Positions 1 through 64,000 of a stretch of DNA of 64,000 nucleotides are shown here, one piece after another. Origin of the DNA: Candidatus Zixiibacteriota bacterium (lineage in GTDB: Bacteria > Zixibacteria > MSB-5A5 > GN15 > FEB-12); the NCBI GenBank assembly GCA_040753875.1, contig JBFMDV010000005.1:431142-495141 (forward strand), in the 5' to 3' direction. The notes beneath the pieces are model-generated. The model searched no databases, was not told where the DNA came from, and saw nothing but the letters and a program-made list of their open reading frames with translations. A program made the translations under genes and the position numbers. Numbering within the stretch: position 1 is the first letter of the stretch; each line of letters starts with the position of its first letter.

Positions 1-112
1 AGCAATATCTTATCTGTCGCACAATCTGCGTCTAACCCCCTGCCGAGCGGTCTCCTGATACCCCCACGGGTGCCGACTTACTAAGGTCTCTCGGGAAAGT
101 CCTCGGCGCGAT

Positions 113-1390
113 CTACGGCGCGCTGGGAAGCCTGCGGGCCACCCGCACGCGCTTGATGCGCTGGCCTTCGATCGCCTCAACTGTGAATTCCAGGTCGTGC
201 CAGGAGATTGCAGCTCCTTCTCTTGGTACCGAGCCGACAAGGTCATAAATCAGTCCGCCGACCGTGTCGTAGACTCCCTGCTCGTAATCCGTGCCAAGAT
301 GATCCTGTAGGTCCTCCATGAGAAGTCCGGCATCAACCAGGTATTGCCCATTGCCGACGGCCTGAAAGTCCGCCTCCTCCAGATCATGTTCATCCTGTAT
401 CTCCCCCACGATCTCTTCGAGTACGTCTTCGAGTGTCACCAGGCCGGAAACGCCTCCGTATTCATCAACCACAATAGCAATGTGCAGCTTTTTCATTTTG
501 AATTCGCGAAGCAGTTCACCGATAACCTTGGATTCCGGCACGAAAAACGGCTTGCGCATATAGGCACTCATCACGAATTCCTCACCCGGCGCCGGAAGGT
601 TCGTGAACAGGTCCTTGACATACAGGATGCCGGTAATATGGTCGATAGTCCCCTCGTAGACGGGGAACCGGGAATGGCCGTCGGCACGGATCAACTCCCT
701 GATTTCGCGGAAGCTCATCGATCGTTCTATACCGGTGATGTCTATCCGCGGCACCATGATCTCCCGGACAACCGTCTGGTCCAGCAGGAAGATGCCGCCG
801 ATCATCTTTTTTTCGTCCTCTTCGACCAGCGTTTCGCCAATGCCGGCGTCATCGGCGAGTGTTTCGATAGCTCGCTCGACTATCTCTTCCTTCTCATCCT
901 CAGTCGGCTGGTCTTCCGCCTTCACGCGAGCCATTGCATATCGATACACGACCAGCACCGGCAGAAAGACCACGTACACGGTAGTCACCAGCCAGAAGTA
1001 GCGAGGAAACAGTCTGTTCATGGCCCGCCGAGAGGAACGCCGCGGCAGATACTCAAAGAAGAACAGGTGAATGAGCCATACAATGACAAGCCCAACCGGT
1101 ATCGGGTAGTACGGACTGATATCGACCCGCTGCGAAAGGGACCGCACGAAGAAGATGGTCATGGCAGAGTTCAGGATCAAAACGAACGACTTGAAGACCG
1201 TCGCGATCTGCGTGAGCGCGCGCGGATCGCCGGCCAGACGCATGACGTACTCGCGGCGTCGGCCGCTCATCCTGGGAATCATTGAGATAATCTCTTCCGG
1301 ATCAAGGTACACGGCCAGCGAGTACAAAGAGACGACGTATCCCGTAATCAACGCGCCGGTGGCAATGAGGAAATACAAGAGCGCGTCCAT
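113..1390 (-). CDS. CNNM/CBS-domain transporter-associated membrane protein (HlyC/CorC family)
   Basis: 425 residues. About four hydrophobic segments in residues 1-160 form a CNNM (DUF21) transmembrane region. A paired CBS module follows at about 200-335; its IMVPR and [20 protein letters not shown] stretches are typical of the family. A C-terminal CorC_HlyC ligand-binding domain spans about 345-415. The family is linked to Mg2+/Co2+ efflux or membrane ion homeostasis, and the older 'hemolysin' label should not be taken literally. The ATG follows a GGGAGG ribosome binding site, 6 bases after the ybeY stop. It is the last gene of the aspS-phoH-pgpH-ybeY operon; ybeY next to a CorC-type gene is a common bacterial arrangement. 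The ion transported cannot be told from sequence. Confidence 0.88.
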
Positions 1391-1396
1391 AGCCGG

Positions 1397-1828
1397 CTAC
1401 CTCCCGCAAACCTCGGCCAGATATAGCGCTTCGCGTGCTTTCATGCGGGCAGCTTCGGACGGCTTCTTGTGGTTGTAGCCGAACAGATGGAGCAGGCCGT
1501 GGCAGACGAGCCACAGGAACTCATCGACCAGCGGCCGCGCGGCTGACTCAGCCTGGCGACGAGCGGTCGGGACGGAGATATATATCTCGCCAAACACCGC
1601 ACTCTCGCGCGTTGGCTGGTCGAGATTGAACGACAACACGTCGGTCGGCTTATCCATCCGGCGGTAGGTGCGGTTCAATGCGCGGATCTTCTGGTCAGTC
1701 GTGAACACCAGGTTGATATCGGCTCGCCAGTCATGGGCTGCCTCGCCGGCCACGACCAGTTCAAACAGCTCGCGTATCTTCTTCCCCGGCAGCCGGGTCC
1801 TGGCCTCACGGTACATCCTCAATTGCAT
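1397..1828 (-). CDS. ybeY: Endoribonuclease YbeY (16S rRNA maturation)
   Basis: 143 residues, a normal length for YbeY. The zinc-binding signature HGLLHLFGYNH near residues 109-119 supplies the three metal-ligating histidines, and the upstream TDVLSFNLD segment is also conserved in the family. YbeY is a single-strand-specific metalloendoribonuclease acting in 16S rRNA 3' end processing and ribosome quality control. It begins one base after the stop of the upstream HD-phosphohydrolase gene, so it is probably translated from the shared aspS operon mRNA. All catalytic residues look intact. Confidence 0.93.
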   Translation of the reverse strand: MQLRMYREARTRLPGKKIRELFELVVAGEAAHDWRADINLVFTTDQKIRALNRTYRRMDKPTDVLSFNLDQPTRESAVFGEIYISVPTARRQAESAARPLVDEFLWLVCHGLLHLFGYNHKKPSEAARMKAREALYLAEVCGR

Positions 1829-1829
1829 G

Positions 1830-4082
1830 TCACACCCTCCCCTTCTCCTTCTGTGGATAGGCCACGCGCTGGTGGAAGGCGCCGATCAGCATCTGCGCGA
1901 ACGCTTCGCGAATTCGCGCCAGATCACGTAACGTCAGCGGGCACTCGTCGAGTTCTCCCGACTGGAAGCGGTCGTTGATGATCCGCTGGATCAGACTTTG
2001 AATCCGGGCCGGCTTGGGATCATCGAGCGTCCGACTGGCCGCTTCAACGGCATCGGCGAGCATGGCAATCCCGGTCTCTCGCGTCTGCGGCCTTGGACCG
2101 GGGTAGCGGAACTTGTCCATGGAGGCCGGGTCCGTTCCCTGCTCCAGAGCCTTGTTGTAAAAATAGGTCATCACCATCGTACCGTGATGCTCTTCGATGA
2201 AGTTGAGCACGTCGTCAGGAATATCCGCTTCTTCGCCGAGTAGTCTTCCCCGTTTCACGTGAGCCGACAGGATCAACGATGACATCGAAGGAGAAAGCGC
2301 TTCGTGGCGTGACTTGACACTGAGTTGGTTTTCTACGAAGTACTCGGGAATCTCGATCTTGCCGATGTCATGATAATAGCACCCAACGCGTGCCAGGAGG
2401 GCGTTGGCGCCGATTGCCTTGGCGGCGGCCTCGCTCAGATTCCCCACACTTATGGAGTGATGATACGTGCCCGGTGCCTCCAGCGCGAGCCGCTTGAGCA
2501 ACGGGTGATTGAGGTCCGAAAGCTCCAACAGCGTAATATCGGTCGTGATGCCGAACATCGATTCGAACACCGGCAGGATGCCGATCGTCAGGATCGATGA
2601 GAAGAACGCCGCTGCCGCACCAAAGCCGATCTGCACGGCCAGCTCGTGTCGCGGGCTCAATTTCAATGTTTCCACCACGTATATGAGCGCGACATACGCC
2701 AGCATGACCGAAAACATGATGCGGTAGAAATGCGACCGTTTGCGCACCTCACGAGAGGTGAAGCAGGCAACCGTGCCAATCACAATCGTCATAAGACTGA
2801 GCGTGAAGTCGAATCGATGTAGAACACCGAGCAGCAGTGCCAGAATGATCGTCGATAGCATACCGATCTCGGCGTCATACAGGACCGTTACCATGATGGG
2901 GAGAACAGCTATCGGATACAGGTAGGCGCCATGTTCGATACCGAGACGCTTGACGATGTACACCAACAGGAGCTGGAGGACGAATACGAGAAAGAGCGCC
3001 AACAGCCGGGGATTGGATCGAAAGGTGTCCGGACGGAAGTAAAACAAGAACAGATATTGAATGCCGAACGCAGCCAGCACGAGCAAAATGCGCGCGATGA
3101 CCGGCCAGAGAGCGACCGGCCACCCCTCGGAAAGCGCCTTCGAATGGCGGATTCGGGCGAGCTCGTTGAGCACCGCCTCTTGTCTGTCTCCCACGCGCAT
3201 GCCGGCTCGCACGATGATGTCACCGGTGTTGAGCGTCTCCTTCACAGGCGATATCTGCGCCATACTTTCATTCACTCGGCGATTGTATTCCGCCATATCG
3301 ACCCAGAGATTCGGCTGCAGGAATCCCCGGCCGATCAGGTAATAGAATTCGACGTCGATCGAATCCGTGGCCCCCAGACGATTCAGCGCGGTGAGGAGCC
3401 GCCCGTTAGCCAGCGCCAGGTCAAGCAGGCGGTCCCGAGGGTAAACGCTCTCGCGTTCTCCCTGTCGCACCGTGACCGTCACCTGTCGAGAAACCGGCAA
3501 CGCGTTGAGGTCCTGCATCACCCCGATGTTGTAGATCTCCTCGGCGTAGATACGTTCCAGACGGAGTCGGAGAAGTTCGATGCTCTCTGGCGATGAAAGC
3601 GCCTTCGTTATAGCTGTCTGGCTGATGAACGGAAACCGGGCTGCGACCGCTTCGTCGCGATCCGCCTGGGCTTCCGGTCCCGGACCAATCGGGACAACAC
3701 GCAGAGAATCGATCAGATTGACAAAAACATTAAGCGAGGTATAGACATTTTGCGAGGTAGCCGTATCCTTATTGATCACGTATGGGATGGAGTTCTTCAC
3801 CATCTCGTGCTCTTCATCGAGTTCACGCTGGCTCTTGTAGACCACGATCTGAAACGGTGCCAGCACATCCGCGGCGCTGATATCACCGCGGTGCGGCATG
3901 TCAAGGGGGTTGAAAAGATCCTCGCCCGGGTACGCCAGGCCGATGAGAATCGATGTCGCCACCAGAAGCAGAATCTTGATCGTGCGGGAGCGTGCCGACG
4001 GCACGTATTTCACCCGCGTGTCGCTCTGCACCTTGAGCAGGCGCTTGATACTGCGCTTCAGTTTCAGGAGAAGTGAATACAT
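1830..4082 (-). CDS. 7TM-HD family phosphohydrolase (PgpH-like, cyclic-di-AMP hydrolase type)
   Basis: 750 residues in the usual 7TMR-HD order. There is one N-terminal transmembrane helix (about 30-50), a long extracytoplasmic 7TM-HDED domain (about 60-310), a block of seven membrane helices (about 325-510), then a cytosolic HD domain with HH, HDIGK and a later EEHHG motif. PgpH of Listeria, the best known member, hydrolyses cyclic-di-AMP to pApA. Position between phoH and ybeY is the classic neighbourhood of the family. Substrate assignment rests on family knowledge; no cyclic-di-AMP synthase lies in the window. The start lacks a strong Shine-Dalgarno sequence. Confidence 0.9.
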   Translation of the reverse strand: MYSLLLKLKRSIKRLLKVQSDTRVKYVPSARSRTIKILLLVATSILIGLAYPGEDLFNPLDMPHRGDISAADVLAPFQIVVYKSQRELDEEHEMVKNSIPYVINKDTATSQNVYTSLNVFVNLIDSLRVVPIGPGPEAQADRDEAVAARFPFISQTAITKALSSPESIELLRLRLERIYAEEIYNIGVMQDLNALPVSRQVTVTVRQGERESVYPRDRLLDLALANGRLLTALNRLGATDSIDVEFYYLIGRGFLQPNLWVDMAEYNRRVNESMAQISPVKETLNTGDIIVRAGMRVGDRQEAVLNELARIRHSKALSEGWPVALWPVIARILLVLAAFGIQYLFLFYFRPDTFRSNPRLLALFLVFVLQLLLVYIVKRLGIEHGAYLYPIAVLPIMVTVLYDAEIGMLSTIILALLLGVLHRFDFTLSLMTIVIGTVACFTSREVRKRSHFYRIMFSVMLAYVALIYVVETLKLSPRHELAVQIGFGAAAAFFSSILTIGILPVFESMFGITTDITLLELSDLNHPLLKRLALEAPGTYHHSISVGNLSEAAAKAIGANALLARVGCYYHDIGKIEIPEYFVENQLSVKSRHEALSPSMSSLILSAHVKRGRLLGEEADIPDDVLNFIEEHHGTMVMTYFYNKALEQGTDPASMDKFRYPGPRPQTRETGIAMLADAVEAASRTLDDPKPARIQSLIQRIINDRFQSGELDECPLTLRDLARIREAFAQMLIGAFHQRVAYPQKEKGRV

Positions 4083-4103
4083 ATGGCGACCATCCCTGCC
4101 GCC

Positions 4104-5087
4104 CTACTCTTTGTGTCGGCCGTCTTCGTGCTTCTCGTACGCCTTGATGATGCTCTGAACGAGCTGGTGACGGATAACATCCTTTTCCGTCAGATAGATG
4201 AACTCGATTCCCGGTATTCCTTTCAGAATCTTCTGCACTTTCACCAGCCCGGACTGGCGGCGGTCCGCCAGGTCTATCTGCGTAATATCGCCGGTTATCA
4301 CCGCCTTGGACTTCTCGCCTATCCGCGTGAGAAACATCTTCATCTGCGCATTGGTCGTATTCTGGGCCTCATCGAGTACCACGAATGCCTCGTTGAGCGT
4401 CCGTCCCCGCATGAATGCCAGCGGCGCAATCTCGATCACTCCCATCTCCAACAGCTTGGCGATTTTGTCCGGCTGCATCATGTCGTAAAGCGCATCGTAA
4501 ACCGGCCGAAGATACGGGTCAACTTTTGCACGAATATCCCCCGGCAGAAAGCCGAGTGACTCCCCCGCCTCCACTGCCGGTCGGCAAAACACGATCCGAT
4601 TCACCCGTTTTGTTTTCAGCTCGGCCACCGCCATCGCCACTGCTAAATAAGTCTTGCCGGTACCGGCCGGTCCAATGGAAAACACGATGTCATGTCTGTC
4701 CACCGCCTCCACATACCGTGTCTGGCCGATTGTCTTTGGTTTGATGACCTTCTTGAGTGCGCTGGTCAAAAGCGCTTCGGTGGAGATATCGTTGGCCGGC
4801 CCCTGGCCGTTCTCCTTTACCATCGAGATGGCGTAGTTGATATACTGCTCAGTGATAAAATCCCCCGCCTTTATCCGGGTAATCAAATCCCCCAGCAGGC
4901 GTACAACCTGCTCCACATCCTGCGGCGTCCCTTCCACCGTGATGCGGTCGCCGCGGGCGATGATCTTGCTGGCAAAGCGCGCTTCAATCAAACGCAGAAA
5001 CAGATCGTTCTGCCCGAACAGAAGCCGCTGGTCGATTCCCTCGACTGCCAGTGTCCGTGATCGTCTTTCTTCCGTTTCCAGATTCAT
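4104..5087 (-). CDS. phoH: PhoH family ATPase
   Basis: 327 residues. The Walker A motif GPAGTGKTYLA and Walker B region VVLDEAQN define a PhoH-type P-loop ATPase, and ITGDITQIDL and the C-terminal RHQLVQSIIKAYE match the family core. The N-terminal ~100 residues form the small KH-like extension of long PhoH proteins. PhoH proteins are RNA-associated ATPases of unsettled function; co-occurrence with ybeY suggests a role in RNA metabolism. It starts 5 bases after the aspS stop and is followed after 21 bases by pgpH, so it is in the same operon. Confidence 0.92.
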   Translation of the reverse strand: MNLETEERRSRTLAVEGIDQRLLFGQNDLFLRLIEARFASKIIARGDRITVEGTPQDVEQVVRLLGDLITRIKAGDFITEQYINYAISMVKENGQGPANDISTEALLTSALKKVIKPKTIGQTRYVEAVDRHDIVFSIGPAGTGKTYLAVAMAVAELKTKRVNRIVFCRPAVEAGESLGFLPGDIRAKVDPYLRPVYDALYDMMQPDKIAKLLEMGVIEIAPLAFMRGRTLNEAFVVLDEAQNTTNAQMKMFLTRIGEKSKAVITGDITQIDLADRRQSGLVKVQKILKGIPGIEFIYLTEKDVIRHQLVQSIIKAYEKHEDGRHKE

Positions 5088-5092
5088 ACCTG

Positions 5093-6925
5093 TTACTGGC
5101 GCTGCGTATCTCCCTTGATTATAAGTCCCAACTCCGCAAGCTGCTCGTCATCAATCGGGGTCGGCGCGCCGTCCATCGGCGATATCGCGTTGGCCGTCTT
5201 CGGAAACGCGATCACATCGCGGATAGAATCAGCACCGGTCATCAGCGCCACTAACCGGTCAAGTCCCGGCGCGATCCCCGCATGCGGCGGGGCGCCGTAT
5301 TCCAACGCACGCAACAGAAAGCCAAACATCCGCTCCGCTCTCTCTTGATTGATGCCAAGTATCGCTAATATCTTCTCCTGCAACTCTCGACGGTTGATCC
5401 GCTGCCCGCCCGATGCTATCTCCCAGCCATTAACTACTAAGTCGTACTGAAGCGCCCGCGCCTGACGCCAGGGATGGCGAAGGTCCGTTCCGGGAAGGTT
5501 GCTCGTAAAGCCGGCATCGATAAATGCCAAGTCCTCTTCCATCGGATGCGACACGATATTGTGCATTGCCTGCCATCTGCCTGATGGCTCATCATACTCG
5601 AACAGCGGGAAGTTTGTCACCCAAAGAAAACTAAACTCCCCAGCCTTTATCAAGCCATGTTCACGCCCAAGCAGCAGCCGCAACTGCCCCAGTATCGACT
5701 CCGTCTTGAGCCGCTTGTCCGAGATAATAAACAGCGCATCCCCTTTGGCAACGCCTGCTTTTTCGCACAGCTTGTTCTTGACCTCTTCACCAACGAACTT
5801 CAGAATCGGTGACTTATCCTCGGCATCCGTCCGAAGGATATACGCAAGACCGCCTGCGCCCAACTCCTTCGCTTTGGCGGTCAGGTCGTCAATCTGTTTA
5901 CGCGAGTAAGACCCACCCCCTTTGAGCACGAACCCCTTCACCACCCCGCCGGTACCCAGCGTATCCGTGAACACTTTGAATCCGCACCCGGCCACTGCTT
6001 CACTCAAATCGACTATCTCCATCCCGAACCGAAGGTCCGGCTTGTCGATTCCCCAGCGGTCCATCACCTCGGCGTACGCAAATCGTGGGAAGGGCGTCTT
6101 CACTTCCACGTTCAGCACTGTCTTGAAAACATGCTTCATCAATCCTTCGATAACGGCGAACACGTCATCTGGCGTGACATACGACATCTCCATGTCGATC
6201 TGCGTATGCTCCGGCTGACGGTCCGAGCGGAGGTCTTCATCGCGAAGGCACCGCGCCAGTTGGAAATACTTGTCGAACCCGGAAATCATCAGGATTTGCT
6301 TGAGCAATTGCGGCGACTGTGGCAGCGCGTAGAACTTGCCGTTCTGCACCCGGCTCGGTACCACGTAATCGCGCGCTCCTTCCGGCGTGGAGCGGATCAG
6401 CAGCGGCGTTTCGATCTCATAGAATCCCACGCTGCTCAGGTAATTGCGAATAGCCATCGTGGTTTCATGCCGAAGGCGCATTTTCTCCTGAAGCGGTTTA
6501 CGCCGAAGGTCCAAGTATCGGTACTCCAGTCGAAGCAACTCAGCCGCATTCGTATTGTCCGTAATATCAAACGGCGGCGTCTTGGACTCGGCCAGCGTGT
6601 AAAATTCGTCCGCCACCACTTCGATTTCGCCGGTTGCCAGCTTAGGGTTGGCGGTGCCGTTGGGGCGTTGGTGCACTTTCCCTTTCACCGCGACTACGAA
6701 TTCGTTTCGTGCCCGTTGAGCGGCGGCCAGCATCTCGGAATCCATTGTCTCCGGGTCAATTTTGACCTGGGTGATACCGTACCGGTCTCGGAGGTCCAGA
6801 AACAGGATACCACCGAGGTTACGGTAGGCATTGACCCAGCCGTTGAGCCGGACGGTTGTTCCAATGTCGGGGGGACGAAGTTGGCCACAGGTGTGAGTAC
6901 GTTTCAGTTGTAAAAAGTGGGGCAC
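5093..6925 (-). CDS. aspS: Aspartyl-tRNA synthetase (bacterial type)
   Basis: 610 residues, the length of bacterial AspRS with the GAD insertion. Order: OB-fold anticodon-binding domain (about 1-105), class II catalytic core with motif 2 (FQLARCLRDEDLRSDRQPE), GAD insert (about 290-410), and motif 3 (GIAPGLDRLVALMTGADSIR) near the C terminus. It charges tRNA-Asp; whether it discriminates against tRNA-Asn cannot be judged here. The start is GTG, chosen because an AGAGGAA ribosome binding site sits a few bases upstream and the next residues match the family N terminus. It is the first gene of a five-gene minus-strand operon. Confidence 0.95.
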   Translation of the reverse strand: MPHFLQLKRTHTCGQLRPPDIGTTVRLNGWVNAYRNLGGILFLDLRDRYGITQVKIDPETMDSEMLAAAQRARNEFVVAVKGKVHQRPNGTANPKLATGEIEVVADEFYTLAESKTPPFDITDNTNAAELLRLEYRYLDLRRKPLQEKMRLRHETTMAIRNYLSSVGFYEIETPLLIRSTPEGARDYVVPSRVQNGKFYALPQSPQLLKQILMISGFDKYFQLARCLRDEDLRSDRQPEHTQIDMEMSYVTPDDVFAVIEGLMKHVFKTVLNVEVKTPFPRFAYAEVMDRWGIDKPDLRFGMEIVDLSEAVAGCGFKVFTDTLGTGGVVKGFVLKGGGSYSRKQIDDLTAKAKELGAGGLAYILRTDAEDKSPILKFVGEEVKNKLCEKAGVAKGDALFIISDKRLKTESILGQLRLLLGREHGLIKAGEFSFLWVTNFPLFEYDEPSGRWQAMHNIVSHPMEEDLAFIDAGFTSNLPGTDLRHPWRQARALQYDLVVNGWEIASGGQRINRRELQEKILAILGINQERAERMFGFLLRALEYGAPPHAGIAPGLDRLVALMTGADSIRDVIAFPKTANAISPMDGAPTPIDDEQLAELGLIIKGDTQRQ

Positions 6926-7175
6926 GTATTCCTCTTTAACTTTTTGCCGTGTAAATAATTATCGGCCGGCGGGCCGATTTGGTAGAGTGCGTCGTTTGAA
7001 TCATTCGCCAGCCTGAAAGTAGGGGCTGGGGGGACGGAAGTCAAGAGGGGGATACACTCAGCAACTGCGCACATAGATCGAACTTGCCGCGCGGGATTAA
7101 GTGCAGTATGTTATCGAAGATCACGCGCAAATATGGGCAAGCGGTTGGGTGCGGGCAGAGGAAGGTCAGCTTTTT

Positions 7176-8372
7176 ATGATGACAGATATCCAGATCGAAG
7201 GGTTCAAGAGCTTCGGCGCGCCAAATCCCCGACTCAGATTGGGGCCCTTGAATTTCCTCGTTGGCGCTAATGCCTCTGGAAAGTCTAATTTCATAGCCGC
7301 ACTGCAGTTTGTTCAGAATGCAGTGGTCCAAAACGTGGATTATGCTGTGAACGAGCTTGGCGGAACTGCAGAAGTCCGTAACAAAATCCTGCGTGAGCGC
7401 GAGCTACCAAAGCCGGTCAGGTTTTTCCTTCGAAGTGACACGTCGTGGGGGTTCGCAGTCGATAATCGGGAGTGGAGAACACAGTGGATCGAATATGAAG
7501 TCTCATTGAACCTCAGAGGGGATGCACCCTCGCCAGTCGTAGCGACGGAATCTCTAGTCGCACAGGTCGAAAACGGCGGGAAAGCAAAACGATTTGAGCT
7601 AAAGCGCGATGCAAGTAATGTCTCGATTGTGAACCCGACCTCTGGCTCAGGAGCCAAACTAGAATTGGCGATCCCCGAGCCCGAGCAGAATCGTCTCGCG
7701 CTCGGAGTCGGTTTTTATGCGCTTCCTGCTGTGTTCTTAAGGAAAGAGATTGAAAGTTGGCGATTTTTCAACATTAGTCCAAAGGTCGCACGTGAGCCGT
7801 ACAAGGAATTGCCCGATGTAGGATTGGGAACGTCGGGCGAAAATCTAGCTGTCGTGCTTCACAATATTGAGAAGAACCCGAAGGCCTTGGAAGCAATTGT
7901 TCGCGGGCTCCGCGGAGCGGTGCCTGGATTCAAATCCCTGAAAACCGTAAGGCTGCCCGTGGAGGGGAAATACGCCTTTCAGGTTATTGAGGAGCGTATC
8001 AAAGCAATTAACCCGTCGTCCGTGTCCGATGGTACGATTCGGCTACTATCGCTGCTGGTTGTAACCCAATGGATGAGTGAGGATTCGCAGTTGATTGCAA
8101 TCGAGGAGCCTGAAAATGGACTCCACCCACACCTATCTGGATATATCGTCGATATTCTAAAAGCCGCCTCCCTGGAGAAACAACTCATTGTGACAACTCA
8201 TAATCCCGAATTCCTCAACTCCTTGAGTCCGGATCAAGTCATCATGTTTGAGAAAAAGGACGGCATAACTCAGACAAAAAAGGCCAGCGATATCGATCAG
8301 ATTGGTGTGTTTAGCAAGCATTTTCGCCTTGGTGAGCTCTGGGAGCAAGGCACTCTCGGGGGAATATTGTGA
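7176..8372 (+). CDS. AAA-type (SMC/OLD-like) ATPase, first gene of a putative defence pair
   Basis: 398 residues from an ATG preceded by GAGGAAGG; a second ATG follows immediately. Walker A GANASGKS is at about 30-37, an ABC-like signature (SVSDGTIRLLSLL) is in the C-terminal half, Walker B is LIAIEEPENG at about 306-315, and a switch histidine lies in VTTHNPEFLN. These are traits of the AAA_15/AAA_21 family of OLD-like and SMC-like ATPases. The stop overlaps the next gene by four bases (GTGA), implying translational coupling to a TOPRIM-like partner. ATPase plus TOPRIM pairs include OLD nucleases and the PARIS and AbiL systems, so a phage-defence role is inferred. Lower GC and abrupt placement between aspS and unrelated genes suggest horizontal acquisition. 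Confidence 0.85.
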   Translation: MMTDIQIEGFKSFGAPNPRLRLGPLNFLVGANASGKSNFIAALQFVQNAVVQNVDYAVNELGGTAEVRNKILRERELPKPVRFFLRSDTSWGFAVDNREWRTQWIEYEVSLNLRGDAPSPVVATESLVAQVENGGKAKRFELKRDASNVSIVNPTSGSGAKLELAIPEPEQNRLALGVGFYALPAVFLRKEIESWRFFNISPKVAREPYKELPDVGLGTSGENLAVVLHNIEKNPKALEAIVRGLRGAVPGFKSLKTVRLPVEGKYAFQVIEERIKAINPSSVSDGTIRLLSLLVVTQWMSEDSQLIAIEEPENGLHPHLSGYIVDILKAASLEKQLIVTTHNPEFLNSLSPDQVIMFEKKDGITQTKKASDIDQIGVFSKHFRLGELWEQGTLGGIL

Positions 8373-8953
8373 TAATTGGCGTCGGCGTAGAGGGACCGTC
8401 GGATCTAAGATTCTGGACCAAGGTGCTCCACAAACACCTCCCACACGTTAAGTTCGATGTTAGAAATATGAAGAATCGTTCGAGGCTCATACGCGAAACG
8501 AACAGACTTCTGGAGAGTTTCCGCCACCTTCATTACAACTCATGTTTGGTCCTGCTTGATAGGGACAGCGCTCCATGCAATTCCGAGGTGTTGTCCGAGT
8601 TCGATGAGCTGGTACGATCAGAGGCCACCAAGCCTCTCACCGAAAGATACCTTCACATTCTTATAGCCGTTCGTGAACTTGAGGCGTGGTACCTCGCGGA
8701 CGAACAGGCGATTCAAACTGTCTTCCCCAACCAAGATTATCAAGCACCGCATGACACCAGCGAGTTGAACGCTGAAAGAGTGATATCGAGCTTCTGGAAG
8801 AGTGAATTCGGTGGAAGTGCCCTAAATAAGATAGAGTTGGCGGGACTAATTTCTCCCAAGTTTTCTCCCCAGCGCGCAATGGAGTGCTCCACATCTTTCA
8901 TGCACACTTGGAAGAGAATCACATTCACTGTTTCTCAAGGTTCTGGTCGATAG
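8369..8953 (+). CDS. DUF4276-like / TOPRIM-fold putative nuclease, partner of the ATPase
   Basis: 194 residues, GTG start overlapping the ATPase stop. The TOPRIM-like acidic pattern is visible: Glu in VGVEGPSD (residue 8), DRD in LVLLDRDSA (64-66), and Glu residues in AVRELEAWYLAD (103-105). Length and motifs match DUF4276, whose members are often encoded next to AAA ATPases. The likely role is a metal-dependent nuclease or effector controlled by the upstream ATPase, inferred from the OLD and PARIS analogy. The last ~20 residues are not clearly conserved, so slight C-terminal alteration is possible. About 250 bases without a gene follow. Confidence 0.75.
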   Translation: MIIGVGVEGPSDLRFWTKVLHKHLPHVKFDVRNMKNRSRLIRETNRLLESFRHLHYNSCLVLLDRDSAPCNSEVLSEFDELVRSEATKPLTERYLHILIAVRELEAWYLADEQAIQTVFPNQDYQAPHDTSELNAERVISSFWKSEFGGSALNKIELAGLISPKFSPQRAMECSTSFMHTWKRITFTVSQGSGR

Positions 8954-9200
8954 CCCTTGCCCGGTGCTCCATCATTCATGGTGGGTTTGATTCACCGGAG
9001 GATTATAACTGCGAAATTTGACCATAATTGGCGGGTCACCAGTCCGAAAATACGCATCTTCTTTTCTGCCGAAAAACCAAATTCACGTTCCAGGCTTCCA
9101 CAGAGTCACTCCTCGGTTCGTCTTCCCCATTGACACCGGAAGAAAAACCGCCCGTATTGGTATTGTGGCTAACAAGGAACCAAACTGGAGGCTTTGAGCG

Positions 9201-9626
9201 ATGAATTTCAGAAACCTGATCCCAACCGCCCTGGCGCTGGCAGTGGTGGCACTGGCCACCTCGTGCGAAGACAAAGGAACTCAGCCGAAAGACCACCCGA
9301 TTGTCGGCAACTGGCGATGGGTTTCCTCGTGCGGCGGTTTTGCCTACAACTGCACCTGGGCCGATTCGACCGGCAAGTTTCGGGGTGTGACATTTGAGCG
9401 CAACGGCAGATACTCTGAATGGGGAGACGTCGTTTTCCCGCTCGCCAGCCGCTATCACATAGTGCGTAGACCCCGATGGTCCCCCAGCGACAGCGCCGAC
9501 TTCGTACTGATCGATAACCGCTCTCCTGATATGTACATCGAGAAACTGACCAAGGACACGCTTGTGCTTAGTGAATATTGCCTGGACTGCTTCGGCCACA
9601 CCTACGTCCGGCTCGGAAATATCTAA
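9201..9626 (+). CDS. Small outer-membrane or periplasmic lipoprotein, lipocalin-like
   Basis: 141 residues. An N-terminal signal peptide ends in a lipobox (LATSC), giving Cys22 as the lipidated residue. The mature part opens with IVGNWRWVSSCGG, the style of small lipocalin-like (META/DUF-type) lipoproteins in FCB bacteria, and has four further cysteines that could form disulfides. A GGAGG ribosome binding site lies 9 bases before the ATG. No operon partner: the next gene is on the other strand. Specific function unknown. Confidence 0.75.
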   Translation: MNFRNLIPTALALAVVALATSCEDKGTQPKDHPIVGNWRWVSSCGGFAYNCTWADSTGKFRGVTFERNGRYSEWGDVVFPLASRYHIVRRPRWSPSDSADFVLIDNRSPDMYIEKLTKDTLVLSEYCLDCFGHTYVRLGNI

Positions 9627-9737
9627 CGAGCAGTCTGCCCGTTCCGTTGGGTCTTGCGCGACCGAGGCAGGATCAGTTCGTTCGAATTAACTTGTCGCGA
9701 CAATGCCGAGGTCACGTGTGACCCGACGGTTTTTATG

Positions 9738-9789
9738 TTCGGTCAGGTCCTGTCGTCCGCCATCTGGCGGATGATGTGACCTGACCGAA
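9738..9789. repeat. Long perfect hairpin, probable bidirectional transcription terminator or REP-like element
   Basis: Arms TTCGGTCAGGTC (9738-9749) and GACCTGACCGAA (9778-9789) pair perfectly, and an inner TCCGCC/GGCGGA stem stacks inside. It lies between convergent genes (lipoprotein ending 9626 and sorting-domain protein ending 9800), as expected for a shared terminator. T-runs are weak on both sides (TTTTT precedes it on the plus strand), so a repeat element is also possible. Confidence 0.6.
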
Positions 9790-9799
9790 ATGCACAACT

Positions 9800-10555
9800 C
9801 TACCTGACCAGCACCATCTTCTTCGTCGCCACCAGGTCCCCTGCTACAAGCCGATAGAAATAGGCGCCCGAAGCCATCTGCGCACCGTCGTTGTCACGGC
9901 CATCCCACTTCAACTTGTGAGGCCCGGCTGACTGAGTCTCATCGACCAGTTTGCGTACTTCCTGCCCGAGCAAGTTGAAGATCGTTATCGACACGTGCGA
10001 TGTTACCGGCAGCATGTACTCGATCACGGTCGAGGGGTTGAACGGGTTTGGGTAGTTCTGGTCGAGCGTGAAATCAATGGGCACATCACCATCGCCGACA
10101 TCGGTGGGTGTGCCGGCGCTGTCAACGCCGAAGTTGTACAGAAACAGCTGCGGGTCCGGATCGCGACTCGAGTTGTGATACTCAACCACCGCCAGCGTGT
10201 AGCGACCGGCGGGAAGCGGCGGGGCCGCCTGCGTAAACTTGTAAGGTGCGATCGCCGTCAGACAGGGACCGGAGACCCAATTGTCCTTCCCAATAATGGC
10301 GATTGTCAGAACATTTCCGACCACCGAGATCGATGACCAGGCAACTTCGGGACTCCAGCAGAGATCCGGGAAATACCCGTCAATAGTTACGTGGAACGGG
10401 CTTCCTGCAACCGGCACGGGCGGGGTCAATGCCACCTGCACGACAGCAGCCGTGATGGATAACGCCGGCAGCGACAATGACGCTACCACAACGGCGGCAT
10501 AACCGAATCGGCGGCCGATCGAAGCATGTCTTGAGTGAATAACTGATGATTTCAT
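9800..10555 (-). CDS. Secreted protein with C-terminal T9SS/FlgD-like sorting domain
   Basis: 251 residues. It has an N-terminal signal peptide (hydrophobic run at about 18-40), a small beta-rich domain (about 40-150) of no clear family, then an ~80-residue C-terminal sorting domain with NYPNPFNPSTVIEY, NLLGQEVRKL, WDGRDNDG and ASGAYFYRL. That tail is the 'type A' C-terminal domain of type IX-like secretion or FlgD Ig-like fold, typical of FCB bacteria. The protein is therefore expected on the surface or outside the cell. No secretion machinery gene is in the window. The mature domain is unrecognised. Confidence 0.82.
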   Translation of the reverse strand: MKSSVIHSRHASIGRRFGYAAVVVASLSLPALSITAAVVQVALTPPVPVAGSPFHVTIDGYFPDLCWSPEVAWSSISVVGNVLTIAIIGKDNWVSGPCLTAIAPYKFTQAAPPLPAGRYTLAVVEYHNSSRDPDPQLFLYNFGVDSAGTPTDVGDGDVPIDFTLDQNYPNPFNPSTVIEYMLPVTSHVSITIFNLLGQEVRKLVDETQSAGPHKLKWDGRDNDGAQMASGAYFYRLVAGDLVATKKMVLVR

Positions 10556-11001
10556 ATTCCCTCCAGTTATGAGAACATAACTGCATTAAGAATTATTAAT
10601 AATATACTACACGAGCATCGACACCACAAGCCACTTTCGAGCATTCGACCGGATTCACGGTATCTTCCACGTCAAGACGCAACCAATCCGGGATCCGTTC
10701 AGTCCCTGGGACACTATCGCTTTGGCCGACATCCGCAAAGTCTGGCTGGCAGCCACTACGCCTTTCAACTCCTTTCCCCTCATGGCGTTAGGCCTGTTCA
10801 CGAGAATCTGCGCGCACCCCCACCGGCTTTTTAATTGACATCGTGGTTCCAGTATATCTATTTTAGATGCTATCACGGATCAAACCTGCATCGTTACCAG
10901 TATAAGTAGACCGAAGATGTCGCGTATACACAACACGGGACAACCAAACAGGGTTATTTGATACAACCAAACCAAACACACAACCCTCAAGGAGGAACTG
11001 T
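10556..11001. other. 446-base intergenic region, divergent promoters, no convincing gene
   Basis: It separates two divergently transcribed exported-protein genes. The part nearest 10556 is AT-rich (attattaataatatac) as expected of a promoter for the minus-strand gene, and a plus-strand promoter candidate is at 10835-10864. A 74-codon open frame on the minus strand (10655-10876) has no ribosome binding site or family resemblance and is not called. Confidence 0.6.
10835..10864 (+). promoter_or_regulatory. Candidate sigma-70 promoter for the cysteine-rich exported protein
   Basis: TTGACA at 10835-10840, an 18-base spacer, then TATTTT at 10859-10864. A long leader of about 130 bases would separate it from the gene at 11002. 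A second -10-like TATAAG lies further downstream, so the exact start is uncertain. Confidence 0.4.
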
Positions 11002-11364
11002 ATGTTCAAGAAACTCGGACTGGTCATGCTCATGGTGGCGGCGTTTTGCCTGATGCAGATCGCCCCCGCGATGGCGTCCGATCCGGCCAAACCGGCGGCA
11101 CAGCCGGAGGCCAAAAAAGAGACGACCGCCAAACCGATGGCGCACCAGCACACGTACGCCAACGAAGTGGCCGTGTGCGGCTGCGGCAAGCTGTTCGTGC
11201 CGGATGCCAACACCAAGTACATCGAGTACAAGGGCAAAGAGTACGCCTGCTGTACCGAAGGATGCCATAAGATGGCGTCCGGGAATCCGGAAGCTGCGGC
11301 CAAGGCATCCGAAGAGCAGCTCGCCAAGCTAATGGCACCTGCGACGACAGCCGAAAAGAAATAG
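11002..11364 (+). CDS. Exported small Cys/His protein, YHS/TRASH-like metal-binding candidate
   Basis: 120 residues. Signal peptide with cleavage likely after MASD-type residues near position 27, an Ala/Lys/Pro-rich linker with HQH, then a compact cysteine cluster: VCGCGKLF followed by CCTEGCHKMA. The spacing and aromatic residues (YIEYKGKEYACC) resemble YHS or TRASH domains, which bind metal ions. The C-terminal ~35 residues are Ala/Glu/Lys-rich. A very strong ribosome binding site (AAGGAGG) precedes the ATG, suggesting high expression, and a good terminator follows. A role in periplasmic metal handling is inferred only from the motif. Confidence 0.78.
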   Translation: MFKKLGLVMLMVAAFCLMQIAPAMASDPAKPAAQPEAKKETTAKPMAHQHTYANEVAVCGCGKLFVPDANTKYIEYKGKEYACCTEGCHKMASGNPEAAAKASEEQLAKLMAPATTAEKK

Positions 11365-11400
11365 CGCGAGCGACGGCACTCTACATCGATTGTATCGAGG

Positions 11401-11438
11401 CACCCGAGTCCACTCCGGATTCGGGTGTTCTGTTTTTT
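11401..11438 (+). terminator. Rho-independent terminator after the Cys/His protein
   Basis: CACCCGA and TCGGGTG pair, extended by TCC/GGA with single bulges, and are followed by TTCTGTTTTTT. Confidence 0.75.
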
Positions 11439-11505
11439 GCAACAACAGCTCCAATCCATCGCAGCCCGTTCGACACGCGCGAAGCGGTAAACCAGGCGCT
11501 GCCTG

Positions 11506-11535
11506 TTGACAAAACCGGACCAATGCGGCTATAAT
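11506..11535 (+). promoter_or_regulatory. Near-perfect sigma-70 promoter for the PTS IIA-like gene
   Basis: TTGACA at 11506-11511, 18-base spacer, TATAAT at 11530-11535. Both hexamers match consensus exactly. The transcription start would be about 11542, some 38 bases before the ATG at 11580. Confidence 0.75.
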
Positions 11536-11579
11536 CACGGCTAAACTGTGCGTCGTGCGACGCCGATATTGTGAGCATT

Positions 11580-12080
11580 ATGCATTTGTCGCGATACCTG
11601 ACAGAGAACCTGATCAAGCTCGAGATGAGCACCGAGATCGAACCGTTTGTCGACGGCTGCTCGCTCGACAAGTGGCGTCTGAAAGCCAAGGAGTCGGTTT
11701 TGGGGGAGCTGGTGGACCTTCTGGACCAGGGGAACCGTATCGGCAATCGGACCAAGCTGCTGTTGGACTTTATCAATCGCGAGAAAAAGGCCACCACCGG
11801 CATCGGCAAAGGGGTGGCGATCCCGCATATACGGTCACTTCAGGCCAAAGAGTTCATGGTGGCATTCGCGCGCTCCACTCATGGCTATGATTTCGATTCG
11901 CTCGACCAGCAGCCCACGCATTTGTTCTTCGTGATGGCGTCCCCGCCCTATGATGACGGCATGTATCTGAAGGCGTTCAAGGCGATCGCCGAGATGTTTC
12001 AGTACGATGCGTTCCGCGAGGAGCTGATGAAAGTCTCCGCTCCCGGCGAAGTGATCCGCGCCCTCCGCTCCATGGAGTAA
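11580..12080 (+). CDS. PTS IIA domain protein (PtsN/fructose type)
   Basis: 166 residues from the ATG at 11580, preferred over the GTG at 11571 because MHLSRYLTENLIKLEM aligns with the usual PtsN N terminus. The phospho-acceptor motif TTGIGKGVAIPH is present, with the active His at about residue 83. There are no EIIB, EIIC or Hpr partners nearby. Such lone IIA-Ntr proteins usually regulate nitrogen, carbon or potassium metabolism by phosphorylation state rather than sugar uptake. Compared with E. coli PtsN the C terminus keeps AEMFQYDAFREELM, matching the family helix. The regulatory target is unknown. Confidence 0.85.
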   Translation: MHLSRYLTENLIKLEMSTEIEPFVDGCSLDKWRLKAKESVLGELVDLLDQGNRIGNRTKLLLDFINREKKATTGIGKGVAIPHIRSLQAKEFMVAFARSTHGYDFDSLDQQPTHLFFVMASPPYDDGMYLKAFKAIAEMFQYDAFREELMKVSAPGEVIRALRSME

Positions 12081-12144
12081 GTGACGTCGCCACTTCTGCC
12101 GCTTCGCGTGTAAAGACGATTAGTTCTGTGTTCCAATCCACAGA

Positions 12145-12317
12145 GGGCCTGTTGAAAAACTCTGCGGCTTCGAGAGTGGGAGCAACTGCCGGTTGTGGCG
12201 GGTCGTACGGCCGCACTTCAATGCCTGTAAGCTGTGTCATCGTCGCACTGAACGGAGTCGAAGTGCGGCGATGATATAACGTGCGGCCGTGTGACCCGCC
12301 ACTTTTTCAACAGGCCC
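12145..12317. repeat. MITE-like palindromic element, copy 1
   Basis: 173 bases bounded by perfect 15-bp terminal inverted repeats, GGGCCTGTTGAAAAA (12145-12159) and TTTTTCAACAGGCCC (12303-12317). Nested inside are further inverted arms: GTGGCGGGTC with GACCCGCCAC, GCCGCACTTC with GAAGTGCGGC, and CATCGTCGCACT with AGTGCGGCGATG. Its 120-base core (12194-12313) recurs at 13511-13630 with a single difference. No coding capacity. Non-autonomous element or REP-type repeat; the two copies flank the genes at 12348-13372. Confidence 0.8.
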
Positions 12318-12347
12318 ACATAGTTTGGGAATTTGCTTTATCGGCCG

Positions 12348-12977
12348 TCACATGTCGGCTGCCAGTAGATTCTTCAGATAGTACTTCTCTCGAGATACTT
12401 CACGAATCCATATGTTGGTATCCCGAAGATCGAACCTTTCAGGATTCCAGAAACCGCCAATCCATTCTTTCAACTCCTCGTGCTGTTCGTGGCCAGGATC
12501 AGCCAGTGCCTTCAGAAAATCCTCGTACCCTCCCGGGCCGCCGCAATCCTCCGGAGGACAGCACCTGCTTCCTTCCAGGCACCGCGGATATTTGATCTTC
12601 GGTCGAGCCGGTTCGATTGCCTCAACCTCTATCTGATGTTCCCATCCGTCACCGAAGTCATAGTCATACTGGAAAGTCAGGCCGGTCTCACGCACAACCT
12701 TGTTCAGCCGCACGGTTCGCTCATCGATATCCTTGGGATTCATATCCGTATCGGGATACGTATAGTAACTCCCATCAATTATGAACTGGTGTAAGTGCGA
12801 GTTGGTCCACCCCATCACACTTTGAATGATATGATGCAGTTGGATCAACGTGATGTTGGCGGGCACTTCGAACCGTCGCCAAATGGACGGTTCTATCTCG
12901 TTGAGCTTAATTTTTAGCCGGTAGATCATTGCAGCCGGCGAGCGTTTCAGCCGAACGCCCTTCTGTTTCTTCTCCAT
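12348..12977 (-). CDS. Plasmid pRiA4b ORF-3-like family protein
   Basis: 209 residues. The first ~150 match the PRiA4_ORF3 domain: YRLKIKLNEIEPSIWRRFEV, then LIQLHHIIQSVMGW, then YDFGDGWEHQIEVE and CLEGSRCCPPEDCGGPGGYE, which is the diagnostic C-terminal motif. Function of the family is unknown; it is common on mobile elements and beside transposases. Here it lies between the two MITE-like repeat copies, together with a cupin gene 23 bases upstream on the same strand, consistent with an acquired segment. The two genes could be co-transcribed. Confidence 0.87.
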   Translation of the reverse strand: MEKKQKGVRLKRSPAAMIYRLKIKLNEIEPSIWRRFEVPANITLIQLHHIIQSVMGWTNSHLHQFIIDGSYYTYPDTDMNPKDIDERTVRLNKVVRETGLTFQYDYDFGDGWEHQIEVEAIEPARPKIKYPRCLEGSRCCPPEDCGGPGGYEDFLKALADPGHEQHEELKEWIGGFWNPERFDLRDTNIWIREVSREKYYLKNLLAADM

Positions 12978-13000
12978 ATCTGTTCCTCTCTCTATCGATC

Positions 13001-13372
13001 TCAGTCCCCGGTCGGCCTGATGGCGCTGGTTTCGACCATCAGCATGACGGTCTTCTGAGGCGCTCGCGGGCGATGCATCATCCCTTTGCTGATGGTCACC
13101 CCCTGATGCAGTCCAAGCTCGATCGTGCGGTCCGACAGGTCGATCAGGAGTCTGCCTTCAAGCACGAAAAAGAACTCGTCGTCGCGATCATGCTTGTGCC
13201 AGTGAAACTCCCCCTCGATAACACCGAGCCGGACGACGCTGTCGTTTACTTTCGTCAGCGTGCGATTCGACCACTTCTCGGTGATACCGGCCACGATTGC
13301 CGGAACGTCGATGAGTTGCTGGTGGTCGAATTGGATATCGAGATTGATATTGTACTCGGGTCGTTGGTTCAT
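13001..13372 (-). CDS. Cupin-domain protein
   Basis: 123 residues from the ATG at 13372, chosen because AAGGGAG lies 9 bases upstream; an open extension to 13438 has no such site. Cupin motif 1 is visible as GEFHWHKHDRDDEFFFVLEG (His, His, Glu metal ligands) with the second motif HRPRAPQKTVMLMVE. Single-domain cupins of this type are small metal-dependent isomerases, dioxygenases or sugar or signal-binding proteins; the substrate cannot be predicted. It is in the segment framed by two MITE-like copies, upstream of the pRiA4b ORF-3-like gene. Confidence 0.85.
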   Translation of the reverse strand: MNQRPEYNINLDIQFDHQQLIDVPAIVAGITEKWSNRTLTKVNDSVVRLGVIEGEFHWHKHDRDDEFFFVLEGRLLIDLSDRTIELGLHQGVTISKGMMHRPRAPQKTVMLMVETSAIRPTGD

Positions 13373-13465
13373 GGCGCTACTCCCTTTGGTCTGATCCTGA
13401 GATATTGGGAAGATAACGATTGACGCGAGCGTACGCAATCACGCCACCATGCCACCATTCATGGC

Positions 13466-13630
13466 TTGTTGAAGAACTATGCTGTTCTGAAGTCAGTAGC
13501 AATTGCTCGTTGTGGCGGGTCGTACGGCCGCACTTCAATGCCTGTAAGCTGTGTCATCGTCGCACTGAGCGGAGTCGAAGTGCGGCGATGATATAACGTG
13601 CGGCCGTGTGACCCGCCACTTTTTCAACAG
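13466..13630. repeat. MITE-like palindromic element, copy 2
   Basis: Same orientation as copy 1. The 120-base core 13511-13630 matches 12194-12313 with one visible difference. The left end is degenerate (CTTGTTGAA against the TTCAACAG right end), and the flanks differ from copy 1, so only the core moved or was retained. Confidence 0.8.
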
Positions 13631-13678
13631 TTCCTTCATGGCGGGAGATTGTTCGAGTAGCCCCGTAGCCACTTGTAG

Positions 13679-13722
13679 GTCAAGACCCCATCAGAGGCTT
13701 TCGCGGAGGGAGGGGTCTTGAC
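13679..13722. repeat. Inverted repeat in gene-free, repeat-rich region
   Basis: Perfect 11-bp arms GTCAAGACCCC (13679-13689) and GGGGTCTTGAC (13712-13722) with a 22-base loop. A second small hairpin CGCACCT-AATC-AGGTGCG follows at 13755-13772. The whole stretch 13631-13975 has no credible gene; it appears to be layered non-coding repeats. Confidence 0.7.
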
Positions 13723-13786
13723 ATCACGGGCATCAATTGTCAAAACCTCGGTGCCGCACCTAATCAGGTGCGTTTGGGGAGGGAGT

Positions 13787-13958
13787 CCCGTAGCCAACCC
13801 GAAGTGTGTGGAACTCCGTTCGGGCTGAGTCTGACGAGTACCACTACGCTCAGAGAACATGCCTAAAACCCAACAACTGACCTCACTTCGCGGCTATCCA
13901 TGGATCGACAACTCTCAGCCATAACGAAACTCAACACCCTTCGGGTGTGCTACGAACT
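13787..13958. repeat. Direct repeat B, copy 1 (172 bases)
   Basis: Shares with 14272-14445 the opening CCCGTAGCC-ACCCGAAG-GTGTGGAACTCCGTT, a middle CACTACGCTCAGAGAACATGCCT, and the end CGAAACTCAACACCCTTCGG...TGCTACGAACT. The central part has diverged. The two copies lie either side of the small gene at 13976-14212. Confidence 0.78.
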
Positions 13959-13975
13959 ATCGGTAGTGTCTCTAG

Positions 13976-14212
13976 TTACTCTAACTCCGGGCGACTGTAG
14001 GGTTGGAAGTCGTCCTGTGTAACACCCCAGTCCTCTTGCAAGAAGACGCTAAGCTCATCGTCGTTTAGAAACCAATAGTCGAACTCGTAACGCTCTTCAA
14101 GAGACGAGAAGAGATAAACGAAAATGCCGCCGGTCTTCTCAATGTCTCGATGCATGACGAGCCATCGAATTCCCTGTCTTCGATGTTTTTCTGGTATTTC
14201 AACGACACTCAT
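13976..14212 (-). CDS. Small hypothetical protein flanked by direct repeats
   Basis: 78 residues, acidic and aromatic (EFDYWFLNDDELSVFLQEDWG). ATG preceded by AGGGG at normal spacing. No recognised domain, no signal peptide or membrane segment. It lies on the strand opposite most of its neighbours and exactly between two direct repeats (13787-13958 and 14272-14445), like a cassette. Size and acidity would fit an immunity protein or antitoxin, but no toxin is beside it, so this is speculation. Coding status is likely but not certain. Confidence 0.5.
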   Translation of the reverse strand: MSVVEIPEKHRRQGIRWLVMHRDIEKTGGIFVYLFSSLEERYEFDYWFLNDDELSVFLQEDWGVTQDDFQPYSRPELE

Positions 14213-14271
14213 TTTTCCCCTGGGGAGTCCTTAATATATCGGTACATGAAATTTCTTGATCACCTTGCAGC

Positions 14272-14445
14272 CCCGTAGCCCACCCGAAGCGTGTGGAACT
14301 CCGTTGGGGCTGCGTCCAACAATTGCCACTACGCTCAGAGAACATGCCTCAACACTCCACAACTGACCTCACAGCAGAGTTCATCCACAGACTGACGATT
14401 TTCAGCCAAAGCGAAACTCAACACCCTTCGGGTGTGCTACGAACT
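14272..14445. repeat. Direct repeat B, copy 2 (174 bases)
   Basis: Partner of 13787-13958. The hairpin-forming end CACCCTTCGGGTGTGCTACGAA also occurs, slightly changed, at 22522-22543, so a shorter unit of this repeat is dispersed. The rest of 14213-14558 holds no gene, only a TTTTTCAACAG end (14446-14456) like that of the MITE-like element. Confidence 0.75.
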
Positions 14446-14558
14446 CTTTTTCAACAGCCCCTTCGTGTTGCGTTTCTTCCTCCGTCTGCAAATTCCCCCT
14501 TAACTCACTGCTTTTTCCGTACCGGCGCCTGTTGGCAAAAGCCATAGGAGCGCTCGAC

Positions 14559-15101
14559 ATGCATACTTCCCTTAGACAAATCGAGGCTAACCGTCGCAAC
14601 GCCCGGAAATCGACCGGTCCAAAAACCCGCGAAGGCAAAGCCAGAGTTTCCCAGAACGCCGTCAAACACGGCCTCTACGCCAAAAAGATCGTCCTCACAT
14701 CGCCGCGCGTCTCCGAGACTCAGGCAAAATACGATTCTCTCTGCAACGCCATTGTGAACAATCTTGACCCGCACTCCCCGCTCGAATGCCTCCTGGCCCG
14801 GCGCATTGCCAACTGCGTCTGGCAAATCGAACGGGCTGACAATTCCCCGGCCTCACTGTTTCCCGGCAACTGCGACGACGACCCAGACATCACTGATACG
14901 GAACTCCTGGCCGCCATCCGACTCCACTACAGATACCTGCAACTCAGGCGCCGCCTTAAGTGCCGCGTCAACCGAATTCACGCGATGCTCGTCTATGTAA
15001 AACAAACCGATTTGCCTGAAGCGGTTCAACAAGTTGCACAGGCGCTTCTGAATAATCGAACGCACCGTGAAACAAACCCGTTGCTGGAGAGGGTCCTCTG
15101 A
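14559..15101 (+). CDS. Hypothetical protein of the 'STGPKTREGKARVSQNAVKHG' family
   Basis: 180 residues from the ATG at 14559, which has TAGGAG 9 bases upstream. The N terminus carries IEANRRNARKSTGPKT followed by EGKARVSQNAVKHGLYA, a hallmark seen in many uncharacterised proteins of Acidobacteria, Planctomycetes and related phyla, often in many copies per genome and near repeats. The remainder is helical and rich in Arg and Leu, with no catalytic motif. Function unknown; the basic N-terminal stretch suggests nucleic acid contact. Its placement right after direct repeat B and a fragment of the MITE end supports an accessory, mobile-element-linked family. Confidence 0.75.
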   Translation: MHTSLRQIEANRRNARKSTGPKTREGKARVSQNAVKHGLYAKKIVLTSPRVSETQAKYDSLCNAIVNNLDPHSPLECLLARRIANCVWQIERADNSPASLFPGNCDDDPDITDTELLAAIRLHYRYLQLRRRLKCRVNRIHAMLVYVKQTDLPEAVQQVAQALLNNRTHRETNPLLERVL

Positions 15102-15210
15102 AACCAGTACCACACCGGCACGGCCAGACCGCGAAGCAGTGTCGTCTGCCATATCTGAATCGGCGTGTGACCGGGTCCCCGCCTGCTATAAACTGGCACG
15201 ATGTACAACA

Positions 15211-15284
15211 TACCCCCGGCAGGATTCGAACCTGCTACCCTCTGCTTAGAAGGCAGATGCTCTATCCACATGAGCTACGGGGGC
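15211..15284 (-). tRNA. tRNA-Arg (anticodon TCT)
   Basis: 74-nt cloverleaf: acceptor GCCCCCG pairing with CGGGGGT, D-stem GCTC/GAGC, anticodon stem TCTGC/GCAGA with loop CTTCTAA (anticodon TCT), T-arm GCAGG-TTCGAAT-CCTGC. Discriminator A; CCA is not encoded. It reads AGA and AGG codons. Confidence 0.96.
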
Positions 15285-15399
15285 GTGGCTTGCCACTCTT
15301 ATTCTGACGTGTATGATAGCTCGGATTAGGACGAAAGGGCAATACTAAAATGGACTGTTCGCAGGTCCAAGAGGCTCAGGTCCAGACGCCCGTTACCAC

Positions 15400-15435
15400 A
15401 AACAAAAACCGGCAGGGTGGTAACCCCCTGCCGGT
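15400..15435 (-). terminator. Rho-independent terminator of the cytochrome operon
   Basis: On the minus strand ACCGGCAGGG pairs with CCCTGCCGGT around an 8-base loop and is followed by TTTTTGTTTG. It lies 30 bases past the stop of the multihaem cytochrome gene. Confidence 0.82.
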
Positions 15436-15464
15436 GTTCTCAAGCAGATGTAACCGCCCGGGCG

Positions 15465-16607
15465 TTACATCCGCTTTACATATTCTCCCGGCGGCTGGTC
15501 TTTGAAATGCCGGTTATCATCGTGGCACCCGCTGCACGTGGGGGGCGCATCGAATTTCCGCTGCGCATGACAATCGGTGCAGTCCACTTCGGCGTGGATC
15601 TCATCGAGCCGCAAACCGGTAACGGCATGTTTGAAATTGGCCGGATTCCAACCGCTGTGACAATTGCTGCACTGGTTGTTCATTTTCACAATCCGCTTGC
15701 CGGTCGGATGACAGGCACGGCAGACCAGGTCTTCGTGATAGGTACCAAGCGCCCAGCCTGTGCTTTCGTGGTTGAATCCGGGCCGCTCCCGATTGTCGTG
15801 ACATTTGTCGCACACCGCTTTTCCGTGACAATCGTTGCAGACGGCGTGAACCTCCTCCTGCGTCTTGGCCAGCTTGGCCGGCTTGTCGATGTCGTGGCAA
15901 TAGCTGCAGTTCTCTTTCTTGTGGCAGTCCACACACCGGAGCCCAAACAGGTCGATATGCTCTTTATGCTGGAAGGTCACCACCGGCCCCTGCTGATACG
16001 GCGTCTGGTACACTTTCTTCACGGGCTCGGTGATGATCGGGTGCGCGCTTCCCATGATGTCGGTAGAGTCAGCCACCGTATCGGACGTCTTGGTCTTGCC
16101 GTTAGGCTTGTGGCAGATCACGCATTTGGTATCGTGACTCCACTCACGGTGGCACGACAGGCATTGCCGGTGATAGGCCCCTTTGAGACTCGGTTGCCTC
16201 AGGTTTACGGCTCCCCCCTCGTTGGCATGACACTCCTTGCACGGAGGGACTCGACCCGACGGGCTGTAATGGTGGCAGGTCACACAGTTCTGTCCCATCT
16301 GCGCCATCTTGGCGTGAAGTTTGTGATTGAAGTGCACCGGCTGGTATTCAGATGCCAGCTCGTCAAGAAGCATCGAATCAGGGGCCTCGGAGAGCTGGTG
16401 AGCTGCCGTCACGTGCGTCATCGACAAACTGGGGCAGGCTTTCAGACACTTGTCTTTGGCGGTCGGGACCTCGCACGTGTGGCACTGTAAGCAGTTCATT
16501 TTGGGCATGCTCGATTGGGCGGAATCCTCGAAGCCTTGAGCCAACGGTGCGAAGACTAACCCTGCAAGCACAATGATGACAAGTCTCACGTTGTCTTTCC
16601 TATACAT
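15465..16607 (-). CDS. Periplasmic multihaem cytochrome c with 13 CxxCH motifs
   Basis: 380 residues with an N-terminal signal peptide (VIIVLAGLVFAPLAQG). I count 13 CxxCH haem-binding motifs (CLQCH, CVTCH, CKECH, CLSCH, CVICH, CVDCH, CSYCH, CNDCH, CDKCH, CRACH, CSNCH, CTDCH, CSGCH), spread over residues 39 to about 365. Many extra histidines can serve as distal ligands. It is the last gene of a three-gene operon, its ATG overlapping the ribosome binding region within the NrfD-like gene's end, and a terminator follows. It likely receives electrons from the quinone pool through the FeS and membrane subunits and passes them to periplasmic or extracellular acceptors, like the Cbc complexes of Geobacter. 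Confidence 0.93.
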   Translation of the reverse strand: MYRKDNVRLVIIVLAGLVFAPLAQGFEDSAQSSMPKMNCLQCHTCEVPTAKDKCLKACPSLSMTHVTAAHQLSEAPDSMLLDELASEYQPVHFNHKLHAKMAQMGQNCVTCHHYSPSGRVPPCKECHANEGGAVNLRQPSLKGAYHRQCLSCHREWSHDTKCVICHKPNGKTKTSDTVADSTDIMGSAHPIITEPVKKVYQTPYQQGPVVTFQHKEHIDLFGLRCVDCHKKENCSYCHDIDKPAKLAKTQEEVHAVCNDCHGKAVCDKCHDNRERPGFNHESTGWALGTYHEDLVCRACHPTGKRIVKMNNQCSNCHSGWNPANFKHAVTGLRLDEIHAEVDCTDCHAQRKFDAPPTCSGCHDDNRHFKDQPPGEYVKRM

Positions 16608-16608
16608 C

Positions 16609-17874
16609 TCAGTTCACCTTCCCCGCTTTGATAACCACCGGTGCGGAAACGGACGGCTGCCGGGCAGAGGTGTCTTCGTGCCCCGTAATCACCGGGAAAT
16701 TGAGCACAACAAACCGATACACGAGCACCAGAGCGCATACCAATCCGACGGTGACAAGTATTTCGAAAATCGACGGGAAATAGGTCTTCGTCGGATAAAG
16801 CGGCTTGTATGCGACCAGGAACACGTTGATACGATTGAGCAGCACGCCGAAAATCACCATACTTGCCGAAGAAAAAAGACCGGCGACCGAGTGTCGTACT
16901 TTGGACATAGACAAAAGCACGATTGGCGCCACCACGCCAATAAGCAATTCTATGAGAAACATGATCGACTGAGTCAATCCCTCGAAAACCAAGGGCCAGG
17001 CCTCGCGAAGGGTCAGGTCTCCAATTTTGATGGCCAAATACACACCGAGCAGAATCGGCGTATAGCGGGCAATTGAGGACAGGACCGGAGTCTCCGGAAT
17101 AAGTTTGAAACTTCGTGAGGCCAGTATCGACTCGAAAATCACCATCGGAAAACCGACCGCAATCGCAGACAGGAGGAACATCAATGGCGATATCGGCGTG
17201 TACCAAAGCGGGTGCATCTTGGTGGGCGCGATCACCATGAGCGTTCCCAGCGACGACTGATGCAGACAGGAGAGCACGACCCCCGCGATGATAAACAGGG
17301 AGATGAATCGGCCAAGATATTTCTCGCAGAGAATCAGCCATGAGTTGACGAACGTGTTCAATGCCGACAGCGGGCCGGGCAGGTTGACGCGGTTTTTGAA
17401 CCGCTCGGCCACGATCGGCAGAAATTCGATATAGAGGACTGTTAGATAAATCATGACGCACATGCCGACCTCGAACAGCACCGAGTTCCCCTGCCACATG
17501 CTGGGCAGCATGGGGTGCCAGACGTTGTAATAGCGGCCGAGATCGGCCAGTAGGCCGATGACGACAAACGTGTAGCCCAGCATGGCGGTGAGCAGAGCGG
17601 GCCGCACGATGACGTGGTATTTCTCTTTGTGGAAAATGTCCGCAAGTGCTGCGGTAGTGAAGCCGCCGGCCGACAGCGCCACGCCGGAGGCAACATCAAT
17701 AGCGATCCAGATTCCCCAGGGGAACTGATCATCGAGATTGGTGACGGCGCCAATACCGGCGATCAGGCGGTAGGCATAGGACGCCAGTCCGGCCAGCATG
17801 ATAGCGAAGACGACTTTCGTTCCGGTCGTGAAAAACGGCACTTTCATCGGAGCGGCAGAAGCGTGATTACCCAT
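16609..17874 (-). CDS. NrfD/HybB-like integral membrane quinone-interacting subunit
   Basis: 421 residues from the ATG at 17874, picked for the GGAGGAGG site 7 bases upstream; it overlaps the preceding gene by 8 bases. About ten hydrophobic helices cover the chain. The early FPWGIWIAIDVASGVALSAGG segment and DLGRYYNVWHPM match HybB-type NrfD proteins. Such subunits bind menaquinone and carry electrons between the membrane and a periplasmic FeS partner. There is no catalytic molybdopterin subunit in this operon, so the complex probably links quinones directly to the 13-haem cytochrome. Confidence 0.9.
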   Translation of the reverse strand: MGNHASAAPMKVPFFTTGTKVVFAIMLAGLASYAYRLIAGIGAVTNLDDQFPWGIWIAIDVASGVALSAGGFTTAALADIFHKEKYHVIVRPALLTAMLGYTFVVIGLLADLGRYYNVWHPMLPSMWQGNSVLFEVGMCVMIYLTVLYIEFLPIVAERFKNRVNLPGPLSALNTFVNSWLILCEKYLGRFISLFIIAGVVLSCLHQSSLGTLMVIAPTKMHPLWYTPISPLMFLLSAIAVGFPMVIFESILASRSFKLIPETPVLSSIARYTPILLGVYLAIKIGDLTLREAWPLVFEGLTQSIMFLIELLIGVVAPIVLLSMSKVRHSVAGLFSSASMVIFGVLLNRINVFLVAYKPLYPTKTYFPSIFEILVTVGLVCALVLVYRFVVLNFPVITGHEDTSARQPSVSAPVVIKAGKVN

Positions 17875-18772
17875 GGTTCGCCTCCTCCCGGTCGCCATCT
17901 TTACGGAGAGAGTGCATTACCAAGCCGAGCACGCCGTATAGCGCAAGCGGCGGGACGAATGACTTGAAGACACCGTGCTGGATTGTCTCGGTCGTGTCGG
18001 GTATCGGTTGCGAGGTCAGTTTCGGAAGTTCGGTGTTGTTGAAATCGACGGCGGAGAGATACATCCAGGCAGTCCCGCCGACTTCGTATTCGCCGTAGAT
18101 ATGGTCGACATATCGGCCGGGGTTGGCATTCATCCGGCTGTGGGCGAGTTCGATAAGATCGCCCCGCTTTCCGAAAGTAAGTGCCTCGTTGGGACAGATC
18201 GCCACGCAGGCCGGTTTCTTCCCCTCCTGGGTGATTCGCTCGAAACAGAACGTGCATTTGCGGACTTGGGGATCGACGGCGTTGGCGTATTCATACGCCG
18301 GTACCTGGAACGGGCAGGCCACCATGCAATAACGGCAGCCGATGCATTTCCAGGCATCGTATACCACGGGTCCCTGCTCGGTCTTCTGGAGCGCACCGAC
18401 AATGCAGGCGGAGGCACACGCCGGACCGTTGCAGTGCATGCACTGGACTTTTAAGCTGAACTTTTTATCCGGGTCGACCGGTGAAGCGAACTGATTGACG
18501 ACAGTGTACGCCTTGGCGTCGGGACGACGGTGCTGTTGGAATACAGATTTGTCCTCGAATGCTTTCAGTTCCTGCGTGGGGAGCTTGTTGGCATCGTTGC
18601 AGGCCCACTCACACTTGCGGCATCCGATACAGGCCACGGTGTCGACCAGAACGCCGTACATCTCGTCGTAGTCGGGGTCGGCGACATGTTCAGAGGCATT
18701 CGCCGAGCCGGTTACCAAGGCCGCCGAGCCGAGCGCGGTCAGTTTGAAGAAGTCGCGTCGCCGTATATCCAC
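17867..18772 (-). CDS. Tat-exported four-cluster ferredoxin-type subunit (HybA-like)
   Basis: 301 residues from a GTG at 18772, with GGAGG 10 bases upstream; a TTG three codons earlier is too close to that site. A twin-arginine signal (IRRRDFFKL) starts the protein. Four cysteine groups bind [4Fe-4S] clusters: CIGCRKCEWAC, CMHCNGPACASAC, CIGCRYCMVAC, and the split CTFC...CVAIC. A hydrophobic C-terminal helix (about 275-292) probably anchors it. It is the electron-transfer bridge between the NrfD-like membrane subunit and the multihaem cytochrome. First gene of the operon. Confidence 0.92.
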   Translation of the reverse strand: MDIRRRDFFKLTALGSAALVTGSANASEHVADPDYDEMYGVLVDTVACIGCRKCEWACNDANKLPTQELKAFEDKSVFQQHRRPDAKAYTVVNQFASPVDPDKKFSLKVQCMHCNGPACASACIVGALQKTEQGPVVYDAWKCIGCRYCMVACPFQVPAYEYANAVDPQVRKCTFCFERITQEGKKPACVAICPNEALTFGKRGDLIELAHSRMNANPGRYVDHIYGEYEVGGTAWMYLSAVDFNNTELPKLTSQPIPDTTETIQHGVFKSFVPPLALYGVLGLVMHSLRKDGDREEANHG

Positions 18773-18819
18773 GTGTCTCAATCCTCCGTTACCAAGAGGA
18801 GACCGATTTGCTCCTTAAT

Positions 18820-18835
18820 TGTGAAATCATTCACA
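18820..18835. promoter_or_regulatory. CRP/FNR-family palindrome in the leader of the cytochrome operon
   Basis: TGTGAAATCATTCACA is an exact TGTGA-N6-TCACA palindrome, the consensus form of CRP-type sites. It lies about 25-40 bases downstream of the predicted transcription start, a position more typical of repression than activation. The regulator is not in the window. Confidence 0.6.
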
Positions 18836-18866
18836 ACGCTATCGCCGATACTATCATCATCGACTT

Positions 18867-18895
18867 AGTATACTATGTTACTTGAGCGCTGTCAA
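18867..18895 (-). promoter_or_regulatory. Near-consensus sigma-70 promoter of the cytochrome operon
   Basis: On the minus strand TTGACA (18890-18895), a 17-base spacer, and TATACT (18867-18872). Nothing else resembling a gene is present between here and 19099. Confidence 0.8.
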
Positions 18896-19099
18896 CGAAA
18901 ACGGGGACAAAAAGAACAATTTTCGATTTCTCTCCTAATTCCAGCCACTCCATGGAGTTATCGACCAGATGTGAGCAATTTGCGCAGCCCCGTTTGCCGC
19001 GACTCCAAATTCAGGATAGCATCGACCTTGCAAGGCAAGGATTACCATAAGCTTGTGACAAAAGGAACGAAATCCACCCTTTTCGTTCTAAAGAAAAGA

Positions 19100-20287
19100 T
19101 TACCGCGAAACCTGACAAATAGCGGTCTTGAGGTATGCAGATTCGGGGAAATAGACGGATAACGGGTGGTCCGGCGCCTGGCGCACGGTTTTCAGCAAAT
19201 GGAGATTAGCGCCAGCCTGAATCGATGCTTTTCGGAGGGTCATGATGAGGTCATCCTCGGTGAAGAAAGCAGAGCAACTGGAGCTGACCAAAAGCCCGCC
19301 ATGAGCCACCATCCGAATCACGGCGCGATTGAGGAAATGATACGCCTTGCGGCCGTTCTCCATATCCTTCTGTGATTTGATGAGTGCAGGCGGATCGAGG
19401 ATGGCGGTGTCGTACAACGGCTCATCGTGTGTATTCAGCCACTGGAAAACATCGGCGCACTCTGTCTGCACCTTTGCGGCATCCAGGCCGTTGAGTTCCG
19501 CCTGTTTGCGGCAAAACGGCAACGCTGTTTCAGAACTGTCGACATGATGCACGAGCTCCGCCCCGCAGTTCAGAGCGGCTACTCCGTTGGCGCCGGTGTA
19601 ACTGAACAAGTTGAGAACGCGATGGTGCCTGGTGAGAGTGGTGATCTCGCGGCGCACTTCTTTCTGATCGAGGTAGAAGCCGGTCTTCTGGCCATGCATG
19701 ATGTCGGCGGCATATCGAAGACCATATTCTCTGAACTCGACCTCGCCGGGCCCTTCCCCGTACCGAACCGAGACGAGTTCCTTCAGCCCCTCTTCCCTGC
19801 GCACCGGCAGATCGCTCCGCTCGATAATCGAGCGCGGATGAAACAGTTCGACCAATACGTTGACAATTACGTCACGCATGGCATCAGCGCCGGCGGTGGA
19901 GAGTTGGATGACGATAGTGTCGGCGTAGCGGTCGACGATCAACCCGGGTATGTTGTCCGATTCACCGAACACTACGCGGTAGCCGGTGGTATCGGTTGAT
20001 GGGCCGTAGCCGAGAATAGCGCGCCTTCCATTCGCCTCTCTGATCTTACGCGTCAGCCAGCCGTGGTCTATGGCGGTCTGGCCGAACTCGAACACACGCA
20101 CGGCGATCATCGATTTGGCCGAATAGGTGCCGGTGCCGAGTATAGAGCCGTCCGGCCCCGCGACATACACGAGCGAGCCGTGGGGAACGTCTTGTGGCTT
20201 GTCCTTAAGAGCTCCGGAGAAGATCCACGGGTGATGGTGGGTGATCGTGGTCAGTTTATTGGGTTTGAGTGTGAGGATGGGATACAT
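19100..20287 (-). CDS. Class I SAM-dependent rRNA (cytosine-C5) methyltransferase, RlmI-like
   Basis: 395 residues from the ATG at 20287. N-terminal PUA domain (about 1-80, HHPWIFSGALKD, GTYS), a linker, then a Rossmann-fold methyltransferase with LNLFSYTGANGVAALNCGA (SAM motif I) and the NPPY-like AILDPPALIKS motif. This matches the RlmI/RlmK family, which methylates 23S rRNA; E. coli RlmI makes m5C1962. No Shine-Dalgarno sequence is evident at the ATG, and a TTG at 20326 is possible but gives an unusual N terminus. Single gene on its strand. Confidence 0.88.
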   Translation of the reverse strand: MYPILTLKPNKLTTITHHHPWIFSGALKDKPQDVPHGSLVYVAGPDGSILGTGTYSAKSMIAVRVFEFGQTAIDHGWLTRKIREANGRRAILGYGPSTDTTGYRVVFGESDNIPGLIVDRYADTIVIQLSTAGADAMRDVIVNVLVELFHPRSIIERSDLPVRREEGLKELVSVRYGEGPGEVEFREYGLRYAADIMHGQKTGFYLDQKEVRREITTLTRHHRVLNLFSYTGANGVAALNCGAELVHHVDSSETALPFCRKQAELNGLDAAKVQTECADVFQWLNTHDEPLYDTAILDPPALIKSQKDMENGRKAYHFLNRAVIRMVAHGGLLVSSSCSAFFTEDDLIMTLRKASIQAGANLHLLKTVRQAPDHPLSVYFPESAYLKTAICQVSR

Positions 20288-20394
20288 GGAGTGAAGGTAC
20301 GGTTGGGGTGGGCGGAGTGCAAGCAAATCGGGGACGCGGAACCAGAAGCGGTTCCGCGCTACAATGTCTGTCCTTGCTTGGTTCCGTGGTCAGA

Positions 20395-21993
20395 TCATTT
20401 TAAGAAAAGCAGTTTTCGGGTCTCCTTGACTGAGTCAACTGTTGCGAGGCACATATAGACACCAGTTGCCACTGGTGAACCATTGGACGTCACGCCATGC
20501 CAAGGGAACTCGTGCATCCCTGCTGACAGGCGTTTATTGGCTAACACGGCCACTTCCCTGCCCAGAACATCGTAGATGGCAAGCCTCACTTGAGCAGAAC
20601 GTTTCAGTCCCAAGCTGATTGTGGTCGATTGGTTAAAGGGGTTGGGATAACTTCTAAGCCCAATGGAAGAGTAATCACTTGTATCCCCAACCGGCTCCTC
20701 GACATCTGTCGCTACGCCCGTTCCCGAATAAATATAGACAAGCCCTTGGGTAAATTCGTTGTACGTCGTGAAGGCGAAGTCGTTGATGCTGTCGCCGTTG
20801 AAGTCCCCAAGACCGGCCACATCCATGCCCCAGTAAATGTGATACCCTGGCTCGTTGCCAACAAACAGGCCGATGTCCCACTGCGCATCAACATTTGGCC
20901 CGCCGTAGTATACCAGCACAAAACCTTCGCCTGACCAGGCAGTGGCATGGCTGACGATGAGATCAGCATAGCCATCACCGTTGATATCTCCGGCCGGGGC
21001 GGCGTGGTTAGGCATCATGGTCATGTACAGGTCAGGAACGGTGTCCATAACTGGTCCGCCAAAGTAGAACCAGCCAGTGTCGTCCTGAAATCCACTACTG
21101 ACGAACAAATCATCGTACCCATCCCCATTGAGATCTCCAGGGCAGGTCATTACTTCGCCGAAGTTGTTGGAGCTGTGGAAGACCGTGTCATACGGCCCCC
21201 GGCGGTAAATGGTGAAATCCGGTAGAGTGTCAAAGCCCGGGCCTCCCCAATAGAGATACACGCGGCCCTTGTTCGGTTGGCTCACCTGCGTGATATGACT
21301 GACGGCCAGGTCCTGTTTAGCGTCACCGTTGAAATCACCCAGAGCAGTTTGATAACCGAAAGAGCCCGCCGACACGGGTGGCAATTCATGTTGCCTTAGT
21401 ATCATGTCGAGTAGGGTGTCTTGCCCTGCACCGATCTCAAAGATCTGTACCTCACCGAAGTTAAAGCGGTCAATGATGATTTCGTCAAAACCATTGGAAT
21501 TTAGATCCTTCCCGATCATCGGATACAGGTCCGGCGGATTAGCGTCAGCCCCCAGGTTGAAATCCCGAACGGTGTCACGCAAGGGGCCTCCATAGTACAC
21601 GCCTGTTTTCCATCCAAACGAAGAGCGACCCCGGAGCATCAAGTCGTCCCAACCGTCGCCATTCACATCTCCAGCACCACCATAAGAATTAGTACTGTCG
21701 AATTTCCAGTACGGAAGAGTGTCGAATGACCTCCCGCCGCGGTACAAGTAGTTCGAGCCACGGCCGTTGGAGATAATAAGTTCGTTGATTCCATCACCAT
21801 CCTGGTCTCTCAAGGGAAGAAGCTCTGACCCAAACAGTACGTTGGTCGTGTCGGCCTTTATGATGCCTAGGAGTTGTGGTGTATCGGCGAAGATGCTCCC
21901 GCCAAGACACGCTGACAACAAGATGATGTGTGGAACAGTGGGTTTGCGAAACGCTAATCCGAAATATCGCGCCAAGGCTGAATCGCAGATCAT
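20395..21993 (-). CDS. FG-GAP (integrin-like) repeat secreted protein with C-terminal sorting domain
   Basis: 532 residues. A signal peptide (about 20-36) is followed by repeated calcium-binding FG-GAP/VCBS units, seen as GDVNGDGWDDLM, GDFNGDAKQDLAV, GDLNGDGYDDLFV, GDINGDGYADLIV and GDFNGDSINDFAF, each near a YYGGP strand. These build a seven-bladed beta-propeller. The last ~80 residues form the sorting domain (SYPNPFNQSTTI, YDVLGREVAVL, GVYMCLATVD, KLLFLK). It should be a surface or extracellular adhesion or binding protein. Unlike the sister proteins, the NPFNP motif is NPFNQ. Confidence 0.9.
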   Translation of the reverse strand: MICDSALARYFGLAFRKPTVPHIILLSACLGGSIFADTPQLLGIIKADTTNVLFGSELLPLRDQDGDGINELIISNGRGSNYLYRGGRSFDTLPYWKFDSTNSYGGAGDVNGDGWDDLMLRGRSSFGWKTGVYYGGPLRDTVRDFNLGADANPPDLYPMIGKDLNSNGFDEIIIDRFNFGEVQIFEIGAGQDTLLDMILRQHELPPVSAGSFGYQTALGDFNGDAKQDLAVSHITQVSQPNKGRVYLYWGGPGFDTLPDFTIYRRGPYDTVFHSSNNFGEVMTCPGDLNGDGYDDLFVSSGFQDDTGWFYFGGPVMDTVPDLYMTMMPNHAAPAGDINGDGYADLIVSHATAWSGEGFVLVYYGGPNVDAQWDIGLFVGNEPGYHIYWGMDVAGLGDFNGDSINDFAFTTYNEFTQGLVYIYSGTGVATDVEEPVGDTSDYSSIGLRSYPNPFNQSTTISLGLKRSAQVRLAIYDVLGREVAVLANKRLSAGMHEFPWHGVTSNGSPVATGVYMCLATVDSVKETRKLLFLK

Positions 21994-22629
21994 TGAGTAC
22001 GCCTATCACACACAAAGATGGAGCTTTGCCTGCACTATAACCAAGATACTCTAAGACGGAAATCTGTCAAGTCACGTAGCTGTTCCACAGGGTGAGCAAT
22101 ACGGCGGAGGCTGAAATAGAAAAGGAGTTGTAGGTCGGCGTTTCGAGCGGTTGAATTGGCTTCAACCACCGCACGCTTCGTACAGAACATGGTTCAAGCA
22201 TCCGTCATCGCAACAGAAACACAGCGAGAAACCCGACATCACTTCTGAATCCCTCTAAGTGTCTTCTGAATCCCCCTAAGTGTCGGGTTTCATGCTGCGG
22301 ATGCACAGTCAATCTTAACTCCCCTTCTGGCGAACATGAACGTCTGTCTCGGAGGACTCTCAAACCTTGGCCGCATGAAACCACGACCTACGCCCTGGAT
22401 TTGTCGACTGCTACAGTTCCATCGTCATACGAGATAATGACTGCATGGGTAAAACAATAGTTATGCAGTTTTTGAATGGGGTACGGAGAGGCTGCGAATT
22501 GTCAGCCTTACCGGAGTTCATCACCCTTCGGGTGCGCTACGAATTGCTAAGTGGAAAGGACAACGATGCGGTGTGTTCTCCGTGCACATCTCTCTCAAGC
22601 GACGCGAAGCGGTAAAACTGGCAAGCCAG
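21994..22629. other. 636-base intergenic region with repeats, no gene seen
   Basis: Contains the hairpin with tandem 21-mers (22229-22290), one dispersed copy of the CACCCTTCGGGTG element with GCTACGAA (22522-22543), and otherwise no open frame with a ribosome binding site. A tRNA-Pro follows directly. Confidence 0.6.
22229..22290. repeat. Hairpin enclosing two tandem 21-mers
   Basis: Arms AAACCCGACA (22229-22238) and TGTCGGGTTT (22281-22290). Between and overlapping them are two adjacent 21-base units, 22242-22262 and 22263-22283 (CTTCTGAATCCC, then TCTAAGTGT or CCTAAGTGT), differing at one base. Confidence 0.75.
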
Positions 22630-22703
<74 letters not shown>

Positions 22704-22984
22704 ATCTCTACTCTGAAAAGAAGATAATAGACCGGCTCTCTCTGGCTGTCAAGGCTCCAATGCGTCCGTTTCAGAGGGAAAACGACAGTTTCCCCCTATG
22801 AAAACAGCCACCGTTCGAGTGTCCGGTCGTTCCAATTTCGCCATCACTGGACCATCGGGTACCCCCTTTTCCATCTGGTCAAGACCTAAGGAACGTTTGG
22901 TCAGGCCCATAGAAAATATTGTCGGCGCCATTAAGTTTTTTGTTGAACCAACAGCCCGCCATAACGTTATAAGGGGTACACAAG

Positions 22985-23132
22985 AAAGGAGGTGGTCCAG
23001 AAATTGAAAAACGACCGATGTGAGGTGACTGCTGCTTAGTCGCCACCTCGACTAGTTGATAGTTGGGGTGCGCTAGGCAAATCCCAACAGTTAAACCGGC
23101 CTGACGGCTCAAAAAAGCCGTCAGGTTTTTTT
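22985..23132 (+). ncRNA. Short structured transcription unit with an extended Shine-Dalgarno and micro-ORF
   Basis: AAAGGAGGTGGTCC (22985-22998) matches 13 of 14 bases of the complement of the usual 16S rRNA 3' end. An 11-codon frame TTG...TAG (23004-23039, peptide MKNDRCEVTAA if TTG initiates) follows. Then come hairpins GAGGTG-ACT with AGT-CGC-CACCTC (about 23022-23049) and GTTGGG with CCCAAC (about 23062-23091), and a strong terminator. This order looks deliberate: a leader peptide, attenuator-like RNA or small RNA with no downstream gene on the same strand. A TATAAG box about 15 bases upstream is a candidate -10. Function unknown. Confidence 0.5.
23100..23132 (+). terminator. Strong Rho-independent terminator
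   Basis: CCTGACGGCT (23100-23109) pairs with AGCCGTCAGG (23116-23125), followed by seven T residues. It closes the structured unit starting at 22985. Confidence 0.88.
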
Positions 23133-23184
23133 ATCGATTCCAAGCGAATTATGCCATTCCAGCGATTTCCCCCTCGTATTCCCC

Positions 23185-23682
23185 TCATTTGCCCTGTTCT
23201 GCCGGTTTCTGGTTGAAGCAGTCCGCCAGAGTGGAGGGGCCGAGCCAGGGGATGATCTCGACAGAGAACCGTCCGGCTTTGACACTCGGGTCAGACTCAG
23301 CCAACGCCTGAGCTTCTTCAACAGTCTCCACGTCGAGGATGAAAATTCCGGCAAGAGCATCGGTGGCTTTTTGATCCAAGAACGGCCCGGCCAGCGCCAG
23401 CTTGCCGTCCTTCTCCATTTGCAGGATATGGGCCATGTGCCCTGACGATATTGTCTCCACTTCGGGCGTTCTCTCGGCTGTCCAGTTCGGGCCCCGTCGC
23501 AGGAACACCATGTAGTACCGTTTCATCTCGTATGCAGGGGGTTGAGACGCGCTATCGGCCTGAACGGTGGCGCTTATTTTTGACGTGACACTTGACCCCT
23601 GATCGGTCTCTGTACGAGCGCTATCATCGCTCGCCGAGCCTGCTGAAAGAAGCAGAGCAAACAATACTGCGATTACGTTCAT
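23185..23682 (-). CDS. YciI-like domain protein with signal peptide
   Basis: 165 residues. A signal peptide (MNVIAVLFALLLSAGSA) precedes a Ser/Thr/Asp-rich linker to about residue 50. A YCII-related ferredoxin-fold domain follows: YMVFLRRGPNW, HMAHILQMEKDGKLALAGPF, then GIFILDVETVEEAQALAESDP and VEIIPWLG. YciI proteins are usually cytosolic, so export is unusual. The His in HMAHI corresponds to the conserved putative active-site His of the family. Function of the family is poorly known. Transcribed alone. Confidence 0.85.
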   Translation of the reverse strand: MNVIAVLFALLLSAGSASDDSARTETDQGSSVTSKISATVQADSASQPPAYEMKRYYMVFLRRGPNWTAERTPEVETISSGHMAHILQMEKDGKLALAGPFLDQKATDALAGIFILDVETVEEAQALAESDPSVKAGRFSVEIIPWLGPSTLADCFNQKPAEQGK

Positions 23683-23801
23683 GTTCTATCCTCCGTGTTT
23701 TTCATAGGGAAGATAGATTGGTGTGGCTTATCGGACAATAGAGGAACCGTCGGTCGTTCACTAAAGACGAATCGACGAATTGAAACGGAACGCTCTTTGG
23801 C

Positions 23802-24236
23802 TCACCAGGTATTCGAACGGCTGGTGGTCGTGTTGGCCCAGATTTCACCGGTGGATTGCTTGTAGACCCAGCCGCCGCGATTACCGCGCGTGCGCCCTTT
23901 GGGAAAGCTGTTACCGTTGATGACGGAATCTGGAGCTCGATTGGTGGCCTGGTATGGGTTGGGGGGCAGTTTCCCCACGAGCACGGTGCCCGGAGTCCGA
24001 AATTGGGCGTAGGTGGGCCACCGGGGAGTGCCTGTTTGTACCGCCTGTGCTGTCTGATACAGCACGATAGCTGAGCGCATGGCCGCCAGAGACTCTTTGG
24101 TGACCGCCTGGCGGGTGGCGCTGCGCAGGTCGCGGTATCGCACGACTGCCACCGAGCTGAGCGTCCCTGCAATGACGATCACGACTATCAGCTCAATAAG
24201 TGTGAATCCCCCTCTTCCGTTCGTGTGCGATTTCAT
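23802..24236 (-). CDS. Type IV pilin / pseudopilin-like protein (GspG/H type)
   Basis: 144 residues. The type III prepilin signal is clear: GRGGFTLIELIVVIVIAG, cleaved between Gly and Phe, with Glu at mature position 5 and a hydrophobic helix after it. The C-terminal part (VYKQSTGEIWANT) matches the end of type II secretion pseudopilins and related pilins. No other pilus or secretion gene is nearby, so it is an orphan minor pilin that would work with a system encoded elsewhere. Two Gly-rich spans (GRTRGNRGG) are typical. Confidence 0.87.
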   Translation of the reverse strand: MKSHTNGRGGFTLIELIVVIVIAGTLSSVAVVRYRDLRSATRQAVTKESLAAMRSAIVLYQTAQAVQTGTPRWPTYAQFRTPGTVLVGKLPPNPYQATNRAPDSVINGNSFPKGRTRGNRGGWVYKQSTGEIWANTTTSRSNTW

Positions 24237-24418
24237 GTGCCCTGCAATTCGAGAAGAGAGTTGCCTTGTTGCCTAATATTGTCGTCAGGCAACATGGATA
24301 ACTTTATCATCGGCGATTGACTCCCGTCCCAACCTGTCGTTCCTCCAAAAACAATTTACTTGTCATGCGAGAGAAGCCACTCGTATTTTCGGCCGGCAAC
24401 TATACGTGGAGTTTTGTC

Positions 24419-25048
24419 GTGTCCTGGCGCGAATACCTGGAAATCCTGACAGCGATTATCATCATTGTGGATCCACTCGGCGCGATCCCGATATTCATTT
24501 CGCTGACCGGGAACCAGAGTGAACACGAGCGTTCCCACACGGCGCGAGTGGCGGTTCTGTTTGCGGCGCTGGTGTTGATCGGCGCGATCTTTGCCGGGAA
24601 ACCGATGCTTGATTTCTTCGGTATTCGCATCGCTTCATTCCGGGTAGCGGGCGGGATACTCGTGTTCATGACAGCGCTCTCGATGATGAACGCCAAGATC
24701 TCCGGCAGCAAGCAGTCTCCCGAAGAAGCCAAGGAAGCCGAGCATAAGGAGAACGTGGCAGTGGTACCGCTGGCGGTGCCGTTGCTGGCCGGACCGGCAG
24801 CGATCAGCACGGTTATCATCTACGCGCATGCCGGAGCAGGCTGGGGATTTCGAGGATTCCTGGGGCTCTGCGTGCTGCTGGTAGCACTGGTTGTCTGGCT
24901 CTGCCTGCGGTTGTCCATTCCCCTTTCAAGCAAGCTCGGCCGCACGGGCCTTAATAATCTGACTCGCCTTATGGGACTGCTGCTTGCGGCTATCGCGGTC
25001 GAGTTTGTCGCCACGGGGGCTCAAGAACTGTTTCAACGGACGCCATAG
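24419..25048 (+). CDS. MarC family integral membrane protein
   Basis: 209 residues from a GTG at 24419 with GTGGAG 8 bases upstream. This gives the usual MarC length, whereas starts further upstream add a non-conserved tail. Six hydrophobic segments, with the family motif IVDPLGAIPIF in the first and GILVFMTALSMMNAK, PLAVPLLAGPAAISTVI later. Once thought to confer multiple antibiotic resistance, MarC is now an integral membrane protein of unknown transport function. Single gene on its strand. Confidence 0.9.
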   Translation: MSWREYLEILTAIIIIVDPLGAIPIFISLTGNQSEHERSHTARVAVLFAALVLIGAIFAGKPMLDFFGIRIASFRVAGGILVFMTALSMMNAKISGSKQSPEEAKEAEHKENVAVVPLAVPLLAGPAAISTVIIYAHAGAGWGFRGFLGLCVLLVALVVWLCLRLSIPLSSKLGRTGLNNLTRLMGLLLAAIAVEFVATGAQELFQRTP

Positions 25049-25368
25049 TCGCTCACCCTGACCGAGCGTGTGGTGCGAAACACCACAATAGGACACGTCG
25101 TTTGTGGTAGGTTCCACCGCAACCTGGCGGGGACTCGTTTTGGTGTCAAGTCATAACCGCTTGACCAACAAGCCATTCTGACAACGTTTTCTTCCCGCGA
25201 TATTTGGCACGGAAGTTGACTTCTGTTTACACAGAATTTTGCGTGCGTCCGTGGGCGAGAGCTACACGCTTACGGAGCATTGCGAGGCGAAAGTTCTTTG
25301 ACAGCGCGGGGTTCTCAGCAGGGGGAACGTACGTAACACCCTTTAACTTACGCGGTAGAGGGTCGAAG
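25049..25368. other. Intergenic region ahead of a plus-strand terminator
   Basis: No gene seen. TGGCACGGAAGTTGA (25205-25219) resembles a sigma-54 -24/-12 promoter except for A instead of C at the -12 GC, and a palindrome TTCTGT-TTAC-ACAGAA overlaps just after. The terminator at 25369-25413 would end any transcript from here or the 3' tail of the MarC message. Confidence 0.35.
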
Positions 25369-25413
25369 CACCCAATTGCCTCCAGGATACCAGGCTATTG
25401 GGTGATTTTTTTT
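25369..25413 (+). terminator. Rho-independent terminator
   Basis: CACCCAAT (25369-25376) pairs with ATTGGGTG (25397-25404) and is followed by eight T residues. Confidence 0.72.
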
Positions 25414-25427
25414 GCGGGAAGAACTGC

Positions 25428-26288
25428 CTACGTGCGACGGGACTTGAGGAGTTTGTACACTGCCGAGAAGTCCAGGTCCTGAATCCCAGCCGCGACACAC
25501 TGGTCGTACAGTTTTTTCACAACCGGTTCCATGAGCATCGGATATCGGACGGACAGCGCCAGGTCCTCAAGATACGACAGGTCCTTGTGGATAAGCGCCG
25601 CAGAGAACTGGACGGCAAAATTCTCTTCAAGTAGTTTGGATTTCTTGGCATTCAGGAGGGCGGAATTTCCGGCTCCAGCGACCAGGATATCGAGGGCAGA
25701 GCCTCTTGAAATGCCGGCATGCTCGGCGAGAGCGATCGCCTCGGCGATCGCCACCATGAACGAACCGAGCACGAGATTATTGACCAGTTTCATCTTGGTG
25801 GCGAGGCCCGGGGGTTCCAGGTAGAAGATCTGTCGCGACAGGTGCTCCAGGAGCGGCCGAACGGTCTCGAATGGAGGTTTCTGACCGCTGACCAGGACCA
25901 CGAGTTCACCTCGTGCAGCCGGTACGACACTTCCGAGAACAGGCGCTTCGAGATACCAGGCGCCTCGCTGAGTCAACTCTTCATGAAACGCCATCACGCT
26001 CAGATAGTGGTTAGTGGTGGTATCGACTATGATCTTGTCATGGCAGTCGGCCGCAAGCAGACCGTTCTCGCCCTGAAGCACCTCGCGCACGGCATCGCTT
26101 CCAAACAAACTGAGAAAAATGATCTCCGTGCGTGTGGCCAGCTCGGCTGGAGTGGCAGCAATTTCGACATTCAGGTCGTCCGCTTTGGTCTGCGTGCGGT
26201 TCCACGCGATGAGATCGACACCCTGTGCGATGAGGCGGTTAGCCATTGCCTTACCGAGCGAGCCGAGCCCGATGAATCCAGTTTTCAT
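25428..26288 (-). CDS. NAD(P)-dependent beta-hydroxyacid dehydrogenase (3-hydroxyisobutyrate dehydrogenase family)
   Basis: 286 residues. N-terminal Rossmann fold with GFIGLGSLGKAMANRL, then WNRT in the NADP-type loop. The substrate-binding motif of the family appears as LEAPVLGSVVPAARGELVVLVSG, and the catalytic Lys is in KLVNNLVLGSFMVAIAEAI. Length is typical. Members reduce or oxidise 3-hydroxyisobutyrate, tartronate semialdehyde, glyoxylate or succinic semialdehyde; the exact substrate cannot be fixed here. Valine catabolism is conceivable given the branched-chain-type oxidoreductase at 35604-38031, but the genes are not linked. Confidence 0.88.
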   Translation of the reverse strand: MKTGFIGLGSLGKAMANRLIAQGVDLIAWNRTQTKADDLNVEIAATPAELATRTEIIFLSLFGSDAVREVLQGENGLLAADCHDKIIVDTTTNHYLSVMAFHEELTQRGAWYLEAPVLGSVVPAARGELVVLVSGQKPPFETVRPLLEHLSRQIFYLEPPGLATKMKLVNNLVLGSFMVAIAEAIALAEHAGISRGSALDILVAGAGNSALLNAKKSKLLEENFAVQFSAALIHKDLSYLEDLALSVRYPMLMEPVVKKLYDQCVAAGIQDLDFSAVYKLLKSRRT

Positions 26289-26379
26289 TACACAACCCCT
26301 GCTTTTGAATCGTCAAGATGCTACAGGATCCTGCCGGGCGCAACGGGGAAACGAAAGAGAAGCCACCTGACAAAACGGC

Positions 26380-26408
26380 TTGGCGGGATGTGGACTTGCA
26401 TATATATT
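26380..26408 (+). promoter_or_regulatory. Candidate sigma-70 promoter for the giant secreted protein
   Basis: TTGGCG at 26380-26385, 17-base spacer, TATATT at 26403-26408. The short leader folds as GAGAA(gcatcaacgg)TTCTC before the GGGAGG ribosome binding site. Confidence 0.5.
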
Positions 26409-26451
26409 ATTGGGAGAAGCATCAACGGTTCTCGAATAGCGGGAGGTGCAC

Positions 26452-29400
26452 ATGAGAACTTCTCTAACGGCCATCTGGGTTACTTTGATTGCGACCGTCG
26501 CTCTTTCAACTGCTGCGTGGTCGCGTGACTTGGAAACTGTCCAGGCTTCGGATAAGACGATCACCGACTGTTCGGATTCTTCGATGACGACGTGGTCCGA
26601 TTTTTGTCCTGGCCTGTGGCCCTGGTGCGTGGGGGTGCAGAGCACCAAAGACCTGCGCGCTTCTTTCAACTCGTACGGGCAGCTCGGCACGGGGTACTCT
26701 TGGTGCGGTCGCGACATCTTTGGATGTACAGTGCCCTCGTTTGAGACTCCGCCGTACAGCCACAACGACTATCTTTTCAGCGGCGCCGTTTGGATCGGTG
26801 GGATTGTCGGGAATGACACACTCGTCTCGGTAGCTGCAGACGGATGGTATCAGAGCCGAGAATTCTATCCTGCTAATGGACCAACCCGCGGGGCGAGCAT
26901 CACACAATTCAGATCGCATTTGGGAACGTCACTACGATCTGAGGCGACCGACACCTTTACGGTTTCTGTGCCTGGCATCATTCTTGATGATGACTGGCTC
27001 ACCGGACGTCCTCACATCCCGCTCGGCGTGCGAGTCGTACTTCGGAGTCACACGCTGGATGTCGCACCTTACGACCAAACCGTGCTCTACGATCTGATCG
27101 TCAGCAATATCAACAGCCACACCATCCACGACGGATACGCAGGGCTGTTCTTCGACGCCGACGTGTACAATCGCACCATTGATCTTCCTCCGAACGGATA
27201 TCGCGATGATGCAGCGGGCTCGCTGAAGGATCAGCGAATCGCGTACATTATCGACAACGACGGAGATCCCGTTGACAACGCGTTCGATGCACCCACTTGT
27301 GTGCCGCGAGCATTTGCGGTGAAAATACTCCGCACGTCGGTCCCATTCGCCGACACTAACTTCAATTGGTGGATCAGCAACGGCAACCCTACCTGTGATT
27401 TTGGACCGAGGCAGAAGGCGGACAGCTTCGATTTTGGCACCGGTGGCATCGGAACTCCGGTCGGCGACAGAAACAAGTATCACATTCTGAGCTATCCGGA
27501 ATGGGATTACGATGAAGTACTCATCAGCACAATAGATTCGACTGATCCGGTATGGCGTTATCCGATACCCACTGGACCAACGCCGTACGGCTGTGACAGC
27601 GATGTCCGGATGCTCATATCGGTGGGCCCGTTCGAGCTGCCGCCGGATTCGAGTATCGTACTACAATTCGCAACGTTCACCGGCAGTTCCATCCACCATA
27701 TACCGGACAATCTCGATAATCTCGCCGTCGATCCGAATCTGTACCTGGCTAATCTGAATCTCGATCAGCTTATCGATAACGCCGCTCGCTCCGACACGCT
27801 GACGGAATCGTTGCTGATCCCCACGACACCGGTCTCCGGGCTGACGGTTGCATACCGTGACCGTGATTCGGTAGTTCTGACCTGGGACCCGTGGCCGTTT
27901 GGCAGCGAAGTAACGGGGTACAATATCTATGTAGCTGAGGTACCGGACTCTGCCTTGCCGTATCCGGGCATAGTGCCGCCCTGGTACATGCCAGGTGATT
28001 ATCACGTTCATGCGAGAGTAGGACGCGTTTCTCGATACAGGATCAGGGGACTCGACCCCGACAGGTTCTACGCGCTGAATATCTCGACCCGGGTTGCATG
28101 CAAGTCAGGGGAGTTGGGAGCACCGGTTTTCGTGCCGCGACCGGACGACCGCCCGGCGGCACCCACCGTTACTTGCTCGACACTTATCGATGGCGACCTG
28201 TTCGTCGCCTACGGCGAGCCGTTCACGTTGGAATTCAGTCCGACTGCCGGTACCGAGGCGATGGAGTATCATGTGTACAGGTTCGAGTCGACGGCGCAGG
28301 CGTCGTCACGGCGACTGCCTTACTACAGTTGCAGCGGACTGGATTCGCTGATACCGCTTCGGGACTCGTTTCTCGTTGACGGGCAGGCGGTCTATTATTA
28401 CGCGATGGTGCCGTATGCGGTGGTTTCGGCAGATGTGGCTCGGTTTACGGACACGGCAATGGGGGAAGGGATGATGTACGTTCTATCCGCGGTCGATTCA
28501 GCTGGTATCGAGTCGAATTTCTCTGCCCCTATAGTGACCTGTATTCCTGAATCACGAACCAGGGACATTCTCGTAGTGACGAAGTCTGTGCCCAGCCCGG
28601 CGGTCATGCAGGTTGCTGTCGATACCATCCGGCAGTTTTATCAGTCGATCCTTCAGGGCTATGACTTTGACTTCTACTTTCTCTACGACACCACTGTGTC
28701 TACCTCCTGCCCCTCGCGGGACCCCAACTGTCTCGATTGGCGCGATCTGTCTCGATATAGACTCGTGATAATCGACGATGGCATGAAAGATGCCATCCTG
28801 TCACCGCACTGGTCGGTATCCTGGCAGGCGTTTCAGAGATACTCGCGAACCGGAGGCACTCTCGCCTATTTCGGTGGCTTCAGTCCGTTTCGGCGTTTGG
28901 AGTCAGCTCCGATCGACGGCTTTGTGAACCTCGGCTGGGAAGAGGATCTCGTCGAGTCCGTTTTCGGTGTCGATTCAGTAATGGGTGTCCCCTACTACTA
29001 CTACTGGTTCAACAATCTGTCGCTTGCCACCGATTCGCTGCTCGGCTTCAATTGGGCGGAGCCGTTAACCACTGGAATCCCTGCAAGCTACTACGACACC
29101 ACGCGATACCCATTCCTGGCCACTTTTCAGCAATTTTGGCCGCGAACTTCGGCGCCGGCAGTCGCGGTTTTTAAGCCGGTATCCGGCGCCGAGCCGATCC
29201 ATGTGTATCGCTCGCTCTATCCGCCGTCGTCTTTGTACGAATCGGAGACAGTCGGACTCAGGTTTAAGCCGATTGCGATCAGTGAGAATACCACCTACAC
29301 CTTCGGTTTTCACCTCTGGTACATGCAGCCGGACCAGGCGAGAGATTTGATTCACTGGATTCTTCCCCCCACTCCAACCGACTTGGCGGATGAAGAAGGA

Positions 29401-29688
29401 ACCCTGCCCGAGCGATTCTTGCTCGCCCAGAACTATCCCAACCCGTTCAACCCGACGACCACAATTTCATATTCGCTGTCGCGGAAATCTCACGTCACGC
29501 TTGAAATATTCAACATCCTCGGTCAGCGGGTGCGGACATTGTTGAATGAAGAAAAACCTTCAGGCACGTACCGGATCGAATGGGGTGGTGACGATGATGC
29601 CAGGCACAAAGTGTCAACGGGTATTTATTTGTATCGCTTGAAGACGGACCAGGAGACGATCTCGAAGAAAATGCTCTTGCTCAAATGA
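26452..29688 (+). CDS. Large secreted protein with fibronectin III-like segment and C-terminal sorting domain
   Basis: 1078 residues from the ATG at 26452, preceded by GGGAGG. Signal peptide (SLTAIWVTLIATVALSTAAW), then a long non-catalytic beta-rich region rich in Asp, Tyr, Pro and Ser. A fibronectin type III-like section is recognisable at about 460-560 (VSGLTVAYRDRDSVVLTWDP, YNIYVAEV). A later segment resembles carbohydrate-binding or gingipain-like pre-domains but no catalytic residues stand out. The last ~85 residues are the sorting domain: NYPNPFNPTTTISYSL, NILGQRVRTLL, STGIYLYRL, KKMLLLK. Expected at the cell surface or exported; role unknown. Confidence 0.87.
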   Translation: MRTSLTAIWVTLIATVALSTAAWSRDLETVQASDKTITDCSDSSMTTWSDFCPGLWPWCVGVQSTKDLRASFNSYGQLGTGYSWCGRDIFGCTVPSFETPPYSHNDYLFSGAVWIGGIVGNDTLVSVAADGWYQSREFYPANGPTRGASITQFRSHLGTSLRSEATDTFTVSVPGIILDDDWLTGRPHIPLGVRVVLRSHTLDVAPYDQTVLYDLIVSNINSHTIHDGYAGLFFDADVYNRTIDLPPNGYRDDAAGSLKDQRIAYIIDNDGDPVDNAFDAPTCVPRAFAVKILRTSVPFADTNFNWWISNGNPTCDFGPRQKADSFDFGTGGIGTPVGDRNKYHILSYPEWDYDEVLISTIDSTDPVWRYPIPTGPTPYGCDSDVRMLISVGPFELPPDSSIVLQFATFTGSSIHHIPDNLDNLAVDPNLYLANLNLDQLIDNAARSDTLTESLLIPTTPVSGLTVAYRDRDSVVLTWDPWPFGSEVTGYNIYVAEVPDSALPYPGIVPPWYMPGDYHVHARVGRVSRYRIRGLDPDRFYALNISTRVACKSGELGAPVFVPRPDDRPAAPTVTCSTLIDGDLFVAYGEPFTLEFSPTAGTEAMEYHVYRFESTAQASSRRLPYYSCSGLDSLIPLRDSFLVDGQAVYYYAMVPYAVVSADVARFTDTAMGEGMMYVLSAVDSAGIESNFSAPIVTCIPESRTRDILVVTKSVPSPAVMQVAVDTIRQFYQSILQGYDFDFYFLYDTTVSTSCPSRDPNCLDWRDLSRYRLVIIDDGMKDAILSPHWSVSWQAFQRYSRTGGTLAYFGGFSPFRRLESAPIDGFVNLGWEEDLVESVFGVDSVMGVPYYYYWFNNLSLATDSLLGFNWAEPLTTGIPASYYDTTRYPFLATFQQFWPRTSAPAVAVFKPVSGAEPIHVYRSLYPPSSLYESETVGLRFKPIAISENTTYTFGFHLWYMQPDQARDLIHWILPPTPTDLADEEGTLPERFLLAQNYPNPFNPTTTISYSLSRKSHVTLEIFNILGQRVRTLLNEEKPSGTYRIEWGGDDDARHKVSTGIYLYRLKTDQETISKKMLLLK

Positions 29689-29731
29689 GCAACGGTCGTT
29701 GAAGAGCGTCCATCCGACATAGGTGGGACGA

Positions 29732-30592
29732 TCAGAAGATCAACTCCCCCTTCAGCGGACAGTGGGCGACAAAAAGTAGCAACTTGCGGTCCTTGTCTTT
29801 CCCACTCACACGCAGCACCTGAACCAGAGCGTGGGTTTCATCTGCCGTTTTCAACAACAGCCAGTGGCCCGGCCTAATGGCTGCTTTGTCGTTGGTTGGC
29901 GTTGCATTCAGCGCCACCACGCTTTCGCGCAACTGCTGCCAGGTCCCCATCACGGACAGTACCGCGAATTTGGTTTCACGGAGGAATCCCCCCAGGCGGA
30001 CTGGCGAAGCCAGGTAATCTTTCCTGTCGTTCGTGAAAAAATAGAGGTCGTTGTCCGGAGAATCGGCTCTCACGGCTTTCCCCTGAGACAAAGAGAAGCC
30101 ATCGTTGTCACCCGAGAAACGGACCGGCATCTCGATCTCGCCACGGAATCCGCATACCGCTGTGACTTCGTTCGAGGGGGCCGACATGCGGCCATCGGGA
30201 TACAGCACGCGCACGCTGACATAGTACTTCACGCCGTTGTCAAGTGGCTCGGCTTCGAATGTCACCATGCTGTCATCTGGATTGGTGTCGCCGGGATAGG
30301 GAGTGACATTGAATGGCCTGATACTGTCCAACGGTGCACCTTCGAGTGAGAACGGTGATATATACACGTTGTAGCCGGAGATCATCCCCAGTCCGTGAGT
30401 CCGCCAGGCGACAGTCATCTTGCCGTACGCCACATCGACATGCAAGTCGTATGGGAGCATCCGTGGTAGCGGGCTTGGCTCCATGTTGAGGGGCGTAAGA
30501 ACCGTTTTCGGCTTGGGGCCGCATCCGGTATCGAGAAGCAGAAGTGCGAGGAGGACGGCGAATAACGATACACAGGTGTATTTGCAGATCAT
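29732..30592 (-). CDS. Lipoprotein with fibronectin type III domain
   Basis: 286 residues from the ATG at 30592, chosen for a GAGAGGAA site just upstream; the open frame extends further but without sense. Lipobox LDTGC, with lipidated Cys at about residue 25. A fibronectin III domain (about 45-150) shows MTVAWRTHGLGMISGYNVY and NGVKYYVSVRVLYPDG. A C-terminal beta domain of unknown family (about 165-286) follows. It is probably co-transcribed with the upstream GT39-like gene (spacing 20 bases), so it may assist glycan or envelope assembly. No enzymatic motif seen. Confidence 0.82.
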   Translation of the reverse strand: MICKYTCVSLFAVLLALLLLDTGCGPKPKTVLTPLNMEPSPLPRMLPYDLHVDVAYGKMTVAWRTHGLGMISGYNVYISPFSLEGAPLDSIRPFNVTPYPGDTNPDDSMVTFEAEPLDNGVKYYVSVRVLYPDGRMSAPSNEVTAVCGFRGEIEMPVRFSGDNDGFSLSQGKAVRADSPDNDLYFFTNDRKDYLASPVRLGGFLRETKFAVLSVMGTWQQLRESVVALNATPTNDKAAIRPGHWLLLKTADETHALVQVLRVSGKDKDRKLLLFVAHCPLKGELIF

Positions 30593-30612
30593 AGAGTTCC
30601 TCTCGATCAGTG

Positions 30613-32685
30613 TCAGAAGCGCGGCGGAGCGGTAAGCTGACGCGGGCTGAACTGCTGGTAAATGCGGCGGAGGTTTGATTCGTTGGGGCGATTGAAGGTC
30701 ACAGCCAGCTCGTAGAAATGATCGGCCCGCGTCTGGTACTCGGGCGCGTTTGTCTGGGCGGCGAGCCATTTGTAGTACACCGCGGCGAGCAGACATATGG
30801 TGAAGTCAGTCGGATAATACGTGGAGAGCGTATCGACCATAGGCTGACAAGCCCGTAGGTTTGAGGTCGCCAGGAGATAGTGCTTTTCAAGCAAGGCCGC
30901 CTTGTTTCGCGGATGGTTCATCAAAAAACGATCGAACGATACCAGCGCGCTGTCCGGCCTCTTCTTATACAACCAATCGACACCTCGTTCGAACTCCGTT
31001 TCGACGTAGTTCAAGGCCGATGGATTGCCGAAGAGATTCTCCACCCGCACCAGCGACATGAGGTTGTCGCGAAGCCAGAAATTCTCGATCAGGCGCCCTT
31101 TGGCCAGCTCAGGAGACTTTCTCGCGAGCATTTGCCAATCGGTTGCGGTGACGGCCAGATGCGTGACAGGGTACTGCGATAACAGGGCGCGAGTGTCCTG
31201 CATGTCGGGTGTAAGGAAAAAGGGAAAGGCCCGAATGTGACTATTGAGTGTGACGGCCGGACCGTACTGGCCGCTGACAACAGCATCCTCGCCCACGATC
31301 TCGTGAATCGTCGCATTCGCCTCGGCGATACCGTAGGTTCGATTGGACCACCATTGTTGCACAAGACGGGCGTCGGAGAACACTGACAAGACCAGCGCCG
31401 CTGCGATTGTCACTCCGGCAATCCAAGGACCGATGGTCACGGTCCGTCTCCAGAAGAGCGCATATGCTGCCAACGAGAGAAGCAGGGCCGCCGGTAGTGC
31501 GTACCACACCAGGCGATAATACTCTGCGGCGTCACCGGTTCTGACCATAAAGAGAACAAGCACGTGGGTAGACGCATACCAAAAGGTCATGAGCAAGAGA
31601 AGGAAGCGCCACCAGGCAAGCCGTTTGACCGATCCGATTTTCGTATGTGCCAGATTGGCAAGAAATTCTGCGGCCAGGAGTGACATAGGAACAGCGAGAA
31701 CGAAAAGATAACGCAGCGGTCGGTAGTTGAATGGCGACAGCACGATGATAGTAGTCGTCAGCCAGCCGAGCATGAATATCGAAGATCTGTCGGGCGGTTG
31801 CTCTCTTGAGCTGGAAAGTAGCCGGGAAATCACCGCAAGAAAGGCAAGCCCGCTGATCACCGGCGTCAGACGATGAAGGTCCTTCCTTGCGAACGACATC
31901 AGGTTTTCGAAAAACCCAAGCGGCAAACTGAATCCATGCGGTGAGCCGTGTTCTCCGGCCCCGTGTTCCCAAAGAAACGACAGGACCCCTTGCTCGCGAT
32001 AGAAGGCTACAACAAACAGGAGCGACACCAACAGCGTTGGACCAAACAGCCAAAGAGTACTTCTGAGTCTCTCCCTCTTCTCGGTAACGAGCAGGTACCA
32101 GAGCGGGCCGGCGATCAGCAGCAGGCCGAACAGCTTGCCGAGGAATGCACACAGGGCTACTAAGATGCCGACCAGTAGTTTGCCCCAGCGTGCATCGAAC
32201 CACCGTGTGTAGACCCAGAACGCGAGGGCAGCCAGGAATAACAGGCCGTTCTCGGTGAACGGTTGTCGTCCGTACACCGACACGAGATAGCTGGTACACA
32301 GAAAGAACGCTGTAAAGAGTACCGTTTCCGGCCGTTTCACTCTCGACAGAGCGACGATGAAAATCATTAACGCCAGTATATTCAGGATTACCCCGGCCAG
32401 ATCGGACACCGCACGCGAGACACCATGCGCCTGGAACAGCAAGTAGCTGAGTCCGGACACTAATGACACTTTGAATGCGGTCCAATGGTGATAGCCAAAG
32501 GGATTCCAGGTGCCAAAGAGCGCGGCATTCCGAGCATGGAGAGTGAGATAGGCGCCATCGGTGGTGAGGTCCTGGCTGCCGTCGGCAAAATAGGCCGGTG
32601 GGTCGGCGCGAAGGTCATAGAGGCGGAGGAATGTGGCAACAGCAAAGAGCGCCAACAGCAACAACGCAAAGCGCGTTTTACTCAC
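30613..32685 (-). CDS. GT39/PMT-like membrane glycosyltransferase
   Basis: 690 residues from the GTG at 32685, preceded by GGAG nine bases away; an earlier TTG at 32706 has no such site. About a dozen hydrophobic helices. The first extracytoplasmic loop contains ADGSQDLTTDGAYLTLHARN, with acidic residues like the GT39 catalytic Asp pair, followed by LFGTWNPF. The C-terminal ~150 residues are soluble and resemble a TPR-like helical tail (RPDSALVSFDRFLMNHPRNK). This is the ArnT/PMT/STT3-like superfamily using lipid-linked sugars. Sugar and acceptor unknown. Confidence 0.8.
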   Translation of the reverse strand: MSKTRFALLLLALFAVATFLRLYDLRADPPAYFADGSQDLTTDGAYLTLHARNAALFGTWNPFGYHHWTAFKVSLVSGLSYLLFQAHGVSRAVSDLAGVILNILALMIFIVALSRVKRPETVLFTAFFLCTSYLVSVYGRQPFTENGLLFLAALAFWVYTRWFDARWGKLLVGILVALCAFLGKLFGLLLIAGPLWYLLVTEKRERLRSTLWLFGPTLLVSLLFVVAFYREQGVLSFLWEHGAGEHGSPHGFSLPLGFFENLMSFARKDLHRLTPVISGLAFLAVISRLLSSSREQPPDRSSIFMLGWLTTTIIVLSPFNYRPLRYLFVLAVPMSLLAAEFLANLAHTKIGSVKRLAWWRFLLLLMTFWYASTHVLVLFMVRTGDAAEYYRLVWYALPAALLLSLAAYALFWRRTVTIGPWIAGVTIAAALVLSVFSDARLVQQWWSNRTYGIAEANATIHEIVGEDAVVSGQYGPAVTLNSHIRAFPFFLTPDMQDTRALLSQYPVTHLAVTATDWQMLARKSPELAKGRLIENFWLRDNLMSLVRVENLFGNPSALNYVETEFERGVDWLYKKRPDSALVSFDRFLMNHPRNKAALLEKHYLLATSNLRACQPMVDTLSTYYPTDFTICLLAAVYYKWLAAQTNAPEYQTRADHFYELAVTFNRPNESNLRRIYQQFSPRQLTAPPRF

Positions 32686-32748
32686 AGGCAAAACTCCGAT
32701 GAACAAAACGCGCCAACATCGGTCATCAGTTCTCAGGTCAAGACGGTG

Positions 32749-33516
32749 TCAGTCGATCTTCCGCTCCGGCGGACCATCGTATGTGAACGGCATCGGGCCG
32801 AGTTTGCGCATCGGTTTCTCGCGAGTCAGCTCTTCATAGGCATGGGCCAGCAGACCGGGTGTGCGAGAGATGATGAAGAACCCCTTGCCCAGCCGCCAGT
32901 CGAACCCCATGTCCGAAATGACCGCCGCGATGGCGCCATCGACATTGATCGGAAGCGCCTTGCCGAGTTTCGTGGCCAGCGTTTTTTCCAGAGCTTTGCA
33001 CAAGTCGATATGTCGTCCACTGTAGCCGTGTCGCGCCGCGATTTCGAACAGTTTGCCCGTACGAGGATCGACATTGTGCAATCGATGGCCGAAGCCGGGC
33101 ATCCGCTTTTTGGATTGCTCGAGCCAGTCGACTATTTGCGATGCAAGTGTCTCGACTGAGGCGTCTTTCTTTGACCATTCTTGCAGAATTTTCGCAGATT
33201 GCTCGATCGCGCCGCCGTGCGTGTCACCAATGACCAGCACACCACCGGCGATAGCGGCATTAAGCGAGTTACCACCGGAGAGAACGGTTCGGGTGCCGAG
33301 CACCGATGGCGGCGATGCACCGTGGTCGATAGAGGAAACCAGTATGGCGTTCATCAAAGCCGCCTCAGCTTTGGTCGGCAGTTCCCCTTTCAGAATCAGA
33401 TATACGGTTTCGGCGTACGATAGATGCTCCATGATGTCGGCGATATCATAACCGCGCACGCGAATCTTGCCGGGACCGATATCGGTGATGGCTGTTTTCC
33501 ACTCAACGTCTGACAT
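32749..33516 (-). CDS. Short citrate synthase-fold enzyme, citryl-CoA lyase-like
   Basis: 255 residues from the ATG at 33516 with GGGAAGG upstream. Citrate synthases usually have about 380-430 residues; this matches the shorter citryl-CoA lyase type (for example Ccl of the reverse TCA cycle). The catalytic set is present: His65 in SSIDHGASPPS, His144 in PGFGHRLHNVDPR, Asp193 in INVDGAIAA. It could cleave citryl-CoA to acetyl-CoA and oxaloacetate or act as an unconventional synthase. No citryl-CoA synthetase or ATP-citrate lyase gene is nearby, so pathway is uncertain. The next gene upstream is a lipoprotein of unrelated type. Confidence 0.82.
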   Translation of the reverse strand: MSDVEWKTAITDIGPGKIRVRGYDIADIMEHLSYAETVYLILKGELPTKAEAALMNAILVSSIDHGASPPSVLGTRTVLSGGNSLNAAIAGGVLVIGDTHGGAIEQSAKILQEWSKKDASVETLASQIVDWLEQSKKRMPGFGHRLHNVDPRTGKLFEIAARHGYSGRHIDLCKALEKTLATKLGKALPINVDGAIAAVISDMGFDWRLGKGFFIISRTPGLLAHAYEELTREKPMRKLGPMPFTYDGPPERKID

Positions 33517-33540
33517 AGACAAACCTTCCCGTTCATGTCT

Positions 33541-34398
33541 CTAATTGGCAGCGGCCGTGTCTGGCGGCGTGTTCTGCCGTGCAAAATCAACCCACACCGT
33601 TTGCAGCGAATCAACCGGTATGTAAAACAACTGCTCGACCATCTGATCGAACGGTTTGTCGGACTCCCACATCGTTTTCAAGCGCGCGGCTCCGTAGTAA
33701 GCCAGAATATAAGCTACGAACGAGGCCGCTTCGCCGGACTGTAACCGCTCGGTGTCGCTGTTGACGGCTGTGTCGCCGACCAGTTTCGCAAGCGGGATAA
33801 GAGAACTGTCGTCAACGTATCCCGTGGTGGTCTTGTGGTAGTTTTGACCGGAGAAATCAAACAGCGAGCGAATGCCGTGTTTGAGGAACGGAAACGCGGG
33901 CTCACGTTTTTCCCAGTACGGCAGGAGCCAGTCGACCAGTGTCGGGCCCAGGAAGCTGGGGAGCCAGAAGTAAATGACATGATCTTTCACGAAAGGGTAT
34001 TCCTGACCGGTCATATCGCGCCCCTGTCCGTAGCCGGTGTAATAGAAGATAACGATAGTGTCTTTAGGGGGATCCATTCCCAGGAGCGAGCAGATTTTCG
34101 TCGTCGCCGTTACGTAATTGGTCGCAATTTCGGGGAATTGACTTTCGAACACATGGTCCGGCGGATAGTAAATCTTGACGTTTTGTAACGTGTATGTTTT
34201 CCAGTCAGCATAACTGGGATCATTGAAGACAGATGTCTCGTCCTTTCCCTTGCCGCAACCAACGCCAATAACGACAGCTAAGGTCATCAGAAGTGCGGAA
34301 GCCACTAATACCAGACCGAGCCGCTTGCGGTTACCCAACGACAACGCGACGGAGAATCGGACCAAGCCAAATCCTATTTTCTTATAACTCAATAACAT
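33541..34398 (-). CDS. Lipoprotein of peptidase-MA-like architecture, hypothetical
   Basis: 285 residues. A long N-terminal tail leads to a hydrophobic stretch with lipobox VIGVGC, so the mature protein probably starts at Cys48. The mature part has YTLQNVKIYYPPDH, EIATNYVTATTKICSLLG, and SGEAASFVAYILAYYGAARLK near the end, the layout of gluzincin-like peptidase-MA proteins. The expected HExxH zinc motif is not present (LKHGIRSLFDF lies in its place), so it is likely non-catalytic. Start is uncertain: no clear ribosome binding site at the ATG. Confidence 0.6.
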   Translation of the reverse strand: MLLSYKKIGFGLVRFSVALSLGNRKRLGLVLVASALLMTLAVVIGVGCGKGKDETSVFNDPSYADWKTYTLQNVKIYYPPDHVFESQFPEIATNYVTATTKICSLLGMDPPKDTIVIFYYTGYGQGRDMTGQEYPFVKDHVIYFWLPSFLGPTLVDWLLPYWEKREPAFPFLKHGIRSLFDFSGQNYHKTTTGYVDDSSLIPLAKLVGDTAVNSDTERLQSGEAASFVAYILAYYGAARLKTMWESDKPFDQMVEQLFYIPVDSLQTVWVDFARQNTPPDTAAAN

Positions 34399-34467
34399 AT
34401 AAGAGCATAATGAGCCGGTGGCAGGCTGTCAACCAGATTCAAATCGTTAATTTTTTCACAATACGGC

Positions 34468-34496
34468 TTGACTTCACGGACCGGGATGGCGATATT
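34468..34496 (+). promoter_or_regulatory. Promoter of the 2-oxoacid oxidoreductase operon
   Basis: TTGACT at 34468-34473, 17-base spacer, GATATT at 34491-34496. Predicted start about 34503, directly before the palindromic operator. Confidence 0.6.
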
Positions 34497-34508
34497 TCCA
34501 ATGGAGAG

Positions 34509-34533
34509 AATTAGGACGATATTTGTTCTAATT
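34509..34533. promoter_or_regulatory. Palindromic operator overlapping the predicted transcription start region
   Basis: AATTAGGAC and GTTCTAATT arms around GATATTT form a 25-bp imperfect palindrome, at about +6 to +30. A repressor bound here would block initiation or early elongation of the oxidoreductase operon. The regulator is not identified. Confidence 0.65.
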
Positions 34534-34597
34534 CGACACTGACATGTTGACCAGTGCTGAGGCTACAGGGACCGACATCGCAGACCTCGGAGAGTCT

Positions 34598-35365
34598 ATG
34601 ACTGATAATGAGATAACATTCCCGGGTCCAGTTTTCAGCAAGCACGTCATTATCATTGTTGGAGGGTACGGGAGCGGCAAATCGGAGATTTCAGTCAACC
34701 TCGCCCGACTTTTGACGAAGACCGGTTCTGGTCCTATCGCAATCGCGGATCTGGATATAGTTAATCCGTATTTTCGATCACGGGAGGCCGCCGCCGAGCT
34801 TGAGGCATTCGGGGTCAAGTGCCTGATTCCGGCCGGCGAACAAGTTCATTCGGAACTCCCCATTATCATTCCAGAGATTCGCGCGGCTATCGAAGCGAAG
34901 ACCGGCACACTGATACTTGACGTTGGTGGTGACGATGTCGGCGCGCGGGTGCTGAGCTCGCTGGCTGATGCGTTCACACGGGGAGAGTACGAGCTTCTGC
35001 TGGTACTCAATGAGCGACGCCCGTTCACCGCTGATGTAACCGGCGCGCTGAAGATGATGGCCGATATCGAAACGGCCTGTCGGCTGCAGTTCAGCGGCAT
35101 CATATCGAACACTCACCTGATGGATGACACTACTGCCGAGACAGTAATGGCGGGGCTACGGCTCGCCCAAAGAGTGAGTGATCAAACCGGTTTGCCGGTT
35201 CGATTCCTGAGTGTAACGAAGGAATTGGCTTCTCTATTGAGTGGTTCCGAACTTCAAGTCCCAGTGCTGCTGCTGGACCGCGCACTGACTAAACCCTGGG
35301 AGCGGAAAGGGTCCACCTGGACCGATCCAAAACTGAGGATAGATCGCCGATGCCAGGGGTTGTAA
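34598..35365 (+). CDS. P-loop NTPase heading the 2-oxoacid oxidoreductase operon
   Basis: 255 residues from the ATG at 34598 with GGAGAG just upstream; an in-frame start at 34544 is less supported. Walker A is GGYGSGKSEISVNLARLL, then DLDIVNPYFRSREAAAELE with a conserved Asp, and LILDVGGDDVGARVL as Walker B. This is a SIMIBI-type (CobQ/MinD-like) NTPase. Such genes precede some 2-oxoacid oxidoreductase operons and may help cofactor or cluster insertion or regulate assembly; the role is inferred. Its stop overlaps the ferredoxin gene by 16 bases. Confidence 0.8.
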   Translation: MTDNEITFPGPVFSKHVIIIVGGYGSGKSEISVNLARLLTKTGSGPIAIADLDIVNPYFRSREAAAELEAFGVKCLIPAGEQVHSELPIIIPEIRAAIEAKTGTLILDVGGDDVGARVLSSLADAFTRGEYELLLVLNERRPFTADVTGALKMMADIETACRLQFSGIISNTHLMDDTTAETVMAGLRLAQRVSDQTGLPVRFLSVTKELASLLSGSELQVPVLLLDRALTKPWERKGSTWTDPKLRIDRRCQGL

Positions 35366-35583
35366 TAGACAAGAATCATTGCAAGGGGTGCGAGCTCTGC
35401 GTGAAAGCATGTCCGCAGAAGATCCTCTCGATGTCCAAGGAAATCACGCTGCGCGGGTATTTCTATGCGCAGATGCATGACCCCTCGCGCTGTATCGGGT
35501 GTCGCCTCTGCGCGATTACCTGTCCGGATGCGGCGATTACCGTGCATCACAACGGGCAGATGTACGTGCTGTACGATTATTGA
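35350..35583 (+). CDS. 2-oxoacid:ferredoxin oxidoreductase delta (ferredoxin) subunit
   Basis: 77 residues with two [4Fe-4S] motifs, CKGCELCVKACP and CIGCRLCAITCP. It is the small delta subunit that carries electrons away from the pyrophosphate-dependent catalytic dimer. Start overlaps the P-loop NTPase gene. Followed by alpha, beta and gamma subunit genes in that order, a KorD/VorD arrangement. Confidence 0.9.
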   Translation: MPGVVIDKNHCKGCELCVKACPQKILSMSKEITLRGYFYAQMHDPSRCIGCRLCAITCPDAAITVHHNGQMYVLYDY

Positions 35584-35603
35584 GAGGGGGACGGACGGTT
35601 GAT

Positions 35604-36719
35604 ATGGCCAAGATTCTGATGAAAGGAAACGAAGCAATCGCCGAGGCCGCGTTGCGCGCCGGAGCGAACAATTACTTTTGCTACCCGATTACCCCTCAAA
35701 CCGAGGTCGCCGAGTATCTGTCCAAGAGGATGCCTGAAGTTGGCGGCGTGTTCCTTCAGGCAGAGAGTGAAGTGGCAGTCGGCAACATGTTGTACGGCGC
35801 TTCAGCCACCGGGAAACGGGTCTTCTCTACCTCATCGAGTCCCGGCATCAGTCTGATGCAGGAGGCAATCTCGTATATCGCAGGCGCGCAATTGCCGGTG
35901 GTGTTGATAAATATCATGCGGGGCGGGCCCGGACTGGGTGGCATTCTTCCGGCACAATCCGATTATTTCCAGGCTACCAAAGGGGGGGGGCACGGTGACT
36001 ACCGAGTATTGGTGCTGGCGCCATCGACCATCCAGGAAGCAGTCGATCTGACCATGCTGGCGTTTCATCTGGCGGACAAGTACCGGAATCCGGTCATGTT
36101 GATAGGGGACGGGATGATTGGCCAGATGATGGAACCGGTCGAGTTTCCCGAAACGTACAAGGAATCACCGCTTCCGGAAAAGACCTGGGCGGCGACCGGC
36201 GCCAAGGGCAGGCGGCCGTTGATTATCAAATCACTCTTCCTTGATCCGGTCGCACTCGAGAACAACAATATCCAGTTGTTCAAGAAATATGAGCAGATGA
36301 AGTCCGAGGAAGTGCGATACGAATTATACAAGGTCAAACCGGACAACCAAATTCTGATTGTGTCGTACGGTACCATGGCCCGCATTTGCCAGACGGCGAT
36401 TGACGAGCTCGAAGGGGATGGCGTTTCGGTTGGACTGTTCCGTCCCATCTCACTTTTCCCGTATCCGGAGAAAGAGTTGAAGGCGGAGGTTGACCGCGCC
36501 AATATCAAAACGGTGCTGACGATCGAGATGAGCATGGGACAGATGCTCGAAGATGTCGAAAAGGCGGTGTGCGGAGCCAAGCCGGTGAAGTTCTTCGGCC
36601 GCACCGGCGGCATTGTGCCATCGCCGGAAGAAGTTAAAGAGCAGATTCTCAGACTGGTGACCACTGCAAGCGGCAAAGGGTTGCCCACAAGAAGGGGCGG
36701 TGAAACGTGGATAAGCTGA
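35604..36719 (+). CDS. 2-oxoacid:ferredoxin oxidoreductase alpha subunit (VorB/KorA type)
   Basis: 371 residues from the ATG at 35604. Conserved segments: MAKILMKGNEAIAEAALRAG, FCYPITPQTEVAEYLSK, AESEVAVGNMLYGASATG, then INIMRGGPGLGGILPAQSDY. These place it with VorB/KorA subunits, which act on branched-chain 2-oxoacids (3-methyl-2-oxobutanoate) or 2-oxoglutarate. The C-terminal domain II follows with VGLFRPISLFPYPEK. Works with the beta, gamma and delta subunits encoded beside it. Exact 2-oxoacid specificity cannot be settled from sequence. Confidence 0.9.
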   Translation: MAKILMKGNEAIAEAALRAGANNYFCYPITPQTEVAEYLSKRMPEVGGVFLQAESEVAVGNMLYGASATGKRVFSTSSSPGISLMQEAISYIAGAQLPVVLINIMRGGPGLGGILPAQSDYFQATKGGGHGDYRVLVLAPSTIQEAVDLTMLAFHLADKYRNPVMLIGDGMIGQMMEPVEFPETYKESPLPEKTWAATGAKGRRPLIIKSLFLDPVALENNNIQLFKKYEQMKSEEVRYELYKVKPDNQILIVSYGTMARICQTAIDELEGDGVSVGLFRPISLFPYPEKELKAEVDRANIKTVLTIEMSMGQMLEDVEKAVCGAKPVKFFGRTGGIVPSPEEVKEQILRLVTTASGKGLPTRRGGETWIS

Positions 36720-37468
36720 AGACGACATTCGAGCGCCCGGAGTCACTGCAGGATGTGGTCACCCATTACTGTCCCGGCTGCACGCACGGAGTGATACACC
36801 GGCTGGTCGCGGAATCGCTTGACGAGCTTGGATTGCGTGAGCGTACGGTGGGCGTGGCGCCGGTGGGCTGCTCGGTGCTGGCGTACAATTACTTCAATAC
36901 GGACTTCCTGGAATCGCCGCACGGACGTGCTCCCGCGCTGGCCACCGGCTTCAAACGTCTGCGACCGGACATGATCGTATTCACATATCAGGGGGACGGG
37001 GACCTGGCTTCGATCGGCATGGCGGAAATTGTGCACGCGGCCAATAGGGGTGAAAAATTTACTACCATATTCGTGAACAACGCGATATATGGAATGACCG
37101 GCGGCCAGATGGCCCCTACGACAATGCCCGGGCAGATTACGACCACCTGCCCGTTCGGACGGGATGTGGCACAGACAGGTATGCCAATACGCATGTGCGA
37201 ACTGCTTTCGAGCCTGATGACACCATTGTATCTCGAACGAGTGGCTGTGCACTCCCCCATGCATATCATACAAGCCAAGAAAGCGATCAAGCGGGCGTTT
37301 CAATATCAGGCAGAGGGGCGGTGCTTCTCGCTAGTCGAAGTACTCTCCACCTGTCCGACCAACTGGGGGCTGACACCGTCAAGCGCGACCGAATGGGTGA
37401 AACAGAATCTGGAGCCGTACTACCCGATTAAACGCTTCAAGACGCCCGACAACTCGGGGGCCGACTGA
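36707..37468 (+). CDS. 2-oxoacid:ferredoxin oxidoreductase beta (TPP-binding) subunit
   Basis: 253 residues, GTG start overlapping the alpha stop by 13 bases. The thiamine-pyrophosphate motif begins as QGDGDLASIGMAEIVHAANR and ends with FVNNAIYGMTGGQ. Cysteines in HYCPGCTHG probably help bind the cluster. Together with the alpha subunit it forms the catalytic site that decarboxylates a 2-oxoacid to acyl-CoA while reducing ferredoxin. Confidence 0.9.
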   Translation: MDKLKTTFERPESLQDVVTHYCPGCTHGVIHRLVAESLDELGLRERTVGVAPVGCSVLAYNYFNTDFLESPHGRAPALATGFKRLRPDMIVFTYQGDGDLASIGMAEIVHAANRGEKFTTIFVNNAIYGMTGGQMAPTTMPGQITTTCPFGRDVAQTGMPIRMCELLSSLMTPLYLERVAVHSPMHIIQAKKAIKRAFQYQAEGRCFSLVEVLSTCPTNWGLTPSSATEWVKQNLEPYYPIKRFKTPDNSGAD

Positions 37469-38031
37469 TGCGGCAGTACGAGGTCACTTTGGCCGGATTC
37501 GGCGGTCAAGGGATTATGGTCGCCGGGCAGCTTCTCGCCTACGCCGGTATCAAGGAGGGCAAGAACGTGGTCTGGATACCATCGTACGGCCCGGAGATGC
37601 GCGGCGGCACGGCCTATTGCACGGTTGTCATTTCCGACAAGCGGATCGGCTCACCGATTATCAATACGCCACAGGCAGTGTGCGTGTTTAACCGGCCATC
37701 GTTTGACAAGTTTGTGCCGAGGGTGAAACCGGGCGGGCTGATAATCGTGAACTCCTCCCTCATCAATGTGAAAAGCGACCGGACCGACCTCCAGCAGGTG
37801 TACATTCCGGCGAGCCAGATGGCAATCGATGCCGGCAACGGCAAGGCGACCAATATCACGGTCCTCGGAGCGTTCATCGGTGCAACCGGACTGGTTTCGT
37901 ACGAGACCGTGAAGAAAGTGATTCACGAAAAGCTGGGTGGGAAAAAGACGATCCTCGAGGTGAACCTTACCGTGTTGGAGCAAGGATACAAGTTCGCACA
38001 AGAGTCGCTCGGAGTAAAGGCTCGGGCATGA
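37468..38031 (+). CDS. 2-oxoacid:ferredoxin oxidoreductase gamma subunit
   Basis: 187 residues. The gamma-domain fingerprint LAGFGGQGIMVAGQLLAYAG is followed by VVWIPSYGPEMRGGTAYC. It shares one base with the beta gene and overlaps the next gene by 4 bases. Gamma subunits contact CoA or the Fe-S delta unit and complete the alpha-beta-gamma-delta oxidoreductase. Confidence 0.92.
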   Translation: MRQYEVTLAGFGGQGIMVAGQLLAYAGIKEGKNVVWIPSYGPEMRGGTAYCTVVISDKRIGSPIINTPQAVCVFNRPSFDKFVPRVKPGGLIIVNSSLINVKSDRTDLQQVYIPASQMAIDAGNGKATNITVLGAFIGATGLVSYETVKKVIHEKLGGKKTILEVNLTVLEQGYKFAQESLGVKARA

Positions 38032-38495
38032 ATCACGATCTGAGCAAACTCCCGGAGATTTTCGGCCGCCATCCGCAGAGCGCCGAGTCGCTGATCATGG
38101 TGCTTCAGGATATCCAGAAAGAATTTCGGTACCTGCCATGTGAAGCGCTAGTTGCGACGGCGAAGCAGCTCGATGTGTCTCTCAGCAAAGTGTTCTCGGT
38201 AGCGACGTTTTATAACGCATTCAGTCTGAATCCCAAGGGGAAGAACGTAGTGCGGATTTGTGTCGGCACGGCTTGTCATATCCGGGGCGCCAAGCTGATT
38301 CAGGACCAGATTGAGAACGCCCTCAAGCTCAAAGCCGGGCAAACCAGCGAGGATGGCGAGTTCTCGATTGAGGTAGTGGCCTGTGTCGGCGCCTGCGCCA
38401 TGGCGCCGGTTGTCATTGTAAACGAAAAGTATCACGGAGGGGTCAATGTCTCCGGCGCCAAACGACTTGTGAAGGTGGACAAGCGTGCGAATTGA
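38028..38495 (+). CDS. NADH dehydrogenase 24-kDa-type subunit (NuoE-like)
   Basis: 155 residues; a thioredoxin-like [2Fe-2S] protein with CVGTACHIRGA and a later CVGACAMAP, supplying four cysteines. NuoE/HndA-type subunits pair with a NuoF flavoprotein in NADH-oxidising or NAD+-reducing diaphorases. ATG overlaps the gamma gene by four bases, so the diaphorase is physically joined to the 2-oxoacid oxidoreductase operon. Confidence 0.92.
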   Translation: MNHDLSKLPEIFGRHPQSAESLIMVLQDIQKEFRYLPCEALVATAKQLDVSLSKVFSVATFYNAFSLNPKGKNVVRICVGTACHIRGAKLIQDQIENALKLKAGQTSEDGEFSIEVVACVGACAMAPVVIVNEKYHGGVNVSGAKRLVKVDKRAN

Positions 38496-40341
38496 GTCGC
38501 CCAAAGAGCTGACGCGCCTTCAAAAGGAGTACACGCAAAAGCAGGCTGCGTATCCGCACAAGGTGATTGTCTGTTGCGGCACCGGCTGTCTGGCCAACGG
38601 CGCGCGGAAGATTGTTGATGCATTCGAAAAGATTCTAAGCGAACGCAAGGTGAAGGACTTTTCGGTCGAGGCGGTAAAGGAAACCGGCTGCCATGGGTTC
38701 TGCGAGCAGGGGCCGCTGGTGGTGATTGAACCGGAAGGAATATTCTACACGCGAGTCAAGGCCAAGGATGTGCCGGCGATAGTTGAGAAGTCGATTGAGG
38801 GGCGGGAGATTATCGACAGCCTGTTGTATGCCGATCCCACTAACGGCCACAAGATAGAACACTATCCCGATGTCAAATTCTTCTCTCATCAGAAACGGAT
38901 TGCGCTGCGGAATCTGGGGAAGATTGCCGCCAACAGCATTTACGAATATATCGCGGTTGACGGCTATCAGGCGCTGGCGAAAGTTCTACTGCAAATGACA
39001 CCGGACCAGGTGATAGATCAGATCTCGAAATCAGAGTTGCGCGGACGCGGCGGCGGCGGATTCCCGGCCGGCAAAAAGTGGCGCACGTGCCGTGACGTGA
39101 AGTCGGACGTGCACTATGTCATCTGCAATGGCGACGAAGGGGACCCGGGCGCATTTATGGACCGGAGCATCATGGAGGGGGACCCGCACGCGGTGCTGGA
39201 AGGGATGATGATTGCGGCGTTCGCGGTCGGGGCCCGACAGGGGTATATATATGTGCGCGAAGAATACCCGCTGGCGGTGATTCACTTGCAGAAAGCGATC
39301 AGTGACTGCCGCGAGGTGGGGCTGCTCGGGGCGAATATCCTTGGAACTGATTTTACATTCGATGTCAGGATTGCCCGTGGTGCGGGCGCGTTCGTATGCG
39401 GGGAATCATCGGCACTGATGAAATCGGTGGCAGGTGAAGTGGGCGAGCCGCGCGCCAAGTATGTTCGCTCGGTGGTCAAGGGGCTGTATGACCAGCCTAC
39501 CGTGCTTAACAACGTTGAAACGTATGCCAATGTCCCCCTGATAATCCGCCACGGCGCAGACTGGTTTCGCAAAATTGGCTCCCCCAAAAACACCGGCACC
39601 AAAGTTTTCTCCCTTGTCGGGAAAGTGCGCAACACCGGCCTGATCGAAGTGGAAATGGGGACAACTCTCCGCGAGATTATATTCGATATCGGAGGCGGAA
39701 TTATCGATGGCCGACCGTTCAAGGCGGTGCAAACCGGCGGGCCATCGGGAGGGTGTTTACCCTCATCCAAACTTGATCTGCCGGTTGATTTCGATTCGCT
39801 GACCGCGGTCGGCTCGATGATGGGGTCCGGCGGTATGATTGTCATGGACGACAAGACCTGCATGGTGGATGTCGCCCGATATTTCCTCCATTTCCTTGTT
39901 GCCGAATCATGCGGCAAATGCACGCCGTGCCGCGAGGGGTTGTATCAACTGCACGCACTTACCGAGAAGGTCTGCAACGGCGAAGGGACAGAGGCGGACC
40001 TGGAAAAGATGGAGCAACTCTCCAAGATGGTGGTGGTGGGTTCGCTATGCGGGCTGGGCAAGTCGGGGCCGAACCCGCTTATGTCGACAATCCAGTATTT
40101 CCGCGATGAATACCTCGCGCATATTCGAGACAAACGTTGTCCGGCGGGGGTCTGCCGCGCGCTGATCAAGTACGAAGTTATCGAAGACAAATGCACCGGC
40201 TGTGTCGCCTGTATTACCGCCTGCGCCTACAATGCGATCACGGGCGAAAAGAAAAAGCCGCACTTCATCCACCAGGACAAGTGCGAGAAATGCGGCGCCT
40301 GCGTGGCGGTCTGCAAACATGACGCGATTCTGGTTTCGTAG
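38485..40341 (+). CDS. NADH dehydrogenase 51-kDa-type flavoprotein (NuoF-like) with extra ferredoxin domain
   Basis: 618 residues, GTG start with GAAGGTGG upstream. N-terminal thioredoxin-like [2Fe-2S] domain (about 1-105, CCGTGCLANG), then the NuoF core with the NADH/FMN motif RGRGGGGFPAGKKWRTC, GDEGDPGAFMDR, and the [4Fe-4S] motif ESCGKCTPCREG. The C terminus adds two [4Fe-4S] clusters (CTGCVACITACAYNAI, CEKCGACVAVCKHDAI). This HndC-like architecture is typical of NAD(P)-linked, possibly electron-bifurcating, diaphorases. It likely reduces NAD+ with ferredoxin electrons from the 2-oxoacid oxidoreductase. Confidence 0.93.
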   Translation: MRIESPKELTRLQKEYTQKQAAYPHKVIVCCGTGCLANGARKIVDAFEKILSERKVKDFSVEAVKETGCHGFCEQGPLVVIEPEGIFYTRVKAKDVPAIVEKSIEGREIIDSLLYADPTNGHKIEHYPDVKFFSHQKRIALRNLGKIAANSIYEYIAVDGYQALAKVLLQMTPDQVIDQISKSELRGRGGGGFPAGKKWRTCRDVKSDVHYVICNGDEGDPGAFMDRSIMEGDPHAVLEGMMIAAFAVGARQGYIYVREEYPLAVIHLQKAISDCREVGLLGANILGTDFTFDVRIARGAGAFVCGESSALMKSVAGEVGEPRAKYVRSVVKGLYDQPTVLNNVETYANVPLIIRHGADWFRKIGSPKNTGTKVFSLVGKVRNTGLIEVEMGTTLREIIFDIGGGIIDGRPFKAVQTGGPSGGCLPSSKLDLPVDFDSLTAVGSMMGSGGMIVMDDKTCMVDVARYFLHFLVAESCGKCTPCREGLYQLHALTEKVCNGEGTEADLEKMEQLSKMVVVGSLCGLGKSGPNPLMSTIQYFRDEYLAHIRDKRCPAGVCRALIKYEVIEDKCTGCVACITACAYNAITGEKKKPHFIHQDKCEKCGACVAVCKHDAILVS

Positions 40342-40350
40342 GATGACACT

Positions 40351-41127
40351 ATGGTCACGGTGACGATAAACGGCAAATTAGTGAAGGCGACCGACGGCGA
40401 AATGCTTCTGACGTTGCTTCGCCGCGAGAAGATCGATATCCCGGCGCTCTGCCAGCACGACGCGGTGGAGCCGTATGGTGCGTGCCGGTTGTGCATGGTA
40501 GAGATCACCAAACCGGAATGGAAAGGCTGGAGCGACTATGTCACCTCCTGCCTCTACCCTGTCGCCGACGGCTTGATCGTGCATACCCACTCCCCCATTG
40601 TGATCGAACTGCGCAAGACGATTCTGGATTTGATGCTGGCGCGCAACCCGCAGACGCCGCTCGTGCAAAAGCTGGCCGCCGATTATGGCGTGATGAAGAC
40701 CAGCTATCAGGAAGTACCGGAGCCGAATGATTGCATCCTGTGCGGTCTCTGTACGCGTATCTGTGACACGATGGGGTTCAAGGCGATTTCGGCGGTCAAC
40801 CGGGGTCATGGCAAAGAGATCGCCCCGCCGCTCAAGCAGGCCCCGCCCGACTGCGTGGGGTGTCTGGCGTGCGCGCTGAACTGCCCGACGAAGTATATCA
40901 AGTTCACCGACAACGGCACGACGCGTGTGATCTGGGAGAAGTCGTTCCAATTGATCAAAGACGCCAAAACCGGCCAGCCGACAATCACACGCGAATTCGC
41001 CGATTATCTGATCGCACATCGGAATATCCAGGCTGACTATTTCGATATCAATGATGAGTCACATCGCAAAGAGACGGCGCTCAACATGGGCAAGATCGCA
41101 CAGTGGCAGCGGGAGGAACAGTCGTGA
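40351..41127 (+). CDS. HoxU/NuoG-N-terminal-like iron-sulfur subunit
   Basis: 258 residues. N-terminal plant-type [2Fe-2S] ferredoxin with CQHDAVEPYGACRLCMVEI, then two [4Fe-4S] motifs (CILCGLCTRICD, CVGCLACALNCP). It matches the short HoxU/HndD N-terminal part rather than full NuoG, and there is no molybdopterin or hydrogenase domain. It bridges NuoF-like and other electron carriers. The stop overlaps the next gene by four bases. Confidence 0.88.
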   Translation: MVTVTINGKLVKATDGEMLLTLLRREKIDIPALCQHDAVEPYGACRLCMVEITKPEWKGWSDYVTSCLYPVADGLIVHTHSPIVIELRKTILDLMLARNPQTPLVQKLAADYGVMKTSYQEVPEPNDCILCGLCTRICDTMGFKAISAVNRGHGKEIAPPLKQAPPDCVGCLACALNCPTKYIKFTDNGTTRVIWEKSFQLIKDAKTGQPTITREFADYLIAHRNIQADYFDINDESHRKETALNMGKIAQWQREEQS

Positions 41128-41561
41128 ACTACCGCTTTATCGTGACGCCGGTCCTTTGCACTGGTTGCCGAACCTGCGAGCTTGCCTGTTCATTTACGCA
41201 CGCGATAGATGGCAAGCCCGGCCGAAGCCGCATCTATCCGCTCGCGGCAGGATTCAAGGATCTGTACGTGCCGGTGGTCTGTTTCCAGTGCGAAGACCCG
41301 GCCTGTGTCAAGTCATGCCTCGTGAACGCGATCTCACTTGACGAAGCGACCGGCGCTTACGAGATCAATCACGACAAGTGCGTGAAATGCATGGCGTGTA
41401 TCGCGGCCTGTCCGTTTGGTTGTTCGCTGTTCGACAAGCAGCATGATTTAGTGATCAAGTGCGATCTGTGCGGTGGCGACCCCGCCTGCGCCCACTTCTG
41501 CCCCACCAAAGCGCTGACCTGGACAGAAATCCCGGCAGCGAAGGTGAAGGTGGCGGGGTAA
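41124..41561 (+). CDS. Four-cluster ferredoxin (HycB/CooF-like)
   Basis: 145 residues from a GTG with GGGAGG seven bases before it. Four cysteine sets bind [4Fe-4S] clusters: CTGCRTCELAC, CFQCEDPACVKSC, CVKCMACIAAC with a following GC, and CDLCGGDPACAHFC. Such HycB/CooF-like proteins shuttle electrons between complexes. Last gene of the operon (34598-41561), so it may mediate contact with a further partner elsewhere. Confidence 0.9.
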   Translation: MNYRFIVTPVLCTGCRTCELACSFTHAIDGKPGRSRIYPLAAGFKDLYVPVVCFQCEDPACVKSCLVNAISLDEATGAYEINHDKCVKCMACIAACPFGCSLFDKQHDLVIKCDLCGGDPACAHFCPTKALTWTEIPAAKVKVAG

Positions 41562-41571
41562 AGGGCTTGAT

Positions 41572-41665
41572 GGGTACCGCACAGCTTGCTGTGCGATAGC
41601 TTCGATCCGAATACATACCGTCAGTGACTTTGCATGACAGTCCCACAGCAAGCTGTGGGGCACCC
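41572..41665. repeat. Pair of palindromes forming a larger inverted repeat
   Basis: GGGTACCGCACAGCTTGCTG (from 41572, ending TGCG 41594) and CCCACAGCAAGCTGTGGGG (ending CACCC 41665) are each self-complementary and also roughly complementary to one another. This could act as a terminator for either neighbour (the plus-strand operon or the minus-strand antitoxin) but has no T-run; a dispersed REP-like unit is as likely. Confidence 0.6.
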
Positions 41666-41700
41666 GCGCTTACTGGACGATGTAAAGTGCATCGAACGGT

Positions 41701-42051
41701 CTAAGCTCTCTGCTCTCGCGACGACGCTGTTCCTCGCGGCCTAACCCTAACCGGTACGAACTTCACTTCGACTCGCTGATCGAAGGCAGCAGCGATCCGC
41801 TGAAGCATGTTGAGGGAGTGACCGGGATAGTCGGCGCTTTCCAAACGGGAAATGACCGATGGGGTGGTCCTCACCATCCGGGCAAGCTGACTTTGGGTGA
41901 GTCCATGCTTCGCGCGAAGCTGGTAGATATCCCGGGCAATTTTGGCGTTCACCCGTTCCCGCTCCAGTGAGGCCTGGCGCTTCGGATTATCCTTATAGTA
42001 GCGGTTATGTAGAATCTGAACCGCGTCGGTCTTTCTTTTCTTCATCGTCAT
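41701..42051 (-). CDS. Antitoxin, HTH Xre family (HigA-like)
   Basis: 116 residues. Cro/C1-type helix-turn-helix: IYQLRAKHGLTQSQLARMV, then RTTPSVISRLESAD, then LNMLQRIAAAFDQRVEVKFV. It follows the toxin gene on the same strand with a 4-base overlap, a toxin-first (HigBA-like) arrangement. It presumably neutralises the toxin and represses the operon by binding the palindrome at 42446-42461. Confidence 0.87.
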   Translation of the reverse strand: MTMKKRKTDAVQILHNRYYKDNPKRQASLERERVNAKIARDIYQLRAKHGLTQSQLARMVRTTPSVISRLESADYPGHSLNMLQRIAAAFDQRVEVKFVPVRVRPRGTASSREQRA

Positions 42052-42419
42052 GACTCCTTATACGTGTGGTGATGCGGCAATTGTCGGTAATTGGTCCGGC
42101 GACGAATCGCCAGCTTCATTTCAGTGTCCGGTACTTTCGCCTGCTGCTTTGAAAACCCGTGTGACAACACCACCAACTGCCGCCCGTGGAAAAAGTAAAG
42201 TACCCTGTAGTTGACAGCCTGTGCTTTCACGCGCAGCTCGTAAATGTCATCACTCAAGTAATCGGCCTCCGGCCGTCGAAGTTCATGACCAAGCTCCCTG
42301 AGCCGTTCGAGTCGGACAGTGATCTTGTCTTGAGCCTTCTCCGTCAGTCTTTCAAACCACTCCAGGAATGGTGTTTTACCGTTGGCCTCACAGTAGAAAA
42401 CTATTTGTGTTCTCGGCAT
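42048..42419 (-). CDS. Toxin, RelE/HigB-like (phage-derived Gp49-like, DUF891)
   Basis: 123 residues with the Gp49/HigB signature: FLEWFERLTEKAQDKITVRL, RLRELGHELRRPEADYLSDD, YELRVKAQAVNYRVLYFFHG, and VVLSHGFSKQQAKVP. These are ribosome-dependent mRNA interferases or related. Start codon ATG; transcription from a promoter that overlaps a palindrome. Toxin type is assigned by family. Confidence 0.85.
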   Translation of the reverse strand: MPRTQIVFYCEANGKTPFLEWFERLTEKAQDKITVRLERLRELGHELRRPEADYLSDDIYELRVKAQAVNYRVLYFFHGRQLVVLSHGFSKQQAKVPDTEMKLAIRRRTNYRQLPHHHTYKES

Positions 42420-42445
42420 CTATAACCCCAATCTTCAGAAGAAAG

Positions 42446-42470
42446 TTCGCAATTTTGCGAAGTTTGTCAA
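42446..42470 (-). promoter_or_regulatory. Promoter and overlapping operator of the toxin-antitoxin pair
   Basis: On the minus strand the -35 TTGACA is at 42465-42470. Between it and a weak -10 (AACTTT, 42442-42447) is the 16-bp palindrome TTCGCAATTTTGCGAA (42446-42461), with 7-bp perfect arms. This is the expected position for autorepression by the antitoxin. Confidence 0.68.
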
Positions 42471-42704
42471 GAGAACTGTTGTCGGGCAGTATCCACTCCG
42501 GCGGCATTTTAGTCAACAGGCGTCAACTTCGTCATCACGAGTCGAGAGCCGCATGGCCACTTTCCCCTTGACTTTTTCTCCAACGGCAAGCTGATTAACA
42601 AGTTAGCGGAATCGCGGGGGTGGCCGGCGGAAACCGTCACTCAGGGAAACTTGCCTCTCGCATCCCGCGTACTGAAAACTAACCCCTTGCTGGAGGCGGA
42701 TGCT

Positions 42705-43043
42705 ATGAAACTGAGCGACCGGGTTCAGGACGGAGTCGTGGTGCTCGAACCCAAAGGAAAAATCATGGGGGGACCCGACGCCAGCCTGCTGCACGATAAA
42801 CTGTATGACTATATCAAGCAGAACAAAAAGAAAGTGGTGGTGGACCTGGCCCAGGTGGACTGGATGAACTCCACCGGCCTCGGCATCCTGATCTCCGGGT
42901 ACACGACCCTTCGCAACAACGACGGCATGCTGAAGCTGGCCAACGTGACCGACAAGATTCAGTCGCTTTTGACCATCACCAAGCTCATCAGCGTGTTTGA
43001 TGCATACGATTCGGTTGACGACGCTATCAGCGCGTTCAAGTAA
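42705..43043 (+). CDS. STAS-domain anti-anti-sigma factor
   Basis: 112 residues from the ATG at 42705 with GGAGG upstream. STAS fold with VVLEPKGKIMGGPDASLLHD and the phospho-acceptor serine in VDWMNSTGLGILIS (Ser56). It would bind an anti-sigma kinase when unphosphorylated. The RsbW-like kinase and RsbU-like phosphatase follow downstream, making a partner-switching module; the sigma factor itself is not in the window. Confidence 0.9.
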   Translation: MKLSDRVQDGVVVLEPKGKIMGGPDASLLHDKLYDYIKQNKKKVVVDLAQVDWMNSTGLGILISGYTTLRNNDGMLKLANVTDKIQSLLTITKLISVFDAYDSVDDAISAFK

Positions 43044-43081
43044 CCGATGCGCCGAAACTGAGAATAATGCACTGGACATAA

Positions 43082-43115
43082 CAGGTAGGCGCGGCAGCGT
43101 CTGCCTGTTTTTTTT
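43082..43115 (+). terminator. Rho-independent terminator or attenuator between STAS and RsbW-like genes
   Basis: CAGGTAGGCG pairs with CGTCTGCCTG (with two G-T pairs) followed by eight T residues. It sits inside the partner-switching cluster, so expression of the STAS gene could exceed that of the downstream genes. Confidence 0.65.
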
Positions 43116-43130
43116 GGAGTCAACAACAGC

Positions 43131-43550
43131 ATGGGCAAACCAATCATCTCCGGGGATTCGATCATCGTCCCCTCCAGCCTGGAACACCTGGCCGATGTTG
43201 ATCTGTTCATCGAGGGGACGCTTCGCGGCTACGGCGTGGGGGAATCGCTGATCGCCGATATCGCAATCTCAGTCTCCGAACTGGTCAACAACGCGATTCT
43301 CCACGGCAACAAGGCCTCGCCCGAGAAAACGGTTTCTGTCCGGATCGGGCTGGCCGATCACAAGGTGCGGATTGCCGTAGCCGACCAGGGGAACGGTTTT
43401 AATCCCGACACTATCGCCAACCCCATTGATGAGGCAAATCTGCTCAAAGAGGTCGGGCGCGGCATATTCATTGTCCGTTCGCTGATGGACTCGGTCGATA
43501 TCGAGGCCACCTCGCACGGCACGACCATCACCATAACGAAAGCCATCTGA
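43131..43550 (+). CDS. RsbW-like anti-sigma / Ser-Thr kinase (HATPase)
   Basis: 139 residues. The GHKL ATPase N-box is SVSELVNNAILHGNK and the G1-type box is VADQGNGFNPDTI, with GRGIFIVRSLMD as the G2 region. It is an anti-sigma/serine kinase of the RsbW/SpoIIAB class, expected to phosphorylate the STAS protein encoded upstream. A TTGGAG site lies 12 bases before the ATG. Confidence 0.9.
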   Translation: MGKPIISGDSIIVPSSLEHLADVDLFIEGTLRGYGVGESLIADIAISVSELVNNAILHGNKASPEKTVSVRIGLADHKVRIAVADQGNGFNPDTIANPIDEANLLKEVGRGIFIVRSLMDSVDIEATSHGTTITITKAI

Positions 43551-43580
43551 CATACCGTATGGCTCACTCGTCTGCACTCC

Positions 43581-45842
43581 ATGGATACTGAACTGATCAC
43601 AACCTTGGTGTCGCTTCTGGCCGGCGGACTTCTGCTCTACCTGGCCATCACCATCACCCGCGACAATTTCGAGAACCGGCTCAACCGGGTGACCGGCTCG
43701 ATGTTGTTTTTCGCGGGGCTGGCGCCGTTGTTTCTGGCGCTCGGTTCAATCGTTCAGCAGCCGGAGGCAGGCGTCACGACTTTGCCCGATTCGCCGCTTT
43801 ATCAACTGCACACGATCTGGGAGCTGTTCTTCCCCACCCTTCTGCTATTTGCCATGCTGTTTCCGGTGGACAGGCTGCGGGAGTTCAAGCAAAGCCGCCT
43901 TCGGACACTCGTCTTCGTGCCGCAGATCATGCACCTGATCATCATGCTGTTTTTCGGCAACATCAACCGCATGCTGGCGATGGTGGAACTGGATCCGAGC
44001 CGCGAGGGGTTCACGACCATCGTCCTCAAGCCGTTCTCGTATTTGTTCACCGGCGTTCTGCTGCTGATCGGGTTTATCCGCTCGTACGAGCAAGTGATTT
44101 TTGATGTCGTCAATCTTCTGTATGTGGGGATAGCGGTATACTTTCTGGAGACCGGCAGCCGATATCTGCGAGAGCCTCGCCTGCTTAATCAGACCAGAAC
44201 GGTCCTCTGGGGGACACGCCTAGCTCTTGGCCTGTATTCGGCTGCGGTGGTGATGGTGCACCTGTTTTCTAAGGAGATTGCGCCACAATATATCGCCGCG
44301 ACGCAGCTGGGTTCGGTGGTGGCGGGGGTGGCGATATTCGGCTATGCAATTATCAGGCATCAGTTCCTCGATGTCCAGTTGGTGTTCCGCCAGTCGTTCA
44401 TCTACACGATCGCCATGGCCATCCTGGTGGGTGGGTATGTGGTGATGGGAATGCAGGCGAAGGAGATGTTGACGCCGTTGTTCGGCGCTCGGGCCGAACT
44501 GGTCAGCTACGTATTCCTGATCTTCGTCCTCTTGCTGTTTCAGCCGATCTCGAGCTGGCTCGACAATTTGATCAGGTCGATGTTCATTCGCACGCGCACC
44601 GACTACCGCGCGATCATCGAGCGATTCTCGCGGCAGGTGATCTCCGTGTTCGATCCGCACCAGTTGCGACAAACGATCGAGGAAACGCTCAAAACGGCGC
44701 TGCTGGTAGAGAACGTATATTTCGTTCTCTACGACGACAGCGTGGGCGAATATACGCTTCTGCCGGACGAACTTTCGTCACATCGGGTCATAATCGACCG
44801 TGATGACCTGATGCTCCGCGGCATCAACCTGCTCGATGCCCCCACCCATTACAGCCTGCTGAACGAATACGAGGAGAGTTCGAAACTGGCCGAGCTGCTT
44901 AAGGAGCGGAAGGTAAAGTTGATCCTGACGATGAAGGACGCGCAACACTTGCTGGGATTCCTCGCTGTAACACAGAAGGCGGCCGGCTATCGCTATTCCG
45001 CGGAAGACTTCAACCTGCTGGGGGTGCTTTCAAATCAAATGGTCACCGCCCTGACCAACGCCCGGCTCTATGTGGAATCCCTCGAGCGGCTGCGATTGCA
45101 GGAAGAAGTCAACATGGCGCGGCAGATCCAGCTCGATCTGCTGCCGTCAAGCCCGCCGGACCTCCCCTGTTCCGTCATCTGTGCCAGCTCAATTCCCTCG
45201 CGCACGGTCGGAGGAGACTTCTATGATTTCGTGCCGACGCGCGACGGCAAGCGGATGGGGATTGTCATCGCCGACGCTTCCGGTAAAGGGATGCCTGCGG
45301 CGCTCATGATGGCCCAGATACAAGCAATGATACGGAGCGAAGTCTCCAACGGCACGCCGATCCCGACAATGATGAGCAATATGAACCAGCAGGTGACACA
45401 CTCGACTTCGGCAGAGAAATATGTGACGTTGTTCTACGGCGAACTGGATAAGGAGACCGGGACGTTTGAATTCGCCAACGCCGGTCATAACTACCCGGTC
45501 CTGGTGCGGGAGAATGGCCAGATCGAACTGCTCGAAGCGGGCGGCCCGATCATTGGGGCGTTCAGTTTCGTTTCGTATACGAGCGCCTCGGTTCAGTTGC
45601 GCCCGAAAGACCTGCTCTTTTTCTTTACCGACGGACTATCCGAGGCGATGGATGCGCAAGGAACCGAATACGGCGAGGAGCGGATTCGCAAGTTTGTCTC
45701 CGAGCGACGCAACGAGGCGCCGAACGCGATCATGCAGATGATACTCGACGATGTGCGGACTCATGACCCAAGCCAGCCGCCACAGGATGACACGACCATC
45801 ATCGCCCTCAAGATGCATGACCATCCCGGAGTCTTGCGATGA
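43581..45842 (+). CDS. Membrane PP2C phosphatase of SpoIIE/RsbU type with GAF domain
   Basis: 753 residues. Eight or more hydrophobic helices (about 1-340) form a membrane sensor, then a GAF-like domain (about 360-500), a coiled linker (LQEEVNMARQIQLDLLPS), and a PP2C-type SpoIIE phosphatase with GGDFYDFV, IADASGKGMPAALMMA and DDTTIIALKMHD. It dephosphorylates the STAS antagonist and so senses an input at the membrane. Stop overlaps the NUDIX gene by four bases. Confidence 0.9.
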   Translation: MDTELITTLVSLLAGGLLLYLAITITRDNFENRLNRVTGSMLFFAGLAPLFLALGSIVQQPEAGVTTLPDSPLYQLHTIWELFFPTLLLFAMLFPVDRLREFKQSRLRTLVFVPQIMHLIIMLFFGNINRMLAMVELDPSREGFTTIVLKPFSYLFTGVLLLIGFIRSYEQVIFDVVNLLYVGIAVYFLETGSRYLREPRLLNQTRTVLWGTRLALGLYSAAVVMVHLFSKEIAPQYIAATQLGSVVAGVAIFGYAIIRHQFLDVQLVFRQSFIYTIAMAILVGGYVVMGMQAKEMLTPLFGARAELVSYVFLIFVLLLFQPISSWLDNLIRSMFIRTRTDYRAIIERFSRQVISVFDPHQLRQTIEETLKTALLVENVYFVLYDDSVGEYTLLPDELSSHRVIIDRDDLMLRGINLLDAPTHYSLLNEYEESSKLAELLKERKVKLILTMKDAQHLLGFLAVTQKAAGYRYSAEDFNLLGVLSNQMVTALTNARLYVESLERLRLQEEVNMARQIQLDLLPSSPPDLPCSVICASSIPSRTVGGDFYDFVPTRDGKRMGIVIADASGKGMPAALMMAQIQAMIRSEVSNGTPIPTMMSNMNQQVTHSTSAEKYVTLFYGELDKETGTFEFANAGHNYPVLVRENGQIELLEAGGPIIGAFSFVSYTSASVQLRPKDLLFFFTDGLSEAMDAQGTEYGEERIRKFVSERRNEAPNAIMQMILDDVRTHDPSQPPQDDTTIIALKMHDHPGVLR

Positions 45843-46411
45843 ACCAGAAGCACGACCGGTTCGATTCCGAGAAACTGTTCGAACGGAAGAAGCACAATTG
45901 CGGCTTTCGATATTGCCCGCTCTGTAGCGGTACACTCGTCGAGGCGGTTATCGACGGCCATCATCGACTGAAATGCTCAAGTGACACCTGCGACTACGTG
46001 TTTTACCAAAATCCGGTACCGGCAGCCGGAGCGATCATCGTCAAAGATGATAGCATACTTCTGGTCAAGCGGGCGCACCCGCCGCGTATCGGCTGGTGGT
46101 GTATACCGGCCGGCTTCATGGAGTGGGACGAACACCCAACCCAGACTGCCGTACGGGAACTTGATGAAGAGACGGGACTGAAAGTCCGTTTGACCAGTTT
46201 CTTTGAGGTCTACAGCGGCAGCGACGACCCGCGTGCCAACGCCCTGTTGATTCTCTATCTGGCCGAAGTTGTCGGCGGCGAGATGCATGCCTCGGATGAT
46301 GCACTGGAGGTCCGGTATTTTCCATTTGATGCGATACCATCAGACATTGCGTTCCAGGCGCATCGTCAGGCCCTGGCAGACTATGATGCACGGTTCCGGC
46401 GGAAGTTGTGA
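45839..46411 (+). CDS. NUDIX hydrolase with N-terminal zinc ribbon
   Basis: 190 residues. A zinc ribbon (CPLC...CSSDTC) at about 23-50, then a canonical Nudix box (G-x5-E-x7-REL-x-EE-x-G-L) beginning GFMEWDEHPTQTAVREL. Zinc-ribbon NUDIX proteins include NAD+ diphosphatases (NudC) and ADP-ribose hydrolases. No NudC SQPWPFPxS motif is seen, so ADP-ribose or nucleotide-sugar hydrolysis is more likely. It overlaps the phosphatase gene by ATGA. Confidence 0.88.
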   Translation: MNQKHDRFDSEKLFERKKHNCGFRYCPLCSGTLVEAVIDGHHRLKCSSDTCDYVFYQNPVPAAGAIIVKDDSILLVKRAHPPRIGWWCIPAGFMEWDEHPTQTAVRELDEETGLKVRLTSFFEVYSGSDDPRANALLILYLAEVVGGEMHASDDALEVRYFPFDAIPSDIAFQAHRQALADYDARFRRKL

Positions 46412-46423
46412 GGGCATAGCGTT

Positions 46424-47866
46424 ATGGCAGCCAGTTTTCGCGGTCGGCTCTTCCGGCTATTCCTGATGTTCGCGTTGATACCCTCGGTCATACTGGCAAC
46501 AGTTGGCGCGTATCTGATATTCTCTTCGCAGCGACCGGTCAGGCCATTGACCGACACCACTTCCTCTGACCTGGTTGCGTATTACAACCAACTCTTGTTC
46601 GAGCGGATCGAGCGCCAGTTGGACTTGTACGCGGCCACAGGCGGTGCCAGCTCGTTCGCGGTTGACTTCCTGTTTGTCGCCGAAGGGGACAGCGCCGAGC
46701 GGATCATAGGAACACAAGAACAACTGTCCCGAGAGAGCATTGATGAGATAGCCCGTGCCTCTCGCGACCGTGAGCGCGGTTTTGTCCTGACCGGCGGCCG
46801 GTTATTTCAATTCGCCAAACGGGCAATGCCGGAGAATCGCACCGTGTATGGCGTGCTCATCCACGACCCACGTCTGGCCGGGCTGTTGCAGTCAGCCGGG
46901 GTCGATGCCGCCAGCCGGTCATTGGAACGAGAGTTGCACACACCATATCTATATTTTCTGGCCGCCTTGGTGGCACTCTTGCTCATCGCAACTCTCGTGA
47001 TCGCCTTCCTGCTTTCGGCGCGGCTGTCGCGGTCCGTGGCGCAGCCGCTTTCCGAGTTGAGCGAGGCCTCGATGAGGATCGCGGGCGGCGACTTCAAACA
47101 GTCAGTGCCGCTCGGGGGAACCGCCGAGATGCGTACGTTGATAGGCAATTTCAACACCATGGCGACAAAACTCGACCAGACAACCGCTATGCTCTCGCAG
47201 ACGCAGCGAGTCGCCGCATGGCGACAGGTGGCACGGCGGTTCGCTCACGAACTGAAAAATCCGTTGCAGCCGATTCTGGTCTCTCTATACCGAATCGAGA
47301 AGCAGCTCATGGACACCGAGGCGTACGACAAGATCTATGAGCCACTCAAGGCGGCTGCCGATGAAGTGAAACATCTGACACTGCTGGCTGACCGATTCTC
47401 ACAATTGGCCAAGCTACCGGAACCATCGATGCAGCAGGTCGACCTGAATGACCTGGCACATTCTGTAATCGAATTGTACCGGGAGAAGCTGGCTGCCTAT
47501 CGTTTCACCGTATCGCTTCCGGACAGGCCGATCGTCATCGATACCGATGAAGGGTACGTTCGGGAGGCGCTCCACAATCTGTTTCAGAATGCGCTCGACG
47601 CCACGGATGAAGGAGGCCGAATTCATCTGGAGATCGCCGGAAGCGGCGATCACGTTCGGCTATCGGTGGCTGATAGCGGCATCGGGATGGACGATACAAC
47701 GCTGGCGTCGGCACGTCTCCCCTATTTCACCACCAAGGACCATGGTAGCGGCCTCGGTCTGGCGATAGTCGAACGGGCGGTAACGGAACTGTCAGGTCAG
47801 ATGGCGATTGAATCTGCCAGAGGACAGGGCACCCGCGTCACACTGACCATTCCGGTAAGGCGCTGA
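46424..47866 (+). CDS. Sensor histidine kinase, NtrY-like
   Basis: 480 residues. Two membrane helices (about 8-28 and 180-200) flank a periplasmic sensor region. A HAMP segment (SRSVAQPLSELSEASMRIAG) precedes the dimerisation/phosphotransfer motif RRFAHELKNPLQPI with the phospho-His. The HATPase has the N-box LFQNALDATDEGG, G1 VADSGIGMDD, and G2 GSGLGLAIVERAV. Partner is the sigma-54 activator directly downstream (2-base gap). Signal unknown; the layout resembles NtrYX. Confidence 0.9.
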   Translation: MAASFRGRLFRLFLMFALIPSVILATVGAYLIFSSQRPVRPLTDTTSSDLVAYYNQLLFERIERQLDLYAATGGASSFAVDFLFVAEGDSAERIIGTQEQLSRESIDEIARASRDRERGFVLTGGRLFQFAKRAMPENRTVYGVLIHDPRLAGLLQSAGVDAASRSLERELHTPYLYFLAALVALLLIATLVIAFLLSARLSRSVAQPLSELSEASMRIAGGDFKQSVPLGGTAEMRTLIGNFNTMATKLDQTTAMLSQTQRVAAWRQVARRFAHELKNPLQPILVSLYRIEKQLMDTEAYDKIYEPLKAAADEVKHLTLLADRFSQLAKLPEPSMQQVDLNDLAHSVIELYREKLAAYRFTVSLPDRPIVIDTDEGYVREALHNLFQNALDATDEGGRIHLEIAGSGDHVRLSVADSGIGMDDTTLASARLPYFTTKDHGSGLGLAIVERAVTELSGQMAIESARGQGTRVTLTIPVRR

Positions 47867-47868
47867 GC

Positions 47869-49212
47869 ATGCCCTCGCGGATTCTCATCATTGACGACGA
47901 GCCGACAATCACCAGGGCTTTCTCTGCGTTGCTGCAAGATCATGGATATGAGACAGCCGCAGCCGGCTCGGTGGGCGAAGCGCTCGTTCTCGTTCGCCGT
48001 CGCCGTTTCGATCTGACGCTCCTCGATCTGCAATTGCCTGATCAGTCCGGGGTTGAATTCCTTCGCCGAACGCGCGAATTGACCCCATCGATGGTGACGG
48101 TGGTGGTCTCCGGTCAAGCTGACATACCCAAGGCCGTGGAAACAATCAAACTGGGCGCAGTAGATTTCCTCGAAAAACCGGTCTCGCCCGAACGATTGAT
48201 CGCAACGGTTCGGACCGCACTGATGTTATCTGCGGCCAATCGCCAGCGCGAACAACTGGTGACTGACCTTGACGCACACAATCAGATTGTGGGAAGATCG
48301 TCGGCCATCCGTAAACTCCTTGAGGTGATCATGCAGGTTGCCCCTGCCGACACCGCGGTGCTCATCACAGGGGAGAACGGCACAGGGAAAGAACTGGTCG
48401 CATCACGACTGTATCTTGAGGGCAGCCGCCGGGACAAGCCGTTCATCAAGGTCAATTGTCCCGGCATTCCGGAGACGTTGTTCGAATCGGAGCTATTCGG
48501 CCACCTCAAAGGGGCGTTTACCGGTGCGGTGCGAGACTACCCCGGAAAATTCGTGCAGGCCGATGGCGGTACGTTGTTTTTGGATGAGATCGGCGACCTG
48601 CCGATGGCATCGCAGGCCAAGCTTCTCCGCGTACTGGAGACGGGCGAGGTGGAAACCTTGGGCGCCACGCAGACACGCGTGGTTGATGTCCGGGTTATCT
48701 GTGCCACGAATCGACCGCTTGAGAAGTTGATCGCAGAGGGCGCGTTCCGCCAGGACCTGTACTACCGAATATCCGTATTTTGTATCCCGGTCCCTTCGCT
48801 CGCGGAACGGCGTGACGACATTCCGCTCCTCATCGGCGGATTCCTGGCGCGATTCGATCCGGCGGGCAGTACCCGCCTTGCCCCCGAAGCGGTTGCGTAT
48901 CTGACGACACTCGCTCTGCCCGGCAATGTGCGTCAACTCAAGAACATCATCGAGCGACTCTGCATACTCTGTCGCGGGCGGATGGTGTCCATCGACGATG
49001 TCGTTGCCCAGAGTGGGACACGGGCAACAACCCCCGTCCGCACACCTGAGGAAAGTTCGCTCGGAGATCGGATGGCTCTCTTCGAGCGGAACATGATCCA
49101 GGCAACACTGGAGTCTGTCGGCGGCAATATCTCGGAGGCGGCTCGTCTCTTGAAAGTTGATCGGGCGCAACTATCCCGCAAGGTCAGCGAATTTGGGCTC
49201 AAGGAAGCTTGA
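47869..49212 (+). CDS. Sigma-54-dependent response regulator (NtrC/NtrX type)
   Basis: 447 residues. Receiver domain with phospho-Asp in FDLTLLDLQLPDQSG. AAA+ domain with Walker A GENGTGKELVASRL, the sigma-54 contact loop GAFTGA, and Walker B GGTLFLDEIGDLP. A C-terminal Fis-type helix-turn-helix is GGNISEAARLLKVDRAQLSR. It activates sigma-54 promoters when phosphorylated by the upstream kinase. Target promoters are not identified with confidence. Confidence 0.93.
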   Translation: MPSRILIIDDEPTITRAFSALLQDHGYETAAAGSVGEALVLVRRRRFDLTLLDLQLPDQSGVEFLRRTRELTPSMVTVVVSGQADIPKAVETIKLGAVDFLEKPVSPERLIATVRTALMLSAANRQREQLVTDLDAHNQIVGRSSAIRKLLEVIMQVAPADTAVLITGENGTGKELVASRLYLEGSRRDKPFIKVNCPGIPETLFESELFGHLKGAFTGAVRDYPGKFVQADGGTLFLDEIGDLPMASQAKLLRVLETGEVETLGATQTRVVDVRVICATNRPLEKLIAEGAFRQDLYYRISVFCIPVPSLAERRDDIPLLIGGFLARFDPAGSTRLAPEAVAYLTTLALPGNVRQLKNIIERLCILCRGRMVSIDDVVAQSGTRATTPVRTPEESSLGDRMALFERNMIQATLESVGGNISEAARLLKVDRAQLSRKVSEFGLKEA

Positions 49213-49342
49213 TGAGTTTCTGTGCGAAGGTGTGTCGACTTGACACGCCCGTTCTTCCGACCATACCCTAACTCCTTATCCACACACAGCTTGACTTGCC
49301 GGCATAAAACTTGTTCTATCCTTGGCGAAAAACGGAGGATGT

Positions 49343-51100
49343 ATGCGACGCATTTGGAGCCGACCCATTCTAATATCGTTCATGTGCTGTTTAGCGGTAG
49401 CAGTCGAGGCGGTCGAACCGCAGTACAAAGAGTATACGGCACCGGTTACGCGTGTTGTCTATTTTGAGATCTCGTTCGATGAGCGCTTTATCACTATCGG
49501 CGTCCCGCATGATACAACTTTCGCTTCCCTCTCTTTCGCTCGGCAGAATTTGAGGCTGTTTCAGGATAGTGTCGTTCTGTCAGCAGTTGCAACCGGTGAC
49601 TATGCCACCTTTCGCCGCGAAGGCTTACTGGTCGGGGATTCGCTCTATCGGTACGACCGCATCTCGGATATGGACATTCGCTTCGAGAGCGGCGAGACAT
49701 TCATTACGTGCTATACGCGCAAGACGACAGACTCCGGCGCTGTGGCTCGCCGCGGCAACCGCATAAGTTTCGATGATCGCGTACGGGTTGCGGAAGGAGC
49801 ATTTGTCCGCGGCATGATCTTCACCGTGAAAGGAAGCGTGACTGTCGATGGCGAAGTGAATCGCGCTATCGTGTCCCTGTTTGGCGATATCGACATTGGA
49901 CCTACCGCAACCGTTCGGGGGGACCTGGCCTCGATAACGGGCGTCATCGATGCCTCCCGTGATGCGGCCGTCTACGGCGATGTCTATTCCGGAGCCAAAA
50001 AAGGCGCACCACGCAAGCACCGGTTTGTCCGGCGGGAAAAAGGGGTCGAACTGATCGGGACGTTTCGGTACGACCGGGTGGACGGCGCGGCGCCGTATGT
50101 CGGCCTCAAGTTCACGGACCAGGATTCATTGCTGCCGTCGGTGTGGGGAGAAATAGGACACGGGTTCGCCTCCAAGCGGTGGCGCTACGAAGCCGGCATG
50201 GAACAGATTGTCTGGAGGAAGATCCCGATCGCCGTGGGTGGGTCTTACCATCGACGGTTGGCATCCGGCGATGACTGGATTATCCGCAATACGGAGAATC
50301 TGGCATTCACGCTTTTGGCCAAAGAAGACTTCAAGGACTACTATGAAGCTGAGGGTGGGACCGTGTATGTCAAAGCCAGGCCTGTTCCGAAGCTCGAATT
50401 CGAAACTCGCTACCGGAATGAGGATCTGCGCTGGTTGAAAGCGCACCGCAATCTCTGGTCCCTTTTCGGCGGCGACAAGCAGTTCCGGGATAATTTCAGC
50501 ACGGTTTCGGAGCCGTTCCACACCCAGGGAATTGCCGATATCGACTCCGCCACACGGGCGGTCCTTAGTTTCAAGGTCGATTATGACACCAGGAGTGCTG
50601 AGGACCTGTTCAAGCACTCGGCGTGGGCGCTGACCGGAGAACTGGACTGGTCCACAAAGGATCTGAACTCCAGTTTCGACTACCGCCGATACACGCTCAG
50701 CTTCCGCCGCTACCAGAGGATCAATCGCTATACCATGTTACTGGGACGACTCATGTATGGCGGCAGTGACGGTTATCTTCCGATGTACGACCGGTTCTTC
50801 GTGGGGGGCTTGGGTACGATGGCGGGATACTACCATAAGGAATACATGGGGACGCGATTCTGGATTACGAATGCCGAGTACCGAGTTGGCTTCCCGCATT
50901 CCGATCTGGCTTTTTCGATCTTGTGGGACATGGCCCAGATTGCCAATGAGCAGAAGCTGAACGGCGATGTGGAAGTGAAGCACTCGCTGGGCGCGGCAAT
51001 GTACATCGGCGACGAATTCAAGTTGAGCCTCGCCAAGCGATTGGATCGCTCGTATCGCGATAATCCGAAGTTTTACGTGCGCCTCGATCATGTATTCTGA
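49343..51100 (+). CDS. Outer-membrane protein: bactofilin-like N-terminal segment with Omp85/surface-antigen barrel
   Basis: 585 residues from the ATG at 49343 with GGAGG upstream. Signal peptide, then a repetitive beta-helix-like stretch (about 130-215, VDGEVNRAIVSLFGDIDIG and PTATVRGDLASITGVIDAS) that resembles polymer-forming bactofilin-like domains. The C-terminal half is a BamA/TamA-like surface-antigen barrel: FFVGGLGTMAGYYHKEYMG, TNAEYRVGFPHSDLAFSIL, and the terminal FYVRLDHVF ending in an aromatic, as in outer-membrane barrels. The combination in one chain is unusual. Function unknown; possibly an envelope biogenesis or adhesion factor. Confidence 0.75.
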   Translation: MRRIWSRPILISFMCCLAVAVEAVEPQYKEYTAPVTRVVYFEISFDERFITIGVPHDTTFASLSFARQNLRLFQDSVVLSAVATGDYATFRREGLLVGDSLYRYDRISDMDIRFESGETFITCYTRKTTDSGAVARRGNRISFDDRVRVAEGAFVRGMIFTVKGSVTVDGEVNRAIVSLFGDIDIGPTATVRGDLASITGVIDASRDAAVYGDVYSGAKKGAPRKHRFVRREKGVELIGTFRYDRVDGAAPYVGLKFTDQDSLLPSVWGEIGHGFASKRWRYEAGMEQIVWRKIPIAVGGSYHRRLASGDDWIIRNTENLAFTLLAKEDFKDYYEAEGGTVYVKARPVPKLEFETRYRNEDLRWLKAHRNLWSLFGGDKQFRDNFSTVSEPFHTQGIADIDSATRAVLSFKVDYDTRSAEDLFKHSAWALTGELDWSTKDLNSSFDYRRYTLSFRRYQRINRYTMLLGRLMYGGSDGYLPMYDRFFVGGLGTMAGYYHKEYMGTRFWITNAEYRVGFPHSDLAFSILWDMAQIANEQKLNGDVEVKHSLGAAMYIGDEFKLSLAKRLDRSYRDNPKFYVRLDHVF

Positions 51101-51128
51101 GGCGCCGTGCCGCCGAACGTGACAAGGG

Positions 51129-51761
51129 ATGATCTGGCGCGTAATTTCGCCTGTAGTGGCCCTGGTGCTGGTTGGGTTTCAGTCGATAGCTGCTGATGCC
51201 GAGCCGCCGGTGGGATATCAGTTGCTCGTTCGGCATGGCTGGGTTGTCGCCATGCCTGACCTAAGCCCGCTGCTGACGAGCGAAAACGTCAGTCGTCTCA
51301 AAGGGGGCATCGGCCTCGTCTTCGATTATCGACTTTCGCTGAAAACTCCACGCCGTCTCTTCGGTGCTCGAACCGTTGCCGAAGCATCATCCGCTCTGCA
51401 AATATCCTACCGACTGCTTACCGACGAGTTCTTAATTTGTCGCCCGACAAACCCAGCCGACAGCGGCCGAACATGTGGTGCTCTGGAGGCGCTGGCCGAT
51501 TACCTTGCCGACTCCCTTGTCGCACGGATGGCGAATATAGACTCTTTGAGTGAGAACAACGTGTATCGACTGGACCTCGACGTGACATCTATCTTGTTAA
51601 CTGACATAAGGTTAATAGCAGGGGGCGGGACCCGGGAAGAGGACCATGAGCCACTCGAGTATCTGTTTCGTCAGTTCCTGAGTCTGACAGGCTACGGCCA
51701 GGAAGAGTGGCACTTTCAGTCCCGCCAGTTCCACCTGTCCGATCTCGCCCGCGAACCCTAA
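51129..51761 (+). CDS. Exported hypothetical protein
   Basis: 210 residues with a signal peptide (ISPVVALVLVGFQSIAADA). The mature part has no recognised domain; visible features are a repeated Leu/Arg-rich pattern and a conserved-looking CRPTNPADSGRTC pair of cysteines. The gene is 28 bases after the barrel protein and could be its partner. The ribosome binding site is weak (AAGGG next to the ATG). Confidence 0.65.
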   Translation: MIWRVISPVVALVLVGFQSIAADAEPPVGYQLLVRHGWVVAMPDLSPLLTSENVSRLKGGIGLVFDYRLSLKTPRRLFGARTVAEASSALQISYRLLTDEFLICRPTNPADSGRTCGALEALADYLADSLVARMANIDSLSENNVYRLDLDVTSILLTDIRLIAGGGTREEDHEPLEYLFRQFLSLTGYGQEEWHFQSRQFHLSDLAREP

Positions 51762-51868
51762 GCAAATCCGCTACTTAGACACGTACTCCCACCTTCCGAC
51801 GGCTAAACTGCATTGCCGGTTGGTCGATATTATGAGTGAATCCGACAGCTCACAACAGTGCAGGTGCT

Positions 51869-53689
51869 ATGAATCGAACGGCGGAAGAAAAGACGATCAA
51901 AGTGACGGCGGGGGGCGCGTCGGCACAATCTCCTCGAGAAATGAACGAAAGCGCCAAGATGGCGCTGGATCTGTTCAACGATCTCGAGGCGACCCTCCAG
52001 CACGTGGCCGAAACCAATCCCCGTATCGCCGGCGCTACCGAAGAACACAACGGCGTGCGGACGTCGGATGTACAGGCACTCCTCGAGGTCTCGCTGGCGA
52101 TCAACTCGTCGCTGGTGCTCGATGACGTTCTTCAGGTCGTTATGCAGAAGGCGATCGAGCTGATGCAGGCCGAACGGGGCCTGATCATGCTTCTGGATGA
52201 ACAGGGCGAGCTCCAGGTCAAGTCCGCCTACAATCTCTGCCGTGAAGAGATCATGGAAGAGGACTTCCGCGTCTCCAACAGCATCACGTACCGGGTGGCC
52301 CAGTCCGGCAAATCGATCTACACGTCCGACGCCATGGCCGACGACCGCTACGCCCAGCAGCAATCGGTGGTCGAGTTGCATCTTCGCAGCATCATGTGCG
52401 TGCCGCTCAAGCTCAAGGAGAAGGTCATCGGTGTTTTCTACCTGGACAATTCCAACCAGGCGCGCATGTTCCTCAAGTCGGACCTGTACCTGTTCGAGCT
52501 GTACGCTCAGATGGCCTCCAACGCGCTACACAATGCCGAGATGTATGATTCACTCCTGAGTCTGAAACGGTACCATGAGTCGGTCGTGACCAACACGCCG
52601 ATCGGAATTGTCGTGCTCGACGGCTTGGGGCGTATCGCCACCATCAACCCGGTCGGTCTCGAGATCTTCGACCTCAACAAGAACGATGTCACCGTGCTCG
52701 GCTCCGAGCAGCCGTCCACCATTTTCATAGACAAGCTGCCGCAGCTCGAGCGCCCACGCTGGCAGAAAATGATCAATCAGGTGCTGGCCACCAAGCAGGA
52801 GCTTTCGGATCCGAGGTATTTCCACAACACCGGGTATGTGGAGAAAGTGCTCTCGATCAAGATCTCGCCGGTGGCGGAACTCCCCAGCGGCGCCAACGGT
52901 CTCACGATGGCCATCGAAGATGTTACCGAGAAAGTGCTGATGGAGAAGTACGTCATCCTCTCTGAGAAACTGGTGGCTCGGGGTGAGATGGCCGCCTCGG
53001 TAGCGCACGAGCTCAACAATTACCTGTCGATCATCTCGAACAACGCTGAGCTGATGCAGCTCAATATCGATCGGGAGAAGTACGACAAGGTCAAGTTTAA
53101 CAGCAAGTCGATCGTCGAGAATATCTTCAAGATCAAACGGTTCGTCGACAGCCTGATGGATTTCTCCAAACCGGAACCGGAGTACCTGCACTACGACATC
53201 AAGCATCTTATCGACGATTTGCTGTTCTCGCTGCGGATACAGCCGCGCTTCAAGCTTATCCACTTTACGGTCGATCTGGCTACTGATATCCCCACGATCG
53301 AGATCGATGTCGGCCAGGTGCAGCAGGTGCTCATGAATCTGTTGAACAACGCAGCCGACGCCATCGAGGAGCAGGCCCTGCAATATCAGAACGAAGGAAA
53401 GCCGTTTACGCGGCAGATCGGTATCACCGCGTTCTTCGACAAGAATCGCGACGAGCTCGCCCTTGAGATTTCGGACAACGGTACCGGCATGTCCGAGGAG
53501 ACGCTGGCGAAGATCTTCAATCTGCACTTCACCACCAAGAAGCACGGCCACGGCCTTGGTCTGCACAACTGCAAGAAGATCGTCGAGCAGCACAACGGAC
53601 AACTGACAGTCAGCTCCAAGCAAGGTGAGGGGACGATCTTTAAGATTTCCCTGAGGCGCCTGCAGCCGAAACGCCAACCCACGACCTAA
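51869..53689 (+). CDS. Cytosolic GAF-PAS sensor histidine kinase
   Basis: 606 residues from the ATG at 51869 (a GTG at 51836 also possible). GAF domain (about 55-225), PAS-like segment (about 240-360, NTPIGIVVLDGLGRIATINP), HisKA motif AASVAHELNNYLSIISNNA with phospho-His, and HATPase boxes LNNAADAIEEQ, DNGTGMSEE, KHGHGLGLHNCKK. No transmembrane helices, so it senses an internal signal. Its TAA is immediately followed by the ATG of the Ser/Thr kinase, implying co-translation and shared function. Confidence 0.9.
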   Translation: MNRTAEEKTIKVTAGGASAQSPREMNESAKMALDLFNDLEATLQHVAETNPRIAGATEEHNGVRTSDVQALLEVSLAINSSLVLDDVLQVVMQKAIELMQAERGLIMLLDEQGELQVKSAYNLCREEIMEEDFRVSNSITYRVAQSGKSIYTSDAMADDRYAQQQSVVELHLRSIMCVPLKLKEKVIGVFYLDNSNQARMFLKSDLYLFELYAQMASNALHNAEMYDSLLSLKRYHESVVTNTPIGIVVLDGLGRIATINPVGLEIFDLNKNDVTVLGSEQPSTIFIDKLPQLERPRWQKMINQVLATKQELSDPRYFHNTGYVEKVLSIKISPVAELPSGANGLTMAIEDVTEKVLMEKYVILSEKLVARGEMAASVAHELNNYLSIISNNAELMQLNIDREKYDKVKFNSKSIVENIFKIKRFVDSLMDFSKPEPEYLHYDIKHLIDDLLFSLRIQPRFKLIHFTVDLATDIPTIEIDVGQVQQVLMNLLNNAADAIEEQALQYQNEGKPFTRQIGITAFFDKNRDELALEISDNGTGMSEETLAKIFNLHFTTKKHGHGLGLHNCKKIVEQHNGQLTVSSKQGEGTIFKISLRRLQPKRQPTT

Positions 53690-56600
53690 ATGAATGTCGC
53701 CGACGACCCCCGCTTTCGAAGCCTTCGTCCGCTCGGCCGGGGTGGCACAGCCGAGGTCCTGCGGGCGTATGTAGTCGACCGGGAAATCGACGCCGCGCTC
53801 AAGTTCCCATTAGCCATTGCCACCGCTCCGGCGGTCGACTTCGCCACTCTGGCTGATCGTGAATATCACCTCATCGGCGACCTGACGTTCCCGGGTCTGG
53901 TACGTCTCCTGGAGCCACCGCACCATTCGCCGAACTATCTTCTTCTCGAATTCTGTGCCGGACCTACGCTGGACAAACTAGGGCGGGTGGCGGACATTTC
54001 GAAGGCGCTTGAGCTCATCTCAGCCGTTGCCGTCAATCTGGAGTATCTGCATGCCCATGGCATCATTCACGGCGATCTGAAGCCGCAGAATATCTTCCTG
54101 CCGTCCGATTGGCGATCGTACAACCACGGACAGTTCTTTTTCGTCAAAATATCCGATTTCTCGCTGGGGCGTTTCTCCGACGAACCTGAGGCGACGCGGG
54201 CCGGTCTCGGCACAGTCGGCTTCATGGCGCCGGAGACGATCGCGTCATCGCGTACCAGTAATCGCTCCGATCTGTTTGCGCTGGGTGTGATCGCCTATCA
54301 GCTTCTAAGCGGACATCACCCTTTCATGGACGAAGATACTGACCCGGTCCGCGTCAACGCGCGCATTGCGGAAGATTCGCCCGAACCGATCGGGCAGTTA
54401 TGTCCCGGGCTTGATCCTGCCGTAGCCGAAATCGTACATCAATTACTGGCCAGGGAAGAATCCGGTCGGCCGGGATCGGCCGTTGCGGTGTGCGGGATAC
54501 TGGAAAAGGCAGGTTGCCGGTATCCGTTCCGCGCGGCGCTTCATCCAAAGTGGTTCCTGATGAAGCGAGCGTTTTGGCAGCAAGGTATCGAACGCTGGCT
54601 GCGTGCGGACAGCGCCGTCCTTGAGCGAGTCAGACAGTTGACCGACGAGGACCCGACAAACCTTCACCTGCTGCTTTCGACCAACTATCGTCTCGGACGG
54701 CTGGTCTACGCAGAGGGGAAATTCAAATTTACTCAATCTCCGTACTGGCCTTCACGAATGCGCAGGTATGCACTGCGGAGATTCGCCTCCGGGTCGTTCG
54801 AGTTCAAGCGCAACGTGGTCACGGCAGCTGTCGTGTGGAACGCAGCAGAGGCACAGACTTTCGGAGTAGTACGGCCAGAGACAGAGACTCGGCATGACGG
54901 ATCGCTGGTGTTGCTGCTCCCCTCACTTCTTCGCGCAGCCACGGTACGTCGACTGTCGCGTTCGTATGCCCGCCGAGCAGAACATGCAGACCATTTCGCA
55001 TACGCCTCGCGACTCTGGGTGCAGGCGGGTGATCTGGAAGGCGCAGAACGGTGCGCCTATCAGGCAGCATATCAGTTGCGGCGCGACAGCAGAAATCAGG
55101 ATGCCCTCACGATACTACGGCATGTAATCATCTATGCGGACATGAACGACCGCGGGTGGGAGGTACGTCAGCTTATCATGCTCGCGGGAGACCTGCATAA
55201 GGAGAACGGTGAGGCGGAGCAATCGCTCATCTGCTATCGGCGCATCGTCGACCTCTATGCGAATCACCCGCCGGACAAGCTGCTGGCGGAGACGTATAAA
55301 GACCTTGGAGACATCCACAAGATCAAGCAGGACTTTCAGGCAGGCCTCGAAGCGTTGCAGAGGGCGCTTGAGATATATCGTGAACTTCGTGATGATCTGG
55401 AAATCTCGCATTCTCTCAATAATATAGGAAACATCTACTGGCTCACAGGCGATGTCCGCCAGGCGCTCACCAGGTATCGCATGGCGCTGCGGATTCAACG
55501 AAGACTGGCGATCACCGCAGATGTAGCGTCGACTCTAAACAACATCGGAGCCATATATGGTACAACTGGGCGATTCAGCCGTGGGATTCGGATACTCAGG
55601 CTCTCTCTCGGGCTTAAACGAGAGATTGGCCATAAAGGAGAAATCGCACGGACTCTCAACAACCTAGGGTATATTCTGCATTTGAGCGGCCATTCGGCGC
55701 AGGCCGTCGCGCTCCTCGATGAATCCCTATCTATCAATCGTGAGATTGGTAGTAGAAAAGAGGTTTTGTTCAATCTGGAGAATCTCACGGCTGTTATGAT
55801 CACCGCAGGAAAACTGGGTGAGTCATTGCAGTACATTGGAGAAGGGATGCAGATGTCCGAGGAACTGACGGACAAGCCGCATCTCGGGATTTTTTGCCAG
55901 AGCATGGCGTCTGTGTTGACCCGAATGGGTCGATACTCCGAAGCGGTCCATTACCTGGAACAGGGGGCTCAAATACTTGAGCAGATTGATGACGCTGCAC
56001 TGGCTGTGCTGGTGCAGATTCAGCGAGCGGAAATTAAATACCAACTGGGCAACAGTGAGGCAGCTTTCGAACTGGCACTGGCGGGGCTTTCCATGGCGAC
56101 AGAGAAAGACAACGCCCTCAGTCGTGTAGCCGCACTATTACTCCTTACTCGCCTTTCATCCGAGGAGCATTTTTGGAGAGAAGCCGAAGCATTGGTTCAC
56201 GAACTTCAATTGGTGCGCGAAACTAGGTTGCTGCAATTCAATCGGCTTGAATTCCTGCTGCGTCACGAACGATGGTACAAAGCAACGGATGGCGTGGACG
56301 ACCTGATGCGCATCGCCAATCAATTCACCGATGATTTGGAATTGCCGCGGATACGAATCCTGCTCGCCGAAATCCTGCTCAAAATGGACGATCACGATTC
56401 CGCTCGTGTACAATTGGATCTCGTTCGAGCCGATCAGATCGATGAATTGGCCCCGGAAGCAATGATGACTGCCATACTGCAAGGCAAGATTGCGGCCTCC
56501 ATGGGGGATTTTGAAGGCTGCTTCTCGAAGTACCAACTGGGCCTCCGACTGTGTAAACAGATCGCTGAAACGATCGAGGATAAGATTGACCGCGGTCGGT

Positions 56601-56710
56601 ACCAGACAAAACCAGATGTAGTCTTCCTGGTCGGCGAGATCCGTCGACTTGGAGCCAGACTAGGACAAAAACAAAGGGCAGGATCAGGGCCTGCCCTTAA
56701 GAAATCGTAA
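53690..56710 (+). CDS. Ser/Thr protein kinase with C-terminal TPR array
   Basis: 1006 residues. Kinase domain at about 10-270: glycine loop GRGGTAEV (16-23), catalytic Lys38 in AALKFP, HGDLKPQN with catalytic Asp129 (HGD in place of HRD), DFS (156-158) in place of DFG, and GTVGFMAPE. The next ~180 residues are of no known domain. From about 480 to 960 there is a TPR array with repeats such as LAETYKDLGDIHKIKQDF, SHSLNNIGNIYWLTGD and ARTLNNLGYILHLSGH. TPR repeats usually bind partner proteins. Start codon abuts the histidine kinase stop, so the two probably form one signalling unit. The 3' end overlaps the terminator of the minus-strand micro-gene. Confidence 0.9.
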   Translation: MNVADDPRFRSLRPLGRGGTAEVLRAYVVDREIDAALKFPLAIATAPAVDFATLADREYHLIGDLTFPGLVRLLEPPHHSPNYLLLEFCAGPTLDKLGRVADISKALELISAVAVNLEYLHAHGIIHGDLKPQNIFLPSDWRSYNHGQFFFVKISDFSLGRFSDEPEATRAGLGTVGFMAPETIASSRTSNRSDLFALGVIAYQLLSGHHPFMDEDTDPVRVNARIAEDSPEPIGQLCPGLDPAVAEIVHQLLAREESGRPGSAVAVCGILEKAGCRYPFRAALHPKWFLMKRAFWQQGIERWLRADSAVLERVRQLTDEDPTNLHLLLSTNYRLGRLVYAEGKFKFTQSPYWPSRMRRYALRRFASGSFEFKRNVVTAAVVWNAAEAQTFGVVRPETETRHDGSLVLLLPSLLRAATVRRLSRSYARRAEHADHFAYASRLWVQAGDLEGAERCAYQAAYQLRRDSRNQDALTILRHVIIYADMNDRGWEVRQLIMLAGDLHKENGEAEQSLICYRRIVDLYANHPPDKLLAETYKDLGDIHKIKQDFQAGLEALQRALEIYRELRDDLEISHSLNNIGNIYWLTGDVRQALTRYRMALRIQRRLAITADVASTLNNIGAIYGTTGRFSRGIRILRLSLGLKREIGHKGEIARTLNNLGYILHLSGHSAQAVALLDESLSINREIGSRKEVLFNLENLTAVMITAGKLGESLQYIGEGMQMSEELTDKPHLGIFCQSMASVLTRMGRYSEAVHYLEQGAQILEQIDDAALAVLVQIQRAEIKYQLGNSEAAFELALAGLSMATEKDNALSRVAALLLLTRLSSEEHFWREAEALVHELQLVRETRLLQFNRLEFLLRHERWYKATDGVDDLMRIANQFTDDLELPRIRILLAEILLKMDDHDSARVQLDLVRADQIDELAPEAMMTAILQGKIAASMGDFEGCFSKYQLGLRLCKQIAETIEDKIDRGRYQTKPDVVFLVGEIRRLGARLGQKQRAGSGPALKKS
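56663..56698 (-). terminator. Terminator of the 24-codon gene (embedded in the kinase-TPR gene's 3' end)
   Basis: On the minus strand AAGGGCAGG pairs with CCTGCCCTT around CCCTGAT and is followed by TGTTTTTGT. It lies 32 bases past the stop of the micro-gene. Confidence 0.72.
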
Positions 56711-56729
56711 GGCCGCTGGCCTCTCGTGA

Positions 56730-56804
56730 TTACTGGCCGCCCAGACTGATTCCGACCGGTGCGACACGGGTCTCGAGGACCTCGACCTTGAGAGTGTACT
56801 TCAT
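56730..56804 (-). CDS. 24-residue peptide, putative RiPP-like precursor
   Basis: Peptide MKYTLKVEVLETRVAPVGIS followed by LGGQ. The ATG is preceded by GAAGGAGGTGAGTGA, close to an ideal ribosome binding site at normal spacing. The gene has its own promoter (56897-56924), a leader hairpin (CCTCCC with GGGAGG, about 56841-56862), and a terminator (56663-56698). All elements together make it a real, well-expressed gene although it is too short for routine calling. It is 376 bases downstream of a gene for a PqqD-M50-HlyD fusion on the same strand, the type of protein that matures or exports modified peptides. No Cys, so thioether chemistry is unlikely; possibly a short leader (MKYTLKVEVLETR) with a VAPVGISLGGQ core. 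Function is inferred. Confidence 0.7.
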   Translation of the reverse strand: MKYTLKVEVLETRVAPVGISLGGQ

Positions 56805-56896
56805 TCACTCACCTCCTTCACGTGTGTGTGTGTATGTTCTCCTCCCCGTCGTGGGAGGATTTTGCTCTTGGATGCCCTCTACAGATTTCTACGCGC

Positions 56897-56924
56897 AATA
56901 TATCGATCCTGTTGCGTGCGTCAA
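56897..56924 (-). promoter_or_regulatory. Promoter of the 24-codon gene
   Basis: On the minus strand TTGACG (56919-56924), a 16-base spacer, then TATATT (56897-56902). Predicted start about 56890, leaving an 86-base leader with a hairpin before the ribosome binding site. Confidence 0.6.
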
Positions 56925-57104
56925 GGCCCAATGGCGATATGCTCAGTCTTCATTCCGTATCCCACGGAAAAAGACTCACACATCGGGAAAACATTTCCGA
57001 TGCGAGCTCCCTCTGTTGCTTTCCTGTCGGGTCTTTCCTCCTTGAGCCCCACGCTCAGGTGCGGTGTGTCCCTCACACGTGACTCCTGAGTGCGTCTCAC
57101 ACGC

Positions 57105-57132
57105 AAGATAATGCGGCATCATTGCTTGTCAA
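57105..57132 (-). promoter_or_regulatory. Second minus-strand promoter, upstream of the micro-gene
   Basis: TTGACA (57127-57132), 16-base spacer, TATCTT (57105-57110), just past the stop of the M50/HlyD gene. A transcript from here would have a ~300-base leader before the peptide ATG, with a CATCGGAAA/TTTCCCGATG hairpin (about 56976-57002). No other gene is seen between 56925 and 57104, although CTCAAGGAGG near 57040 could be a ribosome binding site without a good start. Confidence 0.55.
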
Positions 57133-57179
57133 GTGAAAAATGGAGTTCCCCTTTAAGTCCACACCTGCGCGGAAAGCGC

Positions 57180-59489
57180 TCACCACCAGGACCAGAACTC
57201 GACCCGCAGCGCCGACAGCAGTTTTCGGAACGCCCAGTTGGCGATTGAGGTCTCCCCCACTTCGATCTTCGCGTAGCCGGTCATCCCCTGGGAAAGCAGG
57301 TTTTCCTGATTGTCGACCACGACTGAGACCGGAAAGTACGCGCGGTCCTTAAATGGCGCGGTGAACGTAGGGACACGCACAACGATTCCGGCGAAAACGC
57401 GGCTGGGGTACGGTCGCACTTTGATCCTTGCCGTTTGGCCCTTGGCAACGAGTTTGATATCGAAATCAGACACCGGTACCAGCATCTCTACCTGCTGGTT
57501 GTAGCAGACGGTCAGCACCGTGTCGGCGCGTCGATTGGCTCCAGCCACGCCTGAGATCGGGGTGGTCACGGTCTGCGCGTCCGCCTGCCCTTTGAAATAG
57601 TCGAGCGTCGCACGCTGTTTTTCGATATCCCGCTGGAGTACGTCTTCCTCTTCCTTCCTCGGCGGGGATTTGAGCAGCGCCAGTGATGAGCGCTTCTGGT
57701 TGAGGTCCGCTTTGGCGACATCCATCGCCGAACGCGCTGACTCGAGTTTGTCCTTGGCTTCAAGTCCCTTGGCGTACAGACCATCGATCCGTTTGAAATC
57801 TCGCTCCGATTGGTCGAAAGTCGCCTTGGCGGCGTTGACCGCCGCCGTGGCTTCTGCGATCTGCTCTTTCTTCTTGGGGGCGCGAAGCAGCGCCAGCTCT
57901 CCCTCCAATCGCTGCAACTCTTTCTCAGCCGCTGCGAGGGCCTGGACGCTTTCGTTGGAGCGGACGACCACCAGCGTGTCACCGGCCTTTATGACTTGTC
58001 CGTCGCGCACGATCGGCTGAACGTTAAGCGCAGCAAGATCCATCGACATCATCTTCAGGAAACTGGACTTCCGGTCCGGCGTTTCGCCGCCAAGGCGAAG
58101 CGTGCTTTCCAACAATCCAAGATTAGTCAGCGACAGTGTGAATTGCGACAGCGGTTCAACCTCCACCTCCCCCGAAACCCGATGCGGGAACCACGGCACA
58201 AATAACCCGACCAGCATGACGATCAGGAGTAAAACGTAAATGGACAGACGGATCGGTTTGTGCACCAGGGCTCTCATATATTTGAAATGCTGCAGCATTC
58301 CCTTGCCCGTGTCGGCCAGGGGCTGCCTCATAATAACGGCCAGCGCCGCTATCAACAAGAGTATTCCCCTCCCCCCCCACTGCTCATAGGCAAACCGCCC
58401 CAGCACCCACACGAAATACACGACGAGAAACGTGGAATACGCCAGTGCCAGAGTGGCATAGAGTGAATAGATTCGCCGTTCGCGATGAGTGACACTCACC
58501 GGCTCAATGGGCCACCCCAGAACGACACGCTGGAAAAAATTTCCGAGATACGCAAACGCCTTGCGCCGCAGATTGGGGACCTCAAGGTAGTCTGAAAGGA
58601 GATAATAGCCATCGAGCTTTATCAGCGGATTGAAATTGAACAGGAACGTCACCCAGCAGACGATTGCTGTCACGCGAGCGAGCTCATTGACGAACAGACC
58701 CGGCACCGTGAGTCGCCACAGGATCACGCTGACCGCCAGCAGGAGAAACTGGAAGTACGGTCCCGCCCAGGTGACCGCGAGTCGCTGTGATTTGCGAGGA
58801 AACAACCAGGCATCAGAGACATCTGAGTAGAAGCACGGCGTAAAATACATGATGAGGATCCCCATCTCTTGGACCTGCCCCCCGTGATACCGACAGATGA
58901 CGGCATGCGCGAATTCGTGAAGCGTCACCAGCAAGAAGAAGGCGACCAGCAAGGTCGCAACTGAAGCCACCGACCACAGCGATGACAGGTTGACCGTAAA
59001 TTCTGCGACATTGGCAAGCAGCAGACCCAGGCCGGTAAGTATGATCAAACTCTCCACCAGTATCCAGCCGGGGCGATGGAATGGCTTGTACATGGTCGTA
59101 AGTACATCGAGCAGCCGTCCGGGTCTGAACGCCTTGAGTTTGATGTACAGAAGGCGCGCTGCCAGCGAGTGGTGGCGCTGAGCGGCACGCGCCGCACGCA
59201 TCAACTCCTGTTCGCTTCGTCCATCCTCGATCAGGAAAAGAGACCTTAACTGACCGACAAATTGCTCGATGTCAGTGGCGCCGATCTCCAGCTCAAATTT
59301 CGCTGCAAACGCAGCCGCGAGCATATCGGCCGTGGCTGTTCCATCCAGATGCTGTGCCAGCCAGTGCTCCGGCGCACGCAGGCGGATGTAGTTGCCGGTG
59401 ACGGGATCCTTGAGTGTGTACACGCGTTCGGACCCTTCAGTGGATTCCGCCGTGACCAAGTCGGATCGGAGTTTCGGCAGGACAGCCAT
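57180..59489 (-). CDS. PqqD-like / M50 intramembrane peptidase / HlyD fusion protein
   Basis: 769 residues in a three-part order. Residues 1-95 resemble a PqqD peptide-binding domain (VYTLKDPVTGNYIRLRAPEH). The central membrane part (about 140-410) has the site-2-protease motif HEFAH at 191-195 and a KLDGYYLLSDY motif (the third zinc ligand). The C-terminal part (about 430-769) is an HlyD-like periplasmic adaptor with a long coiled coil (about 525-620) and a beta-barrel region. This order matches putative peptide zinc metalloproteases of peptide-maturation loci (YydH-like). No ABC transporter, radical SAM or other modification enzyme lies beside it here. It probably handles the small peptide encoded downstream, by cleavage in the membrane and export. 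Confidence 0.85.
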   Translation of the reverse strand: MAVLPKLRSDLVTAESTEGSERVYTLKDPVTGNYIRLRAPEHWLAQHLDGTATADMLAAAFAAKFELEIGATDIEQFVGQLRSLFLIEDGRSEQELMRAARAAQRHHSLAARLLYIKLKAFRPGRLLDVLTTMYKPFHRPGWILVESLIILTGLGLLLANVAEFTVNLSSLWSVASVATLLVAFFLLVTLHEFAHAVICRYHGGQVQEMGILIMYFTPCFYSDVSDAWLFPRKSQRLAVTWAGPYFQFLLLAVSVILWRLTVPGLFVNELARVTAIVCWVTFLFNFNPLIKLDGYYLLSDYLEVPNLRRKAFAYLGNFFQRVVLGWPIEPVSVTHRERRIYSLYATLALAYSTFLVVYFVWVLGRFAYEQWGGRGILLLIAALAVIMRQPLADTGKGMLQHFKYMRALVHKPIRLSIYVLLLIVMLVGLFVPWFPHRVSGEVEVEPLSQFTLSLTNLGLLESTLRLGGETPDRKSSFLKMMSMDLAALNVQPIVRDGQVIKAGDTLVVVRSNESVQALAAAEKELQRLEGELALLRAPKKKEQIAEATAAVNAAKATFDQSERDFKRIDGLYAKGLEAKDKLESARSAMDVAKADLNQKRSSLALLKSPPRKEEEDVLQRDIEKQRATLDYFKGQADAQTVTTPISGVAGANRRADTVLTVCYNQQVEMLVPVSDFDIKLVAKGQTARIKVRPYPSRVFAGIVVRVPTFTAPFKDRAYFPVSVVVDNQENLLSQGMTGYAKIEVGETSIANWAFRKLLSALRVEFWSWW

Positions 59490-59711
59490 GCGGTTAACCT
59501 ACGGAAACTCAAAGTGAGGCGCAAGCAACTCGCACCCCATCATGAGACGAGGGTGACGTCGTGGCTGTATCGGATCGTAGGTCTACGTAAACATCGAATG
59601 TGATTGACCTGACGAGGCCAGCCAGTATATTAGCGACATCAGAGCCGGATGCAGACAACGCGATCCGGTGTCAAGCAGTGTATAATATGCAGTCAGAAAG
59701 GAGAGCGCCCT

Positions 59712-60064
59712 ATGGGACAGCCAGTAGTACACTTCGAGATCGGCGCACGCAACGAGAAGAAGGCGTATCAGTTTTACACCGACCTGTTCGGTTGGAAGAT
59801 CGATGCCGACAAGATGCCCGGTTACGGCCTGGTGAGCAACGAAGGAGAGAGGAGCATTGGGGTGGGATATTCAAAGCGACCGGCGAGATTCCGCCGTACG
59901 TGACTATCTACGTTATGGTAGATGATCTGCAGGCGTATCTGGACAAAGCGGTCAAGCTTGGCGGCTCGGTGGTAGTACCTCCTACCCCTATTCCCGGCGT
60001 CGGCGCGTTCGCCATGTTCAAAGACCTTGACGGAAATTGCCTTGGCTTGTTCCGAAACGGTTGA
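59712..60064 (+). pseudogene. VOC (glyoxalase-like) protein interrupted by a frameshift
   Basis: The first frame, from the ATG at 59712 (GGAG upstream), reads MGQPVVHFEIGARNEKKAYQ, then FYTDLFGWKIDADKMPGY and GLVSNEGERSIG. From about 59863 the family sequence continues in another frame as GGIFKATGEIPPYVTIYVMV, then DDLQAYLDKAVKLGG and DLDGNCLGLFRNG, ending at 60064. The switch is at a GGGG run (59859-59862): one extra G would restore a normal ~117-residue VOC protein. So it is either a one-base sequencing or assembly error or a recent pseudogene. Members are metal-dependent glyoxalase-fold proteins of varied function. Confidence 0.82.
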
Positions 60065-60200
60065 GTTCACCGAACAAGAAGAGCATGACCTCGGTGGTGA
60101 AACGCAACCGAGGTCCGTTCATTTGCGACATCTCGCCGAACATGCTGACATTCAAGACAATACGCGTGCCGACAAGTTCCCCCAAAAAGACGGATACGGC

Positions 60201-60228
60201 TTGACAAAGTTAGTCTGTTGTGTACCTT
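60201..60228 (+). promoter_or_regulatory. Candidate promoter of the FAD oxidoreductase gene
   Basis: TTGACA at 60201-60206, 16-base spacer, TACCTT at 60223-60228, about 45 bases before the ATG. Confidence 0.45.
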
Positions 60229-60276
60229 AGTGAAAAAGTTCACGTTCGGTACTGAAGGCAAGGTCGAGGATATACC

Positions 60277-61425
60277 ATGCGGACACGAGCCGATGCTGTC
60301 ATCGTTGGCGGGGGGATTATTGGCGTCGCCGTGGCGTTCTATCTGGCGCGCCAGAAATTCGGCCAGATCGTTATTCTGGAGAAGGAGCCATTCCTCGGCG
60401 CCGGGTCAACGAGCAAAGCTGCCGGAGGCATCAGAGCCCAGTTCTCGAACAAGGTCAACATCGAAATGTCCATGCTCTCCGAAGAGCGGTTCGCGAGATT
60501 CAAGGACGAAACAGGTTACGACGCGCTGTATGATCAGGTTGGGTATCTCTTCCTGCTGACCGAAGACAGCGATGTCAAAGAGTACTCCGCGCACTGCGCG
60601 TTGCAGCGTTCGCTCGGGCTCAAAGCGGAACTGCTGAAACCGCACGATATCCCGCAATACGCACCGCACGTGCGGCTTGACGATGTCAAACTGGCCACAT
60701 TCTGCCATGACGATGGCCTTGGCGACCCCAACGAGTTTCTGTCGGGCTACGAGCACGCCTGTCGTGATATGGGCGTGGAGATATGTCTGGAATCTGCCGT
60801 AACCGGCATGTCGGTGAATGGCTCGAAAGTAACCACTGTTAAGACTTCCAAGGGGGAGATCAGTTGCCCGCTGGTCATCAATGCCGCGGGCGCCTGGGCC
60901 GGTGAGATCGCCAAGATGGCGGGTGCCGAACTGGCCGTGCTGCCGTATCGCCGCCAGATCGTCACCACCGGCGAGCTGGACTTTGTCAAACCGTACTTCC
61001 CGATGGTGGTTGATGTGCGATCCGGCCTCTATTGCCACAAAGAATCCAAAGGGATGCTGCTTGGCTGGGCAGACAAAGCGGTCAAGCCATCGTTCGACAT
61101 TTCGCTTGATCCGGATTATACGGATTCCATCCTGGAACGTGCCCTCGACCGCATTCCGCAACTCGAAACCGCCGAGATCGCCAACAAGTGGGCGGGGCTT
61201 TACGAAACAACCCCGGATCATCGGGCGATCATCGGGTGGGAACCGACGGTGACTGGGATGTTGCATGTCGCCGGATTCTCCGGTCACGGTTTCATGCATG
61301 CGCCCGCCGCCGGCATCGTCACCGCCGAGATGGCGACCGGCAAAGAAACAACTATCGACATTTCTACGCTCAGCCCCGAGCGGTTTGCCAAAGGGGTGAT
61401 AGTCGAAGAAACCAATGTCATTTGA
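60277..61425 (+). CDS. FAD-dependent oxidoreductase of the DAO family (sarcosine oxidase beta / D-amino acid dehydrogenase-like)
   Basis: 382 residues. N-terminal FAD-binding motif ADAVIVGGGIIGVAVAFYLA, then STSKAAGGIRAQFSNKVN, typical of the DAO family. The second motif is ISCPLVINAAGAWAGEIA, and the C-terminal flavin region is WAGLYETTPDHRAIIGWEP followed by GFSGHGFMHAPAAGIV. Sarcosine-oxidase-beta-like and soluble D-amino-acid dehydrogenases share this layout. The substrate cannot be named. It is followed by an exported protein gene 36 bases away. Confidence 0.9.
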   Translation: MRTRADAVIVGGGIIGVAVAFYLARQKFGQIVILEKEPFLGAGSTSKAAGGIRAQFSNKVNIEMSMLSEERFARFKDETGYDALYDQVGYLFLLTEDSDVKEYSAHCALQRSLGLKAELLKPHDIPQYAPHVRLDDVKLATFCHDDGLGDPNEFLSGYEHACRDMGVEICLESAVTGMSVNGSKVTTVKTSKGEISCPLVINAAGAWAGEIAKMAGAELAVLPYRRQIVTTGELDFVKPYFPMVVDVRSGLYCHKESKGMLLGWADKAVKPSFDISLDPDYTDSILERALDRIPQLETAEIANKWAGLYETTPDHRAIIGWEPTVTGMLHVAGFSGHGFMHAPAAGIVTAEMATGKETTIDISTLSPERFAKGVIVEETNVI

Positions 61426-61461
61426 AACCACGCAAATAGTTTACCTCAGGAGAGAGAAGAC

Positions 61462-62178
61462 ATGCGCATCATCCGGGCTCTGTTGATCCTCACGCTGGTC
61501 GCTGCAACCGTGCACGGCCAGACCTGCCCTTCAAGCAAGGCCGCCAAGGCCGGCATCTCACCGTTCGAGACATTTCATGTAATCATGCATCCGGCCTGGC
61601 ACACGGCGTATCCGGCCAAGGATTACGCCGCGCTTGTGACCGCGGCGCCGGAATTCGAGAAGGCCTTTGTCGCCATTGCCGAGCTAGAAGCAAAAATGAA
61701 AAACCCGGTCCGCAAGGCCTCGTTTCTCGAAAATCGGGAGGCTTTTGCTTCGTTCGTGAAGCAATATGCCGAGGCCGCCAAAACCGGAGATTCACTCAAA
61801 GTATATGAGATCATGCCCAAACTGCACGAGTCGTTCGAAATGACTGCCTCTGCCTGCCTTCCGACTCCATATCCCGAACTCGAAGCGTTAACCGTCACCA
61901 CCCACATTATCGTGGAAAAACACCTTCCGGCGGACAATACCGAGGGAATTACGGGATCGACTGAGACGCTGGTCACGAAAGTCCAGGCGTTGACGCAAAA
62001 GAGCTTGCCGGAGAGTCTGAAAACCAAGAAGGGAGAGATTCTGCCGCTGTTCACCGGATGGGGGAAGATCGCTGCCCAGTTGAAGGAGTGCTGCGACAAG
62101 AAGGACATGACCAACTATAAGAAGCTGGTCGATGACCTGAGCAGCCAGATCGACGGTTTTAGTGAGAAGTATCTTTAG
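61462..62178 (+). CDS. Exported hypothetical protein with two helical repeats
   Basis: 238 residues with a signal peptide (IIRALLILTLVAATVHG). The mature part is helical. It begins ISPFETFHVIMHPAWHTAYP, with His residues at spaced positions, and later has KLHESFEMTASACL, THIIVEKHLPADN and KECCDKKD. This resembles a helix-bundle metal or haem-binding protein, but no CxxCH is present. Function unknown. Ribosome binding site AGGAGAGA. Confidence 0.72.
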   Translation: MRIIRALLILTLVAATVHGQTCPSSKAAKAGISPFETFHVIMHPAWHTAYPAKDYAALVTAAPEFEKAFVAIAELEAKMKNPVRKASFLENREAFASFVKQYAEAAKTGDSLKVYEIMPKLHESFEMTASACLPTPYPELEALTVTTHIIVEKHLPADNTEGITGSTETLVTKVQALTQKSLPESLKTKKGEILPLFTGWGKIAAQLKECCDKKDMTNYKKLVDDLSSQIDGFSEKYL

Positions 62179-62204
62179 GTTCTGGTTGGTGGATTGAAGA
62201 ATTG

Positions 62205-62235
62205 ACGGCGCCCTGATGGGCGCCGTTCTTGTATA
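62205..62235 (+). terminator. Rho-independent terminator
   Basis: ACGGCGCC (62205-62212) pairs with GGCGCCGT (62219-62226), followed by a weak T-rich tract. Confidence 0.55.
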
Positions 62236-62275
62236 AATCTCCTGTAGAGTTGTTCGTGAAACAACGGAGGTCAGT

Positions 62276-63055
62276 ATGACGCGAATCCTGGTCGTCGTGG
62301 CGGTTTTGTCCCAAGCCATGGCCACCACTTGTGCAACCACGCCAGCCACCACGCCGCCCACTACCGAGGAGCGTATGGTGGTGCTCGACGACTCGTTGAA
62401 GCTGTGGGCGAACCTGATGCAGGACACGGCACAGACCAAAGAGCCGCTGGTGGTTCTCCTGCACATGCTGGGACGGAACCACGAAAGTTATCAGCCGTTC
62501 ATCGATGCCCTTCTCAGGTCGGCCGCGACTGATTCGCTGCACCGGTCGCTCCCCACGATTTTGAATCTCGACTTGCGCGGACACGGCCGCTCCGGCGCAC
62601 GTGGATTGAGCTCATTGAGTTACCAGTCAATGGCCGAGGCTGAATTCCGCAAGATTCCGGGCGATGTCAAGGCGATGGTGGAGCACCTCAAGCTGGACAC
62701 AGCGCTCAAGGTCGACTGGGATAATATCACGGTCGTTGGCGCCTCGATCGGGGCCAACTCGGCGGCGCTGTTGAGCCAGATGATGCCGCAGGTGAAGCGG
62801 ATCGTGTTGCTTTCTCCCGGCCTTTCCTATCGGAGCCTAGAGCCGCTGGATGCAGTGCGAAAATTCACCGGCAAGATCCTGATCTATGCCTCGAAAGGGG
62901 ACGAGTATTCGCGGAAGTCATCGGAGGAACTGGCAGAAGCGAACAAAGCGCATGCAGTCCTTCGCTGGTTCGGCGCCAATCAACACGGTACTGACATCAT
63001 CAACGAAGATAGAGCCGCTATGGATGAACTGGTACGCTGGGTGATGTCGAATTGA
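62276..63055 (+). CDS. Alpha/beta hydrolase, exported
   Basis: 259 residues with an N-terminal signal-like segment and Thr/Pro-rich linker (about 17-32). The fold motifs are PLVVLLHMLGRNHESYQPF (oxyanion loop), LDLRGHGRSG, then the nucleophile elbow VVGASIGANSAAL (Ser), and a C-terminal His in ANQHGTDIIN; the third residue is probably Asp in ASKGDEYSRKS. A lysophospholipase or esterase-like activity is likely; substrate unknown. GGAGG precedes the ATG. Confidence 0.83.
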   Translation: MTRILVVVAVLSQAMATTCATTPATTPPTTEERMVVLDDSLKLWANLMQDTAQTKEPLVVLLHMLGRNHESYQPFIDALLRSAATDSLHRSLPTILNLDLRGHGRSGARGLSSLSYQSMAEAEFRKIPGDVKAMVEHLKLDTALKVDWDNITVVGASIGANSAALLSQMMPQVKRIVLLSPGLSYRSLEPLDAVRKFTGKILIYASKGDEYSRKSSEELAEANKAHAVLRWFGANQHGTDIINEDRAAMDELVRWVMSN

Positions 63056-63071
63056 TGATCAGAGTTCGAGC

Positions 63072-63830
63072 TTAGTCCTCATCGGACAGGTCGAGCATGC
63101 TGGTTCCCTCGGTGTACTCGGCCGAGCGGGCACTGGTCAGCCGAAGCAGCCGCTGGGTGACATCTTTGATCTTGAGCGCCGAGGCCTCGATCACGCGAAG
63201 TTTGGCTACAAGGTCGTCATCAAGATCCTGGCGTTTCAGCAGCAATAATTGCACGTTGCCAAGAATGGCGGTCAGCGGATTATTGATTTCATGGTTAACC
63301 GTCACGGCCGTCTCCTGAATGGCGGATAACCGGGCTTTGTCGCGAAGGTCGCTGGGAAGGGATTCTGCTTGGCTAATATCCGAGACCACAACGTTCAACG
63401 CGATGGCGGCGCTGAGTGCCTCCAGAAAATAGTCCTGGGGGATGAGCCGGGTAGGTCCTTCCGAGATTCCCAGAACCGCGCCGAATACGCGGTCGCCGTG
63501 CTGGAGTGGAAGCGTAAATGCGTTCAGAGGCGGCTTCCCCGAAAACGTCATGTACGCCGCCACCAGTTGTCGCTCTTTCCGAAGACCAGCCAGCAATTCT
63601 TGCTCCAGGCTTGCCAGCCGCTCGCCTGAACTTTCCGAAGTCGCGTGACTGACGGAGAGGCGCGGTTTGCTTCGGTCGTCCCACAGGTAGATCGCTGCTG
63701 CCGATAGACCGACCAGTGATGAGGCTAACTGGAGCGCCACAGATACGGCGCCCTGAAGCTGTTCGCCCCGGACTCCGGCCAGGGCCAGGCCTCGCAACAC
63801 CTCGAATTGATTCTTGTCGACTGGTTCCAT
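63072..63830 (-). CDS. GAF-HisKA protein lacking a HATPase domain
   Basis: 252 residues from the ATG at 63830. GAF domain (about 20-150), coiled linker, then a HisKA dimerisation helix pair with phospho-His in ETAVTVNHEINNPLTAILGNV. The protein stops about 70 residues later (DVTQRLLRLTSARSAEYTEG), before any HATPase boxes. It may be a phosphotransfer or dimerisation partner rather than an active kinase, or a truncated relic. A full ATPase domain is not seen further on in any frame. The 158 bases from 63843 to the window end hold no gene. Confidence 0.78.
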   Translation of the reverse strand: MEPVDKNQFEVLRGLALAGVRGEQLQGAVSVALQLASSLVGLSAAAIYLWDDRSKPRLSVSHATSESSGERLASLEQELLAGLRKERQLVAAYMTFSGKPPLNAFTLPLQHGDRVFGAVLGISEGPTRLIPQDYFLEALSAAIALNVVVSDISQAESLPSDLRDKARLSAIQETAVTVNHEINNPLTAILGNVQLLLLKRQDLDDDLVAKLRVIEASALKIKDVTQRLLRLTSARSAEYTEGTSMLDLSDED

Positions 63831-64000
63831 GTGGTTATTCAATACTCAGCATATGCCGAGCAAATTGGGTGCACGCTGAGCGTCCGACCCCTGCCTTCAC
63901 GAAGTAAGTATGCAGTACATCGTAACATACCGAAATCACGGCCACTTATCCAGCCATTTCGACTGCTCATCTTTTGCGCAAATAGGTGTCGGGAACCAGC

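Follow-up and report, generated by a model that had tools for sequence, protein, structure and literature searches.

A short leader-tail peptide gene and a PqqD-M50-HlyD fusion in Zixibacteria, apparently related to the daptide leader-processing machinery

Examination of the window, a stretch of 64,000 nucleotides from a Candidatus Zixiibacteriota genome, revealed that a 24-codon ORF found there is a real gene, whose product bears a leader that, together with a partner membrane protease-exporter, recurs across about seven bacterial phyla. Directly supported are the gene itself, together with its conservation and its signals for expression, the joint occurrence of gene and partner across genomes, the division of the product into leader and tail, and a linked block of kinase genes. 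In the explanation that we consider probable, the gene would encode a secreted peptide precursor, to whose 16-residue leader the RRE-like PqqD domain of a PqqD-M50-HlyD fusion protein would bind. Within that protein, the M50 intramembrane metalloprotease would cut after proline (P16), freeing VGISLGGQ, and the HlyD/MacA-like part would carry the peptide across the periplasm, probably together with a TolC-type channel encoded elsewhere, most likely to act outside the cell as a signal or as another kind of secreted factor. The system appears to be a so far undescribed relative of the machinery that processes daptide leaders, and a role as secreted peptide signal is plausible. The features considered are listed in Table 1.

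Table 1. Features of the peptide-fusion locus and its surroundings (window positions).
Feature	Position	Strand	Remarks
Precursor peptide gene	56730..56804	-	24 codons; product MKYTLKVEVLETRVAPVGISLGGQ
Precursor peptide, leader then tail	56730..56804	-	MKYTLKVEVLETRVAP then VGISLGGQ
Leader, residues 1-16	56757..56804	-	consensus Y.L.[VI]E.LE.[RK]IAP; ends EVLETRVAP
Predicted mature peptide VGISLGGQ	56733..56756	-	cut after P16 predicted from daptide P(-1) (PMC10036551)
Ribosome binding site GAAGGAGGTGAG	56808..56819	-	from sequence; AGGAGG-type site in nearly all relatives
5'-UTR hairpin TCCTCCCACGACGGGGAGGA	56840..56859	-	from folding; same place in relatives
Sigma70-like promoter TTGACG-16-TATATT	56897..56924	-	scan score 10/12
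Second promoter-like site TTGACA-16-TATCTT	57105..57132	-	scan score 10/12
Intrinsic terminator	56674..56698	-	inside last codons of kinase-TPR ORF (ends 56710)
PqqD(RRE-like)-M50-HlyD fusion, 769 aa	57180..59489	-	candidate leader-binding protease and exporter; structure model pLDDT 85
PqqD/RRE-like domain, residues 1-90	59220..59489	-	weak Pfam PqqD match
M50 active site HEFAH, residues 191-195	58905..58919	-	H191, E192, H195 invariant
M50 LDGYY motif, residues 292-296	58602..58616	-	D293, G294, Y295 invariant
HlyD/MacA/EmrA-like periplasmic adaptor part, residues 430-748	57246..58202	-	profile and fold
Ser/Thr kinase-TPR protein	53690..56710	+	Pfam; convergent with peptide gene
GAF-PAS-HisKA soluble histidine kinase	51836..53689	+	same conserved block
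DUF4390 protein	51129-51761	+	neighbour of Omp85-like gene
Omp85-like protein	49322-51100	+	recurs at end of conserved block

A conserved 24-codon gene and its expression signals

Relatives of the 24-codon ORF were detected in 104 of 132 Zixibacteria genomes (E<=0.002), being present as a single copy in most and occurring across the greater part of the phylum, with a strongly conserved tail; in one genus, tandem amplification was seen, with the leader kept and the tail altered. Comparisons within genera yielded a pN/pS of ~0.14, pointing to purifying selection. Within the leader, L(-12), L(-7), E(-6) and P(-1) are invariant in 64/64 peptides, with Y(-14), E(-9) and A(-2) being nearly so (63/64, 62/64 and 61/64, respectively). 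The tail comprises 6-8 residues in 49 of the 64 peptides and most commonly ends in Gln, as in GGQ, and never in Thr (0/64). Neither Pfam nor NCBIfam nor the literature searched contained a match for the peptide system, and searches of the open-access literature for the leader motif or the tails returned nothing relevant, which is not proof of novelty. Because it is only 24 codons long and has no Pfam or NCBIfam model, the gene is easily missed by annotation pipelines. Such shortness could also suggest a chance ORF or an artefact, an explanation refuted by all of the comparative results and by the leader profile having found nothing in 80 shuffled loci.

The preliminary description had assigned the small gene its own promoter, hairpin, ribosome binding site and terminator. 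All were located at the expected positions, and the signals are retained in relatives. Scanning the region upstream of the peptide gene returned 2 promoter sites, as compared to 0.4 in shuffles, while sites scoring at least 10/12 lie within 200 nt upstream in 33 of 56 relatives (1.9 expected); within the window's own family, most of them precede the start by 105-135 nt. The leader hairpin of the window folds but is unexceptional alone (z -0.8); across the set of 56 relatives, the 5' hairpin gave a mean z of -1.48 (t -8.4). Downstream of the gene, a terminator was found in 35/56 relatives against 1.6 expected. No sigma54 sites were detected upstream of the peptide by the pattern used, and an Rfam search of the region gave no match.

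As had also been described, the terminator (56698-56674) reaches into the kinase-TPR ORF at its 3' end. This overlap and the conserved convergent gene order could be taken to mean that a small transcript regulates the mRNA of the convergent kinase-TPR gene, in cis or as antisense, with the ORF being incidental. This is disfavoured and very unlikely, given the constraint at the amino acid level (pN/pS 0.14), the occurrence of the same leader in other phyla with no adjacent kinase, and the existence of copies remote from the kinase.

The PqqD-M50-HlyD fusion and its association with the peptide

The same-strand fusion was found to comprise the PqqD, M50 and HlyD parts previously assigned to it, with the first of these being weak. 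Pfam PqqD matched the N terminus with an E value of 0.005 in the window fusion, below the Pfam cut-off, and of 1.4e-4 in an Eisenbacteria homolog, and a PDB profile search with the N-terminal domain listed PqqD (3g2b; E 0.086) and lasso TfuB1 (6jx3; E 0.16) among 5 weak matches. The M50 assignment rests on H191, E192, H195, D293 and G294 being invariant in 80 sequences, HEFAH and LDGYY being invariant or nearly so in sets of 25-80 fusion homologs, and the presence of TM-like segments. The C-terminal half adopts a HlyD-type adaptor fold, with barrel-sandwich and alpha-hairpin, being matched to MacA by Foldseek (E 1.9e-16) and to EmrA in a profile search (E 6.6e-19). Since this part dominates Foldseek searches with the whole fusion, the PqqD and M50 folds are neither supported nor excluded by Foldseek. 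While the C-terminal half thus resembles HlyD/MacA/EmrA periplasmic adaptors, it is here joined to an intramembrane protease that is a candidate for binding leaders, and no ABC, MFS or RND pump dedicated to it lies next to the gene. Genes for an outer-membrane channel or an energising transporter were likewise not found, and the papers checked make no mention of the HlyD fusion.

The best NCBIfam match of the fusion was to daptide_HExxH (NF041824; E 8e-63), at 212.8 bits against a curated cut-off of 300; a second E value reported for fusions with this model was 1e-68. The YydH-like comparison made previously thus gave way to one with the daptide intramembrane protease. Epipeptides (YydF/LiaK; NCBIfam NF058609) likewise rely on an M50-type maturation protease, yet the match was far weaker (E 4e-10, far below cut-off), such that YydH-like/LiaK was rejected as the nearest family. 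Epipeptides differ further in that no radical SAM epimerase was seen among the neighbouring ORFs examined and in that the leader is unrelated as far as tested. Indeed, the reported absence of a radical SAM enzyme, cyclase or ABC transporter was borne out among these neighbours.

Homologs of the fusion in genome contigs were found with an alignment query, whereas a single-protein query found none. With fusion presence defined at E<=1e-40, 96 of the 132 Zixibacteria genomes contain both fusion and peptide, 4 the fusion only, 8 the peptide only and 24 neither (Fisher p 1.2e-15), with the fusion-only and peptide-only cases coming from draft genomes. In several Zixibacteria families, the fusion lies 22-26 kb from the peptide or on another contig, and tblastn for the fusion near three peptide-only loci gave no match. 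Such co-occurrence agrees with the earlier proposal tying the peptide to the fusion as a minimal RiPP-like precursor. That proposal would have been refuted had fusion homologues in relatives lacked the small ORF or had its codons shown no conserved pattern; instead, the homologues are accompanied by the ORF, and its codon pattern is conserved. Because no dedicated modifying enzyme is adjacent, the term RiPP in its strict sense is not established for the peptide.

Leader and tail across phyla and the likeness to daptides

Six further lineages outside Zixibacteria yielded 16 full-length fusion loci, 15 of which contain 1-5 small ORFs sharing an N-terminal ELEx[RK]IAP with a different tail behind it, as compared to 0/80 shuffled loci and 1/49 distant-fusion loci. 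In 14 non-Zixibacteria fusion genomes, strong matches to the leader profile are almost entirely confined to the neighbourhood of the fusion. Several types of tail recur in near-identical form in different phyla, though the fusions share 40-55% identity only, and tails elsewhere can be N/G/P-rich and 30-50 residues long. Because the same N-terminal motif is followed by differing tails in other phyla, LETRVAP is leader rather than core; the shared LE(T)RVAP core proposed earlier is instead a leader or recognition sequence, matching the daptide leader. At related loci, LExRxAP or LExR[IV]AP also heads ORFs of 119-313 aa beside fusion relatives, such that substrates may not be peptides only.

In daptides, the leader ELExMEAP goes with an RRE fused N-terminally to a site-2 protease, with P at -1 (PMC10036551). 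The likeness between daptides (precursor MpaA; RRE-site-2 protease MpaP; product with a C-terminal dimethylamine) and the present system includes leaders that align in register (ELExMEAP and ELEx[RK]IAP), short precursors, an RRE domain, here a putative one of PqqD type, ahead of an M50 intramembrane protease and, in some genomes, several precursors per locus. By contrast, the invariant C-terminal Thr of daptides is absent from all 64 peptides, no aminotransferase, dehydrogenase, methyltransferase or DUF-RRE (MpaB/C/D/M) genes are nearby, and the protease is fused to HlyD. Moreover, daptides belong to Actinomycetota and Bacillota, whereas the peptide-fusion system is distributed among Zixibacteria, Acidobacteriota, Verrucomicrobiota, Planctomycetota and others. 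The neighbouring ORFs examined encode kinases, Omp85-like, DUF4390 and other proteins, not daptide modification enzymes, and daptide_RRE (NF041823) was not found in the genome in a search run without a positive control. By analogy, the leader-RRE-site-2-protease logic appears to be that of daptides, without the class-defining daptide chemistry.

One leader peptide also weakly matched the Planctomycete extracellular motif PF07595 (E 0.11, below cut-off), a motif found, however, mostly on large proteins and overlapping with fusion carriers in 4/8 genomes, which is suggestive only. As the matches were weak and rare, PF07595 was rejected as being of the same family as the leader.

A leader with a variable tail, tandem copies and a HlyD export part would also suit an antimicrobial or competition peptide, namely, a bacteriocin-like RiPP for which the fusion would provide maturation and export, as would the membrane activity of daptide and epipeptide relatives (PMC7026026). 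Such a function is nonetheless decidedly unlikely, given the single copy in most genomes, the presence in most of the phylum and the strongly conserved tail in Zixibacteria, the lack of an immunity gene or modifying enzyme, and tails that are hydrophilic and short.

The linked kinase genes and possible use of the peptide

A conserved convergent link to kinase-TPR and GAF histidine kinase genes, absent from the preliminary description, was also observed. Of 57 Zixibacteria peptide loci, 55 have these genes beside the peptide gene, including loci in which the fusion is not nearby, and in 52 the TPR gene is tail-to-tail with it. By profile and model, the TPR part resembles linear-peptide-binding TPRs (LGN/Pins, kinesin light chain), with OGT also among the top matches. 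In other lineages, the peptide is preceded by a kinase-TPR-GAF-sigma54 protein at a Terriglobia locus, and an Eisenbacteria cassette by a BTAD regulator.

Together with the predicted mature length of 6-8 residues in 49/64 peptides, these observations raise the possibility that the peptide, once matured, acts as a pheromone that the linked TPR-Ser/Thr kinase and the GAF histidine kinase would perceive in an RRNPP-like manner. As in RRNPP quorum sensing, a short peptide gene adjoins a TPR regulator gene; here, however, the TPR part resembles LGN/KLC and is fused to a Ser/Thr kinase, and the peptide goes with an M50-HlyD fusion. RRNPP homology of the TPR part, considered as a candidate, is not supported by fold, with no RRNPP protein appearing among the best 50 Foldseek or best 60 PDB profile matches. 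As both kinases look soluble, sensing would need re-import of the peptide. Moreover, the kinase-TPR linkage is not general beyond Zixibacteria, and the N/G/P-rich tails of 30-50 residues seen elsewhere are unlike pheromones. Sensing of this kind, which extends the leader-processing and export explanation and does not contradict it, is thus possible but somewhat unlikely. More doubtful still is the wider proposal that Gram-negative candidate phyla communicate by peptides through a daptide-type leader, a protease-adaptor fusion and a convergent kinase receptor block, with LExR-AP serving as a general export and maturation tag on peptides and larger proteins in about seven phyla.

With the precursor family retained in most of an uncultured phylum and shared with several others, leader processing and export by the fusion would represent a very widespread RRE-site-2-protease system, involving two or three genes rather than an entire cluster and a leader-RRE-protease module separated from daptide chemistry. 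The predicted cut site named here is testable, and the protease-adaptor fusion is a candidate one-polypeptide maturation and export machine. To our knowledge, no peptide signalling has been known in these bacteria, for which the system offers a concrete candidate.

A 24-codon gene kept across Zixibacteria

The 24-codon ORF beside the gene for the PqqD-like/M50/HlyD fusion protein, in a Zixibacteria genome (G000) of 3.29 Mb, is a real gene that is kept across Zixibacteria. The promoter and the terminator running into the 3' end of the kinase-TPR gene, both proposed in the preliminary description, were recovered by scan (see table). The leader hairpin also proposed there does fold 5' of the ribosome binding site, but as a single hairpin is unremarkable. 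At peptide relatives, promoter, 5' hairpin and terminator are far commoner than in shuffled sequence, and nearly all such relatives keep an AGGAGG-type ribosome binding site.

Features of the peptide and fusion loci (window positions unless a locus is named; start codons of small ORFs are predicted)
Feature	Position	Strand	Detail
Fusion gene	57180-59489	minus	769 aa, PqqD-like/M50/HlyD
Peptide ORF	56730-56804	minus	translation MKYTLKVEVLETRVAPVGISLGGQ
Ribosome binding site of peptide ORF	3 bases 5' of ATG	minus	GAAGGAGGTGAG; sequence
Peptide-gene promoter	56924-56897	minus	promoter scan
Second promoter	57132-57105	minus	promoter scan
Terminator	56698-56674	minus	scan; overlaps last codons of convergent kinase-TPR ORF
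Kinase-TPR gene	53690-56710	plus
GAF-PAS-HisKA gene	51836-53689
Long ORFs with N-terminal LExR[IV]AP	locus ends: L291, L292, L293, L294 (Acidobacteriota); L224, L226, L231 (Planctomycetota)

The fusion was present in 100 of 132 Zixibacteria genomes (E<=1e-40), mostly metagenome-assembled, and relatives of the peptide were detected in 104 (E<=0.002; profile built from 24 peptides). The two co-occur in 96 genomes, with the fusion alone in four, the peptide alone in eight and neither in 24 (Fisher p 1.2e-15, overstated because related genomes are treated as independent and phylogeny is uncorrected); joint absence involves several genera and one family (f17). As had been suggested as a check, flank translation revealed one kind of small ORF, M.DYKLTVEVLEARIAP.G.S.GGQ, downstream of nearly every same-family fusion where the contig reaches, at a distance of ~150-530 nt and once of ~1 kb. 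Comparisons within seven genera yielded a pN/pS of 0.14 for the peptide gene. Genus g10 carries up to seven tandem copies with altered tails. Two loci in which the usual peptide does not adjoin the fusion (L052, L056) hold Lys/Cys-rich small ORFs with good ribosome binding sites ~800 nt downstream of the fusion (MPCKTKKSCGKTKKPAKPKK, MPKAKKKKGGCKTKKPC). In 24 Zixibacteria loci (e.g., L006, L008, L013, L019), the window's not among them, the fusion is preceded by a predicted ClC-type chloride channel gene.

A conserved start and variable tails

In a set of 64 peptides from Zixibacteria, residues L(-12), L(-7), E(-6) and P(-1), the last being P16 in the window's peptide, are invariant, Y(-14), E(-9) and A(-2) are almost so, and residue kind is conserved at R/K(-4) and I/V/L(-3), with tails of 6-8 residues in most. 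Scanning GTDB species genomes with an alignment revealed full-length fusions, 28-31% identical to that of the window, in Acidobacteriota, Verrucomicrobiota, Planctomycetota, Eisenbacteria, Aminicenantes, Rokubacteria and others. In 15 of 16 such fusion loci outside the phylum, one to five ORFs start with K.L.(h)EELE.RIAP and continue with differing residues, from ~ten to ~a hundred in number. Such leader ORFs appeared (E<=1e-3) in 0/80 shuffled loci and 1/49 distant-fusion loci, and a whole-genome search of 14 non-Zixibacteria fusion carriers placed strong matches almost solely at the fusion locus. LE(T)RVAP had earlier been taken as a shared core; that the same start carries other tails beside fusions of other phyla instead shows that the conserved part is the leader.

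Recurrent tail types (GNPGNNNPPLNNTNNPGNEGTGGQVSTG; GYDGQPGNQ..NPSGSANPE; SNGNPGNEVSNG; DTVGALHNNPNNPNNNN..AIPEGPAG) are near-identical between phyla, whereas the adjoining fusions are only 40-55% identical. Horizontal transfer or mis-binning of metagenome-assembled genomes may play a part in this similarity, but the fusions are dissimilar along their whole length. Two Aminicenantes loci (L213:10388-10646, L218:7911-8294) contain three to four near-identical tandem copies ending in VVKLNVERLEKRIAPTRAAIAMG, and short peptides with the variant leader MQTEIEVLES/TRETPG lie beside Acidobacteriota fusions (L281:825, L286:4126).

Beside more distant fusions of Planctomycetota and Acidobacteriota, LExR[IV]AP heads ORFs of 119-313 aa, one frame in L294 being longer still. 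Given its presence on much longer ORFs, LExR[IV]AP may be a general tag, not restricted to peptides, and is possibly linked to the unexplained PF07595 motif.

The fusion protein and daptide maturation

Among protein families, the fusion matches the daptide protease best (E 8e-63; Eisenbacteria homolog, 1e-68), both scores being below the curated cut-off. The HlyD part is MacA/EmrA-like by sequence and fold (structure model of the fusion, pLDDT 85), and assignment of the N terminus to PqqD is a weak match pointing in the same direction as the daptide comparison. Daptide clusters are recognized by an RRE fused N-terminally to an intramembrane site-2 protease together with short ELExMEAP ORFs, the proline being residue -1; modification is abolished by L(-7)A and M(-4)A and reduced by E(-8)A, P(-5)A, E(-3)A and P(-1)A, and leader removal is assigned to the fused peptidase MpaP (PMC10036551). 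The leader ELEx[RK]IAP is in register with ELExMEAP. Peptide and fusion probably work like the leader-processing half of the daptide system. Established here are solely genes, residues and linkages; by analogy, the leader would be bound by the PqqD-like domain, the M50 part would cleave after P16 and the HlyD part would lead the product out of the cell.

Because the peptides do not end in a C-terminal Thr and no modifying genes lie near these loci, the system is nonetheless judged, from sequence, not to be a daptide. A single search of the genome, conducted with no positive control, found no daptide enzyme. No Pfam or NCBIfam model matched the peptides, and full-text literature searches, with incomplete open-access coverage, returned no paper containing the leader motif or tails and none on a PqqD-M50-HlyD fusion.

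The kinase-TPR block and the role of the peptide

In 55 of the 57 Zixibacteria peptide loci with enough contig to show neighbors, the peptide gene lies tail-to-tail with the kinase-TPR gene, followed by GAF-PAS-HisKA, and it stays there in families whose fusion is elsewhere. Neither protein contains TM-like segments. The TPR array (model pLDDT 91.6) resembles the linear-peptide binders LGN/Pins and kinesin light chain but, among the matches listed, not the RRNPP receptors. The window also holds a long same-strand run of predicted regulatory genes (43581-53689). It comprises a GAF-PP2C phosphatase, a NUDIX protein, a HAMP histidine kinase and an NtrC-type sigma54 regulator; genes for an Omp85-like and a DUF4390 protein come next, ahead of the GAF histidine kinase and kinase-TPR.

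An antimicrobial role for the peptide is less likely, because its gene is mostly single-copy, its tail is conserved and no immunity or modification gene accompanies it. The most attractive use, albeit still a doubtful one, would be as a signal read by the kinase-TPR/GAF-PAS-HisKA block, as suggested by the conserved position of the peptide beside these genes.
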